Assembly (NCBI RefSeq): GCF_900119385.1
Contig: NZ_FPKO01000009.1
Coordinates: 271,405-335,404, forward strand
Reading direction: 5' to 3'
Source of the DNA: Thermophilibacter mediterraneus
Lineage (GTDB): Bacteria; Actinomycetota; Coriobacteriia; Coriobacteriales; Atopobiaceae
DNA length: 64,000 nucleotides
Shown: positions 1 to 64,000 of the stretch, piece after piece
Layout of the letters: every line of letters starts with the position of its first letter
How positions within the stretch are numbered: the first letter of the stretch is position 1
Notes under the pieces: generated by a model
What the model was told of the DNA's origin: nothing
The model's input: only the letters and a program-made list of their open reading frames with translations
Database searches by the model: none
Translations under genes and position numbers: made by a program

Positions 1-574
1 TCTGCGTCTCGTCGCGCACGGCCACGTCGTCGATCACCACGATGCGGGTGGCACCCGTGCGCGGCACCCATGCCGTCGCAACCTGGCCGTGGATGCCGCG
101 CGCGTCAACGCGCACGCCCACGATCTGCTGGGGCTCGTCCGAGGAGACCGAGGGCGCGGCGACCCTGCGGGCGGGCGCATAGGGCTTCTCGGTCCCCGCG
201 GCGAGCGCCTTGACGTCGTGGATGGCCTCGTGGCCGGTCGCGACGATGCCCGCCGCGTCGGCCTCCTCCATGGCGGCGGAGATCACCATGGCGAGGTTCA
301 TGCCCGACACCACGCTCACGCGCTCGTCGCTCGCGTAGTGCTCGAGCGCGGCGTTGCAGGGCGAGCCGCCCATGAGGTCGGCGATCACGCGGACCGACTC
401 GCAGCCCGAGAGCTCCTCGTCGAGCGCCGCGAGCTTGCGCTCGAGGTCCTCCTTGCCGTCATCCGGGGAGAGGCACACCGTACGTATGTCCTCACGCTCC
501 CCCACGATCATCTCCACGGAGCCCCTCATTGCCTCGGGCAGCGCTCCGTGGCCCACCAAAACGATTGCGTTCAA
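1..574 (-). CDS. PTS mannose-family EIIAB fusion, 3' end outside window
   Basis: Cytoplasmic phosphotransfer protein of a mannose-family PTS. Residues 1-125 are an EIIA domain: His9 in VGHG is the likely phosphorylation site, and DLMGGSP follows near residue 67. After a linker, an EIIB domain begins near residue 152 with RVDARGIHGQV, whose His162 is the expected phospho-acceptor. The protein is still open at position 1, so most of EIIB is missing. The start is TTG at 574, preceded by GGGAGGA at good spacing; no ATG fits the domain boundary. It lies 54 bp downstream of the sulfatase at 629-2017 on the same strand and is probably cotranscribed with it. Its EIIC and EIID partners are expected just left of the window. 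The sugar is unknown; linkage to a sulfatase and an RpiR regulator suggests an amino or sulfated sugar (inference). Confidence 0.88.
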   Translation of the reverse strand, partial: MNAIVLVGHGALPEAMRGSVEMIVGEREDIRTVCLSPDDGKEDLERKLAALDEELSGCESVRVIADLMGGSPCNAALEHYASDERVSVVSGMNLAMVISAAMEEADAAGIVATGHEAIHDVKALAAGTEKPYAPARRVAAPSVSSDEPQQIVGVRVDARGIHGQVATAWVPRTGATRIVVIDDVAVRDETQ

Positions 575-628
575 GCGGTCCTCCCTCTCTCGTATCCAAC
601 ACGGCCGCCACGCGGCAGCCGATGGCCC

Positions 629-2017
629 CTAGGCCATGCCCCGCTCGCGCACCGAGAAGTGCTCGCCGAGGCTCTCGTAGTCCGCGGGGTCCTTGGACCC
701 CGCCGCCACGCACTCGCGGCGGTTCACCTTCCACTCGGGGCGGATGCGAATCGGGCCCTCGAGCAGCGGGTCGCCGGTGCGGCGCATGAAGTCGTCGAGC
801 CGCGCGCGCATTTCGTCGAGCACGTCCGCGTAGCGCGGGTCCTCCGCAACGTTGTTAGTCTCGAACGTGTCGTAGGCCAGGTCGTAGAGGCACTCGGCGT
901 CCTTGGTGACGTCGGCGAGGCCGAGGTTCTCCTCGTAGTAGTTCTTCACGATCGACCCGTCGATGTTCGACTGGTTGAGGCGCAGCCAGCCCGTGTCAAA
1001 GAAGCGCAGGTACTTGTATCGGGCGGTGCGAACGGAGCGCACGGGCTCGTAGGAGGTGTGGAAGTTGATCTCCGCGTAGACCGCGTCGTCGCCCGGGTCC
1101 TGCTCGCCGCGGAAGATGCCCGCGTGGCTGGTACCCTCGAGATAGTCGGGCAGCTCGATGCCGAGCAGGTCAAGGAGGGTCGGCACCACGTCGATGTGCG
1201 AGACGAGCCCGTCGAAGCTGCGACCCTGCGCGCGGGAGCCCGGCACGCGCATGGCGAGCAGCACCCCCGTGCCCGCGTCGAGCAGCGTGCACTTCTCGAA
1301 CGGGTAGGCCAGCCCGTGGTCCGTGGTGAGCACGACGATGGTGTCCTCGTAGCGGCCGCTCTCGCGCAGCGCGTCGAGCACGAACCCGTAGTTGGCGTCG
1401 GCCATGGAGACGCTCTTCTTGAAGCACGCGTAGTCGGCGCGCGTCACCTCGTTGTTGGGGATGTTCACCGGCGGCTGGGCGTAGTCGGCGACGCCGGGGT
1501 CGGCATCGGGCCACGCCCGGTGCGTCGCGTGCTGGCCAAACGAGACGAAGAACGGGCGCTCCCCGTCATAGGACCTGATCCACTCCGCCAGGCGCTCGGC
1601 GTTCCTGCGGTCCCACACCACAAGGTCCTTCTCGGCGTACCCCGCGGCGTCGGCCGTGAGGTCCTCCTCGTAGCCGAGGGCCTCCGGGGCGAGCTGGTGG
1701 TCGGTGTAGTAGCCGACCTCGTGCTGGACGCCGCAGAGCACGCTGAGGAAGCCCTCGTGCGCGAGCAGGCGCGCGAGGTGGCGCGACCCGTCGATGTGAA
1801 ACCCGCGCTGCGCGAGGCCGAGCATGCCGTTCTGGTGCGGGTAGGTGCCCGTGAGCAGGCCCGCGCGACTCGGGGAGCACGTGGGCGCCACGCAGAACGC
1901 CTGCTGGAAGAGCATCGCATCCTCACAGAACTCCTGGATGCGGGGAGTCTCGACGGCGTAGCCGTAGGGGGAGATCACGCGTCCCGTGTCATGGGTGTGC
2001 AGGTAGAGAACGTTCAC
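629..2017 (-). CDS. S1-family sulfatase, sulfamidase-like (Cys-type)
   Basis: Hydrolyses a sulfate ester or sulfamate on a sugar. The 462-residue protein has the sulfatase signature CSPSR at residues 47-51; Cys47 should be converted to formylglycine by the anSME encoded at 11727-12821. HTHDTGR near the N-terminus and TTDHG at 231-235 supply metal ligands. The stretch PHQNGMLGL after the signature resembles heparan N-sulfatase (SGSH) relatives, so an N-sulfo or 6-sulfo hexosamine is possible; substrate is not proven. There is no signal peptide: the protein starts directly with the core beta strand, so it should act in the cytoplasm on imported sugar. It sits between an RpiR regulator and the EIIAB gene, with four palindromes in front of it. 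Confidence 0.9.
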   Translation of the reverse strand: MNVLYLHTHDTGRVISPYGYAVETPRIQEFCEDAMLFQQAFCVAPTCSPSRAGLLTGTYPHQNGMLGLAQRGFHIDGSRHLARLLAHEGFLSVLCGVQHEVGYYTDHQLAPEALGYEEDLTADAAGYAEKDLVVWDRRNAERLAEWIRSYDGERPFFVSFGQHATHRAWPDADPGVADYAQPPVNIPNNEVTRADYACFKKSVSMADANYGFVLDALRESGRYEDTIVVLTTDHGLAYPFEKCTLLDAGTGVLLAMRVPGSRAQGRSFDGLVSHIDVVPTLLDLLGIELPDYLEGTSHAGIFRGEQDPGDDAVYAEINFHTSYEPVRSVRTARYKYLRFFDTGWLRLNQSNIDGSIVKNYYEENLGLADVTKDAECLYDLAYDTFETNNVAEDPRYADVLDEMRARLDDFMRRTGDPLLEGPIRIRPEWKVNRRECVAAGSKDPADYESLGEHFSVRERGMA

Positions 2018-2077
2018 GCTGGCTCCTTCGGTCGCGCGGGACGAGATGGTGCACGTTACTCGTCCATGCTAGAGGCC

Positions 2078-2167
2078 TTGGAACAAATTCCAACACATGA
2101 GTGGAACGTGTTCCGCTCAATGGTAGAATTTATTCCGTGAACGTTATGTGAATGCGGAATTAATTTC
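2078..2167 (-). promoter_or_regulatory. Array of four GGAA-N4-TTCC palindromes (RpiR operator candidate)
   Basis: Four copies lie between the RpiR gene and the sulfatase: 2078-2093 (TTGGAA-CAAA-TTCCAA, perfect 6-bp arms), 2103-2114 (GGAAC-GT-GTTCC, perfect), 2125-2136 (AGAA-TTTA-TTCC, one mismatch) and 2156-2167 (GGAA-TTAA-TTTC, one mismatch). Their centres are 23, 22 and 31 bp apart, about two to three helical turns. The block is AT-rich against a GC-rich background and lies where the sulfatase promoter is expected. I read it as an operator array for the adjacent regulator; this is inference. Confidence 0.7.
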
Positions 2168-2187
2168 AGATTAGGGCGCCCCCGGCT

Positions 2188-2994
2188 CTACGACCGGCCC
2201 TCTCCCCCATCGAGCAGGTGCGCGATCTCGTTGAGCAGGCACTCCACGTACATGAACACGATGATCTGGTCCTCGAGGAGACCGGCAGCGTAGTCGCTGC
2301 TGATCCAAGGGAGAACCACGGCCTCGGAGGCGCTCTTGATGAAGGGGAGCTTGGGGTTCATCGTCACGAGCAGCACGTCGCAGCCGCGCTCCACGAGCGA
2401 CGACATGAGCGTTCCGTACGACTTGCTCCCGCGCCCGTTCATGGACATGACGATGCAGAGGTCCCCCGGCCCGAGGATGGTCGAGATGTCGTCCATGACC
2501 TGCTCGTCCGAGGTGGTCTGGTTGAAGATGCCAATACGGAAGAGCCGCAGCGAGAGCTGCTTGACGCTCTCGTAGGTGCGGTTGGCGCCCCAGATGCTGA
2601 TGCGGCGCGCGTTCAGGATGAGGCGCGCGAACCGCGCGAGCTGCGCCTTGTCCAGCCCGTCCGTCGTCTTCCTGAGATAGGCGGAGTAGGCGTTGGCGAG
2701 GTTGTCGTGGGACGAGAGCTCCCCGCCCACGTCCGCGCCCTCGTCCGCGTCAGCGCCGTGCGAGAGGAGCTGGCGGTTCATGCAGAAGCGGAACTCCGCG
2801 TAGCCGCTGTAACCTATCCGCTGGCACATGCGCATGATGGCGGTCGAGCTGAGGCCCGCCTCGCGGGCCACCGCGGCGATGGTCTTGTTGACCACCGAGG
2901 TCGGGTGCTCGATGAAGTAGTGCGCGGCTGCCTCCTCCGAGGGGGTGAAGTCCCCAAGGTGCGCCCTGAGCCGCTCGATCGGTCCGTCTGCCAT
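2188..2994 (-). CDS. RpiR/MurR-family transcriptional regulator (HTH + SIS)
   Basis: A 268-residue sugar-phosphate-responsive regulator. Residues 1-80 form the RpiR helix-turn-helix (PSEEAAAHYFIEHP, then VAREAGLSSTAIMRMCQRIG). Residues about 105-255 are a SIS domain that binds phosphosugars (ISIWGANRTYESVKQLSLRL; MSMNGRGSKS). The start is ATG 2994, preceded by GGGAG; the open frame upstream has no good ribosome site and is shadow sequence. The gene is upstream of the sulfatase and EIIAB genes on the same strand and probably controls them through the palindromes at 2078-2167, with a phosphorylated PTS product as inducer (inference). Confidence 0.9.
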   Translation of the reverse strand: MADGPIERLRAHLGDFTPSEEAAAHYFIEHPTSVVNKTIAAVAREAGLSSTAIMRMCQRIGYSGYAEFRFCMNRQLLSHGADADEGADVGGELSSHDNLANAYSAYLRKTTDGLDKAQLARFARLILNARRISIWGANRTYESVKQLSLRLFRIGIFNQTTSDEQVMDDISTILGPGDLCIVMSMNGRGSKSYGTLMSSLVERGCDVLLVTMNPKLPFIKSASEAVVLPWISSDYAAGLLEDQIIVFMYVECLLNEIAHLLDGGEGRS

Positions 2995-3076
2995 GTGTCT
3001 CCCGCCTCGCTCGTTTCCGAGACGTATCGTCGCACGGCGAGCCGCGTGGCGCAAACGTCGAGACGGAGCCTCTGGC

Positions 3077-3123
3077 AAAAAAGGGCCGCGAGAAGGACCT
3101 CTTTTCGTCAAGGGCTCCTTCTC
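3077..3123 (-). terminator. Rho-independent terminator after the PTS1-sulfatase operon
   Basis: On the minus strand a GAGAAGGA/TCCTTCTC stem (3090-3097 with 3116-3123) is followed by a run of six T (3077-3082 read in reverse). It separates the sulfatase at 3203-4672 from the RpiR gene, so the two are probably separate transcripts. Confidence 0.6.
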
Positions 3124-3143
3124 GGCGCGGAGGGAAGGTCGGC

Positions 3144-3174
3144 CGCCCCTCTCGAGGGTTTGTCGAGAGGGGCG
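3144..3174 (-). terminator. GC-rich hairpin just after sulfatase stop
   Basis: A perfect 12-bp stem (CGCCCCTCTCGA with its complement) around a 7-nt loop, 28 bp past the sulfatase stop codon. It has no U-tract of its own and may act with the terminator at 3077-3123 or protect the 3' end. Confidence 0.5.
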
Positions 3175-3202
3175 CGGCCGCAGATCGCGTCGAGCGGAGG
3201 GG

Positions 3203-4672
3203 CTATGCGTCCAGCCCCAGGCGGGCGAACTGGTCGTCCGGCGCCTGCGCCTCGCGCATGGCGCGAACGAGCAGCCCCTCCATCCGGGCGCGCACCGCCT
3301 CGTCCTCGACCTCCGTCGTCTGACCGGGGTCGAGCTCCAGGTCGAAGAGGTGGTCTTCGTTCGCGTGCGCCCCACCGTCCTTGACGAGGGCCTCGGGGCC
3401 GCTCGGGACGCGATAGACCGGATAGGGCACGCGTGGCAGGAAGCGACCCGCCTCGATCTGGTCGCCCCTGCCCCTGCCGAGCCAGTCGCGAATCGTGGTG
3501 AGGCTCGTGGTGTACTCGTGGCACCTGGTCTGGTCGCGCCCCCCGCGGAAGTACGTGTAGCGCCCGTCCGTCACGTTCACCGCGCACCCGAACGTGCCGT
3601 AGAGGGCATAGTCGTGAATCGCCTCGCCCCTCTCGGCCACCGCCCTGAGGGAGCGGCCCATGACGGTCTCGGGCACATCGACCCCCTGGTAGTCGAGAAT
3701 CGTCGGCATGAGGTCGATGTTCTGAGTGAGCTCCGAGCGCACTTCCCCCGCGTGCGCGCCGCCCGGGAAGTGCACGATGAGCGGAATGTTGGCAATCTCG
3801 TTGTAGGCGGGCATGTAGTTCTTGCCGATGTACTCGCGCTCGCCGAAGCAGTAGCCGTGGTCGGTCGTGAGGACGATGAGCGCGTCGTCGTACATCCCCG
3901 CCTTCTTGAGGTGGTCGATGAAGTCGCCGAAGTGTCGGTCGGTCATCGTGACGAGCGCCTGGTAGCGACGGAGCAGGTGCGCCATGGCGGCATCCGTCTC
4001 CTCGTCGCGACGGTGATAGCGCGGCAGCTCGAAGAACGGGCCGTCGTAGTCGTCGCCGTAGAGGTCGAGGTAGTCCCGCGGCACGTTGAAGGGCTCGTGC
4101 GGGTCGAAGGTCTCGACCATGAGCATGAAGTCCTCGGCCCCGCGGTTGTCGTCGACCCAGCGCTTTGCCGCCTCGAAGCACTCCACGCTGGAGAACTCCT
4201 CCTCGCGCGTAATGCGCGTGCGGTTGCACTGGTACTGGCGCTTGACGTCGCCGAAGTAGCGCTCGGGCTCCCAGGGGTCGTCGATGAGCGATACCCATGG
4301 GTCGCTCTCCTGCCCGCGGAAGAACTCGTAGGTGTTGAACTGCTGACAGTAGTTCTCGCCACCGATCCTGAAGTAGTGCGCGTGGTCCGTGATCATGTGG
4401 GAGCGCACCCCGCCGCGCTCGAAGAGCACCTTGGGGAGGGTGACGTCACCGATCTCGATTGGCCCCCAGCTGCGCTCCAGGAAGTTGGTTCGCCCGCAGA
4501 AGAGGTCGTGGCGGGCCGGCATGCAGGGCATGGACCCCACGAAGTGGCTGTCGAAGCGGCAGGACTCCTCGGCAAAGCGCGAGATGTTGGGCGTCATGCA
4601 GCTCGTGGCGGGGTTGTAGCAGCTCAGGAAGTCGCGGCGCAGAGTGTCCATCAGGACGACAATGGTTCTCAC
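3203..4672 (-). CDS. S1-family sulfatase (Cys-type), last gene of PTS1 operon
   Basis: A 489-residue sulfatase with signature CMPAR at residues 50-54 (Cys50 is the formylglycine site), Asp9 in VLMDTLRRD and TTDHGYCFGE as metal ligands. No signal peptide is present, so cytoplasmic action is expected. It is a close paralogue of the sulfatase at 12897-14411: both begin MRTI-x-VLMDTLRRD, share NFLER-x-WGPIE after the signature, and FRGQE-x-DPWVS further on. The start ATG is 8 bp from the EIIA stop, so expression is coupled to the PTS genes 4681-7185. The natural substrate is presumably the sugar brought in by that transporter (inference); the S1 subfamily could not be assigned by eye. Confidence 0.9.
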   Translation of the reverse strand: MRTIVVLMDTLRRDFLSCYNPATSCMTPNISRFAEESCRFDSHFVGSMPCMPARHDLFCGRTNFLERSWGPIEIGDVTLPKVLFERGGVRSHMITDHAHYFRIGGENYCQQFNTYEFFRGQESDPWVSLIDDPWEPERYFGDVKRQYQCNRTRITREEEFSSVECFEAAKRWVDDNRGAEDFMLMVETFDPHEPFNVPRDYLDLYGDDYDGPFFELPRYHRRDEETDAAMAHLLRRYQALVTMTDRHFGDFIDHLKKAGMYDDALIVLTTDHGYCFGEREYIGKNYMPAYNEIANIPLIVHFPGGAHAGEVRSELTQNIDLMPTILDYQGVDVPETVMGRSLRAVAERGEAIHDYALYGTFGCAVNVTDGRYTYFRGGRDQTRCHEYTTSLTTIRDWLGRGRGDQIEAGRFLPRVPYPVYRVPSGPEALVKDGGAHANEDHLFDLELDPGQTTEVEDEAVRARMEGLLVRAMREAQAPDDQFARLGLDA

Positions 4673-4680
4673 GACGCCTC

Positions 4681-5091
4681 CTACTCATCCTCGTCGAGGC
4701 TGTCCGCCTCGAGGTCGTTGACGTAGACGATGGCATCCCGGGCTCCCGCGACCAGCTCGTCGACCCGCTCGGGCGAGAAGGGCTCGGGTCCCGCAAGCGC
4801 CACCTCGAGCACGAGCGGCAGGTTCATGCCGCAGATGAGGTGGACGCGCTCGCCCATGTAGGGAAAGAAGCGCTGCGTGACGCTGCCGCCGAGCATGTCC
4901 GTGAAGACGAACGTCTCCCCCTCTGGGTCGAGGGAGGCCATGAGCCCGGCCACGCGCTCCGCGAGGTCGTCCTCTGCGGGGTCGACGTAGGCGCAGAGCA
5001 CGTGAGCGGAGTCGTACCCCGTCACGAAGCGGAGCGTGTCCGCGAGCCCCTGGGCAAGCCGGTCATGCGAGGCGATGACGATGTTTCTCAT
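4681..5091 (-). CDS. PTS mannose-family EIIA
   Basis: A 136-residue EIIA-Man domain protein that passes phosphate from HPr to EIIB. His9 in IVIASHDR is the expected phosphorylation site; DMLGGS near residue 85 is the second family motif. It ends in an acidic tail (DSLDEDE), seen also on the other EIIA and EIIC proteins of this window. It lies 9 bp downstream of EIID and 8 bp upstream of the sulfatase, in the operon EIIB-EIIC-EIID-EIIA-sulfatase. Confidence 0.9.
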   Translation of the reverse strand: MRNIVIASHDRLAQGLADTLRFVTGYDSAHVLCAYVDPAEDDLAERVAGLMASLDPEGETFVFTDMLGGSVTQRFFPYMGERVHLICGMNLPLVLEVALAGPEPFSPERVDELVAGARDAIVYVNDLEADSLDEDE

Positions 5092-5100
5092 GCCGCTCCC

Positions 5101-5901
5101 CTAGCTCAGGATCCCGAACGCCGCGCACACCATGGAGATCACGACGATGATGAGGATGAGAACGCTGATGGAGACCTTATTGCCCTTGACGAGACGGTAG
5201 CACACGAACGTCGCGAGCACGGGCAGCAGGAACGGGAAGATCTGGTCGAGGATGGACTGGATCTCCGTCACAGACTCGCCCGCCGTGAAGGTGAGCGGGG
5301 TCGTGATCTTGACGACGGAGGGAATGAGCGCCCCGCCCACGACCAGACCCAGAATCGCCAGGGTCTCGGTGAGCATGCTGACCCTGTCGCCGAGCATGCT
5401 GATGAGCTTGGTGCCCGAGGTGTAGCCAAACTCGAACATCCAGACGCGGACGAACATGAAGGCGATGTTGAGCGCGAGCCAGATGAGCGTGAGCGAGATG
5501 TTGCCCTGCAGCGCGAGGCTCCCCGCGATCGACCCCATGATGGTGGGGTAGAGCACCCAGATGAGCGAGTCGCCGATGCCCGCCATCGGCCCCATGAGGG
5601 CGACCTTGAAGCCCTGCACGGCCTCCTTCGCGGCGATGCCGCCCTCGTCCTCGATGCCGAGCGCTGCCCCCAGGACGAGGTTTGCCATCCATGGGTGGGC
5701 GTTGAAGTAGTTGAAGTGGTTGTTCAGCGCCTCGACGTACTCGTCGTCGCTCTGGTAGATCTTGCGCAGGGCGGGGCCGAGGGCAAAGACGACCGAACCG
5801 GCCTGCTGGTACTGATACGAGAAGGTGTTGACCGCCATGGGCATCCAGCGAAGGGCCGCGCGGCGGAGGTCGGCCTTGGTGAGCTTGGTCTCGTTACTCA
5901 T
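5101..5901 (-). CDS. PTS mannose-family EIID membrane component
   Basis: A 266-residue EIID that forms the membrane channel with EIIC. Family features are the N-terminal TKADLRRAALRW segment, the FNAHPWMANLVLGAALGIEDE stretch split around residue 75, MGPMAGIGDSLIW, and C-terminal hydrophobic helices. It overlaps the end of the EIIC gene by 8 bp, typical of translational coupling. Substrate specificity cannot be read from the sequence. Confidence 0.92.
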   Translation of the reverse strand: MSNETKLTKADLRRAALRWMPMAVNTFSYQYQQAGSVVFALGPALRKIYQSDDEYVEALNNHFNYFNAHPWMANLVLGAALGIEDEGGIAAKEAVQGFKVALMGPMAGIGDSLIWVLYPTIMGSIAGSLALQGNISLTLIWLALNIAFMFVRVWMFEFGYTSGTKLISMLGDRVSMLTETLAILGLVVGGALIPSVVKITTPLTFTAGESVTEIQSILDQIFPFLLPVLATFVCYRLVKGNKVSISVLILIIVVISMVCAAFGILS

Positions 5902-6676
5902 CTTCGAGCTCTCCCATCACGGTGTTGTTGGCGGACGAGGCAGACTTGTCGGCGCAGTAGCCCCAGTAGACGAGGCAGACGATCACGCCCACGAGGGCGA
6001 CGCCGAGCATGGACATGCTGAAGTAGGCGACCAGGACGAAGCCGAGCATGACCGCGGCGAAGAACTTGGACGCCGGCATGTAGGTGAGCAGCAGGGCCAC
6101 GCCCACGACGGGCAGCATCTTCGAGGCGACGGTGAGTCCGCCGGTGAACCACGCCGGAAGCGCGTTGAGCACGGCGTTGACCATGTCGCCGCCCACGAAG
6201 ACCGCGATGGCCATGGGGACCGCGGCCGTCAGGAACATGAGGACGGGGCCGCAGAGCAGCGTCGCGTACATCCCCTTGAAGTTGCGGTCGTTAGCGAGCT
6301 TCTGGGCGTACTGCACCAGGCCGCCGCACGCGATCTTTGCGAGGACGTCGAACTGGACCATGAGCATGGCGACCGGGATGCCGATGGCAAGGCCCGCCTC
6401 CACCCCGCCACCGCTCGTCGCCGCGATGGCGACGGCGACGACGGCGCCGACGCCGTACTCGGGGATGCTCGACCCGCCCACGGAGGCGATGCCCAGGCTC
6501 ATGAGCTGGAGCGTGCCCCCGATGTAGAGGGCGGTTGCCATATCACCGACGATGAGGCCGGCGAAGACCGACGTGATGACCGGCCAGCGCAGGCCGAAGG
6601 TCATCCCGTACTTATCGACGGGGACGAGCCCCGCCAACACGATGAGCGCGATGCTCTGCCACAGTGCGAGTTGCAT
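5894..6676 (-). CDS. PTS mannose-family EIIC membrane component
   Basis: A 260-residue polytopic EIIC. Recognisable features are GLRWPVITSVFAGLIVGD, ALYIGGTLQLMSLGI and a glycine-rich central loop, with about seven to eight hydrophobic helices. The C-terminus is acidic (GELEDE). It lies 20 bp after EIIB and overlaps EIID. With EIID it translocates the sugar while EIIB phosphorylates it. Confidence 0.92.
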   Translation of the reverse strand: MQLALWQSIALIVLAGLVPVDKYGMTFGLRWPVITSVFAGLIVGDMATALYIGGTLQLMSLGIASVGGSSIPEYGVGAVVAVAIAATSGGGVEAGLAIGIPVAMLMVQFDVLAKIACGGLVQYAQKLANDRNFKGMYATLLCGPVLMFLTAAVPMAIAVFVGGDMVNAVLNALPAWFTGGLTVASKMLPVVGVALLLTYMPASKFFAAVMLGFVLVAYFSMSMLGVALVGVIVCLVYWGYCADKSASSANNTVMGELEDE

Positions 6677-6696
6677 ACGTCATCCTTTCCTCGATG

Positions 6697-7185
6697 CTAC
6701 GAGAGCAGGTCGTCAAGGGGCTGGGGTTTCTCGGACAGCAGGTACTGGGCGTAGACCCTGGCCCCGTGGTCCGCGAGGTAGCGCAGGTCGGAGCGCTCGA
6801 GAGCGTCGAGCGTGACGCGGCGGTTGACCTCGACGACGTCACCGCCCGCCTCGCGCTGTGCCGTGGCGCCCACGTCCACCTCCTTGATGGGCACCCCCGC
6901 CCCCTCAACGAGGGCGCGCAGGGTCCCGGGCTCCCTTGCGATGATGAAGATGCTCTGCCCGGCGTACTTGTTCGCGCGGAAGTTCTCGAGCGCCGTCTCG
7001 AGCGAGATGATCGAGATCGCCGTCCCGGCGGGACGCGCGAGACGCATGCTCGACTTGGCTATCTCGTTGCCCGCGGTCTCGTCGTCCACGACCATGATTC
7101 GCTGGGCGCCCGTGTGCGGAGCCCACTGCGTGGCGACCACGCCGTGTAACAGGCGGTTGTCGATTCGTGACAGGGCTATGCGCAT
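6697..7185 (-). CDS. PTS mannose-family EIIB
   Basis: A 162-residue EIIB. His14 in RIDNRLLHGVVATQW is the expected phosphorylated residue. The start is ATG 7185 with AGGAGG seven bases upstream; an open frame reaches further upstream but lacks homology and a ribosome site. This is the first gene of the five-gene PTS1-sulfatase operon and is divergent from the DeoR regulator at 7353. Confidence 0.91.
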   Translation of the reverse strand: MRIALSRIDNRLLHGVVATQWAPHTGAQRIMVVDDETAGNEIAKSSMRLARPAGTAISIISLETALENFRANKYAGQSIFIIAREPGTLRALVEGAGVPIKEVDVGATAQREAGGDVVEVNRRVTLDALERSDLRYLADHGARVYAQYLLSEKPQPLDDLLS

Positions 7186-7246
7186 ACCTTCCTCCTCTCC
7201 TTGTGACCGTCCCGTACGATCACCTGAGATGAGGGTAGTCAATCCG

Positions 7247-7298
7247 TTGCAAATAGCCGAAAAATGGTCGGTAAATGGTTATATTTGGTTATTTGCAA
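7247..7298. promoter_or_regulatory. Divergent promoter region with 12-bp inverted repeat
   Basis: TTGCAAATAGCC (7247-7258) and GGTTATTTGCAA (7287-7298) form an inverted repeat with one mismatch, 28 bp apart. Between them TGGTTA-like words recur. The block is AT-rich and sits between divergent PTS1 and DeoR genes, the expected place for the DeoR operator and both promoters. Confidence 0.6.
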
Positions 7299-7352
7299 TT
7301 CACGAAACGCCCATTCCGGGTACACTATAGCTAGCTGAAGAACGGGGGTCAC

Positions 7353-8090
7353 ATGAGCTACGAAGAGCGCAAGCAGATCATCCTGGGGGAGCTGGCCTTC
7401 TGCAACCAGCTGTCCTTTCACGAGATCGAGAAGATCGTGGACGCGGCCCCGACGACCATTCGGCGCGACCTCGCGCGGATGGCCGAGGAGGGCGTCATCG
7501 AGCGCTACCACGGCGGCGTCAAAATTGGCAGCGAGGTGGCCGAGTATTCGATGCGGCAGAAGCAGGCCATGCACAGCGAGGAGAAGCGACTGCTCGGCCA
7601 GGAGGCGGCGAGGATGCTCGCCCCCAACGAACTCGTTTTCATCGGGGGCGGGTCAACGACCTACAGCATGATCGAGTTCATCGAGGAGGCCAGCATCTCG
7701 GTCATCACCAACAGCCTCCCCCACGCCGAGTCCCTCCACCGCCGTGGGATTCGGACGTTTCTGCTCTGCGGTTTCCTGCGCACGCGAACGCGATGCCTGG
7801 GCGGCGCGGAGACCGTACGGCTCATGCGCGCGTATCACTTCGACCGCTCGTTCATCGGCGCGGGCGGGATAGGCAGTGACCTGCGGATCCTCTCCGCCGA
7901 CCAGAGCGAGTACGAAATCAAGGAGGCGGCGCTCGAGCTGAGCCGGCACACCTACGTGCTCGCGGACGCCTCCAAGTTCGGGCTCACCGCCATGTACCAC
8001 TCGGACTTCCTGAGTCACGAGGGGGCGACGCTCATCACCGACAATCCCACATGCGAGCGGGACGACCGCATCGTCGTCGTGCGCCCCTAG
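7353..8090 (+). CDS. DeoR/GlpR-family transcriptional regulator (PTS1)
   Basis: A 245-residue DeoR-type regulator. Residues 1-57 carry the helix-turn-helix (ERKQIILGEL, then AAPTTIRRDLARMAEEG). From about residue 75 it has the DeoRC sugar-phosphate sensor fold, with FIGGGSTTYSMIEF, VITNSLPHA and FIGAGGI. The DNA-recognition region is rather divergent: the usual VxELA-like stretch is HEIEKIVDAAP. It is divergent from the PTS1 operon and most likely represses it until a phosphorylated sugar binds. Its 3' end faces the end of the PTS2 operon. Confidence 0.9.
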   Translation: MSYEERKQIILGELAFCNQLSFHEIEKIVDAAPTTIRRDLARMAEEGVIERYHGGVKIGSEVAEYSMRQKQAMHSEEKRLLGQEAARMLAPNELVFIGGGSTTYSMIEFIEEASISVITNSLPHAESLHRRGIRTFLLCGFLRTRTRCLGGAETVRLMRAYHFDRSFIGAGGIGSDLRILSADQSEYEIKEAALELSRHTYVLADASKFGLTAMYHSDFLSHEGATLITDNPTCERDDRIVVVRP

Positions 8091-8124
8091 CGACGCGCCA
8101 ACGCGCCTGCCGCGCTCCGAGCCG

Positions 8125-8592
8125 CTAGTGCGAGCGGCGCATCTCGCGCACGAACTCGCGCACCTCGTCCGGGTCCGCGCCGGGCAGGTCGAGGTCGCGC
8201 GACGAGCCGCGGGCGCCCCAGGTCACGCGCGCGCCTGCCCCTCCCTCGAGCGCGGTGACGCTCACCTCGTCGATGCGCGCCCACGCGCGGCGAACGCCGT
8301 CCGCGTAGATCCCGGCACGACCGACCCCCGTGCGCGCGACGAGCATGAGCGCCGCAAATGCCAGCAGCACCGCCCCCACGCCCAGCTGCTCGGGGCCTCG
8401 GCCCCCCGCGAAGTAGTTGACGACCGCCGCCCCAACGAAGATCGCGGGCGCAACGAAGCGCGCCGCCGTGCGCGGGACCTCGTAGACGATGCTGCCGTTC
8501 TGGTCGATGAGCAGGTAGACGGCATACGCGAGCACGGCGGCCGCGAGCACGCCCATCACGAGCGGAAGACCTCCCGGAATCGAGTCAAGCAC
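8125..8592 (-). CDS. Small membrane protein with C-terminal PH/DUF5673-like domain
   Basis: A 155-residue protein of unknown function. It has hydrophobic segments near residues 9-27, 43-60 and 68-85, followed by a soluble tail containing GIYADGVRRAWARIDEVSV, which resembles the DUF5673/PH-like tails of small actinobacterial and firmicute membrane proteins (weak resemblance). The start is GTG 8592 with GGAGG in front; no ATG fits. It is the last gene of the leftward PTS2-sulfatase operon, 62 bp after the TauE gene. Role unknown. Confidence 0.7.
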   Translation of the reverse strand: MLDSIPGGLPLVMGVLAAAVLAYAVYLLIDQNGSIVYEVPRTAARFVAPAIFVGAAVVNYFAGGRGPEQLGVGAVLLAFAALMLVARTGVGRAGIYADGVRRAWARIDEVSVTALEGGAGARVTWGARGSSRDLDLPGADPDEVREFVREMRRSH

Positions 8593-8654
8593 GGTGCCTC
8601 CAATCCGGCGCACAGCGACGCGCCGAGCCCCCCTGCGCCACGTCGCACGACGCG

Positions 8655-9443
8655 CTACGCAAGGGCGAACTTGTAGATGTTGTACGCGTTGATGAGGATG
8701 ATCAGCACCATGAGGCCCATGAAGAGCTTGTCCACGGTCTTGTCGTCGATCTTGGCGTTGACCTTGCGGCCCACGACGCCGCCCAGGATGCCGCAGACCA
8801 CCATGGCCGCCAGCAGCACCAGGTCGACGCCCTCCGAGCCCCCGGAGAGAAGCGAGCTCGCCGTGCTCGTCGCCTGAGAGAACAGGATGATGTAGAGCGA
8901 GCTCGACGCGGCGCGCTTGGTGGCCATCGTGAAGAAGTAGAAGAGCACCACGAGGTTGATGGGGCCGCCGCCGATGCCCAAAAACGAGGAGCACACGCCC
9001 AGGGCGAAGCCGATGACCAGGCACGCCACCGCGGACTCGATCTTGAGCGTGGGAATCTTCTCCTTGTAGATCGTGTAGGCCAGGGTCCCCAGCGTGATCG
9101 CCAGGAGCAGGCCCGCCTGCACCGCGCCTGCCGTGTTGGGGTCGGGGAAGAGCCCCGCCACCAGCGAGAAGAGCTCCTTTCCGGCAAGGCCGCCCACCGC
9201 GGCGCCGATGGCGAGCGGGGTGTCGGTCTTGGGGTCGATCGTCGAGGTGCCGGAGATCTTGGCCTTGAGGACCGAGTAGAGCGTCATCGAGAGGACCGTG
9301 CACCCCGAGAGGAAGTTGATCGTGGCCACGTCGGCCACGCCCGTGGCATCGAGAACCGGCTTGATGATGATGCCCCCGCCGATGCCGCAGATGGCCCCGA
9401 CGGTGCAGGCGAAGAAGCTGACGAGAAGCACGAGCACTTGCAT
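8655..9443 (-). CDS. TauE/SafE-family anion (sulfite/sulfate) exporter
   Basis: A 262-residue polytopic membrane protein of the TauE/SafE family, with the duplicated glycine-rich motifs GAICGIGGGIIIKPVLD near the N-terminus and SSFLGIGGGPINLVV in the second half, and about eight hydrophobic helices. Members export sulfite, sulfoacetate or related organosulfur anions. Here it lies in one operon with two sulfatases and the sulfatase-maturating enzyme, so export of sulfate or sulfite released inside the cell is a natural reading (inference). The ATG at 9443 follows the TPR protein gene by 53 bp. Confidence 0.88.
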   Translation of the reverse strand: MQVLVLLVSFFACTVGAICGIGGGIIIKPVLDATGVADVATINFLSGCTVLSMTLYSVLKAKISGTSTIDPKTDTPLAIGAAVGGLAGKELFSLVAGLFPDPNTAGAVQAGLLLAITLGTLAYTIYKEKIPTLKIESAVACLVIGFALGVCSSFLGIGGGPINLVVLFYFFTMATKRAASSSLYIILFSQATSTASSLLSGGSEGVDLVLLAAMVVCGILGGVVGRKVNAKIDDKTVDKLFMGLMVLIILINAYNIYKFALA

Positions 9444-9496
9444 GGGTGACGACCTTCCTCTTGTGGGCTAACGCGCGGCGTGCGGGAGCGGGCCCG

Positions 9497-10135
9497 TCAC
9501 GAGTCCGCGGGCTCCTCGCGGTCGGCGGGGACGGCGGACTCGAAGGCGCTCCTCACCTGCTCGAGGTACTCGTTGGCGCGTCGCGTGTCACCCCGGTTCT
9601 CGTACTGCACCGAGAGCAGGTAGAGCAGGGTGTTGCGCTCGCCCCCCTTCGCCGATCCCAGCCTCGCCTCCATCTGCTTGATGTAGGCGGAGCTCTTCTC
9701 GGCAAAGATCCGATAGGTGCGCTCGCACTCCTCGAGCTGCTCGGCGGGGAGGCCCTCCATGCCGCGAAGCTCGTCGAGCAGCCCCTTGGCGCGGCCGTAG
9801 TCCTCCTGCTCCACGAAGAAGTTGAACGCGCGCAGCAGCAGGACCTGACGCTGCTCCGCGGTGGTCCTGAGGGCGAGCATCTCCTCGATGATGCGGCGGG
9901 TCTCCTGCTCGTTCTCGAGGCACATCTGCGCGTTGAGACGCATGTAGAGCTGGTTGTACTTGGGGTAGATGAGCTTGATCACGGGGCGGTCGAGCAGGCG
10001 CACGCACCCCTCGAAGTCGCCCTGCGAGAAGAGCGTCTGGTACCTCGAGAACACCAGGCGCTTCTGCACCTCGGTGTACACGAGGGAGATGACGCAGATC
10101 GCCACCAGGATGATGCCAACCAGCTGCACGTCCAT
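9497..10135 (-). CDS. TPR-like protein with N-terminal membrane anchor (PTS2 copy)
   Basis: A 212-residue protein. Residues about 5-22 form a single membrane helix (LVGIILVAICVISLVY); the rest is helical with TPR-like repeats (for example YQTLFSQGDFEGCVRLLD and LRAFNFFVEQEDYGRAKGLLDEL). It matches the protein at 24126-24746 in length, single anchor, the alignable FNYFTQIGEKDRAKDLL/FNFFVEQEDYGRAKGLL segment and the later SKSHEYIPQMEEL/EKSSAYIKQMEAR segment. Both lie inside mannose-PTS operons. No function is known to me for this family; a scaffold on the cytoplasmic face for PTS or sulfatase proteins is possible. Confidence 0.8.
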   Translation of the reverse strand: MDVQLVGIILVAICVISLVYTEVQKRLVFSRYQTLFSQGDFEGCVRLLDRPVIKLIYPKYNQLYMRLNAQMCLENEQETRRIIEEMLALRTTAEQRQVLLLRAFNFFVEQEDYGRAKGLLDELRGMEGLPAEQLEECERTYRIFAEKSSAYIKQMEARLGSAKGGERNTLLYLLSVQYENRGDTRRANEYLEQVRSAFESAVPADREEPADS

Positions 10136-10151
10136 ACGTTCCTCCTCATGG

Positions 10152-10175
10152 GGGCGCCCCGTCCCCGGGGCGCCC
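10152..10175 (-). other. Intercistronic GC hairpin
   Basis: GGGCGCCCCG (10152-10161) and CGGGGCGCCC (10166-10175) form a perfect 10-bp stem with a 4-nt loop between the sulfatase and TPR genes. No U-tract follows, so mRNA stabilisation or partial attenuation is more likely than full termination. Confidence 0.55.
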
Positions 10176-10186
10176 GTCCTAGCACT

Positions 10187-11674
10187 CTAGCACTGCTCGA
10201 GCACGACCCGAGGCTTCCTTCCCACGACGAGCCCGCCGTCCTGGACGTAGCCCTCCTCACGGTCGCGCAGCTCCTCTATGAGTATCGCACGGAGCTCGGC
10301 CACGCGCTCGGCATACGCCGGGTCCCCGGAGAGGTCGCGCTCCTCGCGCGGGTCCGCGTCGAGGTCGAAGTAGCGCTCGACCCCGCTCTGCGTGAACCAG
10401 ACGTACTTGTCGTGACTCGTGACGATGTACTGGTTGGACTGCTCGTAGTCGCGCGAGTGCTCGCCGTGGACGTACGCGCGCCCGAGGTCCTTCTCGCCCG
10501 TGATCTCCCCCCTGAGCGAGGAGCCGTCCACCCCCTCGGGCACCTCGACGCCCGCGAGGTCGAGCAGGGTGGGCATGACGTCCATGAGGTCGACGACGGC
10601 ATCGGACGTGCGCGGGCGGGGCCGCCCGCCCGGCAGCACCTTGGACCCGACGCGAACGATGAAGGGCACGTGGGCGCTGCCCTCGTACGGGAGGACCTTG
10701 CGGAACGTGCAGTGATCGAAGAGCATCTCGCCGTGGTCCGCCGTGAAGAGCACGATGGTGTTCTCGTAGGTCTCGTCGTTCTCGAGCGAGGTGATGAGGC
10801 GGCCGATCTGGTGGTCGATGTGCGTGATGCAGCCGTAGTAGCCCGCCATGGCCTCGTGGCGCAGCGTGGCGTCGCGACAGCCGTGCGGGCTGTCGAGGAC
10901 CATGCCGTCGCGCTCGGTGGCGTCCTCGTCGTCCCAGTCGCCGCGCGCCGGCTCGCGCAGCTCGCGGTCGAGATAGGGCTGGTAGTAGGCAGCGGGCGCG
11001 TCGAAGGGCGGGTGCGGGCGCACGAAGCTCGCCATGAGGAAGAACGGGCGGGTGCGGTCGCGCGTCTCGAGGAAGCGGATCGACTCGTCGACGACCCAGT
11101 TGGTGGGGTGCAGGCGCTCCTCGTAGACCCACGGGCGCGCGATCCAGGAGTTGTTCTCGACGCCCGTGCCGTTGACGTCGGCGGCGGGCCCGAGCTCGGC
11201 GCGCAGGAAGCGCAGGTAGTCGTCGGAGACGTCCTGGTGCATCCAGTGCGGGAGGTTGGCCTTGCGATAGTGGCCGATGTAGCCGTCGTGCAGGCGCAGG
11301 GTCTGGAAGCCGCAGGCCAGGCGGGGCGGGTGCACGTGCATCTTGCCCACGCAGGCGGTCTGGTACCCCGCCTCGGAGAACTCCTCCGCCATCATGTGGT
11401 CGTAGCGCCAGGCGATGCCGTCCTGGTAGCCCACGCGCCCGGCGTGGCGCGGCGTCTTGCCGGTGAGCAGCGAGGCGCGGGCCGGGATGCAGCTCGGGCA
11501 CGCCGAGTAGCCGTTCTCGAAGAACGTTCCCTGCGCCGCGAGGGTGTCGAGATAGGGGGTCTTCACGTCGGGGTGCCCCGCGTACCCAAGGCAGTCCCCG
11601 CGGAACTGGTCGCACACGATCAGGACCACGTTGGGACGACGGCTCTCGAGGCAGTCGTCGGTGTCGGTTGCCAT
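10187..11674 (-). CDS. S1-family sulfatase (Cys-type), PTS2 operon
   Basis: A 495-residue sulfatase with signature CIPAR at residues 62-66 (Cys62 is the formylglycine site) in PSCIPARASLLTGKTPRHAG. The N-terminal metal site reads VCDQFRGD (Asp22), as in choline-sulfatase and iduronate-2-sulfatase relatives, and TADHGEMLFDH supplies later ligands. It is clearly not of the same subfamily as the two MRTI-type sulfatases here, so the enzymes probably attack different sulfate positions. No signal peptide. ATG 11674 has AGGAG upstream. It lies 52 bp after anSME in the operon. Confidence 0.9.
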   Translation of the reverse strand: MATDTDDCLESRRPNVVLIVCDQFRGDCLGYAGHPDVKTPYLDTLAAQGTFFENGYSACPSCIPARASLLTGKTPRHAGRVGYQDGIAWRYDHMMAEEFSEAGYQTACVGKMHVHPPRLACGFQTLRLHDGYIGHYRKANLPHWMHQDVSDDYLRFLRAELGPAADVNGTGVENNSWIARPWVYEERLHPTNWVVDESIRFLETRDRTRPFFLMASFVRPHPPFDAPAAYYQPYLDRELREPARGDWDDEDATERDGMVLDSPHGCRDATLRHEAMAGYYGCITHIDHQIGRLITSLENDETYENTIVLFTADHGEMLFDHCTFRKVLPYEGSAHVPFIVRVGSKVLPGGRPRPRTSDAVVDLMDVMPTLLDLAGVEVPEGVDGSSLRGEITGEKDLGRAYVHGEHSRDYEQSNQYIVTSHDKYVWFTQSGVERYFDLDADPREERDLSGDPAYAERVAELRAILIEELRDREEGYVQDGGLVVGRKPRVVLEQC

Positions 11675-11726
11675 GTGTCTCCTTTCCTCAGCGGGCGGGC
11701 GCCCCCTCGCGGGGCCCGTTCCGGTC

Positions 11727-12821
11727 CTATCGGCTCACGAGCATGCGGGCCACGCGCGCGAGGGGCTCGTACGCGTGCTCGAGAAACGCTCGGTAGCCGC
11801 AGTAGTCGTCATCGTAGTAGGACGCGTTCAGGCGCTTGCAGTTGCGGTGGCAGATGCCCTCGAAGGGGCAGTCGGAGCATGCGGAGCAGGGCCTCCTCGG
11901 CTCGGCGAGAAACGCGCGCATGGGCTCGCAGGTCGCCATGGCCTCGAGGGAGTCCTCGCGCACGTTCCCGCAGCGGTACTCGTCGAGCGCGTAGAAGTCG
12001 CAGGGGTAGACGTCGCCGTTGCTCTCGACCACGAACTGCGGGGCGCATCGGCCGAGCATGCCGCAGGCCTGGGGATACTGGCCCAGCGACATCTGCATGA
12101 TGTTGTCGAAGAGCCCGACCGACATCACGTGCCCTGCGCGGACCTCACGAAGCCACAGGTCGAAGAATGTCCTATAGAACGAGAAGAACGCGCGCGGCGT
12201 GAGGGCGTACTCCGCGCCCTCGCCGTCGAAGCCGGCGAGGCACGGGATGAGCTGAACGTAGTCGATCCCCTCGCGCTGATAGAACTTGAACACGCGCTGC
12301 GGGTGACGGGCGAGCTGGGCGGAGAGCACCGTGAGGACGTTGAAGTCGACGCCGGCGTCGCGCAGCATCCCCACCGACTCCATGACGCGCGCGTGCGTGC
12401 CGCCGAGCGACACGTCGCGGCGCAGGGAGTCGTGCAGCTCGCGGTACGCGTCCACGGAGACGCCCACGAGGAAGCCGTGCTCGCGGAAGAGGGCCGCCCA
12501 CTCGGGCGTGAGCGTGTGGGCGTTGGTCTGAAGGGCGTAGCTCACGTGCTGGTTGGTGCGCCGCTCGTCGACGTAGTCCGTGAAGGCGCGGAAGAACTCG
12601 ATTCCCGCGAGCGTGGGCTCGCCGCCCTGGAACGCAAAGGTCACCTGGGCGTCGTCGCCAAGGGCGAGCGCCCGGTCGACGAGCGCGCGCATGGTCCGCT
12701 CGCTCATCCGCTCCCTCACCGCGTGCGCGCGATGGTCCGCGACGTCACGGTAGAAGCAGTACGAGCACCGCATGTCGCAGGCGCTCGACGCCGGCTTTAT
12801 GAGGAAGCTGATGTACTTCAT
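11727..12821 (-). CDS. Anaerobic sulfatase-maturating enzyme (radical SAM/SPASM)
   Basis: A 364-residue radical SAM enzyme that oxidises the active-site cysteine (or serine) of sulfatases to formylglycine without oxygen. The CX3CX2C motif is at residues 15-22 (CDMRCSYC) and binds the SAM-cleaving 4Fe-4S cluster. The C-terminal SPASM region carries many cysteines (CGMLGRC, VYPCDFY, CSACSDCPFEGICHRNC) for two auxiliary clusters. It sits between two sulfatases in the same operon. It is the only such enzyme in the window and presumably serves all four Cys-type sulfatases. Confidence 0.94.
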   Translation of the reverse strand: MKYISFLIKPASSACDMRCSYCFYRDVADHRAHAVRERMSERTMRALVDRALALGDDAQVTFAFQGGEPTLAGIEFFRAFTDYVDERRTNQHVSYALQTNAHTLTPEWAALFREHGFLVGVSVDAYRELHDSLRRDVSLGGTHARVMESVGMLRDAGVDFNVLTVLSAQLARHPQRVFKFYQREGIDYVQLIPCLAGFDGEGAEYALTPRAFFSFYRTFFDLWLREVRAGHVMSVGLFDNIMQMSLGQYPQACGMLGRCAPQFVVESNGDVYPCDFYALDEYRCGNVREDSLEAMATCEPMRAFLAEPRRPCSACSDCPFEGICHRNCKRLNASYYDDDYCGYRAFLEHAYEPLARVARMLVSR

Positions 12822-12833
12822 GCGAACCCCCGC

Positions 12834-12863
12834 GCGAGGGCCCCACCGATGCGGGGCCCTCGC
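12834..12863 (-). other. Intercistronic GC hairpin
   Basis: A perfect 11-bp stem, GCGAGGGCCCC (12834-12844) with GGGGCCCTCGC (12853-12863), between the sulfatase stop and the anSME start. It lacks a U-tract. Confidence 0.55.
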
Positions 12864-12896
12864 CCATCGTGGTCAAGCTGACACAACAAGTTGACA

Positions 12897-14411
12897 CTAC
12901 AACCTGACGTCCGTGTCAAGCCCGAGGCGGACGAGCTGCTCCGCGGGGGCGTCGTGCTCGGCGAGGCCGCGCCTCAGCAGCTCGATCATGCGCTCCTCGG
13001 CCGCGGCATCGACCCCGACGAGGTCGTGCTCCTGCGCGTAGTCCGCCTGGAGGTCGAAGAGCTTGGTCTCGTGGACCTCCTCGAGGCAGTCCTCGCGCTG
13101 GTCGATGTTCGCCGGCTTGGCGCACGGAAAGCGATACACCGGGTAGTCGGTCCACGTGAGGAAGCGGCCCATCTCGATCTTGTCGACGCAGTCGGTGCCC
13201 ATCTTCTTGCGAATGGTGTGGGGGATCGCCGCGTACTCGTAGCAGGGCTGGTTGCCCGGGACGGGGGCGCGGAAGTAGGTGTAGCGGCCGTCGGTCACGT
13301 TGACGGTCATGGCGTGCACGCCATAGAGGCCGTACTCGCGCGTGGACGCCTCGGGGTTGCTCATGAGCGGCATGAGCGAGGTGCCGGTGACCGTGTTGGG
13401 GACGGGGCACCCGTGCGCCTCGAGCACCGTCGGCATGAGGTCGATGGCCTGGGTGAGCTGGTGGGCGCGCTCGCCGGCGCGCTCGCCGTTCGGGAACTTC
13501 ACGATGAGGGGCAGGTGCGCCATCTCGTTGTAGAGGTGCATGTAGTTCTTGCCGAGGTAGTCGCGGCTGCCGAGGAAGTAGCCATGGTCCGTGGTCACGA
13601 TGACCATGGTCCCCTCGTACATGTCCCGCTCCTTGAGCTTGTCGATCAGCGTGCCGAACCAGTGGTCGGTCATCGTGACGAGCGCCTTGTAGCGACGCTG
13701 CACGTAGTCGACGGCCCCCTCCGGGATGTCGGTGTCCGAGACGCGCCGGTAGGGCGGAATCTCGAAGTAGTCGCGGTCGAGCTCACCGGCGCCGCCGTAC
13801 TCGTCCATGTAGCTGTCGGGCACGTCGAAGGGCTCGTGCGGGTCGAACGCCTCCACCATGAGGAAGAAGTCGTCGTCGCCGGCGTTCTGGTCGATGAAGT
13901 CGCACGCGGCGCGGAAGGTCCTCGGAGAGGGCATGTCCTCCTCGTTGGGCCACTTCTCGCGGTTCTTCTGATACTGCTCGCGCACGCGCCCGTAGAACGT
14001 CTCGGGCATGTTGTCCGGCTCGTCGATGCGACTCACCCACGGGTCGCCCTCCTGCCCGCGGAAGAGCTCCCAGGTGTTGAAGAGCTGCAGGTAGCCCTCT
14101 CCCCCGGTGCGGGCATAGTGGCAGTGGTCCGTCTTGATGCAGGTGTAGACGCCCCCGGCGCGCAGGCGGTCGACGAGCGTCACGTCGAAGGGCTCGATGG
14201 GTCCCCAGGGGCGCTCGAGGAAGTTGTAGCGACCACACATGATGTCGCGACGGGCGGGCATGCACGGCGCAGAGCCGATCCAGTGGTTGTCAAAGACGAC
14301 GGAGTCCTGCGAGAACGCCTCGAGGTTAGGAGTGCGGGCGCTGCGCTCCGGGCAGTAGCACGAGAGCGCGTCGCGGCGCAGGGTGTCCATCAGAACGAGA
14401 ATGGTCCTCAT
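12897..14411 (-). CDS. S1-family sulfatase (Cys-type), PTS2 operon
   Basis: A 504-residue sulfatase, paralogue of the one at 3203-4672. Signature CMPAR at residues 50-54, Asp9 and Asp14 in VLMDTLRRD, and TTDHGYFLGSRDYLGKNYM as downstream metal and substrate residues. No signal peptide. Because it and its paralogue each accompany a different mannose-family PTS, the pair probably arose by duplication with the transporter cassette (inference). ATG 14411 lies 72 bp after EIID, with a hairpin between them. The stop codon lies inside a 22-bp sequence shared with the end of agaS. Confidence 0.9.
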   Translation of the reverse strand: MRTILVLMDTLRRDALSCYCPERSARTPNLEAFSQDSVVFDNHWIGSAPCMPARRDIMCGRYNFLERPWGPIEPFDVTLVDRLRAGGVYTCIKTDHCHYARTGGEGYLQLFNTWELFRGQEGDPWVSRIDEPDNMPETFYGRVREQYQKNREKWPNEEDMPSPRTFRAACDFIDQNAGDDDFFLMVEAFDPHEPFDVPDSYMDEYGGAGELDRDYFEIPPYRRVSDTDIPEGAVDYVQRRYKALVTMTDHWFGTLIDKLKERDMYEGTMVIVTTDHGYFLGSRDYLGKNYMHLYNEMAHLPLIVKFPNGERAGERAHQLTQAIDLMPTVLEAHGCPVPNTVTGTSLMPLMSNPEASTREYGLYGVHAMTVNVTDGRYTYFRAPVPGNQPCYEYAAIPHTIRKKMGTDCVDKIEMGRFLTWTDYPVYRFPCAKPANIDQREDCLEEVHETKLFDLQADYAQEHDLVGVDAAAEERMIELLRRGLAEHDAPAEQLVRLGLDTDVRL

Positions 14412-14435
14412 AGCTCCTCCATGCTCTAGAGCGAA

Positions 14436-14465
14436 GCGCCCCGCCCAGAGGGGTGGACGGGGCGC
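14436..14465 (-). other. Intercistronic GC hairpin
   Basis: GCGCCCCGCCC (14436-14446) pairs with GGACGGGGCGC (14455-14465) with one mismatch, between EIID and the sulfatase. No U-tract. Confidence 0.5.
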
Positions 14466-14483
14466 CGAGAAAGGGTCCGCTTC

Positions 14484-15317
14484 CTACGCGAAGATCTTGG
14501 GGAAGCCGGGGATGTAGTAGTTCAGGGCGAAGAGCACCAGGCACACGGCGATGATGCCGAGGATGATCTGGGCAGAGTTCTTGCCCTGCCCCTTCTTGAG
14601 CAGGCGGTAGCAGATGAAGGTGACGATGATCGGCAGCAGGCACGGCAGGACGGAGTCGAGCTGGGTCTGGAGCACGAGCGGGTCGCCCTCGTCGAAGGCA
14701 AACTGGATGGCCGTGGAGAGCTTGACCGTGGTGGCGATCAGGCCGCCGGTGACCATGACGCCGAGGACGTTGGCGGCGTCACCGAGGCGGTCGAAGACCT
14801 CGACGCCAAACTTGTCGACGAGCGCCATGCCGGACTCGTAGCCCTTGTGCAGACCGAAGTACTTGAGCGGCCAGTACAGCAGGTTGATGAGCAGGAACAT
14901 GACGATGGGGCCGATGATGGAGCCGTTGCTCACGCACAGGGAGGCGCCGATGGAGCCGGCAATCGGGAACCACGTGAGGTTGAGCAGCGAGTCGCCGATG
15001 CCGGCGAAGGGGCCCATGAGCGAGGTCTTGATCGCGGTGACGGTGTCCTTGTGCTCCTCGTCGGTGTTCTCCTCGACCGCGGTGGCGATGCCGAGGATGA
15101 ACGGGATGGCGATGGGGTGCGTGTTGAAGTACTCGAGGTAGCGATTCATCGCGTTGACGCGGTCCTCCTTGGGGGCGTCCTTGTAGAGCTCCTCGAGGAC
15201 CGGAGAGATGCAGTAGGTGAGCGACAGGGACTGCATGCGCTCGTAGTTGTGGGCGAACTGGCAGGCCTGGGTCCTGAGAAGGACCTTGTTGAGCGTCTTC
15301 TTAGAGATCTTACCCAT
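14484..15317 (-). CDS. PTS mannose-family EIID membrane component (PTS2)
   Basis: A 277-residue EIID with CQFAHNYERMQSLS, FNTHPIAIPFILGIATAVEE split around residue 70, MGPFAGIGDSLLN and C-terminal hydrophobic helices. Its start shares one base with the EIIC stop (TAATG), indicating translational coupling. It belongs to the PTS2 set EIIA-EIIB-EIIC-EIID that heads the sulfatase operon. Confidence 0.92.
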   Translation of the reverse strand: MGKISKKTLNKVLLRTQACQFAHNYERMQSLSLTYCISPVLEELYKDAPKEDRVNAMNRYLEYFNTHPIAIPFILGIATAVEENTDEEHKDTVTAIKTSLMGPFAGIGDSLLNLTWFPIAGSIGASLCVSNGSIIGPIVMFLLINLLYWPLKYFGLHKGYESGMALVDKFGVEVFDRLGDAANVLGVMVTGGLIATTVKLSTAIQFAFDEGDPLVLQTQLDSVLPCLLPIIVTFICYRLLKKGQGKNSAQIILGIIAVCLVLFALNYYIPGFPKIFA

Positions 15318-16126
15318 TAGAGATCATACTCCTCGTCCTCGTCGCTGGCAGGGGCTGCGACAGCTGCGGTGGCCTGGGACTTCTTGCCGCTCTCGACGAC
15401 GAAGTCGTAGAAGCCGGCGGCAGCGGCGGCCACGAGGGCGATGCCGATGGTCGGAACCTTGAGGAAGGCCGCGAGCACGAAGCCACAGATGAGGAAGATC
15501 CACATGTTCTTCTTCATCATCATGGTGAGCAGCATCGCAAGGCCGACGGCGGGCATCATGCCACCGGCGGTGGAGAAGGCGGAGAGAACCCACGGCACCT
15601 GGTTCTGCAGGAAGGCCATGATGTCCTCGACCACGAACGAGCCGACGCCCGTGGCGATGAAGACCGGGATGGCGCGGGTCAGGAAGAAGCTGACGCCGCC
15701 GGCCCAGAAGTACTTGTTGATCGACTTGAAGTTGCCGGACTCCGCCGCCTTGTCGGCGCCGTGCAGCCAGGTGATGTTGGTGGTCATCACGAGGATGTTG
15801 AGCTGCTGGACGAGGGTGGCGGTGGGGATGCCGATGGCGACGGCCAGGGCGATGGCGCTCGCGGAGTCGCCGCCGGACATGATGCCGAGGGCCGCACCCA
15901 CGATGGTGCCGGAGATGACGTCAGGCGGCACGTAGGCGCCGATGTTGTTGACGCCGAGCCACATGAGCTCCATCGTGGCGCCGATCATGATGGCGGTGGT
16001 CATGTCACCGAGGATGATGCCAACGCCGACCGAGGCGAGCAGCGGCTTCCTGAAGCCGAGGTGCGGGCCAAACTGGTCCCAGGTACAAAGACCGGCCCAG
16101 ATGGCGAGCAGAAGTGCTTGGAACAT
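15317..16126 (-). CDS. PTS mannose-family EIIC membrane component (PTS2)
   Basis: A 269-residue EIIC beginning MFQALLLAIWAGLCTWDQ, with GFRKPLLASVGVGIILGD and a GATMELMWLGVNNIGAYVPP segment typical of the family. It ends in an acidic tail (SDEDEEYDL) like the other PTS membrane subunits here. ATG 16126 has AAGGAGG upstream. It forms the sugar channel with EIID. Confidence 0.92.
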   Translation of the reverse strand: MFQALLLAIWAGLCTWDQFGPHLGFRKPLLASVGVGIILGDMTTAIMIGATMELMWLGVNNIGAYVPPDVISGTIVGAALGIMSGGDSASAIALAVAIGIPTATLVQQLNILVMTTNITWLHGADKAAESGNFKSINKYFWAGGVSFFLTRAIPVFIATGVGSFVVEDIMAFLQNQVPWVLSAFSTAGGMMPAVGLAMLLTMMMKKNMWIFLICGFVLAAFLKVPTIGIALVAAAAAGFYDFVVESGKKSQATAAVAAPASDEDEEYDL

Positions 16127-16174
16127 TCTTCCTCCTTCTGACTAACTGCGAACGAATGACGTCGCTGTTGCTGA

Positions 16175-16194
16175 CGGCGCCCCCCTCGGCGCCG
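16175..16194 (-). other. Intercistronic GC hairpin
   Basis: CGGCGCC (16175-16181) and GGCGCCG (16188-16194) form a 7-bp stem between EIIB and EIIC of PTS2. Confidence 0.4.
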
Positions 16195-16210
16195 AAGGTG
16201 CCCTAGGCGC

Positions 16211-16699
16211 CTACTCCCCCGCGTGCGCGCCGCTCAGAAGATCGGCGACGGAGACCTTGGGATCGCGCGTGGTGGGCTGCATCCAGCACTCCACGCCCAT
16301 CGAGATGAGCTTCTCGAAGGCCGCGCGCTCCTCGGGAGTCACGGACATGTTCTTGTGCAGGCGGGTGCGCTGGTCGTTGAAGCGCATGCCGGAGACGTTG
16401 AGGTAGTCGAACGGAAGTCCGTTCTCGTGCATCTTGAGGGCGTCGATGGGGTTGGTGAAGAGCACCATCGTCACCTTCTTGAGCGTCGTCTTCTTGAGGA
16501 CGTCGATGAACTTGTCGACGCCGAAGACCGAGACCTTGACCTTGGGGACGGCGAGGCCCGCCACGGACTTCTGGACGGGGTCGTTGGCGACCTTGTCGTC
16601 GACGATGATGACGGACTCGATGCCCAGGTCGGGAATCCAGGTGGAGGCAAGCTGCCCGTGGATGAGGCGGTCGTCGATGTCAGCGATCTTGAGTGCCAT
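16211..16699 (-). CDS. PTS mannose-family EIIB (PTS2)
   Basis: A 162-residue EIIB with IADIDDRLIHGQLASTW; His14 is the phosphorylated residue. It takes phosphate from the EIIA encoded just upstream and passes it to the incoming sugar. GAGAAGAAC before ATG 16699 is a fair ribosome site. Gaps to both neighbours are about 84 bp and both contain short GC hairpins. Confidence 0.92.
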   Translation of the reverse strand: MALKIADIDDRLIHGQLASTWIPDLGIESVIIVDDKVANDPVQKSVAGLAVPKVKVSVFGVDKFIDVLKKTTLKKVTMVLFTNPIDALKMHENGLPFDYLNVSGMRFNDQRTRLHKNMSVTPEERAAFEKLISMGVECWMQPTTRDPKVSVADLLSGAHAGE

Positions 16700-16740
16700 G
16701 TTCTTCTCCCTTTCTCTTTCCTTCGTGCGCGTACCGAGGA

Positions 16741-16771
16741 GCCCGCGCGCGGTCCCTTCCCCGCCGCGGGC
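16741..16771 (-). other. Intercistronic GC hairpin
   Basis: GCCCGCG (16741-16747) and CGCGGGC (16765-16771) can pair between EIIA and EIIB of PTS2; the stem is short. Confidence 0.35.
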
Positions 16772-16783
16772 GTCATGCCGGGG

Positions 16784-17221
16784 CTAGAGGTCGAGGTCGT
16801 CCTCGTCGTCGTCCGACTTCATCTCGACCTTGATCTCAGCGAGGGTCTGGGCGTGCGCGGCCTCGATGAGCTGGCGAATCTCGTCGGCGCTGCCAGCCTG
16901 GTCGCGCGAGAGGAGAAGCTCGATGAGCACCGGGAGGCTGAGTCCCGTGAAGGCCACCATGTCCATGCCCCTGAGCATGCTGCGCGAGATGACGTTGAAG
17001 GGGGTCCCGCCGTGGATGTCGCAGATCGTGACGATAAGCTCGCAGTCGGCCTTGAGCTCGTCATAGGCCTGCGCGAACTCCGACTCGAAGGTCTCCGCCG
17101 ACTTGTCGGCGGTCAGGGCGAGGGCGCGCACGTCCTCCTGGGGGCCAGCAACCATCTCAACGCTGCCGAGCGCCGCCCTCGCAAACTCTCCGTGGCTCGC
17201 AACGATCACGCCAACCCTCAT
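16784..17221 (-). CDS. PTS mannose-family EIIA (PTS2), first gene of operon
   Basis: A 145-residue EIIA. His10 in GVIVASHGEFA is the expected phosphorylation site and CDIHGGTPFN near residue 74 is the second family motif. The C-terminus is strongly acidic (KSDDDEDDLDL). It is the promoter-proximal gene of a roughly 9-kb leftward operon reaching position 8125 and is divergent from the DeoR gene at 17599. Confidence 0.92.
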   Translation of the reverse strand: MRVGVIVASHGEFARAALGSVEMVAGPQEDVRALALTADKSAETFESEFAQAYDELKADCELIVTICDIHGGTPFNVISRSMLRGMDMVAFTGLSLPVLIELLLSRDQAGSADEIRQLIEAAHAQTLAEIKVEMKSDDDEDDLDL

Positions 17222-17234
17222 GCTGCTCTCCCTT

Positions 17235-17348
17235 GTTTGTTCGTGAGACGTCCGCTACGAACAGAAACGAGAGGGATTGATAGCGCTAACAATCATCTTT
17301 CCCTCTCAAACGCACTGAAATGCGCAGTTGTTTGTTTGTTTCTGTTCG
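17235..17348. promoter_or_regulatory. DeoR-type operator region upstream of the PTS2-sulfatase operon
   Basis: CGAACAGAAAC (17258-17268) and GTTTCTGTTCG (17338-17348) are a perfect 11-bp inverted repeat 69 bp apart. TTTGTTTGTTTCTG just before the right arm resembles the TTTC-rich repeats bound by AgaR/DeoR proteins. GTTTGTTCGT at 17235-17244 is repeated exactly at 18467-18476 before lacA. The spacing would suit repression by DNA looping (inference). Confidence 0.65.
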
Positions 17349-17598
17349 ATTGAACTATAGACCTCGATCAGCGCCAACCCAGTCTGATTTGACGATTTGG
17401 TGATGCGACCTCACCGAGCGGTCGATTTTCATCGGCAAGCGTCGCTTGCGTGAGCGCCGTGTAAGGAATTCGTCCCGCAACTGCCCCGCTTGCGGATTCG
17501 CTTGGCTGTTTCGTCGAAACGCGCACAGAGGCCCACCTATTATGTTCATATGTATGTGTGATGCGATCGCTCCGCGCGCAGACCCTTGGGGCGTGAAG

Positions 17599-18363
17599 AT
17601 GCTGAAGAACGAACGACATGACACCATCGTCGAGATGTGCCGCGCCCGCGGCACCGTCACCGTGCGCGAGATCGCCGACATCCTCGGCGTCTCGGACATG
17701 ACCGTGCGCCGTGACCTCATGGAGCTCTCCGAGGAGGGGCGCATCGTCCGCTTCAGGGGCGGGGCCAAGACCACGGACGCCACGATGGGTCGCTCGCTCA
17801 TCTGCGAGCCCTCCCACCTCGAGCGCCAGCTCCTCCACATCGACGAGAAGAGCCACATCGCCGAGATCGCCGCGACGCAGGTGCGCGAGGGCGACACCAT
17901 CTTCCTCGGGTCGAGCACCACCGTCGAGCTCGCCGCGCAGTGCCTGCCGACCGTCCCCCTGCGCATCGTCACGAACAGCCTCCCCATCTTCAACCTCTTT
18001 GCCGACGGAGACATCCGAGAGGTCATCCTCATCGGCGGGACCTTCCGCCATCACTCCGGCACCTTCATGGGCCCGCTCGCGGAGGGCGCGCTCGAGTCGC
18101 TCGGCTTCGACAAGGCCTTCATCGGGGTCAACGGCATCCAGGACGGCTCGCTCTACACCTCCTACTTCGATGCCGGGAGGCTCTACCAAATCGCGCTCGA
18201 GCGAGCAGACGAGCGCTTCGTCCTCGCCGACTGGAGCAAGATGGACATGCGCGGCTTCTACTCGTTCCACGACCTCGACCCGGACGACACCGTCATCACC
18301 GACCCCGGCATCAGCGACGAGTACCTCGAGCAGCTGCGCTCGTGCTGCAACGTCTTGCTGTAG
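17599..18363 (+). CDS. DeoR/AgaR-family transcriptional regulator (PTS2, lacAB)
   Basis: A 254-residue DeoR-family repressor. The N-terminal HTH reads RGTVTVREIADILGVSDMTVRRDL; the DeoRC sensor domain follows with IFLGSSTTVELA, IVTNSLPIFNLF and FIGVNGI. I chose ATG 17599, a few residues before the HTH as in the family, although the ribosome site (GGGGCG) is weak; ATG 17542 or 17554 would add 15-19 residues. Divergent from PTS2 and upstream of lacA and lacB, it probably controls both, with tagatose- or galactose-6-phosphate as inducer (inference). Confidence 0.88.
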   Translation: MLKNERHDTIVEMCRARGTVTVREIADILGVSDMTVRRDLMELSEEGRIVRFRGGAKTTDATMGRSLICEPSHLERQLLHIDEKSHIAEIAATQVREGDTIFLGSSTTVELAAQCLPTVPLRIVTNSLPIFNLFADGDIREVILIGGTFRHHSGTFMGPLAEGALESLGFDKAFIGVNGIQDGSLYTSYFDAGRLYQIALERADERFVLADWSKMDMRGFYSFHDLDPDDTVITDPGISDEYLEQLRSCCNVLL

Positions 18364-18466
18364 GCTCATCCGCAGCCGACGTCGCGCAGAATGGTGCCGG
18401 AAGGCGCCCGAAACCGCAACATCCTCGCTTCACATTGTTCGAAAGTGTTCTAAAGTTGTCAGTGGC

Positions 18467-18476
18467 GTTTGTTCGT
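18467..18476 (+). promoter_or_regulatory. Putative operator half-site before lacA
   Basis: GTTTGTTCGT here repeats a word found in the PTS2 control region at 17235-17244. GTTCGAAAGTGTTC lies about 30 bp upstream. It suggests lacAB and PTS2 answer to the same DeoR regulator. Confidence 0.45.
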
Positions 18477-18507
18477 ATCGCACAGCACGCGAGAAGGGAC
18501 CGCACTC

Positions 18508-18936
18508 ATGAGAATCGTCATCGGATCTGACGCAGAGGGCATGCCGCTCAAGGAGACCGTCAAGGCCTACCTCCTCGAGCTCGGCCACGAGGTCGTCGAC
18601 AAGAGCGAGGAGCCTGCCGCAGACTTCGTGGACTCCACGCTAGCCGTCGCCCACGACCTGCTCGAGAACCCCGACAGCCTCGGCTTTGCCTTCGACCTCT
18701 ACGGAGACGGCTCCTACATGGCAGCCTGCAAGGTCAAGGGCATGGTCGCGTGCGAGTGCTCCGACGAGCGCTCCGCCTTCATGACGCGCCAGCACAACAA
18801 CGCGCGCCTCATCACGATGGGCTCTGCCGTGGTCGGCGACGCCATCGCCCGCGGCATCGTGCGCGAGTTCCTCTCTGAGCCCTACGCCGGTGGTCGCCAC
18901 CAGATTCGCGTGGACATGCTGAACAAGATGGCCTAG
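18508..18936 (+). CDS. lacA: Galactose-6-phosphate isomerase subunit LacA
   Basis: A 142-residue RpiB/LacA-fold protein ([33 protein letters not shown]). With LacB it converts galactose-6-phosphate to tagatose-6-phosphate. As usual for LacA it lacks the catalytic cysteine that its partner LacB carries. The start is ATG 18508 with GAAGGGA upstream; an earlier in-frame start at 18469 has no ribosome site. It lies 39 bp before lacB. Position after the PTS2 regulator suggests that PTS2 or a neighbour delivers galactose-6-phosphate. Confidence 0.9.
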
Positions 18937-18975
18937 CGGCCCCGAGTCATCACCTGCGACCAGAGAGGACACATC

Positions 18976-19497
18976 ATGATCATCGCAATCGGCTGCGATC
19001 ACATCGTCACCAACGAGAAGATGGCCATCTCCGACCACCTCAAGGCGTGCGGCCACACCGTCATCGACTGCGGCACCTACGACCACGCCCGCACCCACTA
19101 CCCCATCTACGGCAAGGCGGTGGGCGAGAAGGTCGCCTCGGGCGAGGCGGACGCCGGCGTCGTCATGTGCGGCACGGGGGTCGGCATCACCAACTCGGTG
19201 AACAAGGTCCCGGGCGCCCGCTGCGCGCTCGTCCGCGACATGTCCACCGCGGTGCACGCACGTGAGTGCCTGAACGCCAACGTCATCGGCTTCGGCGGAA
19301 AGATCACCGGCGAGTTCCTCATCGCCGACATCGTCGACGCGTTCCTCGCCGCAAGCTACCAGCCCACGCCCGAGCGCGACGCGCTCGTCGCGAAGATCGA
19401 CGCCGTCGAGGCCGGATGCGACGCTGCTGCCCAGGCCGACCCGCACTTCTTCGACGAGTTCCTCGAGAAGTGGGACCGCGGCGAGTATCACGACTAG
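18976..19497 (+). CDS. lacB: Galactose-6-phosphate isomerase subunit LacB
   Basis: A 173-residue LacB with [13 protein letters not shown] (Asp8, His9) and [17 protein letters not shown], where Cys65 is the expected catalytic base. It forms the active heteromer with LacA. AGAGAGGAC precedes ATG 18976. The gene ends 30 bp before a strong hairpin shared with the converging operon. Confidence 0.92.
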
Positions 19498-19526
19498 CGA
19501 GCCGAGGTTCTTCTCCACGCGCAATT

Positions 19527-19557
19527 GGCGCCCGGTGGCCGCACGCCGCCGGGCGCC
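19527..19557. terminator. Bidirectional hairpin between lacB and the SIS gene
   Basis: GGCGCCCGG (19527-19535) and CCGGGCGCC (19549-19557) form a perfect 9-bp stem between convergent transcripts; CTTCTGT follows on the plus strand. Confidence 0.6.
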
Positions 19558-19593
19558 CTTCTGTAGCGACGCCCGGGCACGGCCACGCGTGAG

Positions 19594-20307
19594 CTAGTAC
19601 TCCGCCAGGCGGTCCTTGAACCTGTCGAGGAGGCGCTGGTTGAACTCAGGGCCGCCGTCGACGTTGGCGCTCATGAACAGCGGCGGCTGGACGCCGCGCT
19701 CGACCAGGATGTCGAGCGACTCCATGACGGCGCAGTCGAGGAGGAGGCACCCGGTGTAGAGCGAGGTGCCGCCCACGCGCGTGGGAATCCCCTCGACCTC
19801 GAGCGCCGCGTCGCCGAACGAGGACTTGTTGTCGAGCACCACGTCGGCGCACTCGAAGAGGCGCTTTCCGGTCTTGGAGCGCGAGGTGCCCGCGGCGGAG
19901 ACCTCGCGCGCCGTCACCGCGATGACCTTCACGCCGGCCTCGCGGGCGTGAAGGGCCAGCTCGACCGGCAGCGGGTTGCGGCCGGAGTTCGAGATCACGA
20001 CGAGACAGTCCTCGGGGCGCAGGTCGAGCTTGAGCCAGAACTGGTCCCCCACGCCGTCGATCATCTCGTAGATGCCCCATGCCGGCTCGCGCACCACCTT
20101 GGTCTGGATGTAGCCGCCTGCGCGCCCGCAGATCTCGAGCGCGTTGGCGTGGCTGTGGCCAGAGCCAAAGGCGCGGATGATGCCTCCCCGCTCGATGGTG
20201 TCGGCAAAGATGGTCGCAGCATCGTGGAGCGCGTCCTCCTGGCCGTCGATGACCGTGTCGAGCCTGCGCAGCACCTCCGCCTTGAAACGCTCGGCCGTGC
20301 TCGTCAT
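19594..20307 (-). CDS. SIS-domain protein (UPF0309-type sugar isomerase domain)
   Basis: A 237-residue SIS protein with FGSGHSHANALEICGRAGGY (phosphosugar-binding start), SNSGRNPLPVE and a C-terminal GVQPPLFMSANVDGG block characteristic of the UPF0309 group. Related proteins bind or isomerise amino-sugar phosphates; the exact reaction is unproven. It is the last gene of the GH35-PTS3-AgaS-NagA operon, 9 bp after nagA, so it very likely acts on an amino-sugar phosphate in that pathway. Confidence 0.82.
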   Translation of the reverse strand: MTSTAERFKAEVLRRLDTVIDGQEDALHDAATIFADTIERGGIIRAFGSGHSHANALEICGRAGGYIQTKVVREPAWGIYEMIDGVGDQFWLKLDLRPEDCLVVISNSGRNPLPVELALHAREAGVKVIAVTAREVSAAGTSRSKTGKRLFECADVVLDNKSSFGDAALEVEGIPTRVGGTSLYTGCLLLDCAVMESLDILVERGVQPPLFMSANVDGGPEFNQRLLDRFKDRLAEY

Positions 20308-20316
20308 GGTCGCCCC

Positions 20317-21483
20317 CTACTTGACCTCGACGCCGCCGACGAAGGTGGTCGCGAGCGTCATGTCCGCGTTGAAGACCGTCATGTCGGCGAGCCTGCCCGG
20401 CTTGATGAAGCCGAAGCGGTCGTCGATGCGCGCGGAGCGGGCCGCGACCTCGGTGGCCATGCGAATGGCCTGGTCCGCCGTCACGATCTGCCAGTCCACC
20501 ATGTTCTTGACGCCCTCGGCCAGCGTGAGGACCGAGCCCGCGATGGAGCCGGTGGTGCCGTCCTCGTTCCTGAGGTAGCACAGCCCGCCCTTCATGACCA
20601 CGGGCAGGCCACCGGACATGTAGTCGCCCTCCGGCATGCCGCCGCAGCCCAGGCAGTCCGTGATCAGCACCGTGTGCTCCCAGCCCTTGGCGTCCACGAG
20701 CGCCTTGATGGCGGCGGGCACGACGTGGCGACCGTCACAGATGATTTCGGCGTAGGTGTTCTTGGTGGTCATGGCCGCACCGGTCACGCCGGGGTCGCGG
20801 TGGTGAAGCCCGCGCTGCCCGTTGTAGGTGTGCACGAAGCAGCTCGCGCCGGCGTTCACGGCGGCGAGGGTCTGGTCGTAGGTGGCGTCGGAGTGGCCGA
20901 TGGAGGTCACCACGCCCATCGCGTCGAGCGCCGCGCAGTACGGGCAGGCGCCGTCGCGCTCCGCGGCGAGCGCGCTCTTGACGATGCGGCCGCCTGCCGC
21001 CTCCTGCCAGCCCTCGAACACCTCAACGGAGGGGTCGATGAGGTAGGCGGGGTTCTGGGCGCCCACGTGCTTCATCGTGAAGAAGGGGCCCTCGAGGTAG
21101 ATGCCGCCGATGCGCGCGCCGAGGAAGTCGTCGCCGCGGCTCTCGTCGGCCTTGGCGATCGCGGCGCAGGAGCCCGCGATCTGATCGATCGACTCGGTGA
21201 AGGTGGTCGGAAGCCAGCAGGTGGTGCCGCGACGGGCGAGCTCGAGGCTCGAGGCGTTGATGCCCTCCGCCTCGCGGTCGGTGGTGGCGTGGTTGAAGAA
21301 GCCGTGGATGTGCGTGTCCACGAGGCCGGGGGCCACGGTGCAGCCCGTGAGGTCGCGGATCTCGCAGTCGGGCTCCTCCGCCGACCAGCTTCCGAAGACG
21401 CCGTCGGTCACGGTGAGGTAGCCTCCCTGCATGGTGGCGCCCGGAAGAACGAATCGGTCGGCCCTGATGGCAAAGGTGCTCAT
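20317..21483 (-). CDS. nagA: N-acetyl-hexosamine-6-phosphate deacetylase (NagA/AgaA)
   Basis: A 388-residue amidohydrolase that removes acetate from GlcNAc-6-P or GalNAc-6-P. DTHIHGFF gives metal ligands His58 and His60; YLEGPFF, SIGHSDAT and ITDCLGCGG carry the remaining ligands and the catalytic aspartate. The start is ATG 21483 with GAGGAG upstream. Being downstream of agaS, it probably serves GalNAc-6-P, as AgaA does, though the sequence alone cannot separate AgaA from NagA. Confidence 0.88.
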   Translation of the reverse strand: MSTFAIRADRFVLPGATMQGGYLTVTDGVFGSWSAEEPDCEIRDLTGCTVAPGLVDTHIHGFFNHATTDREAEGINASSLELARRGTTCWLPTTFTESIDQIAGSCAAIAKADESRGDDFLGARIGGIYLEGPFFTMKHVGAQNPAYLIDPSVEVFEGWQEAAGGRIVKSALAAERDGACPYCAALDAMGVVTSIGHSDATYDQTLAAVNAGASCFVHTYNGQRGLHHRDPGVTGAAMTTKNTYAEIICDGRHVVPAAIKALVDAKGWEHTVLITDCLGCGGMPEGDYMSGGLPVVMKGGLCYLRNEDGTTGSIAGSVLTLAEGVKNMVDWQIVTADQAIRMATEVAARSARIDDRFGFIKPGRLADMTVFNADMTLATTFVGGVEVK

Positions 21484-21546
21484 GATGAATCTCCTCTGGT
21501 CTCGAGCGGTGCGGTGTCTGGTCACACCCAGCGTGTCACATGCACG

Positions 21547-21581
21547 GACGCCCGCCCGAGCAAACCGTGCGGGCGGGCGTC
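21547..21581 (-). other. Intercistronic GC hairpin between agaS and nagA
   Basis: GACGCCCGCCC (21547-21557) and GGGCGGGCGTC (21571-21581) form a perfect 11-bp stem. No U-tract, so read-through to nagA is likely. Confidence 0.55.
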
Positions 21582-21630
21582 AAATCTCGGCGACTGAGCG
21601 CGGGGTTGACACTATGACCTGACGTCAGCG

Positions 21631-22797
21631 TCAAGCCTCGAAGGGGTGGATGGTGACGCCCTTGACGACGCGGTTCACGGTGCCGGTGGGGCTCGGCGTG
21701 TCGGGCGTGTTGCCCACGCGCACGGAGTTGAGCAGGGAGACGACCTGCGCGACCATGATGAACGGGAGCGCGAGGTAGCCCTCGGGCAGCGCGTCGCGGC
21801 CGGAGAAGGTGAACGAGTCGCCCGCGAAGAGCGCTCCGGCGTCCTGCTGGACCGCGATGGTCCTCTGCGCAATCTTGTCGCCGCCGATCTCGTTCAGGAT
21901 GTCGAGGTCGTACTGACGCGTGTAGGCGTCGTTGTTCACGAAGACGAAGACGAGCGTCTTGTCGTCGACGAAGGACTTCGGTCCGTGGCGATAGCCCATC
22001 GAGCTGTCCCAGGAGGTCGCAACGAGGCCATGGGCGAGCTCGAGGATCTTGAGCTGCGCCTCCTGGGCGAGGCCCACGAAGGAGCCGGAGCCGAGGTACG
22101 TCACGCGGTTGAAGTCGCCCGCCAGGAAGTCGGCGACCTCGCCCTCGCGCGAGACGACCTCGCGACCCATCTCCGCGATCTGGGAGACCCAGGCGCACTT
22201 CTGCTCGAGCGAGGCGGTGTCGAAGATGAGGGTGGAGAGCAGCGTCATGCAGCTGAAGCTGCCGGTCATGGCGAAGCCCTTGTCGTTGGCGCGCGGGATG
22301 AGCAGCGTGAGGGCATCGGGATCGCCCGCGGACTCGACGGCGAGCTTGCCCTCGGGCGCGCAGGTGATGTTGAGGAACTTCACGTTCTTGACGTAGGACC
22401 GAGCGACCTGCACCGCGGCGAGGGACTCGGGGCTGTTGCCGGAGCGCGCGAACGAGACGAGCAGCGTGGGCTCGTCGGAGTTCAGGAAGTCGCGGGGCGC
22501 GGAGACGATGTCGGTCGTGGCAACGGGCTTGAAGTCGTAGAGCGCGAGGTCACCCGCGTGGCGCAGGTACGGCGCGGCCGTGTCGCCCACGTAGTCCGAG
22601 GTGCCGGCGCCGGTGAAGACCACGGAGAGGCGACCCTCGCCCATCGCGCGCGCATCGGCGAGAAACGCCTCGATGGCATCGAGGTTGTCCTCGTAGATCT
22701 TGAGCGTGTCCTCCCAGAGGTCGGGCTGCTGGGCGATCTCGGCGGTGGTGATGTCGGCGCCGAGGGCCTTGAGCTCCTCCTGGCTCTTGTCAAACAT
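21631..22797 (-). CDS. agaS: Galactosamine-6-phosphate deaminase/isomerase AgaS
   Basis: A 388-residue double-SIS protein. It converts galactosamine-6-phosphate to tagatose-6-phosphate and ammonia. First SIS half: VFTGAGTSDYVGD and VSFARSGNSPES; second half: YLGSGSFVGLAQEAQLKILEL. The C-terminal VGNTPDTPSPTGTVNRVVKG block is typical of AgaS rather than GlmS or FrlB. It follows the GntR regulator by 49 bp in the PTS3 operon. Confidence 0.9.
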   Translation of the reverse strand: MFDKSQEELKALGADITTAEIAQQPDLWEDTLKIYEDNLDAIEAFLADARAMGEGRLSVVFTGAGTSDYVGDTAAPYLRHAGDLALYDFKPVATTDIVSAPRDFLNSDEPTLLVSFARSGNSPESLAAVQVARSYVKNVKFLNITCAPEGKLAVESAGDPDALTLLIPRANDKGFAMTGSFSCMTLLSTLIFDTASLEQKCAWVSQIAEMGREVVSREGEVADFLAGDFNRVTYLGSGSFVGLAQEAQLKILELAHGLVATSWDSSMGYRHGPKSFVDDKTLVFVFVNNDAYTRQYDLDILNEIGGDKIAQRTIAVQQDAGALFAGDSFTFSGRDALPEGYLALPFIMVAQVVSLLNSVRVGNTPDTPSPTGTVNRVVKGVTIHPFEA

Positions 22798-22823
22798 GGG
22801 GCCGTCCTTTCTTCGGGTGACGT

Positions 22824-22842
22824 GAGGGGGACCGTCCCCCTC
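22824..22842 (-). other. Perfect palindrome between GntR gene and agaS
   Basis: GAGGGGGAC-c-GTCCCCCTC, 9-bp arms around one base. It could be an mRNA hairpin overlapping the 5' leader of agaS; a role as operator is less likely because it is so GC-rich. Confidence 0.4.
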
Positions 22843-22846
22843 ATCG

Positions 22847-23572
22847 CTACATACGCTGGTGCAGGACCTTGTACTTGAACTGGTCGGCGCGAGCGACCGA
22901 GAGCGTGTACTCGATGATCTCGTTGCTCGTGTTGTACGTGGTGCGGGCGAGGTCGAGCACGGGCGCGTTCTCGGGAATGTCGAGCAGGTGCGCCTCGGCG
23001 GGCCGCGCCACGCTCGCGTAGAACTCCTCCTCGGCCACGCGGATCTTCTCGTGGTAGACGCTCTCGATGATCTCGTAGAGCGGCATGCTGTCGAGCAGCG
23101 GGCGCTTCAGCGTGAGAAACTTCCGCAGGGGCAGGTAGCTCACCTCGACCATCATGGGGATGCCGTCAGCCGAGCGCAGCCGCTTCAGCTTGAAGAGGCG
23201 CTCGCCGAGCGTCACCCCCATGTGCTCCGCGAGGTTCTTGTCGGCGTCGATCTCCGAGAACTCCAGGATGGTGGTGAGCGGAACGCGGCCCATCGCCCTC
23301 ATCTGGTCCGTGAAGCTGTAGGACTGCATGAGGTTGGTGGCCTGCGTGGAGCGGTCGGCGACGAACGTGCCGCGCCCGTGCTTGCGCACCACCATGCCGA
23401 GCCGCTCGAGCTCCTGCAGGGCGAGGCGGACCGTGGTGCGCGAGAGCCCGTAACGCTCCGAGAGCTCGCGCTCCGAGGGCATGAGGTCGCCGGGGCGGTA
23501 CTCCTGCTCGATCTTCTCGGTCAGGATGTCAATGAGCTGGTCGTAGAGCGGCTGCTTCTTCGTCCGTGCCAT
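22847..23572 (-). CDS. GntR/HutC-family regulator with UTRA domain
   Basis: A 241-residue regulator. The N-terminal winged HTH reads PSERELSERYGLSRTTVRLA and ends GRGTFVADRS; the UTRA ligand domain follows (LFKLKRLRSADGIPMMVEVSY; DLARTTYNTSNEIIEY). The pneumococcal bgaC locus is likewise controlled by a GntR protein (BgaR). I chose ATG 23572 because AGGGGG is well spaced from it; ATG 23575 is possible. Being inside its target operon, it may autoregulate. Candidate operators are the palindromes at 29141-29238. Confidence 0.9.
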   Translation of the reverse strand: MARTKKQPLYDQLIDILTEKIEQEYRPGDLMPSERELSERYGLSRTTVRLALQELERLGMVVRKHGRGTFVADRSTQATNLMQSYSFTDQMRAMGRVPLTTILEFSEIDADKNLAEHMGVTLGERLFKLKRLRSADGIPMMVEVSYLPLRKFLTLKRPLLDSMPLYEIIESVYHEKIRVAEEEFYASVARPAEAHLLDIPENAPVLDLARTTYNTSNEIIEYTLSVARADQFKYKVLHQRM

Positions 23573-23616
23573 CATGCCCCCTCTCATGCTCGACGCCCCC
23601 CTGCTCGAATGGGTCC

Positions 23617-24039
23617 CTACTCGTCCTCGTCGTCGTCCGCGGCGCCGCCGAGCTCCATGTGGCAGACGCCCTCCTTGCCGACCTCGACGGCCTCGGCCAC
23701 GAGGTCCTCCACGGAGGACTCGGGCGTGCGCGCCATCACGATGTCGATGAGCATGGGCAGGTTGGTGCCGGCGACCACGGAGACGTTGTCCTGCTCGGCG
23801 GTGATCATCATGGACTGGTTGAAGGGGGTGCCGCCCATGAGGTCGCAGAAGACGAGCACGCCGTCGGTCTTGGCGCGCATGTCGCGGACGGCCTCGCGAA
23901 GCTTGTCGCCGTAGGCACCGGCCTCGGCCTCCTCGAACGGAACGATCTCGAAGGCCTCCTGCGGTCCGGCGATCATGTCGAGCGCGCTCTTGAGTCCGTT
24001 CGAGAAGTGCCCGTGGCCGGTAAGGATGAAGCCGATCAT
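23617..24039 (-). CDS. PTS mannose-family EIIA (PTS3)
   Basis: A 140-residue EIIA. His9 in FILTGHGHFSNG is the likely phosphorylation site; CDLMGGTPFN is the second motif. The tail is acidic (AADDDEDE). ATG 24039 has AAGGAGGA upstream; the longer open frame is not supported. It lies downstream of the TPR gene rather than next to EIID. Confidence 0.91.
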   Translation of the reverse strand: MIGFILTGHGHFSNGLKSALDMIAGPQEAFEIVPFEEAEAGAYGDKLREAVRDMRAKTDGVLVFCDLMGGTPFNQSMMITAEQDNVSVVAGTNLPMLIDIVMARTPESSVEDLVAEAVEVGKEGVCHMELGGAADDDEDE

Positions 24040-24125
24040 TGTGTCCTCCTTCTTGTTGGGCTGGGATGCCCCAGTTGCCAGATGTAGCTGCGATGCAACC
24101 AGCGGCGCGGCCATGAGCCCGAGGG

Positions 24126-24746
24126 CTAGGCCGCCTGCTGGGGGGTGTTCCTCTTGGTGAGCTCCTCGAAGCGGCGTCGGTACTGCTTCGCGTGGGTCTT
24201 GTCCCCCTTGTTGGCATACTGCTTCCACAGAAGGTAGCAGAGCTTGCCCTGGAGCCCGGGGTTCTTCTCGGCCTTGAGCAGTTCCTCCATCTGGGGGATG
24301 TACTCGTGGCTCTTGGAGAAGACGATGTCATAGGTGAGCTGGCAGTCCTGGACGACCGCACGGTCGGCGGTCTTGCTGCCCTTGAGCTGGGCGAGAAGAT
24401 CCTTGGCACGGTCCTTCTCGCCGATCTGGGTGAAGTAGTTGAACGCGAGCGCCATCGTCTGGTCGTGGCGCTTCGACGAGCTCCTCATGCGCACAAGGAG
24501 CTCGATCATGCGGGTTGCCAGCTCCTCGTTGCCCTGTGCCTGATAGCACTGGAAGCGCAGGAGGTACTGGCGGTACGTGGTCATGGTCACGCGGGCGAGG
24601 ATCGAGTCGAGGGCCGCCAGCGCCTGGTCATAGTGACCGGTCTGGAAGAAGCCCTCGTACTTTGCCTCGTAGTAGCGCTTCCCCCCCTCGGTGAGGACGA
24701 AGTACGCCACGACGAGCACCAGAAACGCGATGACACCAGGTTCCAC
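24126..24746 (-). CDS. TPR-like protein with N-terminal membrane anchor (PTS3 copy)
   Basis: A 206-residue protein with an N-terminal hydrophobic helix (about residues 5-19, VIAFLVLVVAYFVL) and TPR-like helices, for example YEGFFQTGHYDQALAALDSI and FNYFTQIGEKDRAKDLLAQL. It is a diverged paralogue of 9497-10135. Its place between EIID and EIIA of PTS3, and the other copy's place in the PTS2 operon, point to a role tied to these transporters. The start is GTG 24746 with a moderate AAAGG site. Function unknown. Confidence 0.8.
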   Translation of the reverse strand: MEPGVIAFLVLVVAYFVLTEGGKRYYEAKYEGFFQTGHYDQALAALDSILARVTMTTYRQYLLRFQCYQAQGNEELATRMIELLVRMRSSSKRHDQTMALAFNYFTQIGEKDRAKDLLAQLKGSKTADRAVVQDCQLTYDIVFSKSHEYIPQMEELLKAEKNPGLQGKLCYLLWKQYANKGDKTHAKQYRRRFEELTKRNTPQQAA

Positions 24747-24770
24747 GACACAACGCCTTTCGTGAGAGAA

Positions 24771-24886
24771 CGGGCGCGCATCTCGGGAGATAGGGCGGGG
24801 ACCAGAGGTCCCGGGCCGTGAGATGCGCGCCCGCTCGAGCTTCGTTGCTGCCTCGCGGCGCCCGGTGCGGGGCCGGGCGCCGCGAG
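24771..24886 (-). other. Two strong hairpins between EIID and the TPR gene
   Basis: First, CGGGCGCGCATCTC (24771-24784) pairs with its exact complement at 24820-24833 and encloses a GGGACC-aga-GGTCCC stem. Second, CTCGCGGCGCCCGG (24852-24865) pairs exactly with 24873-24886. Both have 14-bp perfect arms and no U-tract. They could stabilise the upstream EIIB-EIIC-EIID message or reduce expression of the distal genes. Confidence 0.65.
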
Positions 24887-24899
24887 TGGAGGCAGGGTC

Positions 24900-25721
24900 C
24901 TAGCCCTTGGCGACCCAGCCGAGGCCACCGAGGACGATGCCGATGACCAGCACGATGAAGATCGCCTTGGTCGAGGTCATGCCCTTCTTGCCGAGCAGCC
25001 AGTACACAAAGCCAACGAGCGCCGCCGGGATGAGCTTGGGGCAGATCACGTTGAAGATGTGCTGGAGGTCGACGGTGACGCCACCGAGGTCGATCGGGGC
25101 GGTGATGACGATGCCCACGTTGGTGGAGACAAGCGCGCCGACCATGAAGACGCCCATGACGGTGGCGGCGTCGGTGATGGCGTTGAGCTTGTCGGACATC
25201 GTGGTGACGAGCTTCATGCCCTGGTCGTAGGCGATGTAGGTCTGCTTGCAGCGGAACCAGTCGACCACGATGTTGACGGCGATCCAGATGAAGATGCCGA
25301 GCGGGTTGCCCTGCATGGCCATGTTGGCGGCGAGGGCGCCGAAGATCGTGGGCAGAAGCGAGCCGAAGATCGAGTCGCCGATGGAGGCGAGCGGACCCAT
25401 GAGGCCGGTCTTCAGCGAGGCAACGGTCTCCATGCCGTCGAGGCCGTCGGTCTCCTCGATGGCGAGGTCGATGCCGGTGATGATGGTGTTGAGGAAGTTC
25501 GAGGTGTTGAAGAACGGCGAGCACTGGGTGCGGCAGGCGGTCTTCAGGGCCTCGGTGTTGTCCCCGTAGATCTTGCGGAGCTGCGGGAGGATGATCCAGA
25601 GATAACCGGAGTGCTGCATGCGCTCGTAGTTCCAGCCAGCCTGGAAGCCAACGAGGTTGCGGCGGTTGATCTGCTGGAAGTCAGCCTTGGTGAGCTTGTA
25701 GCCAGTGGTCTTAGAGCTCAT
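24900..25721 (-). CDS. PTS mannose-family EIID membrane component (PTS3)
   Basis: A 273-residue EIID with QAGWNYERMQHSGYLW, FNTSNFLNTIITGIDLAIEE split near residue 85, MGPLASIGDSIFGSLLPT and C-terminal helices. I took ATG 25721, which overlaps the EIIC stop by 11 bp; ATG 25730 would add three residues. It works with EIIC 25711-26601 as sugar channel. Confidence 0.91.
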   Translation of the reverse strand: MSSKTTGYKLTKADFQQINRRNLVGFQAGWNYERMQHSGYLWIILPQLRKIYGDNTEALKTACRTQCSPFFNTSNFLNTIITGIDLAIEETDGLDGMETVASLKTGLMGPLASIGDSIFGSLLPTIFGALAANMAMQGNPLGIFIWIAVNIVVDWFRCKQTYIAYDQGMKLVTTMSDKLNAITDAATVMGVFMVGALVSTNVGIVITAPIDLGGVTVDLQHIFNVICPKLIPAALVGFVYWLLGKKGMTSTKAIFIVLVIGIVLGGLGWVAKG

Positions 25722-26601
25722 CGTCGTCATCTCCCTCCATGCCGGCAGCAACAGCGGGCATAGCGGCCTGAGCCTGGTGCTGCTGGTAGTAGATGTAAGC
25801 CAGGGCGAAGCCGATGAGAGCGATCGTCAGCATGGACAGGCTGTTGTAGTCGCCACCAGCGATCTCGGCGCCAGCGGTGCCAGCAACCGTGGCCACGTCG
25901 CCAGCGACGCCAGCGATGTTGGTGAAGACGGTGCCGAGCAGGGCGGCGATGACGAAGCCGAGGATCAGGTACGCAACGTGCTTCTTGGCGGGCAGGTAGC
26001 GCAGCAGGATGGCGAAGCCAACGGCGGGCAGCATGCCACCGGCGACGGTCAGGCCGGCGCCGAGCCACGCGAAGTCGCCGTTGAGGGCGGTGGTGATGGC
26101 CTCAACCAGCGGCTGGCCGAAGGCGAGGGCCAGGAAGACCGGGATCATGCGGGACAGGCACCAGGAGACCGCGCCCATCCAGTAGTGGAAGTTGTACGCG
26201 TTCCAGTTCATCTTCTCGACGTCGGCGTCGCAGGCGTGACCCCAGAAGGTGTTGGCCATACGACCGAGGATGTCGGTGTAGACGAGGATCGCGGCCACGG
26301 GCACGCCGAGGGCGGCGAGTGCCTGCTCCGGGTCCATGCCGGCGCTCACGGCGAAGGCCGTGGCGATCAGGGTGCCGGAGTTGGCGTCGATGCGGGAGGC
26401 GCCGCCGAAGGTGCCGACGCCGAGGATGGTGAGCTGCATGCTACCACCGATGAAGAGACCAGTTGCCAGGTCGCCCATGACGAGGCCGGTGATGAAACCA
26501 GAGAACACGGCGGAGCCGGCGCTGGAGTACCAGTGCAGCTCGTCCATGATCTGGAAGCCAGCGTAGAGCGTAAGCAGAAGAATCTGCCACCACTGAATCA
26601 T
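25711..26601 (-). CDS. PTS mannose-family EIIC membrane component (PTS3)
   Basis: A 296-residue EIIC, somewhat longer than PTS1 and PTS2 EIIC, with GFITGLVMGDLATGLFIGGS and LTVAGGMLPAVGFAILLRYL. It ends EGDDDDEL. AGGAGGAAAAGA precedes ATG 26601. Part of the galactoside PTS3 set next to GH35. Confidence 0.92.
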   Translation of the reverse strand: MIQWWQILLLTLYAGFQIMDELHWYSSAGSAVFSGFITGLVMGDLATGLFIGGSMQLTILGVGTFGGASRIDANSGTLIATAFAVSAGMDPEQALAALGVPVAAILVYTDILGRMANTFWGHACDADVEKMNWNAYNFHYWMGAVSWCLSRMIPVFLALAFGQPLVEAITTALNGDFAWLGAGLTVAGGMLPAVGFAILLRYLPAKKHVAYLILGFVIAALLGTVFTNIAGVAGDVATVAGTAGAEIAGGDYNSLSMLTIALIGFALAYIYYQQHQAQAAMPAVAAGMEGDDDDEL

Positions 26602-26698
26602 GGTTCTTTTCCTCCTTCTAACTTTCTCGAACTTCTCAAACCTTCACGCTATATGACTGCGGCGCATCTCCCCTCACCGCGTAGCGTCCGTGCTCGCC

Positions 26699-27163
26699 CT
26701 AGGCCTTGAAGGGCTCCGGGTTGTTCTGCGGGGTGAGCTGGATGACCATGGGAACGCCCATGGCCTGCAGCTCGTTCAGGGCGTCGACGTCGTCCTGGCC
26801 GCAGTTGATGTTGCGGTTGTAGGTCTTGACGATGTTCATCGAGGTGATGTTGCCGAGGATGATCTCGTCGAACTTGACGCCGGCCTTGGCCAGCTTGACG
26901 TAGACCTCGGGCTTCTTGACCACGATGAAGAGGCGCTGGGCGTCGTACTTGCCGGCGAGGATGTTGGCCGCGGCCTTCTCGACGGGCAGGACGGAGAGCT
27001 TGCAGGTGGCGGGGGTGGCCATGCGCAGGACCTGCTTCTGGGTGGCATCCTCGGCGACCTGGTCGTCGACGACCATGAAGCGGCTCACCTGACGGGCGTT
27101 CGCCCAGAGGTTGCCGACCTGGCCGTGAATCAGGCGGAAGTCAACGCGTGCTCCAACGATCAT
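26699..27163 (-). CDS. PTS mannose-family EIIB (PTS3)
   Basis: A 154-residue EIIB with VGARVDFRLIHGQVGNLW; His13 is the phospho-acceptor. The start is ATG 27163, one base after the GH35 stop codon, with GGAG nine bases upstream; a TTG at 27172 would add three residues. The tight spacing couples GH35 and PTS3 expression. Confidence 0.9.
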   Translation of the reverse strand: MIVGARVDFRLIHGQVGNLWANARQVSRFMVVDDQVAEDATQKQVLRMATPATCKLSVLPVEKAAANILAGKYDAQRLFIVVKKPEVYVKLAKAGVKFDEIILGNITSMNIVKTYNRNINCGQDDVDALNELQAMGVPMVIQLTPQNNPEPFKA

Positions 27164-27164
27164 G

Positions 27165-28970
27165 CTACTCAACTCCTTCTTTCTCCAGGTGGTTGATGAG
27201 GGGCGCCGAGCGCAGGGAGATGGTGTCGCTCACGGTCCCCTCCGTCTCAAACAGCACGAGCTCGTTGACGCCGGCACGCGTCATGCCGTGGGGCACGTAG
27301 AGCGTGGCGATGGGACCGATCTCCCAGTATCTGCCCACGTTGGCTCCGTTGACAAACGCGACGCCCTTGCCAAAGCCCGTAGTGTCTATATAGGTGTCAG
27401 CCGGCTCGTCGAGCGTGAACTCGAAGCGCGAGAAGGACGGCGTGCCCGCCTCCCAGCCAGCGGAGTAGTCGATTGCCGAGACGTCCTCGAGCGACAGGCG
27501 CCAGGCCTCCCAGTCGAGCACGAAGTGAAGATCCACGCAGACGCCCGTGCGGATGCCCTTGCGCTGCGTGTCGGCGAGGAGCCTGTGGCCGTAGTTGACG
27601 CGACCCATGTTCTCGACGAGGACGTCGAGGCGGTTGGTGGGCTCGGGGAGCGCGTAGCGAATGTCCTCGCCGATGTGCTCCTGGTACTGCGTGGCGACGG
27701 GGACCCCGTTGACGAAGACCTGGGCGCGGTCGCGGCCGTCGATGACGCGGATGCGCTCCGGCTCGGCGGTGTCGCGCTCGACCTGGGTGCGATAGAGCAC
27801 GTAGCCATAGGACTGGCCCATGTCCTCCATGCACTGCGGGTAGAGCGAGCGCACCGGGGCACTGTCGAGGGCAGAGAGGTTCTCGAAGAGCCCGGTCCGC
27901 GCCTTGAGCTCGATCTTCTCGGCGGGGACGCTGACGGCGGTCTTGACGAGCGGGTCAGCCGTCCAGTTGCCCGGGAAGAGGTCGCGCACCACGTCGCGAA
28001 GCTTGTGCCACTTCTCGGTGGGGTTGCCCTCCTCGTCGAGCGGGGCGTCGTAGTCGTAGGAGGTGACCTGGTGCAGGTCGTGGGTGTGGCGGGCGGAGCA
28101 CCCATTCATGAAGCCGAAGTTGGTGCCGCCGTGGAACATGTAGAGGCTGATGGACCCGCCGAGCTCCAGCAGCTCGCGCACGCTGTCGGCGAGGTCCTGG
28201 GCGTCGCGGCGGATGACGTTCTCGCCCCAGCGGTTGAACCAGCCGTCCCAGAACTCCATGCACATGAGGGGCCAGTTCTTGCCGTGCTCCTCGTGGAACG
28301 CCTTGAGCTGGGCGAAGTTCTCGGCGGCGCGGGATCCGAAGTTACCGGTCGCGAGGACGTCGTCGTCGATGAGCGTGCCGGCGCGCAGGCAGCCGCGCCA
28401 CGGCCCGTCGGAGGTGCACAGGGGCACGTCGACGCCGCGCGAGGTCATGAGGTCGCGGATGGCGCGCAGGTACTCCTTGTCCTCACAGTAGGAGCCGTAC
28501 TCATTCTCGACCTGCATCATGATGACGTTGCCACCATGGGTGACCTGACGGTCGACCAGGGCCGGCATGAGCGCGTCGTAGTAGCGCGCCACGCACTCGA
28601 GGAAGCGCGGGTCGCGCGAGCGCGGGCGCATCGAGCGGTCCTCGAGCAGCCACGCGGGCATTCCGCCGAACTCCCACTCGGCGCAGATGAAGGGAGACGG
28701 GCGCACGATGGCCCAGAGGCCGAGCTCTGCCGCCTCGTCGAGGAAGCGCGCGATGGAGAGCGCGCCGGAGAAGTCGAACTCACCGGGACGCGGCTCGTGG
28801 AGGTTCCACGGGACATAGGTCTCAACGGTGTTGAAGCCCATGGCCTTGAGGTTGTAGAGGGAGTGGTGCCAGTCACTCGGGTGGACCCGGAAGTAGTGGA
28901 CGGCCCCGGAGAGAATCCGGAAGGGCTCGCCGTCGAGCAGGAACTGATCACGAATCTCGAAGGTGTGCAT
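27165..28970 (-). CDS. bgaC: GH35 beta-galactosidase (BgaC-like), cytoplasmic
   Basis: A 601-residue GH35 enzyme that removes terminal beta-galactose, probably beta-1,3-linked as in BgaC. Acid/base Glu157 lies in QVENEYGSY and nucleophile Glu239 in MEFWDGWFNRWGE. Early motifs LSGAVHYFRVHP and ETYVPWNLHEP are family hallmarks; C-terminal jelly-roll domains follow. There is no signal peptide, so it acts inside the cell on imported disaccharide such as galacto-N-biose. ATG 28970 has AAGGAG upstream. It heads the operon with PTS3, GntR, AgaS, NagA and the SIS protein, matching the pneumococcal bgaC arrangement. Confidence 0.92.
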   Translation of the reverse strand: MHTFEIRDQFLLDGEPFRILSGAVHYFRVHPSDWHHSLYNLKAMGFNTVETYVPWNLHEPRPGEFDFSGALSIARFLDEAAELGLWAIVRPSPFICAEWEFGGMPAWLLEDRSMRPRSRDPRFLECVARYYDALMPALVDRQVTHGGNVIMMQVENEYGSYCEDKEYLRAIRDLMTSRGVDVPLCTSDGPWRGCLRAGTLIDDDVLATGNFGSRAAENFAQLKAFHEEHGKNWPLMCMEFWDGWFNRWGENVIRRDAQDLADSVRELLELGGSISLYMFHGGTNFGFMNGCSARHTHDLHQVTSYDYDAPLDEEGNPTEKWHKLRDVVRDLFPGNWTADPLVKTAVSVPAEKIELKARTGLFENLSALDSAPVRSLYPQCMEDMGQSYGYVLYRTQVERDTAEPERIRVIDGRDRAQVFVNGVPVATQYQEHIGEDIRYALPEPTNRLDVLVENMGRVNYGHRLLADTQRKGIRTGVCVDLHFVLDWEAWRLSLEDVSAIDYSAGWEAGTPSFSRFEFTLDEPADTYIDTTGFGKGVAFVNGANVGRYWEIGPIATLYVPHGMTRAGVNELVLFETEGTVSDTISLRSAPLINHLEKEGVE

Positions 28971-29049
28971 CTTGCTCCTTGCTCGCACCAAGACCAACCG
29001 ACCGATGACGCACGCCACCCCTCGGCGGCCCATTGCGCGTGCTAGCAAC

Positions 29050-29078
29050 TATACACGTTCTCATCACGTTTGTCGCAA
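29050..29078 (-). promoter_or_regulatory. Candidate promoter of the GH35-PTS3 operon
   Basis: On the minus strand TTGCGA (29073-29078) and TGTATA (29050-29055) are 17 bp apart; an overlapping TATAGT gives 19 bp. The region is AT-rich and lies about 80 bp upstream of the GH35 start. Confidence 0.45.
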
Positions 29079-29140
29079 AATTGTGAAGATTCGTGTGAGC
29101 GGCATGTTTTTGCCGGTAAGCGGTGATTTCCGTTTTCGCA

Positions 29141-29238
29141 GGTAAATACCGGTGTTTTCTATCATGAATTTCAATAAACGCCAGTACAGGACCCTCGTAA
29201 CTGGTAGTAACAACTCTATCACCTGTACCACTGGTACA
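29141..29238. promoter_or_regulatory. Operator-like palindromes between GH35 and lacC
   Basis: TGTACC-act-GGTACA at 29224-29238 is a perfect palindrome with 6-bp arms. GGTA-aa-TACC at 29141-29150 is a smaller perfect one. Related GGTA words recur nearby (GCCGGTAAG, ACTGGTAGT). GntR/HutC proteins often bind GGTA/TACC-type sites, so this divergent region may hold the operators of the GntR regulator at 22847. The rest of 29049-29359 shows no gene. Confidence 0.5.
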
Positions 29239-29359
29239 TATTCGAGTGAACCTGTCGGCCGATTGCGCCGCCGCCTCCCTCACGACCCCGACGCGACGGG
29301 ATATGATTACGAAAGCCGTGTGACCGCCGTCCGACACACACCGTCAAGAAGGAGACGCC

Positions 29360-30295
29360 ATGATCTCTACCGTCACGCTCAACACCTCCATCGACAAGGC
29401 CTATCAGCTCGCCTGCCCGCTCGTGGACGGCACGGTCATGCGCGTCGCGACCTGCATCGACAACGCCGGCGGCAAGGGGCTCAACGCGGCGCGTGCCGTG
29501 GCGACCTGCGGCGAGAAGATCGTGGCCACGGGCTTCGTGGGCGGCAACAACGGCCGGCTGCTCTGCGAGCTGCTCGACAAGGACGGCATCGAGCACGACT
29601 TCGTGCAGGTCGCCACCGAGACCCGCTGCTGCATCAACGTGCTCGACCCCGAGGGCGTCTCGACGGAGTTCCTCGAGCCCGGGCGGCCCGTGACGGAGGC
29701 CGAGGTCGCAGCGGTGAAGGAGAAGGTCGCCGAGGTCGCGGCCCGCGCCGACGTGGTGACGTTCAACGGGTCCGCCCCGGCAGGCACCGGCGAGGGCATC
29801 TACCGCGAGCTCGTGGAGATCGTGCGCGCGGCGGGCAAGCCGGCGATCCTGGACACGTCGGGCAAGCTCCTCGTCGAGAGCCTCGCGGCGCGCCCGACCA
29901 TGATCAAGCCCAACACCGACGAGATCTGCGCGATCCTGGGCAAGAAGCCCGAGTCCATCGACGAGATCGTGGCCGCCGCGCGCGAGGTGCACGAGAGGCA
30001 CGGCATCGAGAAGGTCGTGGTGTCGCTCGGCGGCGACGGCTCGGTCATGGCCTGCGCGGAGGGCGTCTTCCGCGGGCGCGCGCCCAAGATCGACGTGGTG
30101 AACCCCGTGGGCTCCGGGGACACGATGGTGGGAGCCTTCGCCGTGGCGATGGCGCGCGGCATGGCCGTCGAAGACCAGCTCGCCTATGCGATGGCCTGCG
30201 CGAGCGCCAACTGCCTCACGGCGTCGACCGGCCACTTCGACATGTCCGTGGCAGAGGGGCTGCGCGCCCAGACCACCGTGGAGCGCGTCGCGTAG
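29360..30295 (+). CDS. lacC: PfkB-family tagatose-6-phosphate kinase / 1-phosphofructokinase
   Basis: A 311-residue ribokinase-fold sugar-phosphate kinase. Family features are TLNTSIDKAYQL at the N-terminus, NAGGKGLNAARAV, and NPVGSGDTMVGAFAVA near residue 248, where Asp254 is the catalytic base. LacC and FruK look alike; divergence from the GalNAc-type operon and the presence of LacAB and AgaS favour tagatose-6-phosphate as substrate (inference). AAGGAG precedes ATG 29360. Confidence 0.85.
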   Translation: MISTVTLNTSIDKAYQLACPLVDGTVMRVATCIDNAGGKGLNAARAVATCGEKIVATGFVGGNNGRLLCELLDKDGIEHDFVQVATETRCCINVLDPEGVSTEFLEPGRPVTEAEVAAVKEKVAEVAARADVVTFNGSAPAGTGEGIYRELVEIVRAAGKPAILDTSGKLLVESLAARPTMIKPNTDEICAILGKKPESIDEIVAAAREVHERHGIEKVVVSLGGDGSVMACAEGVFRGRAPKIDVVNPVGSGDTMVGAFAVAMARGMAVEDQLAYAMACASANCLTASTGHFDMSVAEGLRAQTTVERVA

Positions 30296-30296
30296 C

Positions 30297-30323
30297 GTGC
30301 AAAGGGGACAGGCACTTTTGCAC
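30297..30323 (+). repeat. REP-like repeat copy
   Basis: GTGCAAA-GGGGACAGGCAC-TTTTGCAC: the ends pair (GTGCAAA with TTTGCAC). It is a near copy of the sequences at 42596-42622 and 62388-62484 and starts one base after the lacC stop codon. Confidence 0.75.
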
Positions 30324-30388
30324 GGCCGCGGGCGCTGGCGATTGTGTGGCACAAGTTTTATGCCGCTGACTCGAACACCCTGAAACCC

Positions 30389-30435
30389 CGCCCGGCGAGA
30401 AGAACGAGCTGCTAAAACGTTCTTCTCGCCGGGCG
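30389..30435 (+). terminator. Strong hairpin downstream of lacC
   Basis: CGCCCGGCGAGAAGAACG (30389-30406) pairs perfectly over 18 bp with 30418-30435 around an 11-nt loop. No long U-run follows. It separates lacC from the convergent histidine kinase; the next 140 bp hold nothing I recognise. Confidence 0.65.
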
Positions 30436-30579
30436 ATCACTTGCGTCATAGGGCTATAGCAGCTCAGCTACATAAAAGATGTCCCACACAACGGCGGATT
30501 CTTGTCGTGAAGACGCGTCGCACGGACGCAGGGAATCGTCCTGCCACACAACCATCGAGTTCAGGGATGCGGTATTGAA

Positions 30580-31506
30580 CTAGTCCATCGAAGGGCGACC
30601 AGTTCCCGCCGCGCGCAGCTCGAGGCGGGCCGAGAAGCGCGGCGGCTCGCGCGTGACGTCAACGGAAAAGCGCGCCCCCATGGCCTCGGCGAGCGCGCCC
30701 ACGACAGCAAGGCCCAGGCCCGAGCCGCGAGCGGTGCGCGACGGGTCTCCCTGGTAGAAGCGGTCGGTCAGGCGCGCGGGGTCGAGCGCAGCGGCAACGT
30801 CGGCGTCCACGGGGTTCTCCACCGCAAGCGTCGCGCCCTCCACGCGCACGCGCGGCGAGCCCGACCCGTGCGCAAGGGCGTTGTCCAGCAGGTTCGCCAC
30901 CACGCGGGCGAGCGCGTCCGGCGCGGCGAGCGCGTCCGCGGCGTCCGCGAGCTCCACCACGGGCTCCCAGCCGCGCGCGGCGAACTCCTCGTAGCGCGCG
31001 GCGAGCGCGTCGGCAACGGCGAGCTGCAGGTCGCAGGGCACGAGCTCGGGCTCCCAGGACGGGTCGGCCGCGCGGGCGTAGGCAAAGAGGTCGTCCACGA
31101 GCACCCGCATGGCGGCGAGGCGCTCCTCCGCGCCGTCGAGGCAGTGGTCCGCCCGCGCCGCGTCGTCCGCGCGGCGCGCGAGCTGCAGGTAGCCCTGCGC
31201 ACCGGCGAGCGGGGTCCGCAAGTCATGGCTGAGCGCGGAGAGCTGCTCGCGGAAGCGCTCGTCGTCCGCGCGGCGCGCGAGCTCGCGGTCCCGCGCCGCG
31301 TCGAGCGTGCGGTCAATCGCAACAGCAAGCGCGGCCACCTCGCTATCGGCCGACTCCAGGCGCGCGCGGGCGATCGGGGCGGCCTCGTGGTCCTCGAGCA
31401 TCGCGGTGAGCCGGGCGAGGTCGCGCGTGCGGGCGCGCCCGCGGGCCACGAGCCACGCGAGCGCGCCCAGGGAGGCGAGAAGCGCTATGGCGAGCAGCGC
31501 CGTCAC
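30580..31506 (-). CDS. Sensor histidine kinase
   Basis: A 308-residue kinase with one N-terminal membrane helix (about 3-20), a HAMP-like linker, HisKA with His94 in ALSHDLRTPLAG, and a HATPase domain (NLLDNALAHG, RGSGLGLAVVGALAEAMG). With no sizeable extracellular loop it resembles intramembrane-sensing kinases linked to antibiotic/bacteriocin ABC transporters. GTG 31506 starts one base after the permease stop. Partner is the response regulator at 34157. Confidence 0.9.
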   Translation of the reverse strand: MTALLAIALLASLGALAWLVARGRARTRDLARLTAMLEDHEAAPIARARLESADSEVAALAVAIDRTLDAARDRELARRADDERFREQLSALSHDLRTPLAGAQGYLQLARRADDAARADHCLDGAEERLAAMRVLVDDLFAYARAADPSWEPELVPCDLQLAVADALAARYEEFAARGWEPVVELADAADALAAPDALARVVANLLDNALAHGSGSPRVRVEGATLAVENPVDADVAAALDPARLTDRFYQGDPSRTARGSGLGLAVVGALAEAMGARFSVDVTREPPRFSARLELRAAGTGRPSMD

Positions 31507-31507
31507 G

Positions 31508-32272
31508 TCACACCGTCCTTCTCGCCAGCAGAAGGCGCGTCAGGCCGAAGAGGGCCGCGAGCCACACGAGCGGGGTCACGAAGGCCGGCACCAGGTCGAG
31601 CGGCATGAGGCTGGCTCTCGGCGCAAAGGAGACGCCCGTCGTGAGGCCCTCGGTGGGCATGAGCGCGCCCACGGCGTCGAGGATCCGGGCCTGCTGGAGC
31701 GTAACCTCGCCGTCGGGGACCAGGGCGACGATCGCCATGTGGAAGAGCACGTAGAGCACCGCGAGCAGGGCGACCGTGGCAAGCGCGCTCGGGCTCCTCA
31801 CGAGCGCGCCCACGAAGAACGCGAGCTCGCAGGCAACGAGCACCGTGAGGATGCCGGCCGCCAGGCGCAGTGGCTCGTGCATCTGCGGCGACGCCACGAT
31901 GCGCGACGCCCCCGGCACGAGCGCCCCGCCGAGCAGGTCGAGCGCCGCCGTGGCCGCAACGAGCGCAATCGCGACCACGGCGACCATCACGAAGCGCGAG
32001 GTGGCGTAGCGGGCGCGCCCGCCCTCGGCCTCGCAGGAGCTCCGCAGGGCACGACCGCGCTGGTCGAAGGCCGCGATGCCGGCGGCGGAGAACACGTAGG
32101 CGGCGAGCGTGAGCTTGTCGCGCAGGATGGAGTCCTGAAGGCCAAAGCTCACGCTGCCCTGCGCAACCCCCACCAGGGTCCACGCCCAGCGCACCACCAC
32201 GAGCGCGAGCGCCACCCAGACATAAGGATTGCGGACGAGCAGGTAGAACCCGGAGCGAAGCTGATTCCTCAT
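31508..32272 (-). CDS. ABC transporter permease (ABC-2/lantibiotic-immunity type)
   Basis: A 254-residue membrane protein with about six hydrophobic helices, beginning MRNQLRSGFYLLVRNPYVW. It shares its N-terminal pattern with the permease at 32286-33041 (MRNQLRAALYLLLHDAYLK) and is probably a tandem duplicate. ATG 32272 lies 13 bp after it. Works with the ATPase at 33038. Confidence 0.82.
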   Translation of the reverse strand: MRNQLRSGFYLLVRNPYVWVALALVVVRWAWTLVGVAQGSVSFGLQDSILRDKLTLAAYVFSAAGIAAFDQRGRALRSSCEAEGGRARYATSRFVMVAVVAIALVAATAALDLLGGALVPGASRIVASPQMHEPLRLAAGILTVLVACELAFFVGALVRSPSALATVALLAVLYVLFHMAIVALVPDGEVTLQQARILDAVGALMPTEGLTTGVSFAPRASLMPLDLVPAFVTPLVWLAALFGLTRLLLARRTV

Positions 32273-32285
32273 GATGACGCCCCTT

Positions 32286-33041
32286 TCAGACGGCCCTTCT
32301 CGCCCAGAGGCGACAGGAGAGCGCGGAAGCGACAGCAACGTAGACGAGCGGCAGGGCGACGGAGCGCAGAGGGTCCACCACGGCAAAGCTCTCCACGAGC
32401 GGGTAGAGCAGCACCGCGCGCAGGCCGTCGAGCAGCGCACTTCCCAGTTCCTGCGAGAAGAGCTGGGCGACCATGACGGGAAGCATTTGAACGAGAAGCC
32501 CGAGGATGCCCGCCGAGACCGCAAGCGAGATGAGGAAGACCCCGCCCATGCCCCGCTCGCGCCGGGAGGCCCAGGTCAGGAGCATGGCGATCGCGGCATA
32601 CGCCCAGGCTACGAGCACGCGCACGCCAATGACGCCCACGAGCTCCGCCAGCGCGTCGGGGTGCCCCACGTAGACGCCGGGAAAGACGAGCAGCACGGCA
32701 GCAACAACCACCGCCCAGAGCATGAGCGCGACCGAGACCACGCCCGCCAGGACCGCGCGCGAGGCCACGTAGCGCAGCCGGCCGCGCGGGGCGAGACAGG
32801 CCGCGCGCAGGCCCCCGGACGCAAGGTCATGCGCGACGAGCCCCGCCATCGCGAAGCTCGCCCCAAAGTTGGCAGCGCCCACGGCGCTCGCAAGCACGGA
32901 CTCGAAGGTGATGGGGCTGACCCCCGGGATGAGGGTCACCAACGCGGAGGCGAGCGGCAGCAGCGCCGTAATGGCCACCGCACCCTTGAGGTACGCGTCG
33001 TGAAGCAGCAGGTAGAGCGCTGCGCGAAGCTGGTTTCTCAT
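32286..33041 (-). CDS. ABC transporter permease (ABC-2/lantibiotic-immunity type)
   Basis: A 251-residue protein with about six membrane helices and long alanine/valine-rich segments. The start overlaps the ATPase stop by 4 bp. It is one of two permeases flanked by ATPase and kinase in the order regulator-ATPase-permease-permease-kinase, an arrangement seen in peptide-antibiotic sensing and immunity modules. Confidence 0.82.
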   Translation of the reverse strand: MRNQLRAALYLLLHDAYLKGAVAITALLPLASALVTLIPGVSPITFESVLASAVGAANFGASFAMAGLVAHDLASGGLRAACLAPRGRLRYVASRAVLAGVVSVALMLWAVVVAAVLLVFPGVYVGHPDALAELVGVIGVRVLVAWAYAAIAMLLTWASRRERGMGGVFLISLAVSAGILGLLVQMLPVMVAQLFSQELGSALLDGLRAVLLYPLVESFAVVDPLRSVALPLVYVAVASALSCRLWARRAV

Positions 33042-34048
33042 GAGGACCGCCCCCTCCCGGGAGCGCTCGCGTCGCCGGCCGCGCGCGAGGGCTCGCGCCC
33101 GTCGATGATGCGCACGAGCTCGGCCTCGAGATCGGGGGCGCTCACCGAGAGCTCGCTCACGGCAACTCCCGCGGAAAGAAGCGCCTGGGACAGCACGCGG
33201 CGGTCCGGCTCGCCGCCGCCCGGCGCCGTCACGCGCAGCGCGCCGTCGGGAAGCACCCGCACCGTGAGGCCCGGGAGCTCCTCGGCGAGCGCCGCCACCG
33301 CGCGCTCCGGCGCGTCCACCCGCAGCGTGAGGTAGGTGGCGCAGGCGTCGGCGAGCTCGCCCTCCGTGAGCTCGCGCACGAGGAAGCCTCCGCGCATGAT
33401 GCCGTAGTGCGTGCAGACGCGCTCCAGATGCGAGAGCACGTGCGAGCTTATGACCACGGTGACGCCGCGCTCGCGGTTGAGCCGGGCGAGAAGGTCGCGC
33501 AGGGCCGCCGCGCCCGTGGGGTCGATTCCGTTCAGCGGCTCGTCGAGCAGCAGGATCTCCGGGTCGCCGAGAAGGGCGAGGGCCACGCCGAGTCGCTGGC
33601 GCTGGCCGGTGGAGAGGTCGTCGACGTAGGTGCCGCGCGGCCAGAGGACGCGCCGGCGGCCGTCGCCGGCGTCACGGGCACCGAGCCCCACGAGCTCGAG
33701 CACCTCTCGGCACGCCGCCTTGGGGTCGGGCAGGCCAAGGATAAGCGCACGGTTCATGAGGTTCTCGAAGGCGTCGAGGCGCCCGTAGACGGCCGGGGCC
33801 TCCACGAGCACGCCAAGGCGCGGGTCGGACTCGCCGGGGCGCAGCTGGCGCCCGCCCACGCAGACGGTCCCGCGGTCCTGCGGCGTGAGACCGGACACAA
33901 GCTTGAGCAGGGTCGACTTGCCCGCGCCGTTCTTGCCCACGAGGCCATAGACGGAGCCGGCGGGCACGTGCAGGTCCACGTCCAGCACGGCCCGCACGCC
34001 GCGGAAGGACTTCGACAGTCCGCTCGTCTCTATGGCGTTGATGCTCAT
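33038..34048 (-). CDS. ABC transporter ATP-binding protein (BcrA/LanF-type)
   Basis: A 336-residue ATPase: Walker A GKNGAGKST near residue 38, signature LSTGQRQRLG, Walker B ILLLDEPLNGID and switch SSHVLSH. The C-terminal extra domain of about 100 residues is as in BcrA-like proteins. It energises the two permeases. The substrate is unknown; family context suggests export of, or resistance to, a peptide antibiotic. Confidence 0.9.
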   Translation of the reverse strand: MSINAIETSGLSKSFRGVRAVLDVDLHVPAGSVYGLVGKNGAGKSTLLKLVSGLTPQDRGTVCVGGRQLRPGESDPRLGVLVEAPAVYGRLDAFENLMNRALILGLPDPKAACREVLELVGLGARDAGDGRRRVLWPRGTYVDDLSTGQRQRLGVALALLGDPEILLLDEPLNGIDPTGAAALRDLLARLNRERGVTVVISSHVLSHLERVCTHYGIMRGGFLVRELTEGELADACATYLTLRVDAPERAVAALAEELPGLTVRVLPDGALRVTAPGGGEPDRRVLSQALLSAGVAVSELSVSAPDLEAELVRIIDGREPSRAAGDASAPGRGRSS

Positions 34049-34156
34049 GGGGCCTCCCCTCGCCGTCTTTGTCTCAAGCGTACGCGGGGAGTTTCGAGAA
34101 AGGCTTCAGAAAGCTACAAGACTTTGACAAGAACGGGCCTGCGCCCGTGCCCACTC

Positions 34157-34870
34157 CTACGCCTGCGCGCGGAGCTTGAAGCCGATGCCCCAGACGGTCT
34201 GGAGGTAGTCGTCCGTGCCGCTCGCGCGCAGCTTGGCGCGCAGGTTGCTCACGTGCGTGGAGATGGTGCGCTCGTCGGCGAGCGCCTCCTCGTGGCGCAC
34301 GAGCTCGAAGAGCGCCTGCTTGGTGAAGACGCGGCTCGGCTCGCGCATCAGGGCGGCAAGGATGTCGAACTCGGTGCGCGTGAGGCGCACGGGCGCGCCG
34401 TCCACGGCAAAGGAGCGCGCGTCGGGGTCGAGCTCCCAGCGGCCAAAGCGCAGGGCGGCCGGGGCGGCCGGTGTCTCGCGTCCGCGCAGCTGGACCTCCA
34501 CGCGGGCGAGCAGCTCCTCGAGGTCGAAGGGCTTGACCAGGTAGTCGCTCGCCCCCAGGCGCAGCACGCCCACGCGGTCGGCGAGCGCCCCCTTGGCCGA
34601 GGTCACGATCACCGGCGTATCCACGCCCGCGGCGCGCAGGCGCCCGATGAGCTCCTCGCCCGGGACGCCCGGCAGCATGAGATCCAAGATCACGAGGTCG
34701 AAGGGAGCGCCCTTTTCGCCCGCGCGCTCCGCGGCGAGAAGGGCCTCGGTACCCGAGAACGCCGGCACGCACGCGTAGCCCTCGTCCCCGAGGAAGGTGC
34801 AGACCACCTCGGAGAGCGCGGCGTCGTCCTCGACCACGAGGACGCGGGGGATGTCTCGAAGCTCGTTCAT
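34157..34870 (-). CDS. OmpR-family response regulator
   Basis: A 237-residue regulator: receiver domain with phospho-acceptor Asp63 in VILDLMLPG, the VTSAKG switch and KPFD lysine, then a winged-helix DNA-binding domain (RLTRTEFDILAALM; VRHEEALADERTISTHVSNLRAKL). The start is ATG 34870, which fits the family length; the longer frame upstream has no support. It is the first gene of the five-gene ABC/two-component operon. Confidence 0.92.
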   Translation of the reverse strand: MNELRDIPRVLVVEDDAALSEVVCTFLGDEGYACVPAFSGTEALLAAERAGEKGAPFDLVILDLMLPGVPGEELIGRLRAAGVDTPVIVTSAKGALADRVGVLRLGASDYLVKPFDLEELLARVEVQLRGRETPAAPAALRFGRWELDPDARSFAVDGAPVRLTRTEFDILAALMREPSRVFTKQALFELVRHEEALADERTISTHVSNLRAKLRASGTDDYLQTVWGIGFKLRAQA

Positions 34871-34907
34871 GGGACTAGTATAGGGTCGCGCAGGGAGGGA
34901 CCTGTAC

Positions 34908-34977
34908 CACTTTGCCCGCCGTCTGGGTGACAGCCCATCTCGGCGCAACGTCACGCGCGGCAAAGTGCCTGATATTT
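34908..34977. repeat. Degenerate REP-like inverted pair
   Basis: CACTTTGCC (34908-34916) and GGCAAAGTG (34969-34977) form a 9-bp inverted repeat. GGCAAAGTGCCTG resembles the GCAAAAGTGCCTG core of the repeats at 30297, 42596 and 62388. The surrounding 200-bp gap between the HAD gene and the response regulator also has a GCCCTC/GAGGGC hairpin at 34990-35005. Confidence 0.4.
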
Positions 34978-35069
34978 TTTAGAAGAGAGGCCCTCTCGGG
35001 AGGGCACCCCTCGCCGGATGCCCTTTTCCCCACCCAGACCTCGGCGAAAATGGAACACCGGCTGAGCCC

Positions 35070-35885
35070 CTACGCCTTGAACGGCCAGTCGCCCGCCGCC
35101 AGCGCCTCGATCGCGGCGGCAACGGCGTCGTCCTCGCAGGCGCCCACGTGCCAGCGCGCGGCCGCAGCGGCCTCCGGCGTCGCGCCCGCGACGGCCACGG
35201 AGTGCCCCGCGGCGGAGAACATCGACAGGTCGTTGTCGGCATCCCCGAAGACCACGACGTCCTCGAGCGCCACGCCCAGGCGCTCGGCCATCCAGCGCAC
35301 CGCGGCGCCCTTGTTCCACCCGCGCGGCATGATGTTGGAGTAGGTGGGCATGGCACGGTCCACGTCGAACTCGGGGACCTCCGCGTTGAGGCGCGCCACG
35401 AGCTCGGTCGCCGCGGCCTCGCCGGCACCGGTGAAGACGTTTGCCTTCACCACGGGGAAGTCGGGCAGCTCGCGCGTCACGCGACAGCGCTCGGCGTAGG
35501 CGGGGAAGTGCGTCGCCAGCACGTCGAGCTCGCCCTCCACCAGAAGCGGCGTCGCGTCGTCAAAGCAGACGAGCCCCGCGCCAGGGGTCGCGGCGACGAT
35601 CGTGCGCAGGTGCTCAAGCCCCGCCGGCGCGAGCGTCTGCTCCATGACCTTCTCGCCCCCGAGGTAGACCTGCATGCCGTTGGTGGCGAGCGCCGTGGCG
35701 CAGCACGCCGCGTCACCGCCGAAGAACTCGGGAATCCACGCGTAGCCACGCCCGCTCGCCGGCCCCACCCAGATCCCCGCGTCGATTGCCACGTGAAACG
35801 CAGCCACCGTGCGCGCAGAGACCTCGCGCCTGCCGCGCGGCAGGATGGTCCCGTCGATGTCCGTGAGAATGAGCCTGACCGACAT
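35070..35885 (-). CDS. Cof-type HAD-IIB sugar-phosphate phosphatase
   Basis: A 271-residue HAD hydrolase. Nucleophile Asp9 and acid/base Asp11 lie in LTDIDGTILPRG; ASGRGY, NKGAAVRWMAERLGV and FGDADNDLSMF are the later motifs. The C2-type cap places it with Cof/YidA phosphatases that act on sugar phosphates or related metabolites; the true substrate is not predictable. ATG 35885 follows GGGGGC. It lies 35 bp after the DeoR gene and may share its transcript. Confidence 0.88.
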   Translation of the reverse strand: MSVRLILTDIDGTILPRGRREVSARTVAAFHVAIDAGIWVGPASGRGYAWIPEFFGGDAACCATALATNGMQVYLGGEKVMEQTLAPAGLEHLRTIVAATPGAGLVCFDDATPLLVEGELDVLATHFPAYAERCRVTRELPDFPVVKANVFTGAGEAAATELVARLNAEVPEFDVDRAMPTYSNIMPRGWNKGAAVRWMAERLGVALEDVVVFGDADNDLSMFSAAGHSVAVAGATPEAAAAARWHVGACEDDAVAAAIEALAAGDWPFKA

Positions 35886-35920
35886 GAAGCCCCCGTTCGC
35901 CCGTTGCGTGTCCCGCCAGC

Positions 35921-36688
35921 TCAGTATAGGACGCGACAGCCCCGATCCGCCGCGTCGGCCGCGACGATGCCCTCGGGGTCCGCGTCCATGACCACGGCCT
36001 CGACCCCCTCGAGCGTGCCGAACCACAGAAGGCCCGGCGCACCGACCTTGCTCCGGTCCATGAGCACGAAGGTCCGCTCGGCGCAGCCCAAATAGGCCCG
36101 CTTGAGCTCAGCCATGTCCTGGTTGTTGGTCATGAGGCCACGTCCCGGCACGTAGGAGGTGGGCGTCACGAAGGCCTTGTCCGGGTGCAGCATCTCGAGC
36201 GTGCGCATGGCGAGCGGCCCCGCCGTGTAGCGGTGCCCCTTGCGAAGGCTGCCCCCGAGCATGATGACGTCGAGCGAGGGTGCGGAGCGGTCCACGTAGT
36301 CGGCGATGGTGAAGTCGTCGGTGACCACCGTGACGCCGTTGCGCCCGGAGATGGCGCGCACGAGCTCGAGCGCGGTGGTGCCCGAGTCGACGAGCACCGA
36401 GTCGCCGTCCTCGACGAAGGGGGCCGCGAGCCGCGCGATGGCACGCTTGGCCTCGGCGTTCACGTTGACGCGGCGATCTTGCACCGAGACGGTGAGCGTC
36501 TTGGAGAGCGAGACCGCGCCGCCGTGGGTGCGGCGCAGCTTGCCGTCGCGCTCGAGGGCGTCGAGGTCTGCGCGGGCCGTCACGCGGCTCACGCCGAAGG
36601 CCTCGGCGAGCTGCGCCACCTGCACCGACGTCGTACGGTCGAGCATGGAGAGGATGGCGGCGCGCCGCTCCTCGGATGACATTACCAT
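35921..36688 (-). CDS. DeoR-family transcriptional regulator (third copy)
   Basis: A 255-residue DeoR-type repressor: HTH with SVQVAQLAEAFGVSRVTARADL, sensor domain with LVDSGTTALELVRA, VTDDFTIADYV and LGGSLRKGHRYTAG. I used ATG 36688; ATG 36682 is possible. It is divergent from the class II aldolase gene, and the AT-rich gap holds CTTTCC/GGAAAG repeats. It probably controls that aldolase and itself. Confidence 0.88.
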   Translation of the reverse strand: MVMSSEERRAAILSMLDRTTSVQVAQLAEAFGVSRVTARADLDALERDGKLRRTHGGAVSLSKTLTVSVQDRRVNVNAEAKRAIARLAAPFVEDGDSVLVDSGTTALELVRAISGRNGVTVVTDDFTIADYVDRSAPSLDVIMLGGSLRKGHRYTAGPLAMRTLEMLHPDKAFVTPTSYVPGRGLMTNNQDMAELKRAYLGCAERTFVLMDRSKVGAPGLLWFGTLEGVEAVVMDADPEGIVAADAADRGCRVLY

Positions 36689-36749
36689 GACGTCCGCCCT
36701 TCTCGCCCCCAGCGAAGCGCAGGTCCGATTGTGTAGGGTTTGTGGTTCT

Positions 36750-36803
36750 CTTTCCTTTCCTATAAACAAGATATCGCACTTCTTTTGTTTGCGTTTTGGA
36801 AAG
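36750..36803. promoter_or_regulatory. DeoR-type operator region upstream of aldolase
   Basis: CTTTCC occurs twice in tandem (36750-36755, 36755-36760) and its complement GGAAAG at 36798-36803. Inside, AAACAA (36764-36769) and TTGTTT (36785-36790) also pair. Nested inverted TTTC-like words are typical of DeoR-family sites. The remaining gap to 36970 shows no other gene. Confidence 0.5.
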
Positions 36804-36970
36804 CGAGAAGAGACGGCGCGCGCCCACGGACAAAAGAGGCGCGCTCGCGCAGGAACGTCCCCTACCTTTGCTTTCCCTTCTCGCCGCCGCTCGCCGCGGG
36901 CGCGGCGCACGCGGCGCCGCCCGGCACGTACAATGGCCTCGTCGTTCAGGTTCAGCGAAGGGAGCTGCCC

Positions 36971-37822
36971 ATGCTCGTCACCACCAAGGAGATGCTGCTC
37001 GACGCCCAGGCCGGCCACTACGCCGTCGGCGCGTTCAACGTCGAGAGCCTCGAGTTCGTCATGGCCGTCGTGAAGGCCGCCGAGGAGCTGCGCTCCCCCG
37101 TCATCATGCAGACCACGCCGGGCACCGTGAAGTACGCCAACCTCGACTACTTCGCCGCCATGTGCAAGGTCGCCGCCGAGCAGGCCAGCGTGCCCGTGGC
37201 CATCCACCTCGACCACGGCGACGGCTTCGACCGCTGCGTCCAGGCCATGAAGGCCGGCTACACCTCCGTCATGATCGACGGCTCCCACGACACCTTCGAG
37301 GACAACATCGCGCTGACCGCCTCCGTGACCAAGGTCGCCAAGCCCCTCAACATCCCCGTTGAGGCCGAGCTCGGCAAGGTCGGCGGCAAGGAGGACGACG
37401 GCCCGGCCGTGGAGGGCGAGAACCCCTACACCGACCCCGACGAGGCCCGCGAGTTCGTCGAGCGCACCGGCTGCACCTCGCTCGCCATCGGCGTGGGCAC
37501 CGCGCACGGCGTCTACACCGAGACCCCGCACATCGAGCAGGACGTGGTGCGTGCCATCCGCTCCGTCGTGGACGTGCCCCTCGTGCTCCACGGCACCTCC
37601 GGCGTGCCCGACGACCAGGTCGCCGAGGCCGTCAAGAACGGCATCTGCAAGGTGAACTACGCCACCGAGCTGCGCCAGGCCTTCATGCGCGGCTTCATGG
37701 GCTTCATGGGCGAGAACCCGGGCACCTTTGACCCCAAGAAGGCCAACAAGCCCGGCATGGAGGAGATCACCAACCTGGTGAAGATCCGTATGACCAACCT
37801 CGGCTCGGTCAACAAGGCCTAG
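36971..37822 (+). CDS. Class II fructose/tagatose-bisphosphate aldolase
   Basis: A 283-residue GatY/KbaY/FbaA-type zinc aldolase. Catalytic Asp81 and zinc ligand His82 lie in IHLDHGDG; further zinc ligands are in GVGTAHG and VLHGTSG; NYATELRQAF holds the phosphate-binding end. The length fits the short KbaY/GatY-like class II group, which cleaves tagatose-1,6- or fructose-1,6-bisphosphate. With LacC and LacAB in the window, tagatose bisphosphate is plausible. AGGGAG precedes ATG 36971. Confidence 0.88.
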   Translation: MLVTTKEMLLDAQAGHYAVGAFNVESLEFVMAVVKAAEELRSPVIMQTTPGTVKYANLDYFAAMCKVAAEQASVPVAIHLDHGDGFDRCVQAMKAGYTSVMIDGSHDTFEDNIALTASVTKVAKPLNIPVEAELGKVGGKEDDGPAVEGENPYTDPDEAREFVERTGCTSLAIGVGTAHGVYTETPHIEQDVVRAIRSVVDVPLVLHGTSGVPDDQVAEAVKNGICKVNYATELRQAFMRGFMGFMGENPGTFDPKKANKPGMEEITNLVKIRMTNLGSVNKA

Positions 37823-37902
37823 TCGAGCGGGAGGACGCGGGCCTCGTCTCGTCGCGCCGGCACGTCACCTGACGACGGCGGGCGACTCGACCCAAAACGA
37901 GC

Positions 37903-37943
37903 GGGCGCGGGCGCACGGAGGTAGGTGCGCCCGCGCCCTTTTT
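37903..37943 (+). terminator. Rho-independent terminator of the aldolase gene
   Basis: GGGCGCGGGCGCAC (37903-37916) pairs perfectly with 37925-37938, followed by TTTTT at 37939-37943. Confidence 0.85.
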
Positions 37944-37979
37944 GCCCCGCGTCCGGCCAGACGGGGTGCCGTGCCGCCG

Positions 37980-38246
37980 CTACGCCGCGGCGGGAAGCTC
38001 GTCCTCGTGCGCGAGGGGGTCGTCGACGGGCGCGTCGAGCGACGCGCGCACCTCGAGCCAGCGCTCGTGCGCCCACACGGAGCCGCCCATCCCGAAGGCG
38101 GCGAGGGCGTCGTCGAGCGGGAGCCCCAACAGGAAGCGCAGCGACTCGAGGTCGCGGCAGACGCCGTGCGCCTCGATCAGAAAGGCGCGCCACGCCCTGA
38201 GGTCACGAAGCTCGGACACGCTGACACTGTGGTTGTTTCCTGCCAT
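37980..38246 (-). CDS. Small protein of unknown function (88 aa)
   Basis: An 88-residue acidic protein with a helical central part (ELRDLRAWRAFLIEAHGVC, LESLRFLLGLPLDDALAAF). GAGAGGAGCAGGG in front of ATG 38246 is a convincing ribosome site. It lies 85 bp downstream of the AraC regulator on the same strand. I do not recognise a family and cannot assign a role. Confidence 0.55.
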   Translation of the reverse strand: MAGNNHSVSVSELRDLRAWRAFLIEAHGVCRDLESLRFLLGLPLDDALAAFGMGGSVWAHERWLEVRASLDAPVDDPLAHEDELPAAA

Positions 38247-38331
38247 CCCTGCTCCTCTCGTTGGGTGCTGACGTGGTCATTTTCCAGCGAGAAGAACAAT
38301 GTAACTAGGCAGCTTGCTGCCGTTCGATATC

Positions 38332-39273
38332 TCAATCCTGCCATCTCGAACGGTACTCACGAGGCGTGCAGCCCATGGCGGCCCGGAAGACCTGACCGAA
38401 GTGGCTCGCCGTCCCCAGACCGCTCATCTCCCCCACGGCCGCAATGGGGCGCGTGGTATGCGCGAGCATACGGCATGCCTGCTGGATGCGATAGTCGCGC
38501 AGGTACTGGGCGGGCGTGACCCCAAGCTCCTCCCTGAAGGTACGGTGGCACTCCCGCTCGCTCGCGAACGCCGCGGCGGCGACGTCCGCGACCGAGATCC
38601 GCTCCGCATAGTGACGCCCCACGAAGTCCAGCATCGCCCGCAGACGCTCCTCGCGCGGCCGGGGCATCTCGGCGGGCCCCTCGGAGAGCCGGGGCCGGGC
38701 GAGCTCGACGAAGTCCAGCCAGACCTCGGAGAGCTCGTCGCGCAGGCGCAGCTCCCACCCGTCCCCCTCGCCCATCGCGGTCTCGAACGCCCGGTACATG
38801 CGGTCGCGAACCCCCGCGCAGTCCCCCTCGCCCGGCGTGACGACCAGCAGCTCGATCGACGTGGCACTGACGAGCGGCTCTACGCAGCGACGCCACACGC
38901 GGCTCCCCCGCTCGGCGAGAAACTGCGGGCGAAACAGGTGGATCAGGAGGTTGACGTCAGGGGCCCCGTCCGTCGCGTGCGTCATGTGGAGGACGTTGGC
39001 ATTGACCATCCCCACGCTCCCCTCGGGCAGCGTCAGCCGCTCGTGCGGGGTGGCGTAGTCGACGGTGCCCTCGAGCACGTAGAAGAGCTCGAGCTCCTGG
39101 TGCCAGTGCCAGGGCGCCGTCCGCTCGTGATAGCGGTCGTGCTGGGAGAGCACGGAGAGGTAGGGGAAGTCCTCCGAGATGTCGTCGAGCACCTCCTCGC
39201 GACCGCCGGGACGCGTCTCGATGTGGTCGAAGCTGCGCATCTGCGCCCAGAGACAGCCCTGTACGAGCGGCAT
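38332..39273 (-). CDS. AraC-family transcriptional regulator with cupin domain
   Basis: A 313-residue regulator: an N-terminal cupin sensing domain (PWHWHQELELFYVLEG) and a C-terminal double HTH (SVADVAAAAFASERECHRTFREEL split at residue 236; SHFGQVFRAAMGCTPREYR). AraC proteins of this design usually sense sugars or small effectors. ATG 39273 was chosen for its spacing from GGGGG; ATG 39279 adds two residues. Target unknown; the PTS EIIA gene upstream ends at a strong terminator, so it is a separate unit. Confidence 0.88.
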   Translation of the reverse strand: MPLVQGCLWAQMRSFDHIETRPGGREEVLDDISEDFPYLSVLSQHDRYHERTAPWHWHQELELFYVLEGTVDYATPHERLTLPEGSVGMVNANVLHMTHATDGAPDVNLLIHLFRPQFLAERGSRVWRRCVEPLVSATSIELLVVTPGEGDCAGVRDRMYRAFETAMGEGDGWELRLRDELSEVWLDFVELARPRLSEGPAEMPRPREERLRAMLDFVGRHYAERISVADVAAAAFASERECHRTFREELGVTPAQYLRDYRIQQACRMLAHTTRPIAAVGEMSGLGTASHFGQVFRAAMGCTPREYRSRWQD

Positions 39274-39283
39274 GATCATCCCC

Positions 39284-39323
39284 CAAAAAACGAAAAGGGG
39301 CCCGACGCTCGGCGCCGGACCCC
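39284..39323 (-). terminator. Rho-independent terminator of the fructose-type EIIA gene
   Basis: On the minus strand a GC stem (GGGGTCCGGCGC with GCGTCGGGCCCC, 39297-39323) is followed by TTTTCGTTTTTT (39284-39296). Confidence 0.8.
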
Positions 39324-39356
39324 AGACGTGACGCTATGACCCTGCGCCGGGCGCGG

Positions 39357-39815
39357 CTAGGCCTCGCTGATGCCGGCGTTGACGAGCTCGGCGACCTTCT
39401 CGGCGCTGTCGGCCTCCTGGACGCCCGTGCGGAAGCCCTCGTCCATGAGCTGCACGGCGACCTTGGAGAGCAGCTGGAGGTGCGTGGTGCCGGCCTCGGC
39501 CGCGGGGGTCAGGATGGCGATGGCGCAGGTGATGGGGGCGTTGTCCATGGAGGCCCACTCGACGCCCTCGGCGAACTTGACGACGATCATGCCGGCCTTC
39601 GTGATGGCCTCGCTCTTGGCGTGGGGGATGGCGAAGCCGCCCGTCATGCCCGTGGTGCCCTCGGCCTCGCGAGCCTTGAAGGCCTCGTAGACGCCGTCGG
39701 CGTCAGAGGAGAGGCCCAGCTCGACGGCCTTGTCGGCAAGGAGGCGCAGAGCCTCGTCGACAGAAGCGGCGCTCTGGCCGAAAACGACGTTGGACGCGGG
39801 AACGAACTCGCTCAT
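39357..39815 (-). CDS. PTS fructose/mannitol-type EIIA domain protein
   Basis: A 152-residue stand-alone EIIA of the PTS_EIIA_2 family, with phosphorylatable His65 in GGFAIPHAKS. Such proteins serve fructose-type permeases or act as PtsN-like regulators. No matching EIIB or EIIC lies nearby, so the partner is elsewhere or the role is regulatory. I chose ATG 39815 over the adjacent ATG 39818 for spacing from GGGGG. Confidence 0.88.
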   Translation of the reverse strand: MSEFVPASNVVFGQSAASVDEALRLLADKAVELGLSSDADGVYEAFKAREAEGTTGMTGGFAIPHAKSEAITKAGMIVVKFAEGVEWASMDNAPITCAIAILTPAAEAGTTHLQLLSKVAVQLMDEGFRTGVQEADSAEKVAELVNAGISEA

Positions 39816-39931
39816 CATGACCCCCTACCTGGACGACCGCGGCCGCCCGTAGCACAGTATCCAAAAACAGGTAGATATTACCACCACTTTCAGGCGTGAC
39901 GCCGAATTTCCCAACCTCGGGCACCGCCCCG

Positions 39932-40891
39932 TCAGGCGCCCGCCCCCTGCTCGCAGCGCAGGCGCAGGGCCTCGAAGGCGCAGCCGTACATGGCCGCCTG
40001 GTTGCCGAGGCTCGCCGCCTCGATGCGCGCGGCGCGGCAGGGCTTCAGGGTGTAGTGGTCGAAGCGCTCGCGCAGCGTGGGCGCAAACGTGTCGAACGCC
40101 CCGGCGACGCCGCCGCCGATGAGGTAGAGCTCCGGGTCGACGATGCAGGAGATCTGGGACATGGCGAGGCCGAGGTAGTCGCACATCTGGTCGACGGCGA
40201 ACTTGGCGCACTCGTCGCCCTTCGCCAGCGCGCCGAAGACCGACAGCGTGTCGGTGGCGTGCTCGACATGAGCGGGCTCCACGCCGCGCCGCTCGCACTC
40301 GGCGAGGTAGGCGTGCACGATGCCCTGTGCGGAGGCGTACTGCTCGAGGCAGCCGCGACGCCCGCAGCCGCACACCCGCGTCTCCTCGCGGTTCACGGTG
40401 ACGTGCCCGGCCTCGCCCGCCGCGCCAAAGGCGCCGGCGACGAGCCTCCCGTTGGCGATGACGCCGGCGCCCACGCCGGTGCCCACGGCAATGACGACGC
40501 AACTCGTGACGCCCTTCGCCGCTCCGACCCACATCTCGCCCAGGGCGGCGGCGTTGGCGTCGTTCACGAAGGCGACCACCGCCTCGGGGAAGGCCTCCTT
40601 GAAGGCGGCGACGAAGCCCTTGGGGTCGAGCTCCACGTTGGCGATGATGCCAAGTGTGCCGTCGTCGTCGACGGGGCCGGGGACGTCCAGGCCGCAGGCG
40701 ATGACGTCGGCGGGAGCGGCGCCGTGATCGGCGAGCAGCTGGGTGATGGCGCTCGTGACCGTGGCAAACGCCTCGGGGCTCACCAGCTCGGGCGTGGGGA
40801 CCTTGCGGTCCTCGAGCAGCTCCCCATCGGGCGTGAACAGGCCCGCCTTGATGCTCGTTCCGCCAACGTCAATGCCAAGAACCGCCTCCAT
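39932..40891 (-). CDS. ROK-family sugar kinase (glucokinase-like)
   Basis: A 319-residue ROK kinase with the ATP motif GIDVGGTSIKAGL, NDANAAALGE, GTGVGAGVI and the zinc motif CGCGRRGCLEQYAS near residue 178. It phosphorylates a hexose in the cytoplasm; glucose is most likely but ROK specificity is hard to read. It lies 117 bp upstream of the EIIA gene on the same strand. Confidence 0.88.
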   Translation of the reverse strand: MEAVLGIDVGGTSIKAGLFTPDGELLEDRKVPTPELVSPEAFATVTSAITQLLADHGAAPADVIACGLDVPGPVDDDGTLGIIANVELDPKGFVAAFKEAFPEAVVAFVNDANAAALGEMWVGAAKGVTSCVVIAVGTGVGAGVIANGRLVAGAFGAAGEAGHVTVNREETRVCGCGRRGCLEQYASAQGIVHAYLAECERRGVEPAHVEHATDTLSVFGALAKGDECAKFAVDQMCDYLGLAMSQISCIVDPELYLIGGGVAGAFDTFAPTLRERFDHYTLKPCRAARIEAASLGNQAAMYGCAFEALRLRCEQGAGA

Positions 40892-41051
40892 GGGAGCTCC
40901 CTTCGCCGTGCGGGCTCGCCCGCTCTCGTCTGTGCATCACAGGATGATACGTGCCCCCGACGCCGTTGTGGCCATCTTCTGCGCGGGCGGGTCGCGGCGT
41001 CGGCGGACGGGTACACTGAGGACACATGACCAAGCGTCCCGAGGAGCACCC

Positions 41052-42596
41052 ATGGCAGAAACGAACCCCGGTCACATCAACGCCGCCCTCTCCAACCCCC
41101 GCGCCGACATGGAGGCGCTCGACGCCCTCGAGCGAACGCTCTTCTCGCTGAACTACGCCCTCGGGGAGATCGGGGGGCTCGGCCCCGTGATCGATCCCCC
41201 CAAGGCGACCGCCCAGCGCGGCGAGGCGATGGCCGCCCTGCAGCAGATGCTCGTCGAGGCAATCTGCGACCCTGCGGTCGGCCCGCTGCTCGAGCGCCTC
41301 GAGGAGCAGCCCGAGCTGCTCGGGGAGACCCGCATGGCGCAGGTCAGGGTCCTCAGGCGCGACCGCGCCTCCCTCGTCGACGTCCCCGCCGAGGAGCAGG
41401 CCGCGTTCAGCCGCCTCACCGTCGAGGCCAACGACGTCTGGCGCCGCGCCAAGGCGAGCAACGACTGGGCCTCCTTCGAGCCCTACCTCGACCGCATCGT
41501 CGCCGCCATGAGGCACATGGCGGCGTGCAAGAACGCCGAGAAGGACCCGTACGACGTCTGGCTGGGCGAGTTCGAGTGGGGAACGGACCGCGCCTTCTAC
41601 GACCGGTTCTTCTCGCAGGTGAAGAGCTGCGTGGTCCCGCTCCTGGCCGACTGCGTGGCGAGTCGGCACAAGCCGAGCCGCTCCTGCGTGGAGGGCGTCT
41701 TCGACGAGGAGCGCCAGTGGCGCCTCGCCGAGGACCTCGCGCGACTCGAGGGTCTCGACGAGGGCGCCCTCTGGATCGGGCGCACGGAGCACCCGTTCAC
41801 GTGCGGGCTCAGCCGGGACTTTGTCATCGTGACCGGGCACGCCTACGCCGACGACGTGCTCTCCAACACCTTCTCCATCCTCCACGAGGGCGGCCATGCC
41901 CTCTACGAGCAGAACGTCGACGAGGCGTACCGCATGACCTCGCTCGCAAGCGGCACCTCCATGGGCATGCACGAGGCCCAGTCGCGCTTCTTCGAGAACC
42001 TCGTGGGCCGCTCGGAGGCATTCGCCGAGCCGCTGCTCGCCGTCCTGCGACGCCACTTCCCGGGACAGTTCGGCCGCGTGACCGCCCATCAGCTCTACCT
42101 CGCCGAGAACTGCGCCGAGCCCGGCCTCATCCGCACCGAGGCGGACGAGCTCACCTACCCGCTCCACATCCTCGTTCGCTACGAAATCGAGCAGCTGCTG
42201 TTCTCCGGGGAGGCGACGGCGTCCGACGTCCCGCGCCTCTGGGCGGAGAAGTACAGGAGCTACCTCGGCGTCACCGTTCCCGACGACGCCCACGGCGCCC
42301 TGCAGGACACCCACTGGTCCGACGGGTCCTTTGGCTACTTCCCCACCTACGCGCTCGGCTCGGCGTTCGGGGCGCAGTTCAAGGCCGCCATGGTCGCGGG
42401 CGGAATGGACTTCGACGCCGTGTGCGCCTCGGGCGACCTCACCCCCGTCCGCGACTGGCTGCGCGATCGCATCTGGCGCTGGGGTCGCGCCAAGGACTCC
42501 GCCGAGCTCGTCGAGGCGGCGTGCGGCGAGCCGTTCTCGGCCACGTACTACACGGACTACCTCACCGAGAAGTTCTCGGCCATCTACCGGTTGTAG
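41052..42596 (+). CDS. M32-family metallocarboxypeptidase (Taq-type)
   Basis: A 514-residue zinc carboxypeptidase that removes C-terminal residues from peptides in the cytoplasm. HEGGH at 278-282 gives metal ligands and catalytic glutamate; HEAQSRFFEN (His307-Glu308) holds the third ligand; the FPTYALGSAFGAQ end motif is also typical. ATG 41052 follows GAGGAG. Length equals the family norm. The stop codon overlaps a REP-like repeat. Confidence 0.92.
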   Translation: MAETNPGHINAALSNPRADMEALDALERTLFSLNYALGEIGGLGPVIDPPKATAQRGEAMAALQQMLVEAICDPAVGPLLERLEEQPELLGETRMAQVRVLRRDRASLVDVPAEEQAAFSRLTVEANDVWRRAKASNDWASFEPYLDRIVAAMRHMAACKNAEKDPYDVWLGEFEWGTDRAFYDRFFSQVKSCVVPLLADCVASRHKPSRSCVEGVFDEERQWRLAEDLARLEGLDEGALWIGRTEHPFTCGLSRDFVIVTGHAYADDVLSNTFSILHEGGHALYEQNVDEAYRMTSLASGTSMGMHEAQSRFFENLVGRSEAFAEPLLAVLRRHFPGQFGRVTAHQLYLAENCAEPGLIRTEADELTYPLHILVRYEIEQLLFSGEATASDVPRLWAEKYRSYLGVTVPDDAHGALQDTHWSDGSFGYFPTYALGSAFGAQFKAAMVAGGMDFDAVCASGDLTPVRDWLRDRIWRWGRAKDSAELVEAACGEPFSATYYTDYLTEKFSAIYRL

Positions 42597-42622
42597 TGCA
42601 AAAGGGACAGGCACTTTTGCAC
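42596..42622 (+). repeat. REP-like repeat copy
   Basis: GTGCAAAA-GGGACAGGCAC-TTTTGCAC, a near copy of 30297-30323. It begins at the last base of the peptidase stop codon and is followed by a partial second TTTTGCACG. Confidence 0.75.
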
Positions 42623-42642
42623 GCTTTTGCACGGGGAGTGAC

Positions 42643-43119
42643 ATGCGAGCTTTGATTCAGCGCGTGGAGAGCGCGCAGGTTGAGGTGAATGGCTCTGTGG
42701 TGGGAAGCTGCGGCGCGGGCTACCTCGTGCTGCTGGGCGTCGCCCCGGCCGATGACGACGCGCTGGCCGAGCGCCTCTGGCGCAAGGTCTCCAGCCTGCG
42801 CATATGCGCGGACGAGGAGGGCAGGACAAACCGCTCGCTCCGGGACACCGGTGGCGACGTGCTCGTGGTGAGCCAGTTCACGCTCTATGCAGACGCTCGA
42901 CGCGGCAACCGACCGTCGTTCACCGGGGCGGCCGCGCCCGAGCTGGCAGAGCGCCTCTACGACCGGTTCTGCGACCTCGCCGAGGCGGAGCTCGGAGCGG
43001 GCCGCGTCGGGAGGGGCGTCTTTGGCGCGGACATGCGCGTGAGCCTCGTGAACGACGGGCCCTTCACCGTCATGCTCGACACCTCCGAGCTCGGCTGGGA
43101 CGCGTCAACCTCGGCTTGA
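42643..43119 (+). CDS. dtd: D-aminoacyl-tRNA deacylase
   Basis: A 158-residue DtD, which hydrolyses D-amino acids (and glycine) wrongly attached to tRNA. The catalytic SQFTLYADARRGNRPSF motif and the C-terminal VNDGPFTVML motif are intact. GGGGAG precedes ATG 42643. Confidence 0.94.
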   Translation: MRALIQRVESAQVEVNGSVVGSCGAGYLVLLGVAPADDDALAERLWRKVSSLRICADEEGRTNRSLRDTGGDVLVVSQFTLYADARRGNRPSFTGAAAPELAERLYDRFCDLAEAELGAGRVGRGVFGADMRVSLVNDGPFTVMLDTSELGWDASTSA

Positions 43120-43189
43120 GGCCGGGCGGGCCCGCCCTGCGCCTTGCTATGATTGGACGAGCACGCATCCCCGTCAGAGAGGCCCGCGC

Positions 43190-43615
43190 ATGAAGATCGT
43201 CGACGAGTTCAAGGAGTTCATTGCCCGCGGCAACGTGATGGACATGGCCGTCGGCATCATCGTCGGAGGCGCGTTCACCTCCATCGTCAACTCGCTCGTG
43301 AACGACATCATCACGCCCGTCATCCAGCTCGTGACGGGAGGCAACTCGCTCGCGCCGAGCCTCGTGATCGCCGGCGTCAACTTTGGCAACTTCATCGGTC
43401 AGGTCATCAACTTCCTCATCATCGCGCTCGTGGTGTTTCTCATGATCAAGGGCATCAACACCATGCGCGACAAGATGGAGGCGCTCGCCGGCAGGAAGGC
43501 CGAGGGAGACGGCGCCGAGTCCGCGCCCGCCGCCCCAACCTGCCCGTACTGCCTCGAGGAGGTCAAGCCCGGAGCCACCCGCTGCCCGCACTGCGGGGAG
43601 CGAATCGAGGCCTAG
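43190..43615 (+). CDS. mscL: Large-conductance mechanosensitive channel with zinc-ribbon tail
   Basis: A 141-residue MscL. The N-terminal FIARGNVMDMAVGIIVGGAF segment and a second helix (VINFLIIALVVFLMI) form the pore that opens on hypoosmotic shock. The C-terminus has two CxxC pairs (CPYCLEEV, CPHCGERI) forming a small zinc ribbon in the cytoplasm, replacing the usual C-terminal helix end. ATG 43190 was chosen at the family start. Confidence 0.94.
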   Translation: MKIVDEFKEFIARGNVMDMAVGIIVGGAFTSIVNSLVNDIITPVIQLVTGGNSLAPSLVIAGVNFGNFIGQVINFLIIALVVFLMIKGINTMRDKMEALAGRKAEGDGAESAPAAPTCPYCLEEVKPGATRCPHCGERIEA

Positions 43616-43661
43616 GCTCGCGACGCCGCCCGGCTGCCGCCACCGCGCGCAAGACGCGAAC

Positions 43662-43685
43662 GGCCCCCGCCCGAGGGCGGGGGCC
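43662..43685. terminator. Hairpin between convergent mscL and manA
   Basis: GGCCCCCGCC (43662-43671) pairs with GGCGGGGGCC (43676-43685), a 10-bp GC stem between convergent genes. Confidence 0.6.
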
Positions 43686-43714
43686 GGAGCCCAGACGGTT
43701 CGTGCGGCACTCCC

Positions 43715-44680
43715 CTACGGCAGGCGCGAGGTCACGAGCGTCATGTCGCCCTCGAACGCAAGATCGCCGCAGCCTGCGGGCGCCAGGAAGTGCGTGCCCA
43801 GGCCGATCTCGTGCTTCACGCCGGCCTCGGAGGCGCACACGGTGCCGGACCCCTCGATCACGCTCACGCACAGGAAGGGCCACGGCTGCGCCACGCTCTT
43901 CTCGCCCTCGACGCGCACGCGGTCCACGACGAAGTTGGGGCACTCCATGAGCTCGGTCACGCCATCGACCTCGGGGGCGCTGACCTCGCCGGACGCAGGC
44001 GCGACCATGTCGTAGTCCACCACGTCGAGGCTCTGCTGGATATGCAGCTCGCGCGGCTTGCCGTCATCGCCCACGCGGTCGTAGTCGTAGACGCGATAGG
44101 TGACGTCGGAGGACTGCTGGGTCTCGAGGATCAGCGTGCCGCCCTGGATGGCGTGCACGGTGCCCGGCTCGATCGGGAAGAAGTCCCCGACGTGGCAGGG
44201 CACGAGGTTGAGCATGTCGTCCCAGCGACCCTCGTCGATCATCTGGGCGAGCTCGGCGCGGTCGTGCGCGCGCTGCCCGATCACGATCTTGGTGTCGGGG
44301 TCGACGGCCAGCACGTACCAGCACTCGCGCTTTCCGAGGCTGCCGTTCTCGTGCTCGGCGGCATAGGCGTCGTCGGGGTGCACCTGCACGGAGAGGTTGT
44401 CCTTGGCGTCGATGATCTTGACCAGCAGCGGGAAGCGGTCGCCCTCGACGCCGCCGAAGAGCTCGCGGTGCTGGTCCCAGAGCTCGGAGAGGTGCAGGCC
44501 GTCCCACGCGCCGCCCGAGACGACGCAGTCCCCGTTGGGGTGCGCGCTGATGGCCCAGCACTCGCCGATGGGGCCGTCGGGAATCTCGTAGCCGAACTCA
44601 GTCTCGAGCTTGCGGCCTCCCCAGATCTTCTCGTGGAAGATGGGCGTCGGGAAGATGAGGTCGCGCGTGGTGTCAGCCAT
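43715..44680 (-). CDS. manA: Mannose-6-phosphate isomerase, class I
   Basis: A 321-residue cupin-fold isomerase interconverting mannose-6-P and fructose-6-P. Zinc ligands are Gln99 and His101 in VQVHPDD, Glu119 in KRECWYVL and the histidine of PGTVHAIQGG. The short length is that of the Bacillus-type enzyme. It may serve mannose entering through a PTS or GDP-mannose supply. Confidence 0.92.
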   Translation of the reverse strand: MADTTRDLIFPTPIFHEKIWGGRKLETEFGYEIPDGPIGECWAISAHPNGDCVVSGGAWDGLHLSELWDQHRELFGGVEGDRFPLLVKIIDAKDNLSVQVHPDDAYAAEHENGSLGKRECWYVLAVDPDTKIVIGQRAHDRAELAQMIDEGRWDDMLNLVPCHVGDFFPIEPGTVHAIQGGTLILETQQSSDVTYRVYDYDRVGDDGKPRELHIQQSLDVVDYDMVAPASGEVSAPEVDGVTELMECPNFVVDRVRVEGEKSVAQPWPFLCVSVIEGSGTVCASEAGVKHEIGLGTHFLAPAGCGDLAFEGDMTLVTSRLP

Positions 44681-44742
44681 GGTCGTCCTTCCTGCTCTGG
44701 GCTCCTCCTTGGACCCCCACGGGTGGGCGGCCCCCTCACATC

Positions 44743-45018
44743 TTAGTCGGTTTTCGCGCGATGGCGCGACTCGTCGCGGAGCGGCTCGTCCAGTCGGTGG
44801 AAGCGCTCGCAGACGTTCGAGGTGCGCAGGTACTCGTGACCGAAGGGGTCCACGAGGGGAACGAGCCCGTCGACGTCCTCCGCGAAGCGATCCTCGGGGC
44901 TCGTGTGGACGTGAGGGTTACCCAGAGTGAAGCCGCGGCTGCACGCCCCCTGGTAGAGACCCGACTCCTCGTTGACGACGAACGACGAGTACGCGCAATC
45001 CGAGCAGTGAAAGCCCAT
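44743..45018 (-). CDS. Small cysteine-containing protein of unknown function (91 aa)
   Basis: A 91-residue protein starting MGFHCSDCAYSSFVV, with a CxxC pair at residues 5-8, a further cysteine near 27 and another near 70; it may bind a metal. AAGGG lies five bases before ATG 45018. It lies 63 bp upstream of manA's start region on the same strand side. I recognise no named family; partially resembles small zinc-finger-like proteins. Confidence 0.6.
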   Translation of the reverse strand: MGFHCSDCAYSSFVVNEESGLYQGACSRGFTLGNPHVHTSPEDRFAEDVDGLVPLVDPFGHEYLRTSNVCERFHRLDEPLRDESRHRAKTD

Positions 45019-45204
45019 GGGGACCCTTTCCTCGCCCGCCCCGCGCCCAACGGCCTCGCGGCCCCGGCGCGCGTGCGGCCCTGCCGATACACCGATATCC
45101 AGATGGTACCCCAACGCGAGCGGCCCCATCCCGGCGGCAGATGGCCCCGGCGTGCACGCCGGGCGCGAGACGTGGATACTGCAAGGAGACGTGACGGGAG
45201 GCCC

Positions 45205-46173
45205 ATGGACACCATCAGGCGAGAAGAACTTCGGCTTGCGTCCGCCGACGGGCGCTCGACGATTCGCGCGCTCGTGTGGTCGGGCGCCGCCGACGACTGG
45301 GCGCCGCGCGCGACCGTCCAGGTCATGCACGGCATGGCCGAGCACGTGGAGCGCTACGAGCGCCTCGCCCGGGTCCTCGTGGCGCACGGCCTCGCGGTGT
45401 GCGGGGACGACCACATCGGCCACGGGGCCTCGTGCGAGCCGGCGCGACGCGGCTGCCTGCCGGCGCGCGTCGGCGCCGAGGCGCTCGTCGAGGACGAGCA
45501 CGCCCTGCGGCTGCGCGTCGCGGAGATTCTGGGCGACGTGCCCCACTTCCTGCTGGGTCACTCGCTCGGCAGCTACATGGCGCGGGTGTACCTCGCGACG
45601 CACGGGGAGGGGATCGCGGGGGCCGTCCTCAGCGGCACGGGCACGCTCCCCGTCGCGGTCTCGTGGGCCGGCCACGCGCTCGCCCTGGCCGTCTGCGCCG
45701 CGCGGGGCGAGGACCACCGCTCGCGGCTGCTCGACGGCATGGGCGTCGGCGCGTACGCGCGAGCCGTCCCCGGCCCGACGGGCTGCGAGTGGCTCAGCCG
45801 CGACGAGGCCAACGTGGCCGCGTACGTCGCCGACGAGCGCTGCGGCTTCCCGTTCTCCGCGGGGGGCTACGCCGCCGTGACCAAGCTCACGGCGCGCGCG
45901 TGCTCGCTCAGGTGGGCGCGCCGGGTGCCCCATGACGTCCCGCTGCTCCTCGTGGCGGGCGCGGAGGACCCCGTCGGGGACTGCGGCCGGGGCGTGCGCG
46001 CGGCGGCGGAGCTCGCTCGGCGCGCCGGGCAGCGCAACGTGGAGGTGCACATCTACGAGGGGATGCGCCACGAGATATTCAACGAGCGCGAGGGCAGCAG
46101 CGTCATGGGCGACGTCTGCTCCTGGCTCTGCGCGCAGCTGGGCGAGAGCCGCGACACGAGGGAGGGACAGTGA
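45205..46173 (+). CDS. Alpha/beta hydrolase, monoacylglycerol lipase-like
   Basis: A 322-residue serine hydrolase of the Hydrolase_4/lysophospholipase group. Nucleophile Ser120 lies in LLGHSLGSYM, VMHGMAEHVERY is the oxyanion-side motif, GDDHIGHG is typical of monoacylglycerol lipases, and AGAEDPVGD and GMRHEIFNE give the acid and histidine. No signal peptide. Its stop overlaps the glycerol kinase start (TGATG), so released glycerol would be phosphorylated by the next gene product (inference). Confidence 0.86.
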   Translation: MDTIRREELRLASADGRSTIRALVWSGAADDWAPRATVQVMHGMAEHVERYERLARVLVAHGLAVCGDDHIGHGASCEPARRGCLPARVGAEALVEDEHALRLRVAEILGDVPHFLLGHSLGSYMARVYLATHGEGIAGAVLSGTGTLPVAVSWAGHALALAVCAARGEDHRSRLLDGMGVGAYARAVPGPTGCEWLSRDEANVAAYVADERCGFPFSAGGYAAVTKLTARACSLRWARRVPHDVPLLLVAGAEDPVGDCGRGVRAAAELARRAGQRNVEVHIYEGMRHEIFNEREGSSVMGDVCSWLCAQLGESRDTREGQ

Positions 46174-47663
46174 TGGGAGCGCAACGGTACGTGATAGCCC
46201 TCGACCAGGGGACGACCTCCTCGCGAGCGGCGCTCGTCGACCGAGAGGGCCGCATGGTCGACGTCGTGCAGCGGCCCTTCCAGCAGATCTTCCCCCGGCC
46301 CGGCTGGGTCGAGCACAACCCGCAGGAGATCCTCTTCTCGCAGCTGGGGAGCTGCGCCGAGCTCATCGCCCGGCACGGCCTGGGCGCGGGCGACGTGGCC
46401 GCCATCGGCATCGACGACCAGCGCGAGACCACCATCGTCTGGGACCCCGTGACCGGGACGCCCGTCGCCAACGCCATCGTGTGGCAGTGCCGCCGCACGG
46501 CGGAGATGGTCGAGCGGCGCTGCGGCGCCCCGGAGGCGCGCGAGCTCATCCGCTCCAGGACGGGCCTGCTGCCCGACGCGTACTTCTCGGCCAGCAAGAT
46601 CGCGTGGATACTCGAGAACGTCCCCGGCGCCCGCGAGCGCGCCGAGGCGGGCGAGCTGCTCTTCGGCACCGTGGACACGTGGCTCGTCTGGGTTCTCACG
46701 GGTGGGCTCGTCCATGCGACCGACCCCACCAACGCGAGCAGGACGATGCTCTACGACATCCACCGCGGCCGCTGGGACGAGGACCTGCTCGACCTGTTCT
46801 CGATTCCCGCGTCGATGATGCCCGAGGTGCGCCCGAGCTCGGGGTTCTTCGGCGAGACGAGCTATCCGGGGCTTCCCGCGGGCATCCCCATCATGGGCGT
46901 GGCGGGTGATCAGCAGGCGGCCCTCTTCGGCCAGTGCTGCTTCGAGCCGGGGCAGGCGAAGAACACCTACGGCACCGGCTGCTTCATGCTGCTCAACACC
47001 GGCGAGGTCGCTCGCGAGAGCGCGCACGGCCTCGTGACCACCATCGCCGCGACGCCCCCGGGCTCGCCCACGTGCTACGCCCTCGAGGGCTCGGTCTTCG
47101 TGGCCGGGGCGCTCGTGCAGTGGCTGCGCGACGAGCTCGGAATCGTGCGCACGGCAGCGGAGACCGAGGCGCTCGCGGCGAGCGTCGCCGACACGGGAGG
47201 GGTTCACATCGTCCCCGCCTTCACCGGACTCGGAGCCCCCTGGTGGAGGCCCGACGCGCGCGGCGCCATCCTCGGGCTCACGCGCGGGACCACGCGCGCC
47301 CATATCGCACGCGCCGCGCTCGAGGCCATCGCCTACCAGATCAGGGACCTCGCCGACGCCATGTCCGCCGACGCCGGCGGGGCGCTCGACGTGCTCAACG
47401 TCGACGGCGGGGCCTCGGCGAACGACTTCCTCATGCAGTTCCAGGCCGACCTGCTCGGCTGCGAGCTGCGACGCCCCGCGAACACCGAGACCACCTCGCT
47501 CGGGGCGGCGTTCCTGGCGGGGCTGGCGTCCGGGTTCTGGGGCGGCACCGACGAGCTGCGCGGGCTGCGGGAGAGCGACGACGTCTTCCGCCGTTCCATG
47601 GACCCCGCTCGGGTCGAGGAGCTTGTCGCAAACTGGCACGAGGCCGTGGGGCGCGTGCTCTAG
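46173..47663 (+). CDS. glpK: Glycerol kinase
   Basis: A 496-residue FGGY kinase that makes glycerol-3-phosphate. The ATP site DQGTTSSRAAL, glycerol-contact motifs WVEHNPQEI and DQRETTIVWD, KNTYGTGCFMLLNTG and DGGASANDFLMQFQADLL are as in GlpK. ATG 46173 overlaps the lipase stop codon; a GTG three bases earlier is also possible. No glpF or glpD lies next to it. Confidence 0.93.
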   Translation: MGAQRYVIALDQGTTSSRAALVDREGRMVDVVQRPFQQIFPRPGWVEHNPQEILFSQLGSCAELIARHGLGAGDVAAIGIDDQRETTIVWDPVTGTPVANAIVWQCRRTAEMVERRCGAPEARELIRSRTGLLPDAYFSASKIAWILENVPGARERAEAGELLFGTVDTWLVWVLTGGLVHATDPTNASRTMLYDIHRGRWDEDLLDLFSIPASMMPEVRPSSGFFGETSYPGLPAGIPIMGVAGDQQAALFGQCCFEPGQAKNTYGTGCFMLLNTGEVARESAHGLVTTIAATPPGSPTCYALEGSVFVAGALVQWLRDELGIVRTAAETEALAASVADTGGVHIVPAFTGLGAPWWRPDARGAILGLTRGTTRAHIARAALEAIAYQIRDLADAMSADAGGALDVLNVDGGASANDFLMQFQADLLGCELRRPANTETTSLGAAFLAGLASGFWGGTDELRGLRESDDVFRRSMDPARVEELVANWHEAVGRVL

Positions 47664-48889
47664 GACGTGCCCCCGGCGGCCCCGGCCCTCCAGACGACCT
47701 CGCACGCGACGGGGTCGAAGCCGGGTCCCAACCGTTCGGCGCAGAAGTCGACGCACCACTGCCGCGAGAAGCCCGCGCACCCCTCGAACCAGCGGATGCC
47801 GTTGGCCGCGGCAAGCTCGTCGGTGTAGTCGGCCAGACGGTAGGTGGTGAGCGCCTCCCCCTTCGCCCGGTGCGTCACGAGCGCCCCGAGCCGGCACTCC
47901 GACACACGCGCCCCCTCGGGCGAGAAGGACAGCGTCACCCGTGCCAGGCCGCCCACCATCGCGTCCATGCGGTCCTGACCGGAGACGAAGTTGCCGAGCG
48001 ACCAGGCGACGGGAACCACGCGACCGTCGGTCGCGGTCAGCGCCTCGAGCGGCTGGAGCACATGCGGGTGCCCGCCCACGATCGCGTCGACACCGGAGTC
48101 CGCCAGCACCTGGGCCCAGCGGCGCTGCTCGTCGGAGGGGGCGGGCGCATACTCGTCCCCCCAGTGCGGCACGGCCACGATGGCCTCGGCCCCGGCCTCA
48201 CGTGCCGCCGCAACGTCGGCGGACACCTGCTCCTCCGAGATCATGCGCACCGCCCAGGGCTCCGGCAGCGGGATGCCGTTGGTGGACGTCGCGTAGTTGA
48301 GGACGGCGACGCGACGGCCCCCGCGCTCGACGACCGCCGCCCCGCGCGCCGCCTCGGCGTCGTCCGCCATGCCCGTGACGAGCACGTCGGGGTGTCGCGA
48401 GCGCCAGAACGCCAGCTCGGCCCCGATGCCCTCGAGCCCCTTGTCGAGCGCGTGGTTGTTGGCGTGGAGCACCACGTCGAACCCTGCCGCGACCTCCGCG
48501 TCGCCCACCTCCTGCGGGCCGTTGAAGCAAGGGTAGCCCGAGAGGCCGAGCCCCTCGCCCCCGAGGACGGTCTCCTGGCTCACGAGCGCGAGGTCTGCCG
48601 CGGACACCTCGTCCGCCACCCGCGCGAAGAGGTGCGCGTAGTCGCGGGAGCCGTCCGAGCGCAGGCCGCTCTCCTGCACGCTGGGGTGCAGGAGGACGTC
48701 GCCGACCGCAACCAGCACGAGCTCGTCCGCCACCTCGGGCGCCGGGGGGACGCGGTCGCTGACCGCGACCGAGGCTCGCCGGTCGGCCGGAGCGGACTCG
48801 CCCGCGCGGGCGCACCCCGCGAGCGCCCCCAGTCCCGCGACCGCGGCTGCCGAGAGAAACGCGCGGCGTGTGATGGTGCGCGCGGGCAT
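47660..48889 (-). CDS. CapA/PgsA-family lipoprotein, Tat-type signal
   Basis: A 409-residue CapA-like metallophosphatase-fold protein (AVGDVLLHPSVQ, LHANNHALDKG, PHWGDEYAPAPSDEQ, GGHPHVLQPLE). The start ATG 48889 opens a signal with TRRAFLSAAAV (twin-arginine) and lipobox LAGC, so it is likely exported folded and lipid-anchored. Relatives take part in polyglutamate or polysaccharide processing; function here unknown. Its stop overlaps the glpK stop by 4 bp in a tail-to-tail arrangement. Confidence 0.87.
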   Translation of the reverse strand: MPARTITRRAFLSAAAVAGLGALAGCARAGESAPADRRASVAVSDRVPPAPEVADELVLVAVGDVLLHPSVQESGLRSDGSRDYAHLFARVADEVSAADLALVSQETVLGGEGLGLSGYPCFNGPQEVGDAEVAAGFDVVLHANNHALDKGLEGIGAELAFWRSRHPDVLVTGMADDAEAARGAAVVERGGRRVAVLNYATSTNGIPLPEPWAVRMISEEQVSADVAAAREAGAEAIVAVPHWGDEYAPAPSDEQRRWAQVLADSGVDAIVGGHPHVLQPLEALTATDGRVVPVAWSLGNFVSGQDRMDAMVGGLARVTLSFSPEGARVSECRLGALVTHRAKGEALTTYRLADYTDELAAANGIRWFEGCAGFSRQWCVDFCAERLGPGFDPVACEVVWRAGAAGGTS

Positions 48890-48985
48890 GGCGACCCCCT
48901 CTCGTGACAAGGCGGCGGGGCGAGCGCGCTGCCCGTCCCGCCGCCCCATTGTCTCACAGCACCGCGATCATCATCTCGTCCCCGT

Positions 48986-49031
48986 GGGACAGGGGGACGG
49001 GGGGAGTGTCACCCCTCCGTCCCCCTGTCCC
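48986..49031. terminator. Inverted repeat between capA-like gene and asnS
   Basis: GGGACAGGGGGACGG (48986-49000) pairs perfectly with 49017-49031. The GGGACAGG word recalls the REP-like repeats elsewhere. It can act as terminator for asnS on the minus strand. Confidence 0.6.
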
Positions 49032-49044
49032 ATCGCCGTTGCGA

Positions 49045-50448
<1,404 letters not shown>

Positions 50449-50680
50449 GGGTACTCCTTTGGTGCGTCGAGGTTCTTCTCGCCTGGTTTGCGCGTCTAAC
50501 TCTAGCGCAACGCGGGATTCGCCGGAGCGGTCGCCGACGACCATGCGGGGAAGAGCCTGCGTGCAGAGCCGCCGCCCGGATCGAGCAGATTCCGGCGCGC
50601 GGACGGCTTCTGTCCACGGGCGCCCGCCCGAGCCGCTAGAATCGTGGGAACACACCGCGGCGCCCCCGAAAGGAGCACAC

Positions 50681-51343
50681 ATGGAAGACTACAAGCGCGA
50701 ATTCATCGAGTTCATGGTCGAGTCAAACGTCCTCAAGTTTGGTGACTTCACGCTCAAGAGCGGGAGAAAGTCCCCCTTCTTCATGAACGCGGGTGCCTAC
50801 GTGACCGGCTCGCAGCTCAAGCGCCTGGGAGAGTACTACGCCCACGCCATCCACGACAACTTCGGGCTGGACTTCGACGTCCTCTTCGGGCCCGCGTACA
50901 AGGGCATCCCCCTGGCCGTGACCACCGCCATCGCCCTCCACGACCTCTACGGCAAGGAGGTCCGCTACTGCTCCGACCGCAAGGAGGAGAAGGACCACGG
51001 TGCCGACAAGGGCGGCCTGCTCGGCACCTCGCTCTCCGACGGCGACCGCGTGGTGATGATCGAGGACGTGACCACCTCCGGAAAGTCCATCGATGAGACC
51101 TACCCCAAGGTGACGGGAGCCGCGAGCGTCGAGATCAAGGGCCTCATCGTGAGCCTCAACCGCATGGAGGTCGGCAAGGGCGGCAAGGTGACCGCCCAGC
51201 AGGAGATCCAGGAGAAGTACGGCTTCCCGGTGGCGAGCATCGTGAGCATGGCCGAGGTCGTCGAGGCGCTCGACGGCACCGTGATCACGCCCGAGCTCAA
51301 GTCCGCCATCGACGCCTACTACGAGCAGTACGGCGTGAGGTAG
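50681..51343 (+). CDS. pyrE: Orotate phosphoribosyltransferase
   Basis: A 220-residue PyrE, converting orotate and PRPP to OMP in pyrimidine synthesis. The PRPP loop [13 protein letters not shown] is at 124-136; [15 protein letters not shown] and [10 protein letters not shown] are the other substrate loops. AAAGGAG precedes ATG 50681. It stands alone, divergent from asnS. Confidence 0.95.
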
Positions 51344-51377
51344 CCCCGCACCCAAAACCATGCCCGCAGCCGCGGGC

Positions 51378-51423
51378 GAGCGCCCCCGCCCGTCGCCGAT
51401 GAGGATGGCGGGCGGGGGCGCTC
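51378..51423. terminator. Bidirectional hairpin between pyrE and deacetylase gene
   Basis: GAGCGCCCCCGCCC (51378-51391) pairs perfectly with 51410-51423 between convergent genes. Confidence 0.7.
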
Positions 51424-51453
51424 TTCGTGGACGCCCCCGGGCGGCGCGCGGCG

Positions 51454-52779
51454 CTACTGCGCCACGCTCGTCGCCCACGCGGAGCCCTCGGGCATGTGGG
51501 CGTTGCCCGCGGCGACGTCGGCCGGGATGCGCCCGTCCATTGCCATGAGCTCCGAGAGCGTCACGAACTCGTAGCCCTCGGCGGAGAGCTTGTCCAAGAT
51601 CTTGGGCAGCGCCTCGAGGTCCTGGTCGCGGTTTCCGCCCCCGTCGTGCATGAGGATGATGGCGCCGCTCCACGCCCCCTCGGTGCAGTTGCTCACGATG
51701 GTGTCTACGCCGGGCAGCTTCCAGTCCAGGCTGTCGAGGTTCCAGATGACGGAGGCCGAGAAGCTGCCGCCAGAGTTGACCCAGGCCTGCGCGTCGAGCG
51801 CACCGTACGGGGGACGGATGACGGAGGTGTCTCCCCCGCCGGCGGCAGAGATCGCGGAGAAGGCGTCCGTGACCTCGGACTGCACCGTCGGGGCATCAAC
51901 CGCGGTGAGCTGCTTGTGGTTCTGCGTGTGGGAGGCGACCTGCGACCCCTGGTCCCTGATCGCCCTGACCAGGTCCTCCCGGCCCGCCACCTGCGACCCC
52001 AGGCAGAAGAAGGTCGCACGGGCGCCATGCTCGCTCAGGATGTCGAGGTAGCGCTGCGTATAGTCGCTCGGGCCGTCGTCAAAGGTGAGCGCAATCACCT
52101 TGCGGTCGCCCTCCGGCCGCGGGTTCACGCTCTCGAGCTTGACGTTCTGCCAGGGCTCGGTGACCTCGCCGGGCACGGCCTCGCCCGAGACATCGCCCAC
52201 CGTGAACATCTGCTTGCCCGGCTTGCCGTACTGGGAGACAAACGTCACCGCGCCGACGCTTGCGGCGGGCTCGAGCTGCGGCTGGACCTCGCGCTCCTCC
52301 TCGTGCGACGCCTCGACCACGTCCTCGCCGTCGCCAAAGACGATCTCCTCGTTGCCCTCGGCGCGGAAGTCGCCCGCGCCGCGCTCGTCGAGCTGCGCTC
52401 CGTTGACCGTGACGGAGAAGGGACGGCCACCCCCCTCCTCGAGAACGTTTCCTCCCACGGACACGAGGTTGCCCGGCTTGTAGGAGAGCCCCTCGGCCTC
52501 GATGATGTCAGCCAGGGTCGCGCTGGCACGCACGTCCGTTCCCGTGCCGTTGACGCTCACGTGCACGGTGCGATTGAGCCACATCCACGCGCCACCGCCC
52601 ACGATGGCGGCGACCACGAGCAGACCGATGATGGCCGTGAGTCGACCCTCGCGCGTGGGTCGCCTGCGCCGCGGCCTCCCTCGCCGGGTGGGCCGCTGCG
52701 CAGCGGGGACGTGCTGGTGCGGGCGCACCTCGCGGGAGTGGGGCTTCAGGTCTCTACGAGAGGTGTTCTTCTCGCTCAT
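51454..52779 (-). CDS. Membrane-anchored polysaccharide deacetylase (CE4/NodB)
   Basis: A 441-residue protein: a basic cytoplasmic tail rich in arginine (residues 1-46), a membrane helix (48-68), an extracellular domain of about 150 residues with a DUF348/G5-like flavour, then a NodB domain with TFDDGP (Asp234, Asp235), SHTQNH, RPPYGALD and ILMHDGG. It probably deacetylates peptidoglycan GlcNAc or another surface glycan. The arginine-rich tail may interact with acidic lipids or partners. Confidence 0.88.
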   Translation of the reverse strand: MSEKNTSRRDLKPHSREVRPHQHVPAAQRPTRRGRPRRRRPTREGRLTAIIGLLVVAAIVGGGAWMWLNRTVHVSVNGTGTDVRASATLADIIEAEGLSYKPGNLVSVGGNVLEEGGGRPFSVTVNGAQLDERGAGDFRAEGNEEIVFGDGEDVVEASHEEEREVQPQLEPAASVGAVTFVSQYGKPGKQMFTVGDVSGEAVPGEVTEPWQNVKLESVNPRPEGDRKVIALTFDDGPSDYTQRYLDILSEHGARATFFCLGSQVAGREDLVRAIRDQGSQVASHTQNHKQLTAVDAPTVQSEVTDAFSAISAAGGGDTSVIRPPYGALDAQAWVNSGGSFSASVIWNLDSLDWKLPGVDTIVSNCTEGAWSGAIILMHDGGGNRDQDLEALPKILDKLSAEGYEFVTLSELMAMDGRIPADVAAGNAHMPEGSAWATSVAQ

Positions 52780-52952
52780 TGTGCCGTCCGTTCGCGCGGG
52801 GACGGGGGTGTGTATGGGATGCGTTTGCCCCTCCGAGGGAGGGCGTGCCCGCGCACCTCACAGCCTAGCAGTTTGCCGGTCACGCGATGGTGACGTTTGC
52901 GTCATGAACCGTACGTGGAGACGCTGCCCGCGGACGCGGGCGGCCCGGCCCC

Positions 52953-53468
52953 TCAGAGGCGCGTCACGAGCTCGTCGACGGACTTGCGCTCGAGGTGCTT
53001 GGGGGCAGGGCCTCCCTCGGGGGCGGGATAGCCCAGCGGGAAGAGCGCCACGAGGTCGTAGGGCGCCATCTCGGGGAAGGCCTCCTTCACCGCAGGCGCG
53101 TCGAAGTGCCCCACCCAGGTCGTCCCCAGGCCGAGGTCGTGCGCCGCGAGCATGATGTGCGTCCCCACGATGGAGGCGTCAACGTCGGCGAAGTTGCGTC
53201 CGTCGTACTTGCGCACCCACGCCTCGTCAGCGGCCGCTCCCACGACGAGGATCACGCCCGCGCCAAACCCGAAGCGCGTGCAGGCCGAGAGGCGCTCGAC
53301 CGCCTCGGGGGTCTCCACCACCCAGACGTGCCAGGGCTGCCTGTCGACCGCCGTGGGCGCGGCGACGGCGGCGTCGAGCAGGGCGTCGACCTTCTCTGCC
53401 TCGACCGGTCGGTCGGTGAAGGCGCGGCAGGAGTAGCGATCGTGTGCGAGCTGCAGGAAGTCGGTCAT
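52953..53468 (-). CDS. Nitroreductase-family FMN oxidoreductase
   Basis: A 171-residue small nitroreductase. The FMN-binding start RYSCRAFTDRPV, APTAVDRQPWHVWVV and GLGTTWVGHFDAPAV are family motifs. Physiological substrate unknown. ATG 53468 has GAGGAGG upstream; the longer frame is not supported. It is divergent from the helicase gene. Confidence 0.9.
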   Translation of the reverse strand: MTDFLQLAHDRYSCRAFTDRPVEAEKVDALLDAAVAAPTAVDRQPWHVWVVETPEAVERLSACTRFGFGAGVILVVGAAADEAWVRKYDGRNFADVDASIVGTHIMLAAHDLGLGTTWVGHFDAPAVKEAFPEMAPYDLVALFPLGYPAPEGGPAPKHLERKSVDELVTRL

Positions 53469-53553
53469 GGAAGCCTCCTCGGTCGGGTGGTCACGCCCAG
53501 TATACGACGGCACGCGCGCTAGAATTGAGTGCCCACCACCTAAGGAGAGACAC

Positions 53554-56148
53554 ATGCCGGACGTGTCAGACGCACCATCCACCCAGACGCTCAGCGAGGG
53601 GCCCAACGGAGCGGGCTCGCTGGGACGCCTCATCCCCTGGCCCGATGACGAGACCTATCCCAACATCGGCGCCGAGGAGGCGCTCGACCTCTTCCTGGGA
53701 TGGGTCGAGTCGCGCGGCATCGAGCTCTGGCCCCATCAGGAGGAGGCCCTGCTCTCGCTGGCGGCAGGCGACCACCTCATCCTGGGGACCCCCACCGGCT
53801 CGGGAAAGTCCATGGTCGCCCTGGGCATGTGCTTCATGAGCGTCTGCACCGACCGCCGCGCCTACTACACCGCCCCCATCAAGGCCCTGGTCAGCGAGAA
53901 GTTCTTCGACCTCGTGGAACTCTTCGGACGCGACAACGTGGGCATGATCACCGGTGACGCCGCCATCAACGCCGACGCCGCCATCATCTGCTGCACCGCG
54001 GAGATCCTGGCGAACCAGGCCCTGCGCGAGGGCGAGGGCTGCGACGTCGGCTGCGTCGCCATGGACGAGTTCCACTTCTACGCCGACCCCGACCGCGGCT
54101 GGGCGTGGCAGGTGCCCCTGCTCACCCTCCCCCACGTGCAGTTCCTGCTCATGAGCGCCACGCTCGGCGACACCTCGCGCATCGCCGAGGCGCTCTCCGA
54201 GCACACCGGGGGACGCACGGTGGACACCATCGCCGACGCCCCGCGCCCCGTCCCGCTCTCCTACGAGTTCGTTGACACCGCGCTCGAGGGCACGGTCGAG
54301 CTGGCCCTGCGCGCCGGGGAGGCACCGCTCTACGTGGTGCACTTCTCGCAGGACGCGGCGCTCACGAGCGCGCAGAGCCTCGCCAGCTACGGAGTCTCCA
54401 CCAAGGAGCAGCGCGAGGCCATCAAGGAGGCCATCAAGGGGACCCGCTTCACCACCACCTTCGGCAAGACGCTCCAGCGCCTGCTGGGCTGCGGCGTGGG
54501 CGTGCACCACGCGGGAATGCTGCCGCGCTACCGCCTCCTGGTGGAGAAGCTCGCCCAGCAGGGGCTGCTGCCGGTGATCTGCGGCACGGACACCCTGGGC
54601 GTGGGCATCAACGTGCCCATCCACACCGTGGTGCTCACCGCGCTCTCCAAGTTCGACGGACGCCGGATGCGCCACCTCAACGCGCGTGAGTTCCACCAGA
54701 TCGTGGGTCGCGCGGGTCGCGCGGGCTTCGACACCGAGGGGCACGTCATCGCCGAGGCGACCGAGTACGACATCGAGAACGCCCGCGCGCTCGCCAAGGC
54801 GGGCGGCGACCCAAAGAAAGCGCGCAAAATCAAGACCAAGAAGCCTCCCGAGGGCTTCGTGGGCTGGAACAAGCAGACCTTCGAGCGCCTGGAGGCCGCC
54901 GTGCCGGAGCCGCTGCGCCCGCGCATGAAGGTCACGCACTCGATGGTGCTCGCCGAGGTCGAGCAGGGCGGCGACGCCTGGGCGCGCGTCCACGCGCTCG
55001 TCGAGGACTCCGCGCAGCCCGTCGAGGAGAAGGCGGCGCTCTCTCAGCGCGCGGACGAGATCTTTGCCACGCTGCTCGACGCGGGCGTGGTCACGCGCAC
55101 GGAGGGACCCGAGGGGGACGAGTGGTCCACCACCGTCGACCTGCCGGACGACTTCGCCCTCGACCAGCCGCTCTCACCGTTTCTGCTGGCGGCGCTCGAG
55201 CTTCTGGACCCGGAGTCCGAGACCTACGCGCTCGACGTCATCTCCATGGCGGAGGCAACGCTCGAGGACCCGTTCCAGATTCTGCGCGCCCAGCAGCGCG
55301 CCGCGCGCGACCGCGCCATGAGCGAGATGAAGGCAGAGGGCATCGAGTACGACGAGCGCATGGAGCGCCTGCAGGAGGTCACGTGGCCCAAGCCGCTCGA
55401 GGAGCTGCTCGACGCCGCCTTTGCCGAGTACTGCGAGAAGGTCCCCTGGGCCCGCGACTTCGCCCTCTCCCCCAAGTCCATCCTGCGCGACATGGTCGAG
55501 ACGGCAAGCGACTTCAAGGAGTACGTGGGGCGCTACGGAATCGCGCGCTCCGAGGGTCTGCTCCTGCGCTACCTCTCGGAGGCCTTCCGCGCGCTCGACC
55601 GCACCGTGCCGCTCGACAAGCGCGACGAGCGCCTGCGTGACATCATCGCCTGGCTGGGGCTGGTGGTGCGCACGGTCGACTCCTCCCTCGTGGACGAGTG
55701 GGCCGCCGCGGGCGAGGGCTCCGCGGAGGGCCTCGACGCCGCGCCGCCCGCACCCGACGAGGTCGTGCGCGACAGGCGCGCCCTCACGCTGCTCGTGCGC
55801 AACGCGCTCTTCGCGCGTGTGCGGCTGGCCGCGTTTGGCAACGTCGACGAGCTGGGCAGGATCGACGCAGAGTGGGGGTGGCGCGCGCCGGTGTGGCAGC
55901 GCGCCCTCGACCGCTTCCACGAGGAGCACGACGAGATCGTGCTGGACGCAGACGCGCGCTCGGCGGCCTACTACACAATCGACGAGTCCGACGAGAAGGG
56001 CGCCCACGTCTGGCACGTGCACCAGGTCTTCCGCGACTCCGACGACGACCGCGACTTCGGCATCTGGGCCGACGTCGACCTCGACGCCACGCAGGACGAG
56101 GGGGCGGTCGTGTTCTCGAGCTATCGCGTGGGGTTCGTGGACGACTGA
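53554..56148 (+). CDS. DEAD/DEAH-box helicase with DUF3516 domain
   Basis: An 864-residue SF2 helicase of the Ski2-like actinobacterial group. Walker A GTPTGSGKS (Lys85), motif II DEFH in AMDEFHFYAD, motif III MSATL, and motif VI HQIVGRAGRAGFD are complete; the C-terminal half from about residue 420 is the DUF3516 region. Relatives are thought to act on RNA or DNA structures but the role is poorly known. AAGGAGA precedes ATG 53554. Confidence 0.92.
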   Translation: MPDVSDAPSTQTLSEGPNGAGSLGRLIPWPDDETYPNIGAEEALDLFLGWVESRGIELWPHQEEALLSLAAGDHLILGTPTGSGKSMVALGMCFMSVCTDRRAYYTAPIKALVSEKFFDLVELFGRDNVGMITGDAAINADAAIICCTAEILANQALREGEGCDVGCVAMDEFHFYADPDRGWAWQVPLLTLPHVQFLLMSATLGDTSRIAEALSEHTGGRTVDTIADAPRPVPLSYEFVDTALEGTVELALRAGEAPLYVVHFSQDAALTSAQSLASYGVSTKEQREAIKEAIKGTRFTTTFGKTLQRLLGCGVGVHHAGMLPRYRLLVEKLAQQGLLPVICGTDTLGVGINVPIHTVVLTALSKFDGRRMRHLNAREFHQIVGRAGRAGFDTEGHVIAEATEYDIENARALAKAGGDPKKARKIKTKKPPEGFVGWNKQTFERLEAAVPEPLRPRMKVTHSMVLAEVEQGGDAWARVHALVEDSAQPVEEKAALSQRADEIFATLLDAGVVTRTEGPEGDEWSTTVDLPDDFALDQPLSPFLLAALELLDPESETYALDVISMAEATLEDPFQILRAQQRAARDRAMSEMKAEGIEYDERMERLQEVTWPKPLEELLDAAFAEYCEKVPWARDFALSPKSILRDMVETASDFKEYVGRYGIARSEGLLLRYLSEAFRALDRTVPLDKRDERLRDIIAWLGLVVRTVDSSLVDEWAAAGEGSAEGLDAAPPAPDEVVRDRRALTLLVRNALFARVRLAAFGNVDELGRIDAEWGWRAPVWQRALDRFHEEHDEIVLDADARSAAYYTIDESDEKGAHVWHVHQVFRDSDDDRDFGIWADVDLDATQDEGAVVFSSYRVGFVDD

Positions 56149-56238
56149 GGTTGTGGGGCGGCGCCGATCACCCGCCCGGGCGGGCGACCGGCGCCGCCCC
56201 GTCGGAAACCACGCCGGCCGGCACGCCGCATTCTGCTG

Positions 56239-56353
56239 TTGTATGCAGTTTTTGAGAGGAGCCGAGGTATCCCGGATCACGCAAGTCGTCTACCTGCCGT
56301 TCTGCGGACATAATCCAGCCGCTGCCAGGCCCTCCTCTGAAAACTGCATACAA
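56239..56353. repeat. 115-bp element with terminal inverted repeats (copy 1)
   Basis: TTGTATGCAGTTTT (56239-56252) is matched exactly in reverse complement at 56340-56353; the match continues through AGAGGAG with one indel, about 22 bp in all. The interior is non-coding. It ends 30 bp past the 3' end of the AbiEi/DUF559-like gene. A second copy lies on the other side of that gene at 57538-57654. MITE-like in form; no target-site duplication is obvious. Confidence 0.75.
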
Positions 56354-56382
56354 TGGCGCATACGCCCCCAAGGGCCCAGCAC

Positions 56383-57348
56383 CTAGAACAGGCGCGAGTT
56401 CCTATCCGTCAGCTGCTCGTAGAGCTTCTCCTGCTCCTTGCGCTCTTCTTTCGTAAAGTTACGACGCTCTATTCCAAATCTTCTCTTTACCATATTCATA
56501 AATGTCATAAATTTTTCAAAAGTATCAAGCTGCCCCCATGTGGCCGAAACCGTCTTGACGTCCATCGCCTCAAGGATGTTGCGCCGCGTCTGGGTGTGAT
56601 CGTAGCGATACTTCCCCGTGTGGAATTCATAGCTGTCGTACTCGACGTTTCCCCGCACCGTCGGAAGATACAGGTCTCCCTCGAAGTAGCGCTCGTTCAC
56701 AAGGGGACGCAGCTCCTCGTCGATGTCGATTCTCTGGTTTGCCACGACCTGAGGCATGTCCCACCCACCGAGGCATGGTGGCAGCACAAACGCCATCACG
56801 AGCAGAACCTCCATGGGAGAAGCTGTGTTTGGGACTATATATCGCAACGCCTCCCGGGCACGCACGAGGCCATGAACCCGAGACAGCTGTCGCAGATATG
56901 CCTCCATCTCCTCGGGAGTGGTCAGGGCCGCACGCTTTCCCGCGTAACCCCTCCCCCTGTCTGAGATGGCAAACTTCCCAGTTAGGTGGCAACCCACCTC
57001 TACGCACTGCACCAAGCTACGACACGACGCCATTTGAACAAAGGCAAGCTCGGGAGAGCACACGAGGTTCATGCCGGACAGCTGATATAGCGAGCCCTTG
57101 GGGAGCTTGGCCCTCCACAGATGGGTCACGACGCTCCGAAGGTTGCGCTGCTCCTCGTGACTTGGCACCAGAACATGAAGGGGGTCGTCTTTGGAGAAGT
57201 CGAGCGGAAGGCCCGCCTCCTTTATCTCCCTCATGCTGGCGGACATCAGAGCTATCGACCTCTTCTCCGAGCAGTCCGGAATGCACTCGTCTTCCGTCTT
57301 GGTCAGCCAGTAGTGCAGCGCAGACTGATGGCTCAGACAAATCGACAT
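56383..57348 (-). CDS. AbiEi/DUF559-like protein, putative PD-(D/E)XK nuclease
   Basis: A 321-residue protein visibly richer in AT than its neighbours. The N-terminal half (SHQSALHYWL; VCSPELAFVQMASCRSL; VEVGCHLTGKF) resembles AbiEi-type antitoxin domains. The C-terminal part has GDLYLP, VEYDS-x2-FH and YDHTQTRRNILEAMDVKTV, reminiscent of DUF559/Vsr-like nuclease cores, with acidic residues in plausible positions. This domain pairing is common in actinobacteria; the assignment here is by eye. ATG 57348 has AAGGGAGGG upstream; a GTG at 57414 lacks one. The flanking repeat elements suggest horizontal arrival. Confidence 0.62.
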   Translation of the reverse strand: MSICLSHQSALHYWLTKTEDECIPDCSEKRSIALMSASMREIKEAGLPLDFSKDDPLHVLVPSHEEQRNLRSVVTHLWRAKLPKGSLYQLSGMNLVCSPELAFVQMASCRSLVQCVEVGCHLTGKFAISDRGRGYAGKRAALTTPEEMEAYLRQLSRVHGLVRAREALRYIVPNTASPMEVLLVMAFVLPPCLGGWDMPQVVANQRIDIDEELRPLVNERYFEGDLYLPTVRGNVEYDSYEFHTGKYRYDHTQTRRNILEAMDVKTVSATWGQLDTFEKFMTFMNMVKRRFGIERRNFTKEERKEQEKLYEQLTDRNSRLF

Positions 57349-57537
57349 GGCAACCCTCCCTTTCCGTATGGTGGGAGCGGAGGATAGCCAAATGGCTCGG
57401 CGCGCGTCTTTCACGTCTATGCACCGTGGCTGCAGGCATTCTATTTGCCCAGCTCAGTGCCTGCGAGCGCCCCGTCGGCTCACCAGGGGGCCGAACGATC
57501 TCTCGACGAGCGGTCCGCATTTCGTGACGAACGGACA

Positions 57538-57654
57538 ATGTATGCAGATTTCGGAAAAGGGGTCGGGTATCAGCGGTTCTGTTTCGAAACAATGCCTGCT
57601 AGACGGATTGCCCTGTTTGGCATAGTCAACTCCCTTTCCCAAAACTGCATACAA
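57538..57654. repeat. 117-bp element with terminal inverted repeats (copy 2)
   Basis: TGTATGCAGATTTCGGAAAAGG at the left end (57539 on) matches the reverse complement of the right end AAAACTGCATACAA (57641-57654) and the CCCTTTCCC before it, about 22 of 25 positions. The outer word TGTATGCAG is shared with copy 1 at 56239-56353, while inner parts differ. The stretch 57349-57537 between it and the AbiEi-like gene holds no gene I can support. Confidence 0.72.
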
Positions 57655-57670
57655 CGTCTCGAAGAGGCGA

Positions 57671-57702
57671 GCGGGCGCCCGATGCCACCATCGAGCGCCC
57701 GC
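57671..57702. terminator. Hairpin downstream of the DUF362 gene
   Basis: GCGGGCGC (57671-57678) with GCGCCCGC (57695-57702), continued by CGATG/CATCG. On the plus strand a run of T occurs 20 bp further; on the minus strand it lies just past the DUF362 stop. Confidence 0.5.
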
Positions 57703-57728
57703 AAGTCGGTAATTGATGCGTTATTTTT

Positions 57729-58730
57729 TTATCCCTCGAACGGTACCACGTGTGCCACCGCCTCGGCGGGCTGGATGCGTGCACCACCGTTGTCGAGGTC
57801 GAGCAGGGCATAGCGCCAGTTGCCCATCCCGAGCTCGTGCATGTAGCTGAGCTGGCGCAGGCCGTGACGGGTCTCCATGCGCTCCACGAGGTCGTGATGG
57901 TCCTGCTCCTTCATTGCGTAGACCAAGTCGACGCACGCCTGGTCAATCGCAAGGATGTCGGTCGAGGCGAGGATGCCCACGTTGGGCGTGACCACCGGCA
58001 TGGCCGCCGTGCCCTCGCAGTCGCACGAGACGGACATGTTGCGCATCACGTTCACAAACGTGATCTTCTTGCCAAAGTGGTCGCAGACCGCCTTGGCGGA
58101 CTCCATCATGCGCTCCATGAACTCCTCGTTCTTGATGTCCCACATGTCGTCGGAGCCGGGAGTGGTGTGAATCTCCTTCTTGCCCACGCGCCCGTCCGCG
58201 CAGCCGATGCCGATGTTCTTGGCAGAGCCGCCAAAGCCTCCCTGCGTGTGCCCCTTGAAGTGCGTGAGCACGACGAGTGAGTCGTAGTCGGCCAGGTGCG
58301 AGCCCATATGGACCTCGTCGAACCACTTTCCGCCCGCCACGGGGAAGGGGGTGACGCCGTCCTCGTCCAGGATGTCGACGGGAGCGAACGTCCACCCGTT
58401 CACCTCGAGCGTACTGCGGTGCTGCTCGGTGGTGTAGCGGTCACCGTCGTAGTACGTGTTGGTCTCCACGATGGAGGCGCCGGGAAGGTCGGATGCCATG
58501 AGGTCGGCGACCCACGGGCGCGGGATGATGTTGGGGCCGTGCTGCTCGCCGGTGTGCAGCTTCACGGCGACCCTGCCGTCGATGTTGCCACTCACCTGCT
58601 CGAAGGCGCGGCGCAGGCCCTCTGCGGAGAGGTCGCGCGTGAAGTAGACGATCGACTCGTTGCCGGCGCGCTCCGCATAGGGCACGTTGCGCTCGCCGCC
58701 GACACCGGGCCGGGGGTTCTTCTCAGCCAT
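57729..58730 (-). CDS. DUF362-family protein
   Basis: A 333-residue DUF362 protein. Features include VAVKLHTGEQHG, VETNTYYDGDRYTT, THFKGHTQGGFGGSAKNIGIGCA and the cysteine pair in SVSCDCEGT. Relatives are often fused to or found with ferredoxin domains, but this one ends without a 4Fe-4S motif. Function unknown. AAGGAGGAGCT precedes ATG 58730. It is divergent from helD. Confidence 0.9.
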   Translation of the reverse strand: MAEKNPRPGVGGERNVPYAERAGNESIVYFTRDLSAEGLRRAFEQVSGNIDGRVAVKLHTGEQHGPNIIPRPWVADLMASDLPGASIVETNTYYDGDRYTTEQHRSTLEVNGWTFAPVDILDEDGVTPFPVAGGKWFDEVHMGSHLADYDSLVVLTHFKGHTQGGFGGSAKNIGIGCADGRVGKKEIHTTPGSDDMWDIKNEEFMERMMESAKAVCDHFGKKITFVNVMRNMSVSCDCEGTAAMPVVTPNVGILASTDILAIDQACVDLVYAMKEQDHHDLVERMETRHGLRQLSYMHELGMGNWRYALLDLDNGGARIQPAEAVAHVVPFEG

Positions 58731-58878
58731 AGCTCCTCCTTCGACATAGCATTCTGTGAGGGTTATTGTACGTCTTAGAGACGCAGCGTCGCTTGTCGTT
58801 TTTTCGAATGAGCGACCAAGACGCCGCAATGGCGTACCATAGATAACTCGATATTCCGCGCGCCGCAGGAGGAGACCC

Positions 58879-61005
58879 ATGGCCGAGACCGTCGAGCACA
58901 CCCACAGCGACGACCCCATCTTCCAGCAGGAGCAGGCGCACCTCACCGAGCTCTACGCCAAGCTGCTCCAGATCAGGGACGACATCACCGCCGAGCTCGG
59001 GTCCAAGGAGGCCGGCGCGCGCCAGGACCTCATCGACATGAGCGAGGAGGTGCGCCTGGACTTCGGCGGCGCAGACGAGACCATCGAGACCCTCGCCGCC
59101 ATCGAGGGCCTCAACGCCGTCATCGACGCCTACAACCAGCACCACGACTTTAACGTGGACAAGCTCCGCCGCGTGATGCTGCTGCTCATGCAGCCCTACT
59201 TCGCCAAGGTCACGCTCGAGATGCGGCCCGGGCGCCCCCCGCGCGACGTCTACATCGGCGCCGCGGGCATGACCGACGAGCGCAGCCGCCCGCTCGTGGT
59301 GGACTGGCGCTCCCCGGTGGCAGAGACCTACTACAACCAGCAGATGGGCCCCACCTCGTACGATGTCGACGGCAAGACCCGCACCGTCAACCTCACCCTG
59401 CGCCGCCAGTTCGACATCGTGCGCGACACGCTCAACATGTACTTCGACACCACGGTGGCCATCCAGGACTCCCTGCTGCTCGGCGCCCTCAAGAAGCACC
59501 ACACCGAGAAGCTGCAGGCCATCACCGCCACCATCCAGCGCGAGCAGAACGAGGTCGTGCGCCACGAGGACGTGCCCGTTCTTCTCGTCAACGGCATCGC
59601 GGGGTCGGGCAAGACGTCTGTGCTGCTCCAGCGCATCGCGTTTCTGCTCTATCGCGAGCGCAAGACGCTCGACCCCAGCCAGGTCTGGCTCTTCACGCCC
59701 AACGCCGTCTTCGAGAGCTACATCGACACCGTGCTCCCCTCCATGGGAGAGTCCAACCCCCAGACCTTCACCTGGCGCGCGTTCGTGGAGGCGCAGGGCG
59801 CCGGCGAGCGCGACCTCGGCGTCGACACCGACCCCGAGCGCCTGCGCCTCATGGAGAAGGCCGCCGACGGGCTCGCGCTCGAGCCGGACGACCTGCGCGA
59901 GATCAGGGTGGGCGGCGAGCCCCTCCTCAAGCTCGGCCAGGTCCAGGGCGCCGTCGAGAAGTTCTCGCAGTTCCCCGTGGGCCCGCGCTTCACCGCGCTC
60001 GTCAAAGACGAGCTCCACGACCGCCTTGAGCGGCGCTTCTCGCAGATGGCAAAGGACGAGGAGCTCCAGGAGGAAATGCTCGAGATGGACGTCGAGCAGC
60101 AGATCGAGGTCTTCGGCGAGACCATCTCCCCCGAGGACGAGGCCGAGACCGCCGAGTACGCGCGCAAGCTCGTGGAGTCGCGCTACGCGGGGGCGCACGA
60201 CATGATCGAGCGCCTCGAGTGGCTGCGCCTCGACCGAATCGGCATGCGTCTCCTCAGGGCGAGCGCCCTCTCCGCCACGGAGTGGCTCTACCTGCGCCTG
60301 CTCTTCACCGGAACGGGCGAGAAGGGCGCACGCTTCGTCATGGTCGACGAGGTGCAGGACTACACCGAGGCGCAGCTGATGGTGCTCGCGCGCCACTTCT
60401 CGCGCGCGCACTTCCTGCTGCTCGGCGACGAGCACCAGGCAATCTTCGAGGGGACGGCGAGCTTCGACCGCATCGCCGAGATCTTCCGCGAGAGCCACGG
60501 CAGCGTGGACGAGTGCCGCCTGCTCACGAGCTACCGCTCCTCCCCCGAGATCACCGCGCTCTTCACGGGACTGCTGGACAAGCGGGAGCAGCTGCGCCTC
60601 ACGTCGGTCCAGCGCGCGGGCGTGGAGCCCACCATCCGCGCGTTTGGCGATAAGGACGCGTACCTCGCGGCGCTGCGCGAGGCCGTGGCCGAGCCCGGCG
60701 AGGGACTCACCGCCGTTGTCGCCGAGAGCGACGCACGCGTGAGCTGGCTCGCCAAGCAGCTCGGCGATGCGGTGACGGTGCTGGGGAGGGGCGTCGCGCT
60801 CCCGGCGACCGGGGTCGTGCTGCTTCCGCTCCGCGTCGCGAAGGGCCTCGAGTTCGACCACGTGATCGTCCCGGACGCGCAGGAGGAGGTCTACCCCGAC
60901 ACGCCGCTCGCGCGCAGGCGCCTCTACACGGCCCTCTCGCGCGCGATGCACCGCGTGACCGTGCTCGCCCAGGGCGAGATGACGCCGCTGCTCGCAGGTC
61001 GGTAG
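58879..61005 (+). CDS. helD: HelD-like UvrD/Rep-family helicase
   Basis: A 708-residue SF1 ATPase of the HelD group, which binds RNA polymerase and releases stalled complexes. The N-terminal 70 residues form a coiled coil (QQEQAHLTELYAKLLQIRDD). Walker A GIAGSGKTS has Lys245; MVDEVQDY is motif II; the C-terminal FDHVIVPDAQEEVYPD and LYTALSRAMHRV are the late motifs. AGGAGGAGA precedes ATG 58879. Confidence 0.9.
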   Translation: MAETVEHTHSDDPIFQQEQAHLTELYAKLLQIRDDITAELGSKEAGARQDLIDMSEEVRLDFGGADETIETLAAIEGLNAVIDAYNQHHDFNVDKLRRVMLLLMQPYFAKVTLEMRPGRPPRDVYIGAAGMTDERSRPLVVDWRSPVAETYYNQQMGPTSYDVDGKTRTVNLTLRRQFDIVRDTLNMYFDTTVAIQDSLLLGALKKHHTEKLQAITATIQREQNEVVRHEDVPVLLVNGIAGSGKTSVLLQRIAFLLYRERKTLDPSQVWLFTPNAVFESYIDTVLPSMGESNPQTFTWRAFVEAQGAGERDLGVDTDPERLRLMEKAADGLALEPDDLREIRVGGEPLLKLGQVQGAVEKFSQFPVGPRFTALVKDELHDRLERRFSQMAKDEELQEEMLEMDVEQQIEVFGETISPEDEAETAEYARKLVESRYAGAHDMIERLEWLRLDRIGMRLLRASALSATEWLYLRLLFTGTGEKGARFVMVDEVQDYTEAQLMVLARHFSRAHFLLLGDEHQAIFEGTASFDRIAEIFRESHGSVDECRLLTSYRSSPEITALFTGLLDKREQLRLTSVQRAGVEPTIRAFGDKDAYLAALREAVAEPGEGLTAVVAESDARVSWLAKQLGDAVTVLGRGVALPATGVVLLPLRVAKGLEFDHVIVPDAQEEVYPDTPLARRRLYTALSRAMHRVTVLAQGEMTPLLAGR

Positions 61006-61037
61006 GCCGACTGATCGCAGGGCGCGCTTCACCCGTA

Positions 61038-61091
61038 AGCCCGAGCCTCGCGCACGGTTCAAGGCCAAATACCGTGCGCGAGGCTCGGGCT
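61038..61091 (+). terminator. Strong hairpin downstream of helD
   Basis: AGCCCGAGCCTCGCGCACGG (61038-61057) pairs perfectly over 20 bp with 61072-61091 around a 14-nt loop. No U-run. It lies 32 bp past the helD stop and 50 bp before the next gene. Confidence 0.65.
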
Positions 61092-61140
61092 AGTTCGAAG
61101 CTGCCGTGGGTATACTGCGGGAGAAGAGCGAGGAGGCCCC

Positions 61141-62391
61141 ATGTTCAGTCCCTTCCGCAGCGACCAGGGCGCGCCCAAGGCGATCTCCGAGGTCGACTAC
61201 GCCGACCTCGAGCAGCTTCGCGAGCTCGAGGAGGGCTTCGCCCTCGAGCTCAAGCAGACCTTCTCGCCGAGCGTTCGCCGCAAGATCCCCAAAATCGTGG
61301 CGTCGTTCGCCAACTCTCGGGGCGGGTGGCTCGTGATTGGCATCTCCGACGCCGAGAAGGACGTGTGCCCGGTGCCCCGCCCCGCCGCCGACGTCAGTCA
61401 GATCGTCGGCGAGCTCTGCCGGCGCCACGTCTCGCCGGCGCCACGCTTCTCGGCACGCTTCCTGCCCGACCCCGCGAACCCCGACCAGGGCGTCATCCTC
61501 ATCCAGGTCCTCGAGGGGGACTTCCCGCCCTACGTGGCCGACGGCGTCGTTGAGATCCGGGAGGGATCCACGTCCGGCCCCGCCGCGGGAACAGCCCTCG
61601 TCGACCTCTACGACAAGGCCACGCGACGACGCCTCGAGGTACGTGCCTTCTGCAAGCGCACCGTCTACTACCCCATGCCCGACGCGCGTCGCAAGGAGCT
61701 CCCGCTCTTCGACCTCTACCTCTTCAGGATGGGGCGTCGGTCGGACGAGTCGTTCTCGCGCGAGCGCTCCAACGAGACGGCGGCGGCGATGCGCGAGGCC
61801 TTCTCCCAGCGCGGCCTTGCGTGCCGCATCCAGCACGCCCACGACAGCCTCGTCTTTCGCATACCCGCACGCGACGAGACCGTGGTCGCGCACTCCGCGA
61901 TCGAGCTCTTTCCCGACGAGTCGATGAAGCTCTCCGTTCCCGCCGTCCTGCTCGAGGGGTCCGAGCGAGACCGAGCGCTCGCCACGATGACGCGTCGGGC
62001 GCTCTTTCCTCCCGCCACGGGGGCGCGCCTCATCGACGCCGCCGCGACGCTCAGCCGCGTGAAGCGCATGGCCACGCTGCTCGACGCCTACGTGCGCGTC
62101 CGCGAGATTTCCTGGACCGAGTACGCCGTAGCCTACGAGCTCGAGAACATGGCGGGCGTGACCCTGTGGTCCGACGACGAGACCTACCTCGCCTACGCCG
62201 AGCGCCACGGTGTGCTCTACTGCGCAACGACCGACTGCCTCTCGCGCGTTCGCTACCTGAGCGACGGCGCTCACGACACCTTCCGGGCGCGTCAGTTCGC
62301 CGGCAGCCACTTCTTCGAGGCGTGCGGGCTTCCGCTCGGCTCGCCCGACCCCGAGGACAACGCCCTCGTAGACGCGCTTCTGCGCACGTAG
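61141..62391 (+). CDS. AlbA_2/Schlafen-like DNA-binding domain protein
   Basis: A 416-residue protein. Residues about 25-150 match the AlbA_2 (Schlafen AAA-4) domain: EEGFALELKQTFSP, IPKIVASFANSRGGWLVIGISD and a later GVVEIREGSTSGPA. The remaining 260 residues show no motif I know. Such proteins are often transcriptional regulators or defence-related nucleic-acid binders. Its stop codon lies inside the large inverted repeat 62388-62484. Confidence 0.8.
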   Translation: MFSPFRSDQGAPKAISEVDYADLEQLRELEEGFALELKQTFSPSVRRKIPKIVASFANSRGGWLVIGISDAEKDVCPVPRPAADVSQIVGELCRRHVSPAPRFSARFLPDPANPDQGVILIQVLEGDFPPYVADGVVEIREGSTSGPAAGTALVDLYDKATRRRLEVRAFCKRTVYYPMPDARRKELPLFDLYLFRMGRRSDESFSRERSNETAAAMREAFSQRGLACRIQHAHDSLVFRIPARDETVVAHSAIELFPDESMKLSVPAVLLEGSERDRALATMTRRALFPPATGARLIDAAATLSRVKRMATLLDAYVRVREISWTEYAVAYELENMAGVTLWSDDETYLAYAERHGVLYCATTDCLSRVRYLSDGAHDTFRARQFAGSHFFEACGLPLGSPDPEDNALVDALLRT

Positions 62392-62484
62392 GCGTGCAGG
62401 GGGCCGTGCAGAGGGGACAGGCACTTTTGCACGCCAAGCGTGCAAAAGTGCCTGTCCCCTCTGCACGGCCCCCTGCACGCCTAC
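62388..62484. repeat. Perfect 47-bp inverted repeat of two REP-like units
   Basis: 62388-62434 and 62438-62484 are exact reverse complements (47 bp each) around CAA. Each arm contains the GGGACAGGCACTTTTGCAC core of the repeats at 30297 and 42596. The arms include the stop codons of both convergent genes, at 62389-62391 on the plus strand and 62481-62483 on the minus strand. It should act as a bidirectional terminator. Confidence 0.88.
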
Positions 62485-64000
62485 TCGTCGCCGGTGTTGC
62501 TGTGGCGAACGAGGCGCCGGCGGTAGAGCCAGGTCTCGTGGCGATTGTCCCAGAGCTTGAACGCCTCGGCCACGAGCAGCGGCACCACGGAGAGCCCGAG
62601 CGCGCACGCCCAGCTCACCGGCCCGATGGGGGCCAGGCCAAACGCCGCGCCGACCGGCTCCACGAGCACCAGGAGCGAGAAGGCGGCCACGACGCCCGCC
62701 GCGCCCCACGCGAGCGGAAGGTTGTCGCGCACCGTGCGACGAAAGACCGAGCCGCGCGTGCGCACGGTGAAGATGTGCAGGATGCTGGTGAAGCCCACCA
62801 CCAGAAAGCACATCGTCTGACCCGCCACGAGCGACGGCCCCTCCCCGCCCGGCAGCCACGCGAACGCGCCGAGCCAAAACGCAAGGAGACCCACCGCCGC
62901 AAAGGCGACCGTCTGCTGGCCGATGGCGCGCGCGATCCCGCCGGCGAAGAAGCTCTCGGTACGCCCGATGGGACGACGCGCCATGATGCGCTCGTCGGAG
63001 CGGTCGCGCGCGAGGCTGAGACCGGGGATGCCGTCGCCGAGCACGTTGATGAGCAGCAGCATCACCGGCGTGAGCGGGGTGCCCCAGCCCAGGATCTGCG
63101 CGCCCAGCATGATCGCGATCTCCGAGAGGTTGCACGCCAGCAGGAAGTAGATCGTGCGCTTGATGATGGAGAAGACGTTGCGGCCCTCGCGCACGGCCTC
63201 GATGATGGTGGCAAAGTTGTCGTCGGTGAGCACCATGTCAGCCGCCGCCTTGGCGACCTCCGTTCCGGAGCGGCCCATGGCAATGCCGACGTCGGCCGCC
63301 TTGAGCGCGGGCGCGTCGTTCACGCCGTCGCCGGTCATGGCGACGACCTCGCCCTGCTCCTGCCACGCCTCGACGATGCGGATCTTGTCCTCGGGCGAGA
63401 CGCGCGCGTAGACCGAGTAGCCGCGCACGTTCTCCACGAGCTCCTCGTCGGACATCGCCGCGAGCTCGCGGCCCGTCACCACGCGACCCGACTCGCCCAG
63501 AAGGCCGATCTGCCGCGCGATGGCACCCGCCGTGGCGGCGTGGTCCCCCGTGATCATAACGGTGCGGATACCGGCTCGCCGCGCGGTCGCCACCGCCTCG
63601 GCCGCCTCCGGGCGCGGAGGGTCGATGATGCCCACGATGCCCTCGAAGGCGAGGTCGCGCTCGAGTCCCTCGAGCTCGCCGTCTGCCGGGAGCTCATCGA
63701 CCACGCGGCTTCCGAGCGCCATCACGCGCAGCGCGTCATGCGCAAACTGGTCGTGAACGTGCGCGCGCTCCTCCAGCTCCTCGCGGGTGGCCTCCGCGAA
63801 GGGAAGACGGTCCATCGCGCCCTTGCTCAGGACCAGGTAGCGGCCGTCCGGCAGCGCGTGGACGCTCGTCATCATCTTGCGCGCAGACGAGAAGGGCACC
63901 TCGCCCACGCGCGGAAGGTCCGCGAGCAGCTCCTCGCGCGTCTCGCCGCCCTCGCGCAGCAGCCGCACGATCGCGGTCTCGGTGGCGTCCCCCACGATCT
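62481..64000 (-). CDS. P-type cation ATPase (P2-type), N-terminal part outside window
   Basis: The C-terminal 505 or so residues of a P2-type (Ca2+-like or H+) ATPase. Visible are the nucleotide-binding GDATETA motif, KGAMD, the phosphatase-side ITGDH, MTGDGVNDAPALKAADVGIAMG hinge, and six C-terminal membrane helices starting near IIKRTIYFLLACNLSEI. The phosphorylation motif DKTG is beyond the right edge. NLSEI and NVLGDGIPGLSLA suggest the PMR1/SERCA-like group; the transported ion is not settled. Confidence 0.9.
   Translation of the reverse strand, partial: IVGDATETAIVRLLREGGETREELLADLPRVGEVPFSSARKMMTSVHALPDGRYLVLSKGAMDRLPFAEATREELEERAHVHDQFAHDALRVMALGSRVVDELPADGELEGLERDLAFEGIVGIIDPPRPEAAEAVATARRAGIRTVMITGDHAATAGAIARQIGLLGESGRVVTGRELAAMSDEELVENVRGYSVYARVSPEDKIRIVEAWQEQGEVVAMTGDGVNDAPALKAADVGIAMGRSGTEVAKAAADMVLTDDNFATIIEAVREGRNVFSIIKRTIYFLLACNLSEIAIMLGAQILGWGTPLTPVMLLLINVLGDGIPGLSLARDRSDERIMARRPIGRTESFFAGGIARAIGQQTVAFAAVGLLAFWLGAFAWLPGGEGPSLVAGQTMCFLVVGFTSILHIFTVRTRGSVFRRTVRDNLPLAWGAAGVVAAFSLLVLVEPVGAAFGLAPIGPVSWACALGLSVVPLLVAEAFKLWDNRHETWLYRRRLVRHSNTGDE

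Follow-up and report, generated by a model that had tools for sequence, protein, structure and literature searches.

Predicted membrane-anchored TPR proteins in mannose-type PTS operons of Thermophilibacter mediterraneus and other Coriobacteriales

Mannose-type phosphotransferase system (PTS) transporters import mucin and glycosaminoglycan sugars into gut bacteria, and in the familiar systems of this type the soluble EIIA and EIIB subunits simply encounter the membrane subunits. LapB (YciM) and MamA are bacterial TPR proteins with roles at membranes; LapB has a membrane helix followed by cytosolic TPR repeats and acts with FtsH in proteolysis. YajC is a small single-pass protein. In Clostridium perfringens, the yajC gene CPF_0405 is reported as the neighbour of EIIA within a mannose-type PTS cluster, with a listed value of 8.51 for hyaluronan relative to none (PMC11496695). 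The pneumococcal bgaC operon (SP0060-SP0066) is described as containing bgaC, EIIB, EIIC, EIID, a fourth PTS gene and agaS (PMC3302838).

In the current study, a stretch of 64,000 nucleotides from Thermophilibacter mediterraneus (contig NZ_FPKO01000009.1, positions 271,405 to 335,404), called the window here, was analyzed. The initial annotation had pointed to two proteins of about 210 residues within it, each with one N-terminal membrane helix and TPR-like repeats, and both proved to be real open reading frames:

9497-10135, minus strand: TPR copy a, 212 aa, with a membrane helix at the N-terminus (about residues 3-20) followed by a TPR solenoid that is probably cytosolic
24126-24746, minus strand: TPR copy b, 206 aa, GTG start, architecture as in copy a

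The plus-strand translations of both ranges are also stop-free and were not taken as genes. Similarity between the two proteins is detectable (BLASTP, 31% identity over 186 columns, E 8e-29), and on this sequence comparison they are homologues and paralogous, as had been claimed. A search of the whole T. mediterraneus genome (E up to 10) found a and b as the only family copies.

The single N-terminal membrane helix was borne out by hydropathy (2.5 and 2.9 for the two window proteins). By the positive-inside rule, positive charges flank a membrane helix on the cytosolic side. K/R was in excess behind the helix compared with before it in 24/24 and 14/14 rows with full N-termini, after exclusion of rows not starting with M, V or L (3/27 and 1/15); in 63 rows trimmed at the profile start, whose N-termini are incomplete, the net charge on the C-side was higher in 41, lower in 17 and equal in 5. 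Since more K/R lies behind the helix, an N-out/C-in orientation is predicted, and the charge pattern suggests that the TPR domain faces the cytosol.

The AlphaFold2 models of copies a and b reached a mean pLDDT of 90.9 and 90.3, respectively, with 11 helices each in the same order, and both feature a TPR solenoid of antiparallel helix pairs. Pfam TPR models scored under the curated cut-offs (copy a 20.4 bits versus 23.5 for TPR_14; copy b weaker), and other family members matched several TPR models (best E 1.1e-5, cut-offs not shown). The models at a pLDDT of about 90 and the sub-cut-off Pfam scores together indicate a TPR solenoid with a divergent sequence, for which "TPR-like" had been a fair description. 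VIA-align of copy b gave Rap/NprR-type and other helical-repeat chains spanning residues 1-199 with Z up to 12.4, a value common among helical repeats, and neither YajC nor PTS folds were among its rows, an absence that proves nothing. Foldseek, run for copy b only, returned weak matches to TPR proteins (best E 7.9e-3, MamA; TM mostly 0.4-0.5) and none at E up to 0.001. In Pfam and NCBIfam, neither protein contained a PTS domain (EIIA, EIIB, EIIC or EIID) or matched YajC at E up to 1, and within the same limit NCBIfam LapB models matched neither of them; among 15 family members they matched one, weakly (E 2.5e-4). The PHROGs search found nothing.

A profile search detected the family in 73/246 genomes of the class sample and in 16/396 genomes of the phylum sample, all within the same two families, which appear to be Atopobiaceae (Olsenella, Thermophilibacter) and the Collinsella/Enorma family, both of Coriobacteriales. 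EIID was present in 116/246 class genomes, including all 73 with the TPR family (lists compared by eye); this co-occurrence is weak evidence by itself, since neither trait extends beyond those two families. In T. mediterraneus itself, a TPR gene stands beside or near EIID within the operon for 2/7 EIID genes. Two copies with in-frame stop codons (G249:C1:2835285-2835899 and G026:C1:1984904-1985509) are probably pseudogenes on sequence grounds, and open reading frames of about 415-425 aa (L061-L063) also match the family (E 4e-4 to 7e-3). Copies a and b are, we tentatively propose, membrane-anchored TPR adaptors belonging to mannose-type PTS operons that occur in Atopobiaceae and in the Collinsella family.

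Copy a is flanked by a sulfatase and an exporter, as the initial annotation had placed it, in the following operon:

14484-17221, minus strand: mannose-type PTS EIIA, EIIB, EIIC and EIID of the sulfatase operon
12897-14411, minus strand: second sulfatase of the operon
11727-12821, minus strand: radical SAM/SPASM protein, probably an anaerobic sulfatase-maturating enzyme (name inferred)
10187-11674, minus strand: sulfatase before copy a (PF00884, E 4e-51)
8655-9443, minus strand: TauE/SafE-type exporter, the next gene after copy a (PF01925, E 1.2e-27)

The gene order is therefore EIIA-EIIB-EIIC-EIID-sulfatase-radical SAM/SPASM-sulfatase-TPR-TauE exporter. In all four sulfatases of the window (629-4672 and 10187-14411, minus strand), the catalytic domain begins within the first 14 residues, and these enzymes are therefore probably cytosolic. 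All four also carry a C-x-P-x-R type motif, which marks Cys-class sulfatases requiring maturation. Together with the radical SAM/SPASM protein and TauE, the sulfatases likely reflect PTS import of sulfated sugars, internal desulfation and sulfate export.

Copy b lies between EIID and EIIA, also as annotated, in an operon headed by a GH35 gene:

27165-29048, minus strand: GH35 beta-galactosidase, operon head
26699-27172, minus strand: EIIB
25711-26601, minus strand: EIIC
24900-25751, minus strand: EIID, directly before copy b (PF03613, E 7.8e-80)
23617-24039, minus strand: EIIA, with the start taken at 24039
19594-23632, minus strand: operon tail with a GntR/UTRA regulator, SIS (AgaS-like), amidohydrolase (NagA-like) and a second SIS

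The order here is GH35-EIIB-EIIC-EIID-TPR-EIIA-GntR-SIS (AgaS-like)-amidohydrolase (NagA-like)-SIS. To judge by these genes, the imported sugar may be galacto-N-biose or GalNAc. A longer EIIA reading frame (to 24228) enters the TPR gene in another frame, giving a false N-terminal extension of 63 residues. The gaps flanking copy b are 153 and 86 bases and those flanking copy a 51 and 53, and from these gaps and the shared strand of the genes, we infer operon structure at both places.

The association of the family with the PTS, which had been claimed from these two operons, was conserved for the groups of both copies, but it did not extend to all members. The GH35-operon EIID occurs at 28 places in 26/246 genomes. 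A TPR gene adjoins 23/23 EIID orthologues that are at least 66% identical (for 22, both genes share a contig; G013 was inferred from two contig ends, and G198 is a short, diverged match) and 0/5 relatives at 56-63% identity. Among the named loci of clade b, the clade containing copy b, EIID and/or EIIA stands beside the TPR gene in 36/36. For the sulfatase-operon EIID, 13/14 places (all but G216) have a TPR gene at most about 5 kb downstream. Divergent family members were also found near further PTS operons of at least three different kinds, and other members near non-PTS genes:

L051: PTS operon with alcohol dehydrogenase and SDR
L060: PTS operon with aldo-keto reductase and esterase
L058, L125, L209: PTS operon with a shared EII order and the TPR gene on the opposite strand; an epimerase and a phosphomannose isomerase-like protein are encoded at L058 and L125
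L113: family member downstream of another AgaS/NagA operon
L124: non-PTS copy near a phenylalanyl-tRNA synthetase gene
L122: non-PTS copy near purL-like and DUF711 genes
L118, L119: non-PTS copies near lacI-type and rhaA or phosphoketolase genes

When 71 distinct copies were considered with their fetched surroundings, EIIC or EIID was matched no more than 10 kb away for 49 and not for the other 22, of which 19 have at least 9 kb of sequence on both sides. The 49 include two copies beside EIIC fragments only (L054, L055) and three type a copies (L047, L049, L050) for which the GH35 operon is the closest PTS. This sample is non-random, as many near-identical Collinsella-type matches were left out, and the free-standing share is probably understated, because the single such match that was fetched (L117) has no nearby PTS. 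PTS linkage thus does not define the family, and homologues without a PTS neighbour, which the initial annotation had regarded as contrary evidence if widespread, occur in part of it, including apparently free-standing copies of the Collinsella family. Two of these, L053 (9801-10421) and L110 (9505-10140), lie near a ppx/gppA-type gene, with enolase also close by in L053, and possibly reflect a non-PTS role. The copies at L054, L055 and L056 are nearly identical; L054 and L055 adjoin EIIC and sulfatase fragments and are apparently decaying relatives of the sulfatase-PTS operon. In G187, G198 and G267, the TPR gene follows EIID in an operon without EIIA. Conversely, a TPR gene is missing from the GH35 mannose-PTS operons of G216, G261 and G262, and the description of the pneumococcal bgaC operon names none either, indicating that such transporters can do without the TPR protein.

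The 22/71 copies without nearby EIIC/EIID agree with the explanation that the family is a generic membrane TPR protein of Coriobacteriales with housekeeping or other roles, its PTS copies being passengers without a transporter-specific function. However, a passenger would hardly be kept at 23/23 and 13/14 orthologous operons in two families, as well as in at least three other PTS operons, and we consider this explanation unlikely.

In a tree of 63 rows, clade b formed a single clade (support 100/99) of 25 rows, all from the GH35-type PTS operon, while rows labelled sulfatase-PTS required 3 changes and 14/16 "no PTS" rows lay in a separate part, alongside 4/5 "other PTS" rows. The labels are partly loose: L047, L049 and L050 carry the sulfatase-PTS label with sulfatase absent, their TPR gene having the final SIS gene of the GH35 operon on one side and TauE on the other; L056 is a locus without an EII gene; L101 was labelled "no PTS" from short flanks and is placed by L196 in a sulfatase-PTS operon; and four GH35-PTS rows had short flanks, their counterparts L127, L134, L136 and L142 showing PTS genes, with the GH35 gene off the contig in three. 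PTS linkage has been gained, or lost, more than once in the TPR family. Within the same operon, the mean distance was 0.656 for TPR versus 0.119 for EIID, so that the TPR gene evolves about five times faster.

The evolutionary rates of the operon genes were then compared as residual rates on a fixed tree. For the GH35 operon, 27 of 37 operons (36 loci and the window) passed the coverage filter and 10 were dropped, giving 27 taxa, 51 branches and 36 gene pairs. The expected partners EIIC and EIID ranked first of the 36 (0.79), TPR-EIIA second (0.46, permutation p 0.001, uncorrected) and TPR-EIIB fourth (0.34, p 0.0065), whereas TPR-EIID and TPR-EIIC reached 0.08 and 0.13. The values for EIIA and EIIB above that for EIID point to the soluble PTS subunits as the likelier partners. 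In the sulfatase operon (11 taxa, namely 10 loci and the window, 19 branches and 21 pairs, with other loci of that operon left out), TPR-EIIA covariation was 0.22 (p 0.18, at low power), and TPR covaried best with a sulfatase (0.50, p 0.019, which is not significant when all 21 pairs are considered). The distance-based TPR-EIIA correlation was 0.68 over the 27 taxa, 0.18 within the genus of the window and 0.55 within the Collinsella family, where AgaS equals EIIA as a correlate of TPR (0.57).

These data lead us to suggest, tentatively, that the TPR protein may be a membrane-tethered cytosolic adaptor for the soluble EIIA and EIIB. The cytosolic solenoid would keep EIIA above all, perhaps EIIB too, or else an enzyme of the operon beside the membrane EIIC-EIID, resulting in local phosphoryl transfer or local processing of the imported sugar-phosphate, and members encoded elsewhere than in PTS operons would combine this anchor and solenoid with other partners. 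We do not word this more strongly because the sulfatase operon gave no signal, the correlation is weak within the genus and three operons have no EIIA. For the scaffold for EII or downstream enzymes envisaged in the initial annotation, the evidence is thus divided: TPR and EIIA covary in rate in the GH35 operon, the sulfatase operon lacks this signal, and three operons keep TPR without EIIA.

The position of the clade b TPR gene, immediately after EIID wherever the upstream gene is on the contig and even without EIIA, would also suit a biogenesis factor that inserts, assembles or stabilizes the EIIC-EIID complex, in a role akin to that of YajC in glycosaminoglycan PTS clusters, for which yajC (CPF_0405) in a mannose-type PTS cluster is a precedent (PMC11496695). 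This is also rather unlikely, as the rates of TPR do not covary with those of EIID or EIIC, the YajC similarity is absent (Pfam and NCBIfam, E up to 1) and copy a is several genes distant from EIICD. A regulator or LapB-like protease adaptor, which would present an operon enzyme or regulator as client to a membrane protease or would sense pathway flux, has the layout of LapB (membrane helix, then cytosolic TPR), the weak match in 1/15 members and the presence of LapB among the Foldseek matches in its favour, but it is quite doubtful given matches at the generic TPR level, with none by Foldseek at E up to 0.001, the fast sequence drift of the TPR gene and no protease gene noticed among the identified operon genes.

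Besides the putative adaptor, the GH35 operon contains three candidate RNA elements:

26633-26695, minus strand: E1, in the EIIB-EIIC gap, hairpin with a near-invariant loop
24854-24884, minus strand: H1, upstream hairpin of the EIID-TPR gap, with compensatory changes within the genus
24751-24839, minus strand: E2, also in the EIID-TPR gap, with a 17-bp stem that ends right ahead of the Shine-Dalgarno sequence of the TPR gene

E1 and E2 bracket EIIC-EIID, with E2 just upstream of the TPR gene. The 31 rows of the E2 alignment were picked from the matches, with repeated loci and reverse-strand echoes removed. Among the 30 distinct sequences, pairing holds in 97.5% of cells and both-side changes occur in 9/17 pairs. 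The observed value was reached by 0/500 shuffles in 4/5 measures and by 35/500 in the fifth (further pair types), and slid controls were far lower. An E2 match was present in 33/34 named clade b loci, L160 being without. For E1, aligned without the diverged gaps L160, L190 and L195 and four near-repeats, 98.5% of cells pair over 22 distinct sequences, with double changes in 15 cells; its covariation score beats 500/500 shuffles, whereas the number of double-change pairs (2) and the pair types are not above chance (reached by 454 and 382/500 shuffles). Scans of the 246 genomes, with stricter filters under which weak matches are lost, gave 20 E1 matches in 20 genomes and 20 strong E2 matches (at least 55 bits) in the same 20. 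Weak E2 matches in G188, G165 and G246 (28.7-34 bits), one elsewhere in the T. mediterraneus genome (34.1 bits) and the reverse-strand echoes of the palindrome were set aside. By these searches, G187, G198 and G267, with TPR and no EIIA, have neither E1 nor E2, and an E1-like hairpin remnant may be present in G187 (L160). The window had no match above the Rfam thresholds, and when 1 kb was scanned with laxer settings, Rfam yielded a single match, below threshold and on the opposite strand.

The E1 loop GGGAGAU is complementary to the 3' internal loop AUCUCCC of E2, with 6-7 Watson-Crick pairs in the five operons tested for chance, where 0.8 to 21% of shuffled E2 segments reach an equal run. 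The in-register helix of Collinsella aerofaciens has a single compensatory change (A to G, matched by U to C), but the loop of the window can also pair over 6 positions with the C. aerofaciens segment. The loop pairing is suggestive only. A short open reading frame in the E1 loop was rejected by eye, its stop not being conserved. E2 was likewise rejected as a plain intrinsic terminator: the T-runs after the stem in the Collinsella family are broken in the genus of the window. The terminator scan, which permits loops of 3-8 only, did not list E2.

E1 and E2 could serve to set the ratio of EIIC-EIID to TPR-EIIA, which, if true, would be a new way of setting subunit ratios within a transporter operon. 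Published candidate RNAs from human microbiomes could include E1 or E2 (PMC8040213). The fullest form of our proposal, a dedicated accessory subunit docking EIIA (and EIIB) onto EIICD in several Coriobacteriales PTS operons, with expression of the TPR, EIIA and catabolic genes of the GH35 operon set apart from EIIC-EIID by E1/E2, whose loops may pair across about 1.8 kb, is improbable as a whole. A conserved membrane-bound PTS adaptor, if true, would be a new layer of organization, and genetic tools are reported for Coriobacteriia (PMC9734109). In the literature searched, mostly outside subscription titles, no description of a membrane TPR protein with a PTS was found and no characterized member was recognized, nor did the initial annotation know of one.

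Compared with known systems, the TPR genes resemble the YajC clusters in being located inside a mannose-type PTS cluster beside EII genes (PMC11496695), but the window proteins match no YajC model and their predicted fold is a TPR solenoid. They share such a solenoid with LapB and MamA, MamA topping the Foldseek list and LapB also being present, although these matches are weak and generic, the NCBIfam matches occur in single members only and the gene context differs. The GH35 operon has the beta-galactosidase-EIIB-EIIC-EIID-PTS gene-AgaS order in common with the pneumococcal bgaC operon, whereas the description of the latter names no TPR gene between EIID and the fourth PTS gene and has GntR on the opposite strand (PMC3302838). 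The parts are familiar, namely the TPR, the anchor and the PTS operon, and their combination is a new variant.
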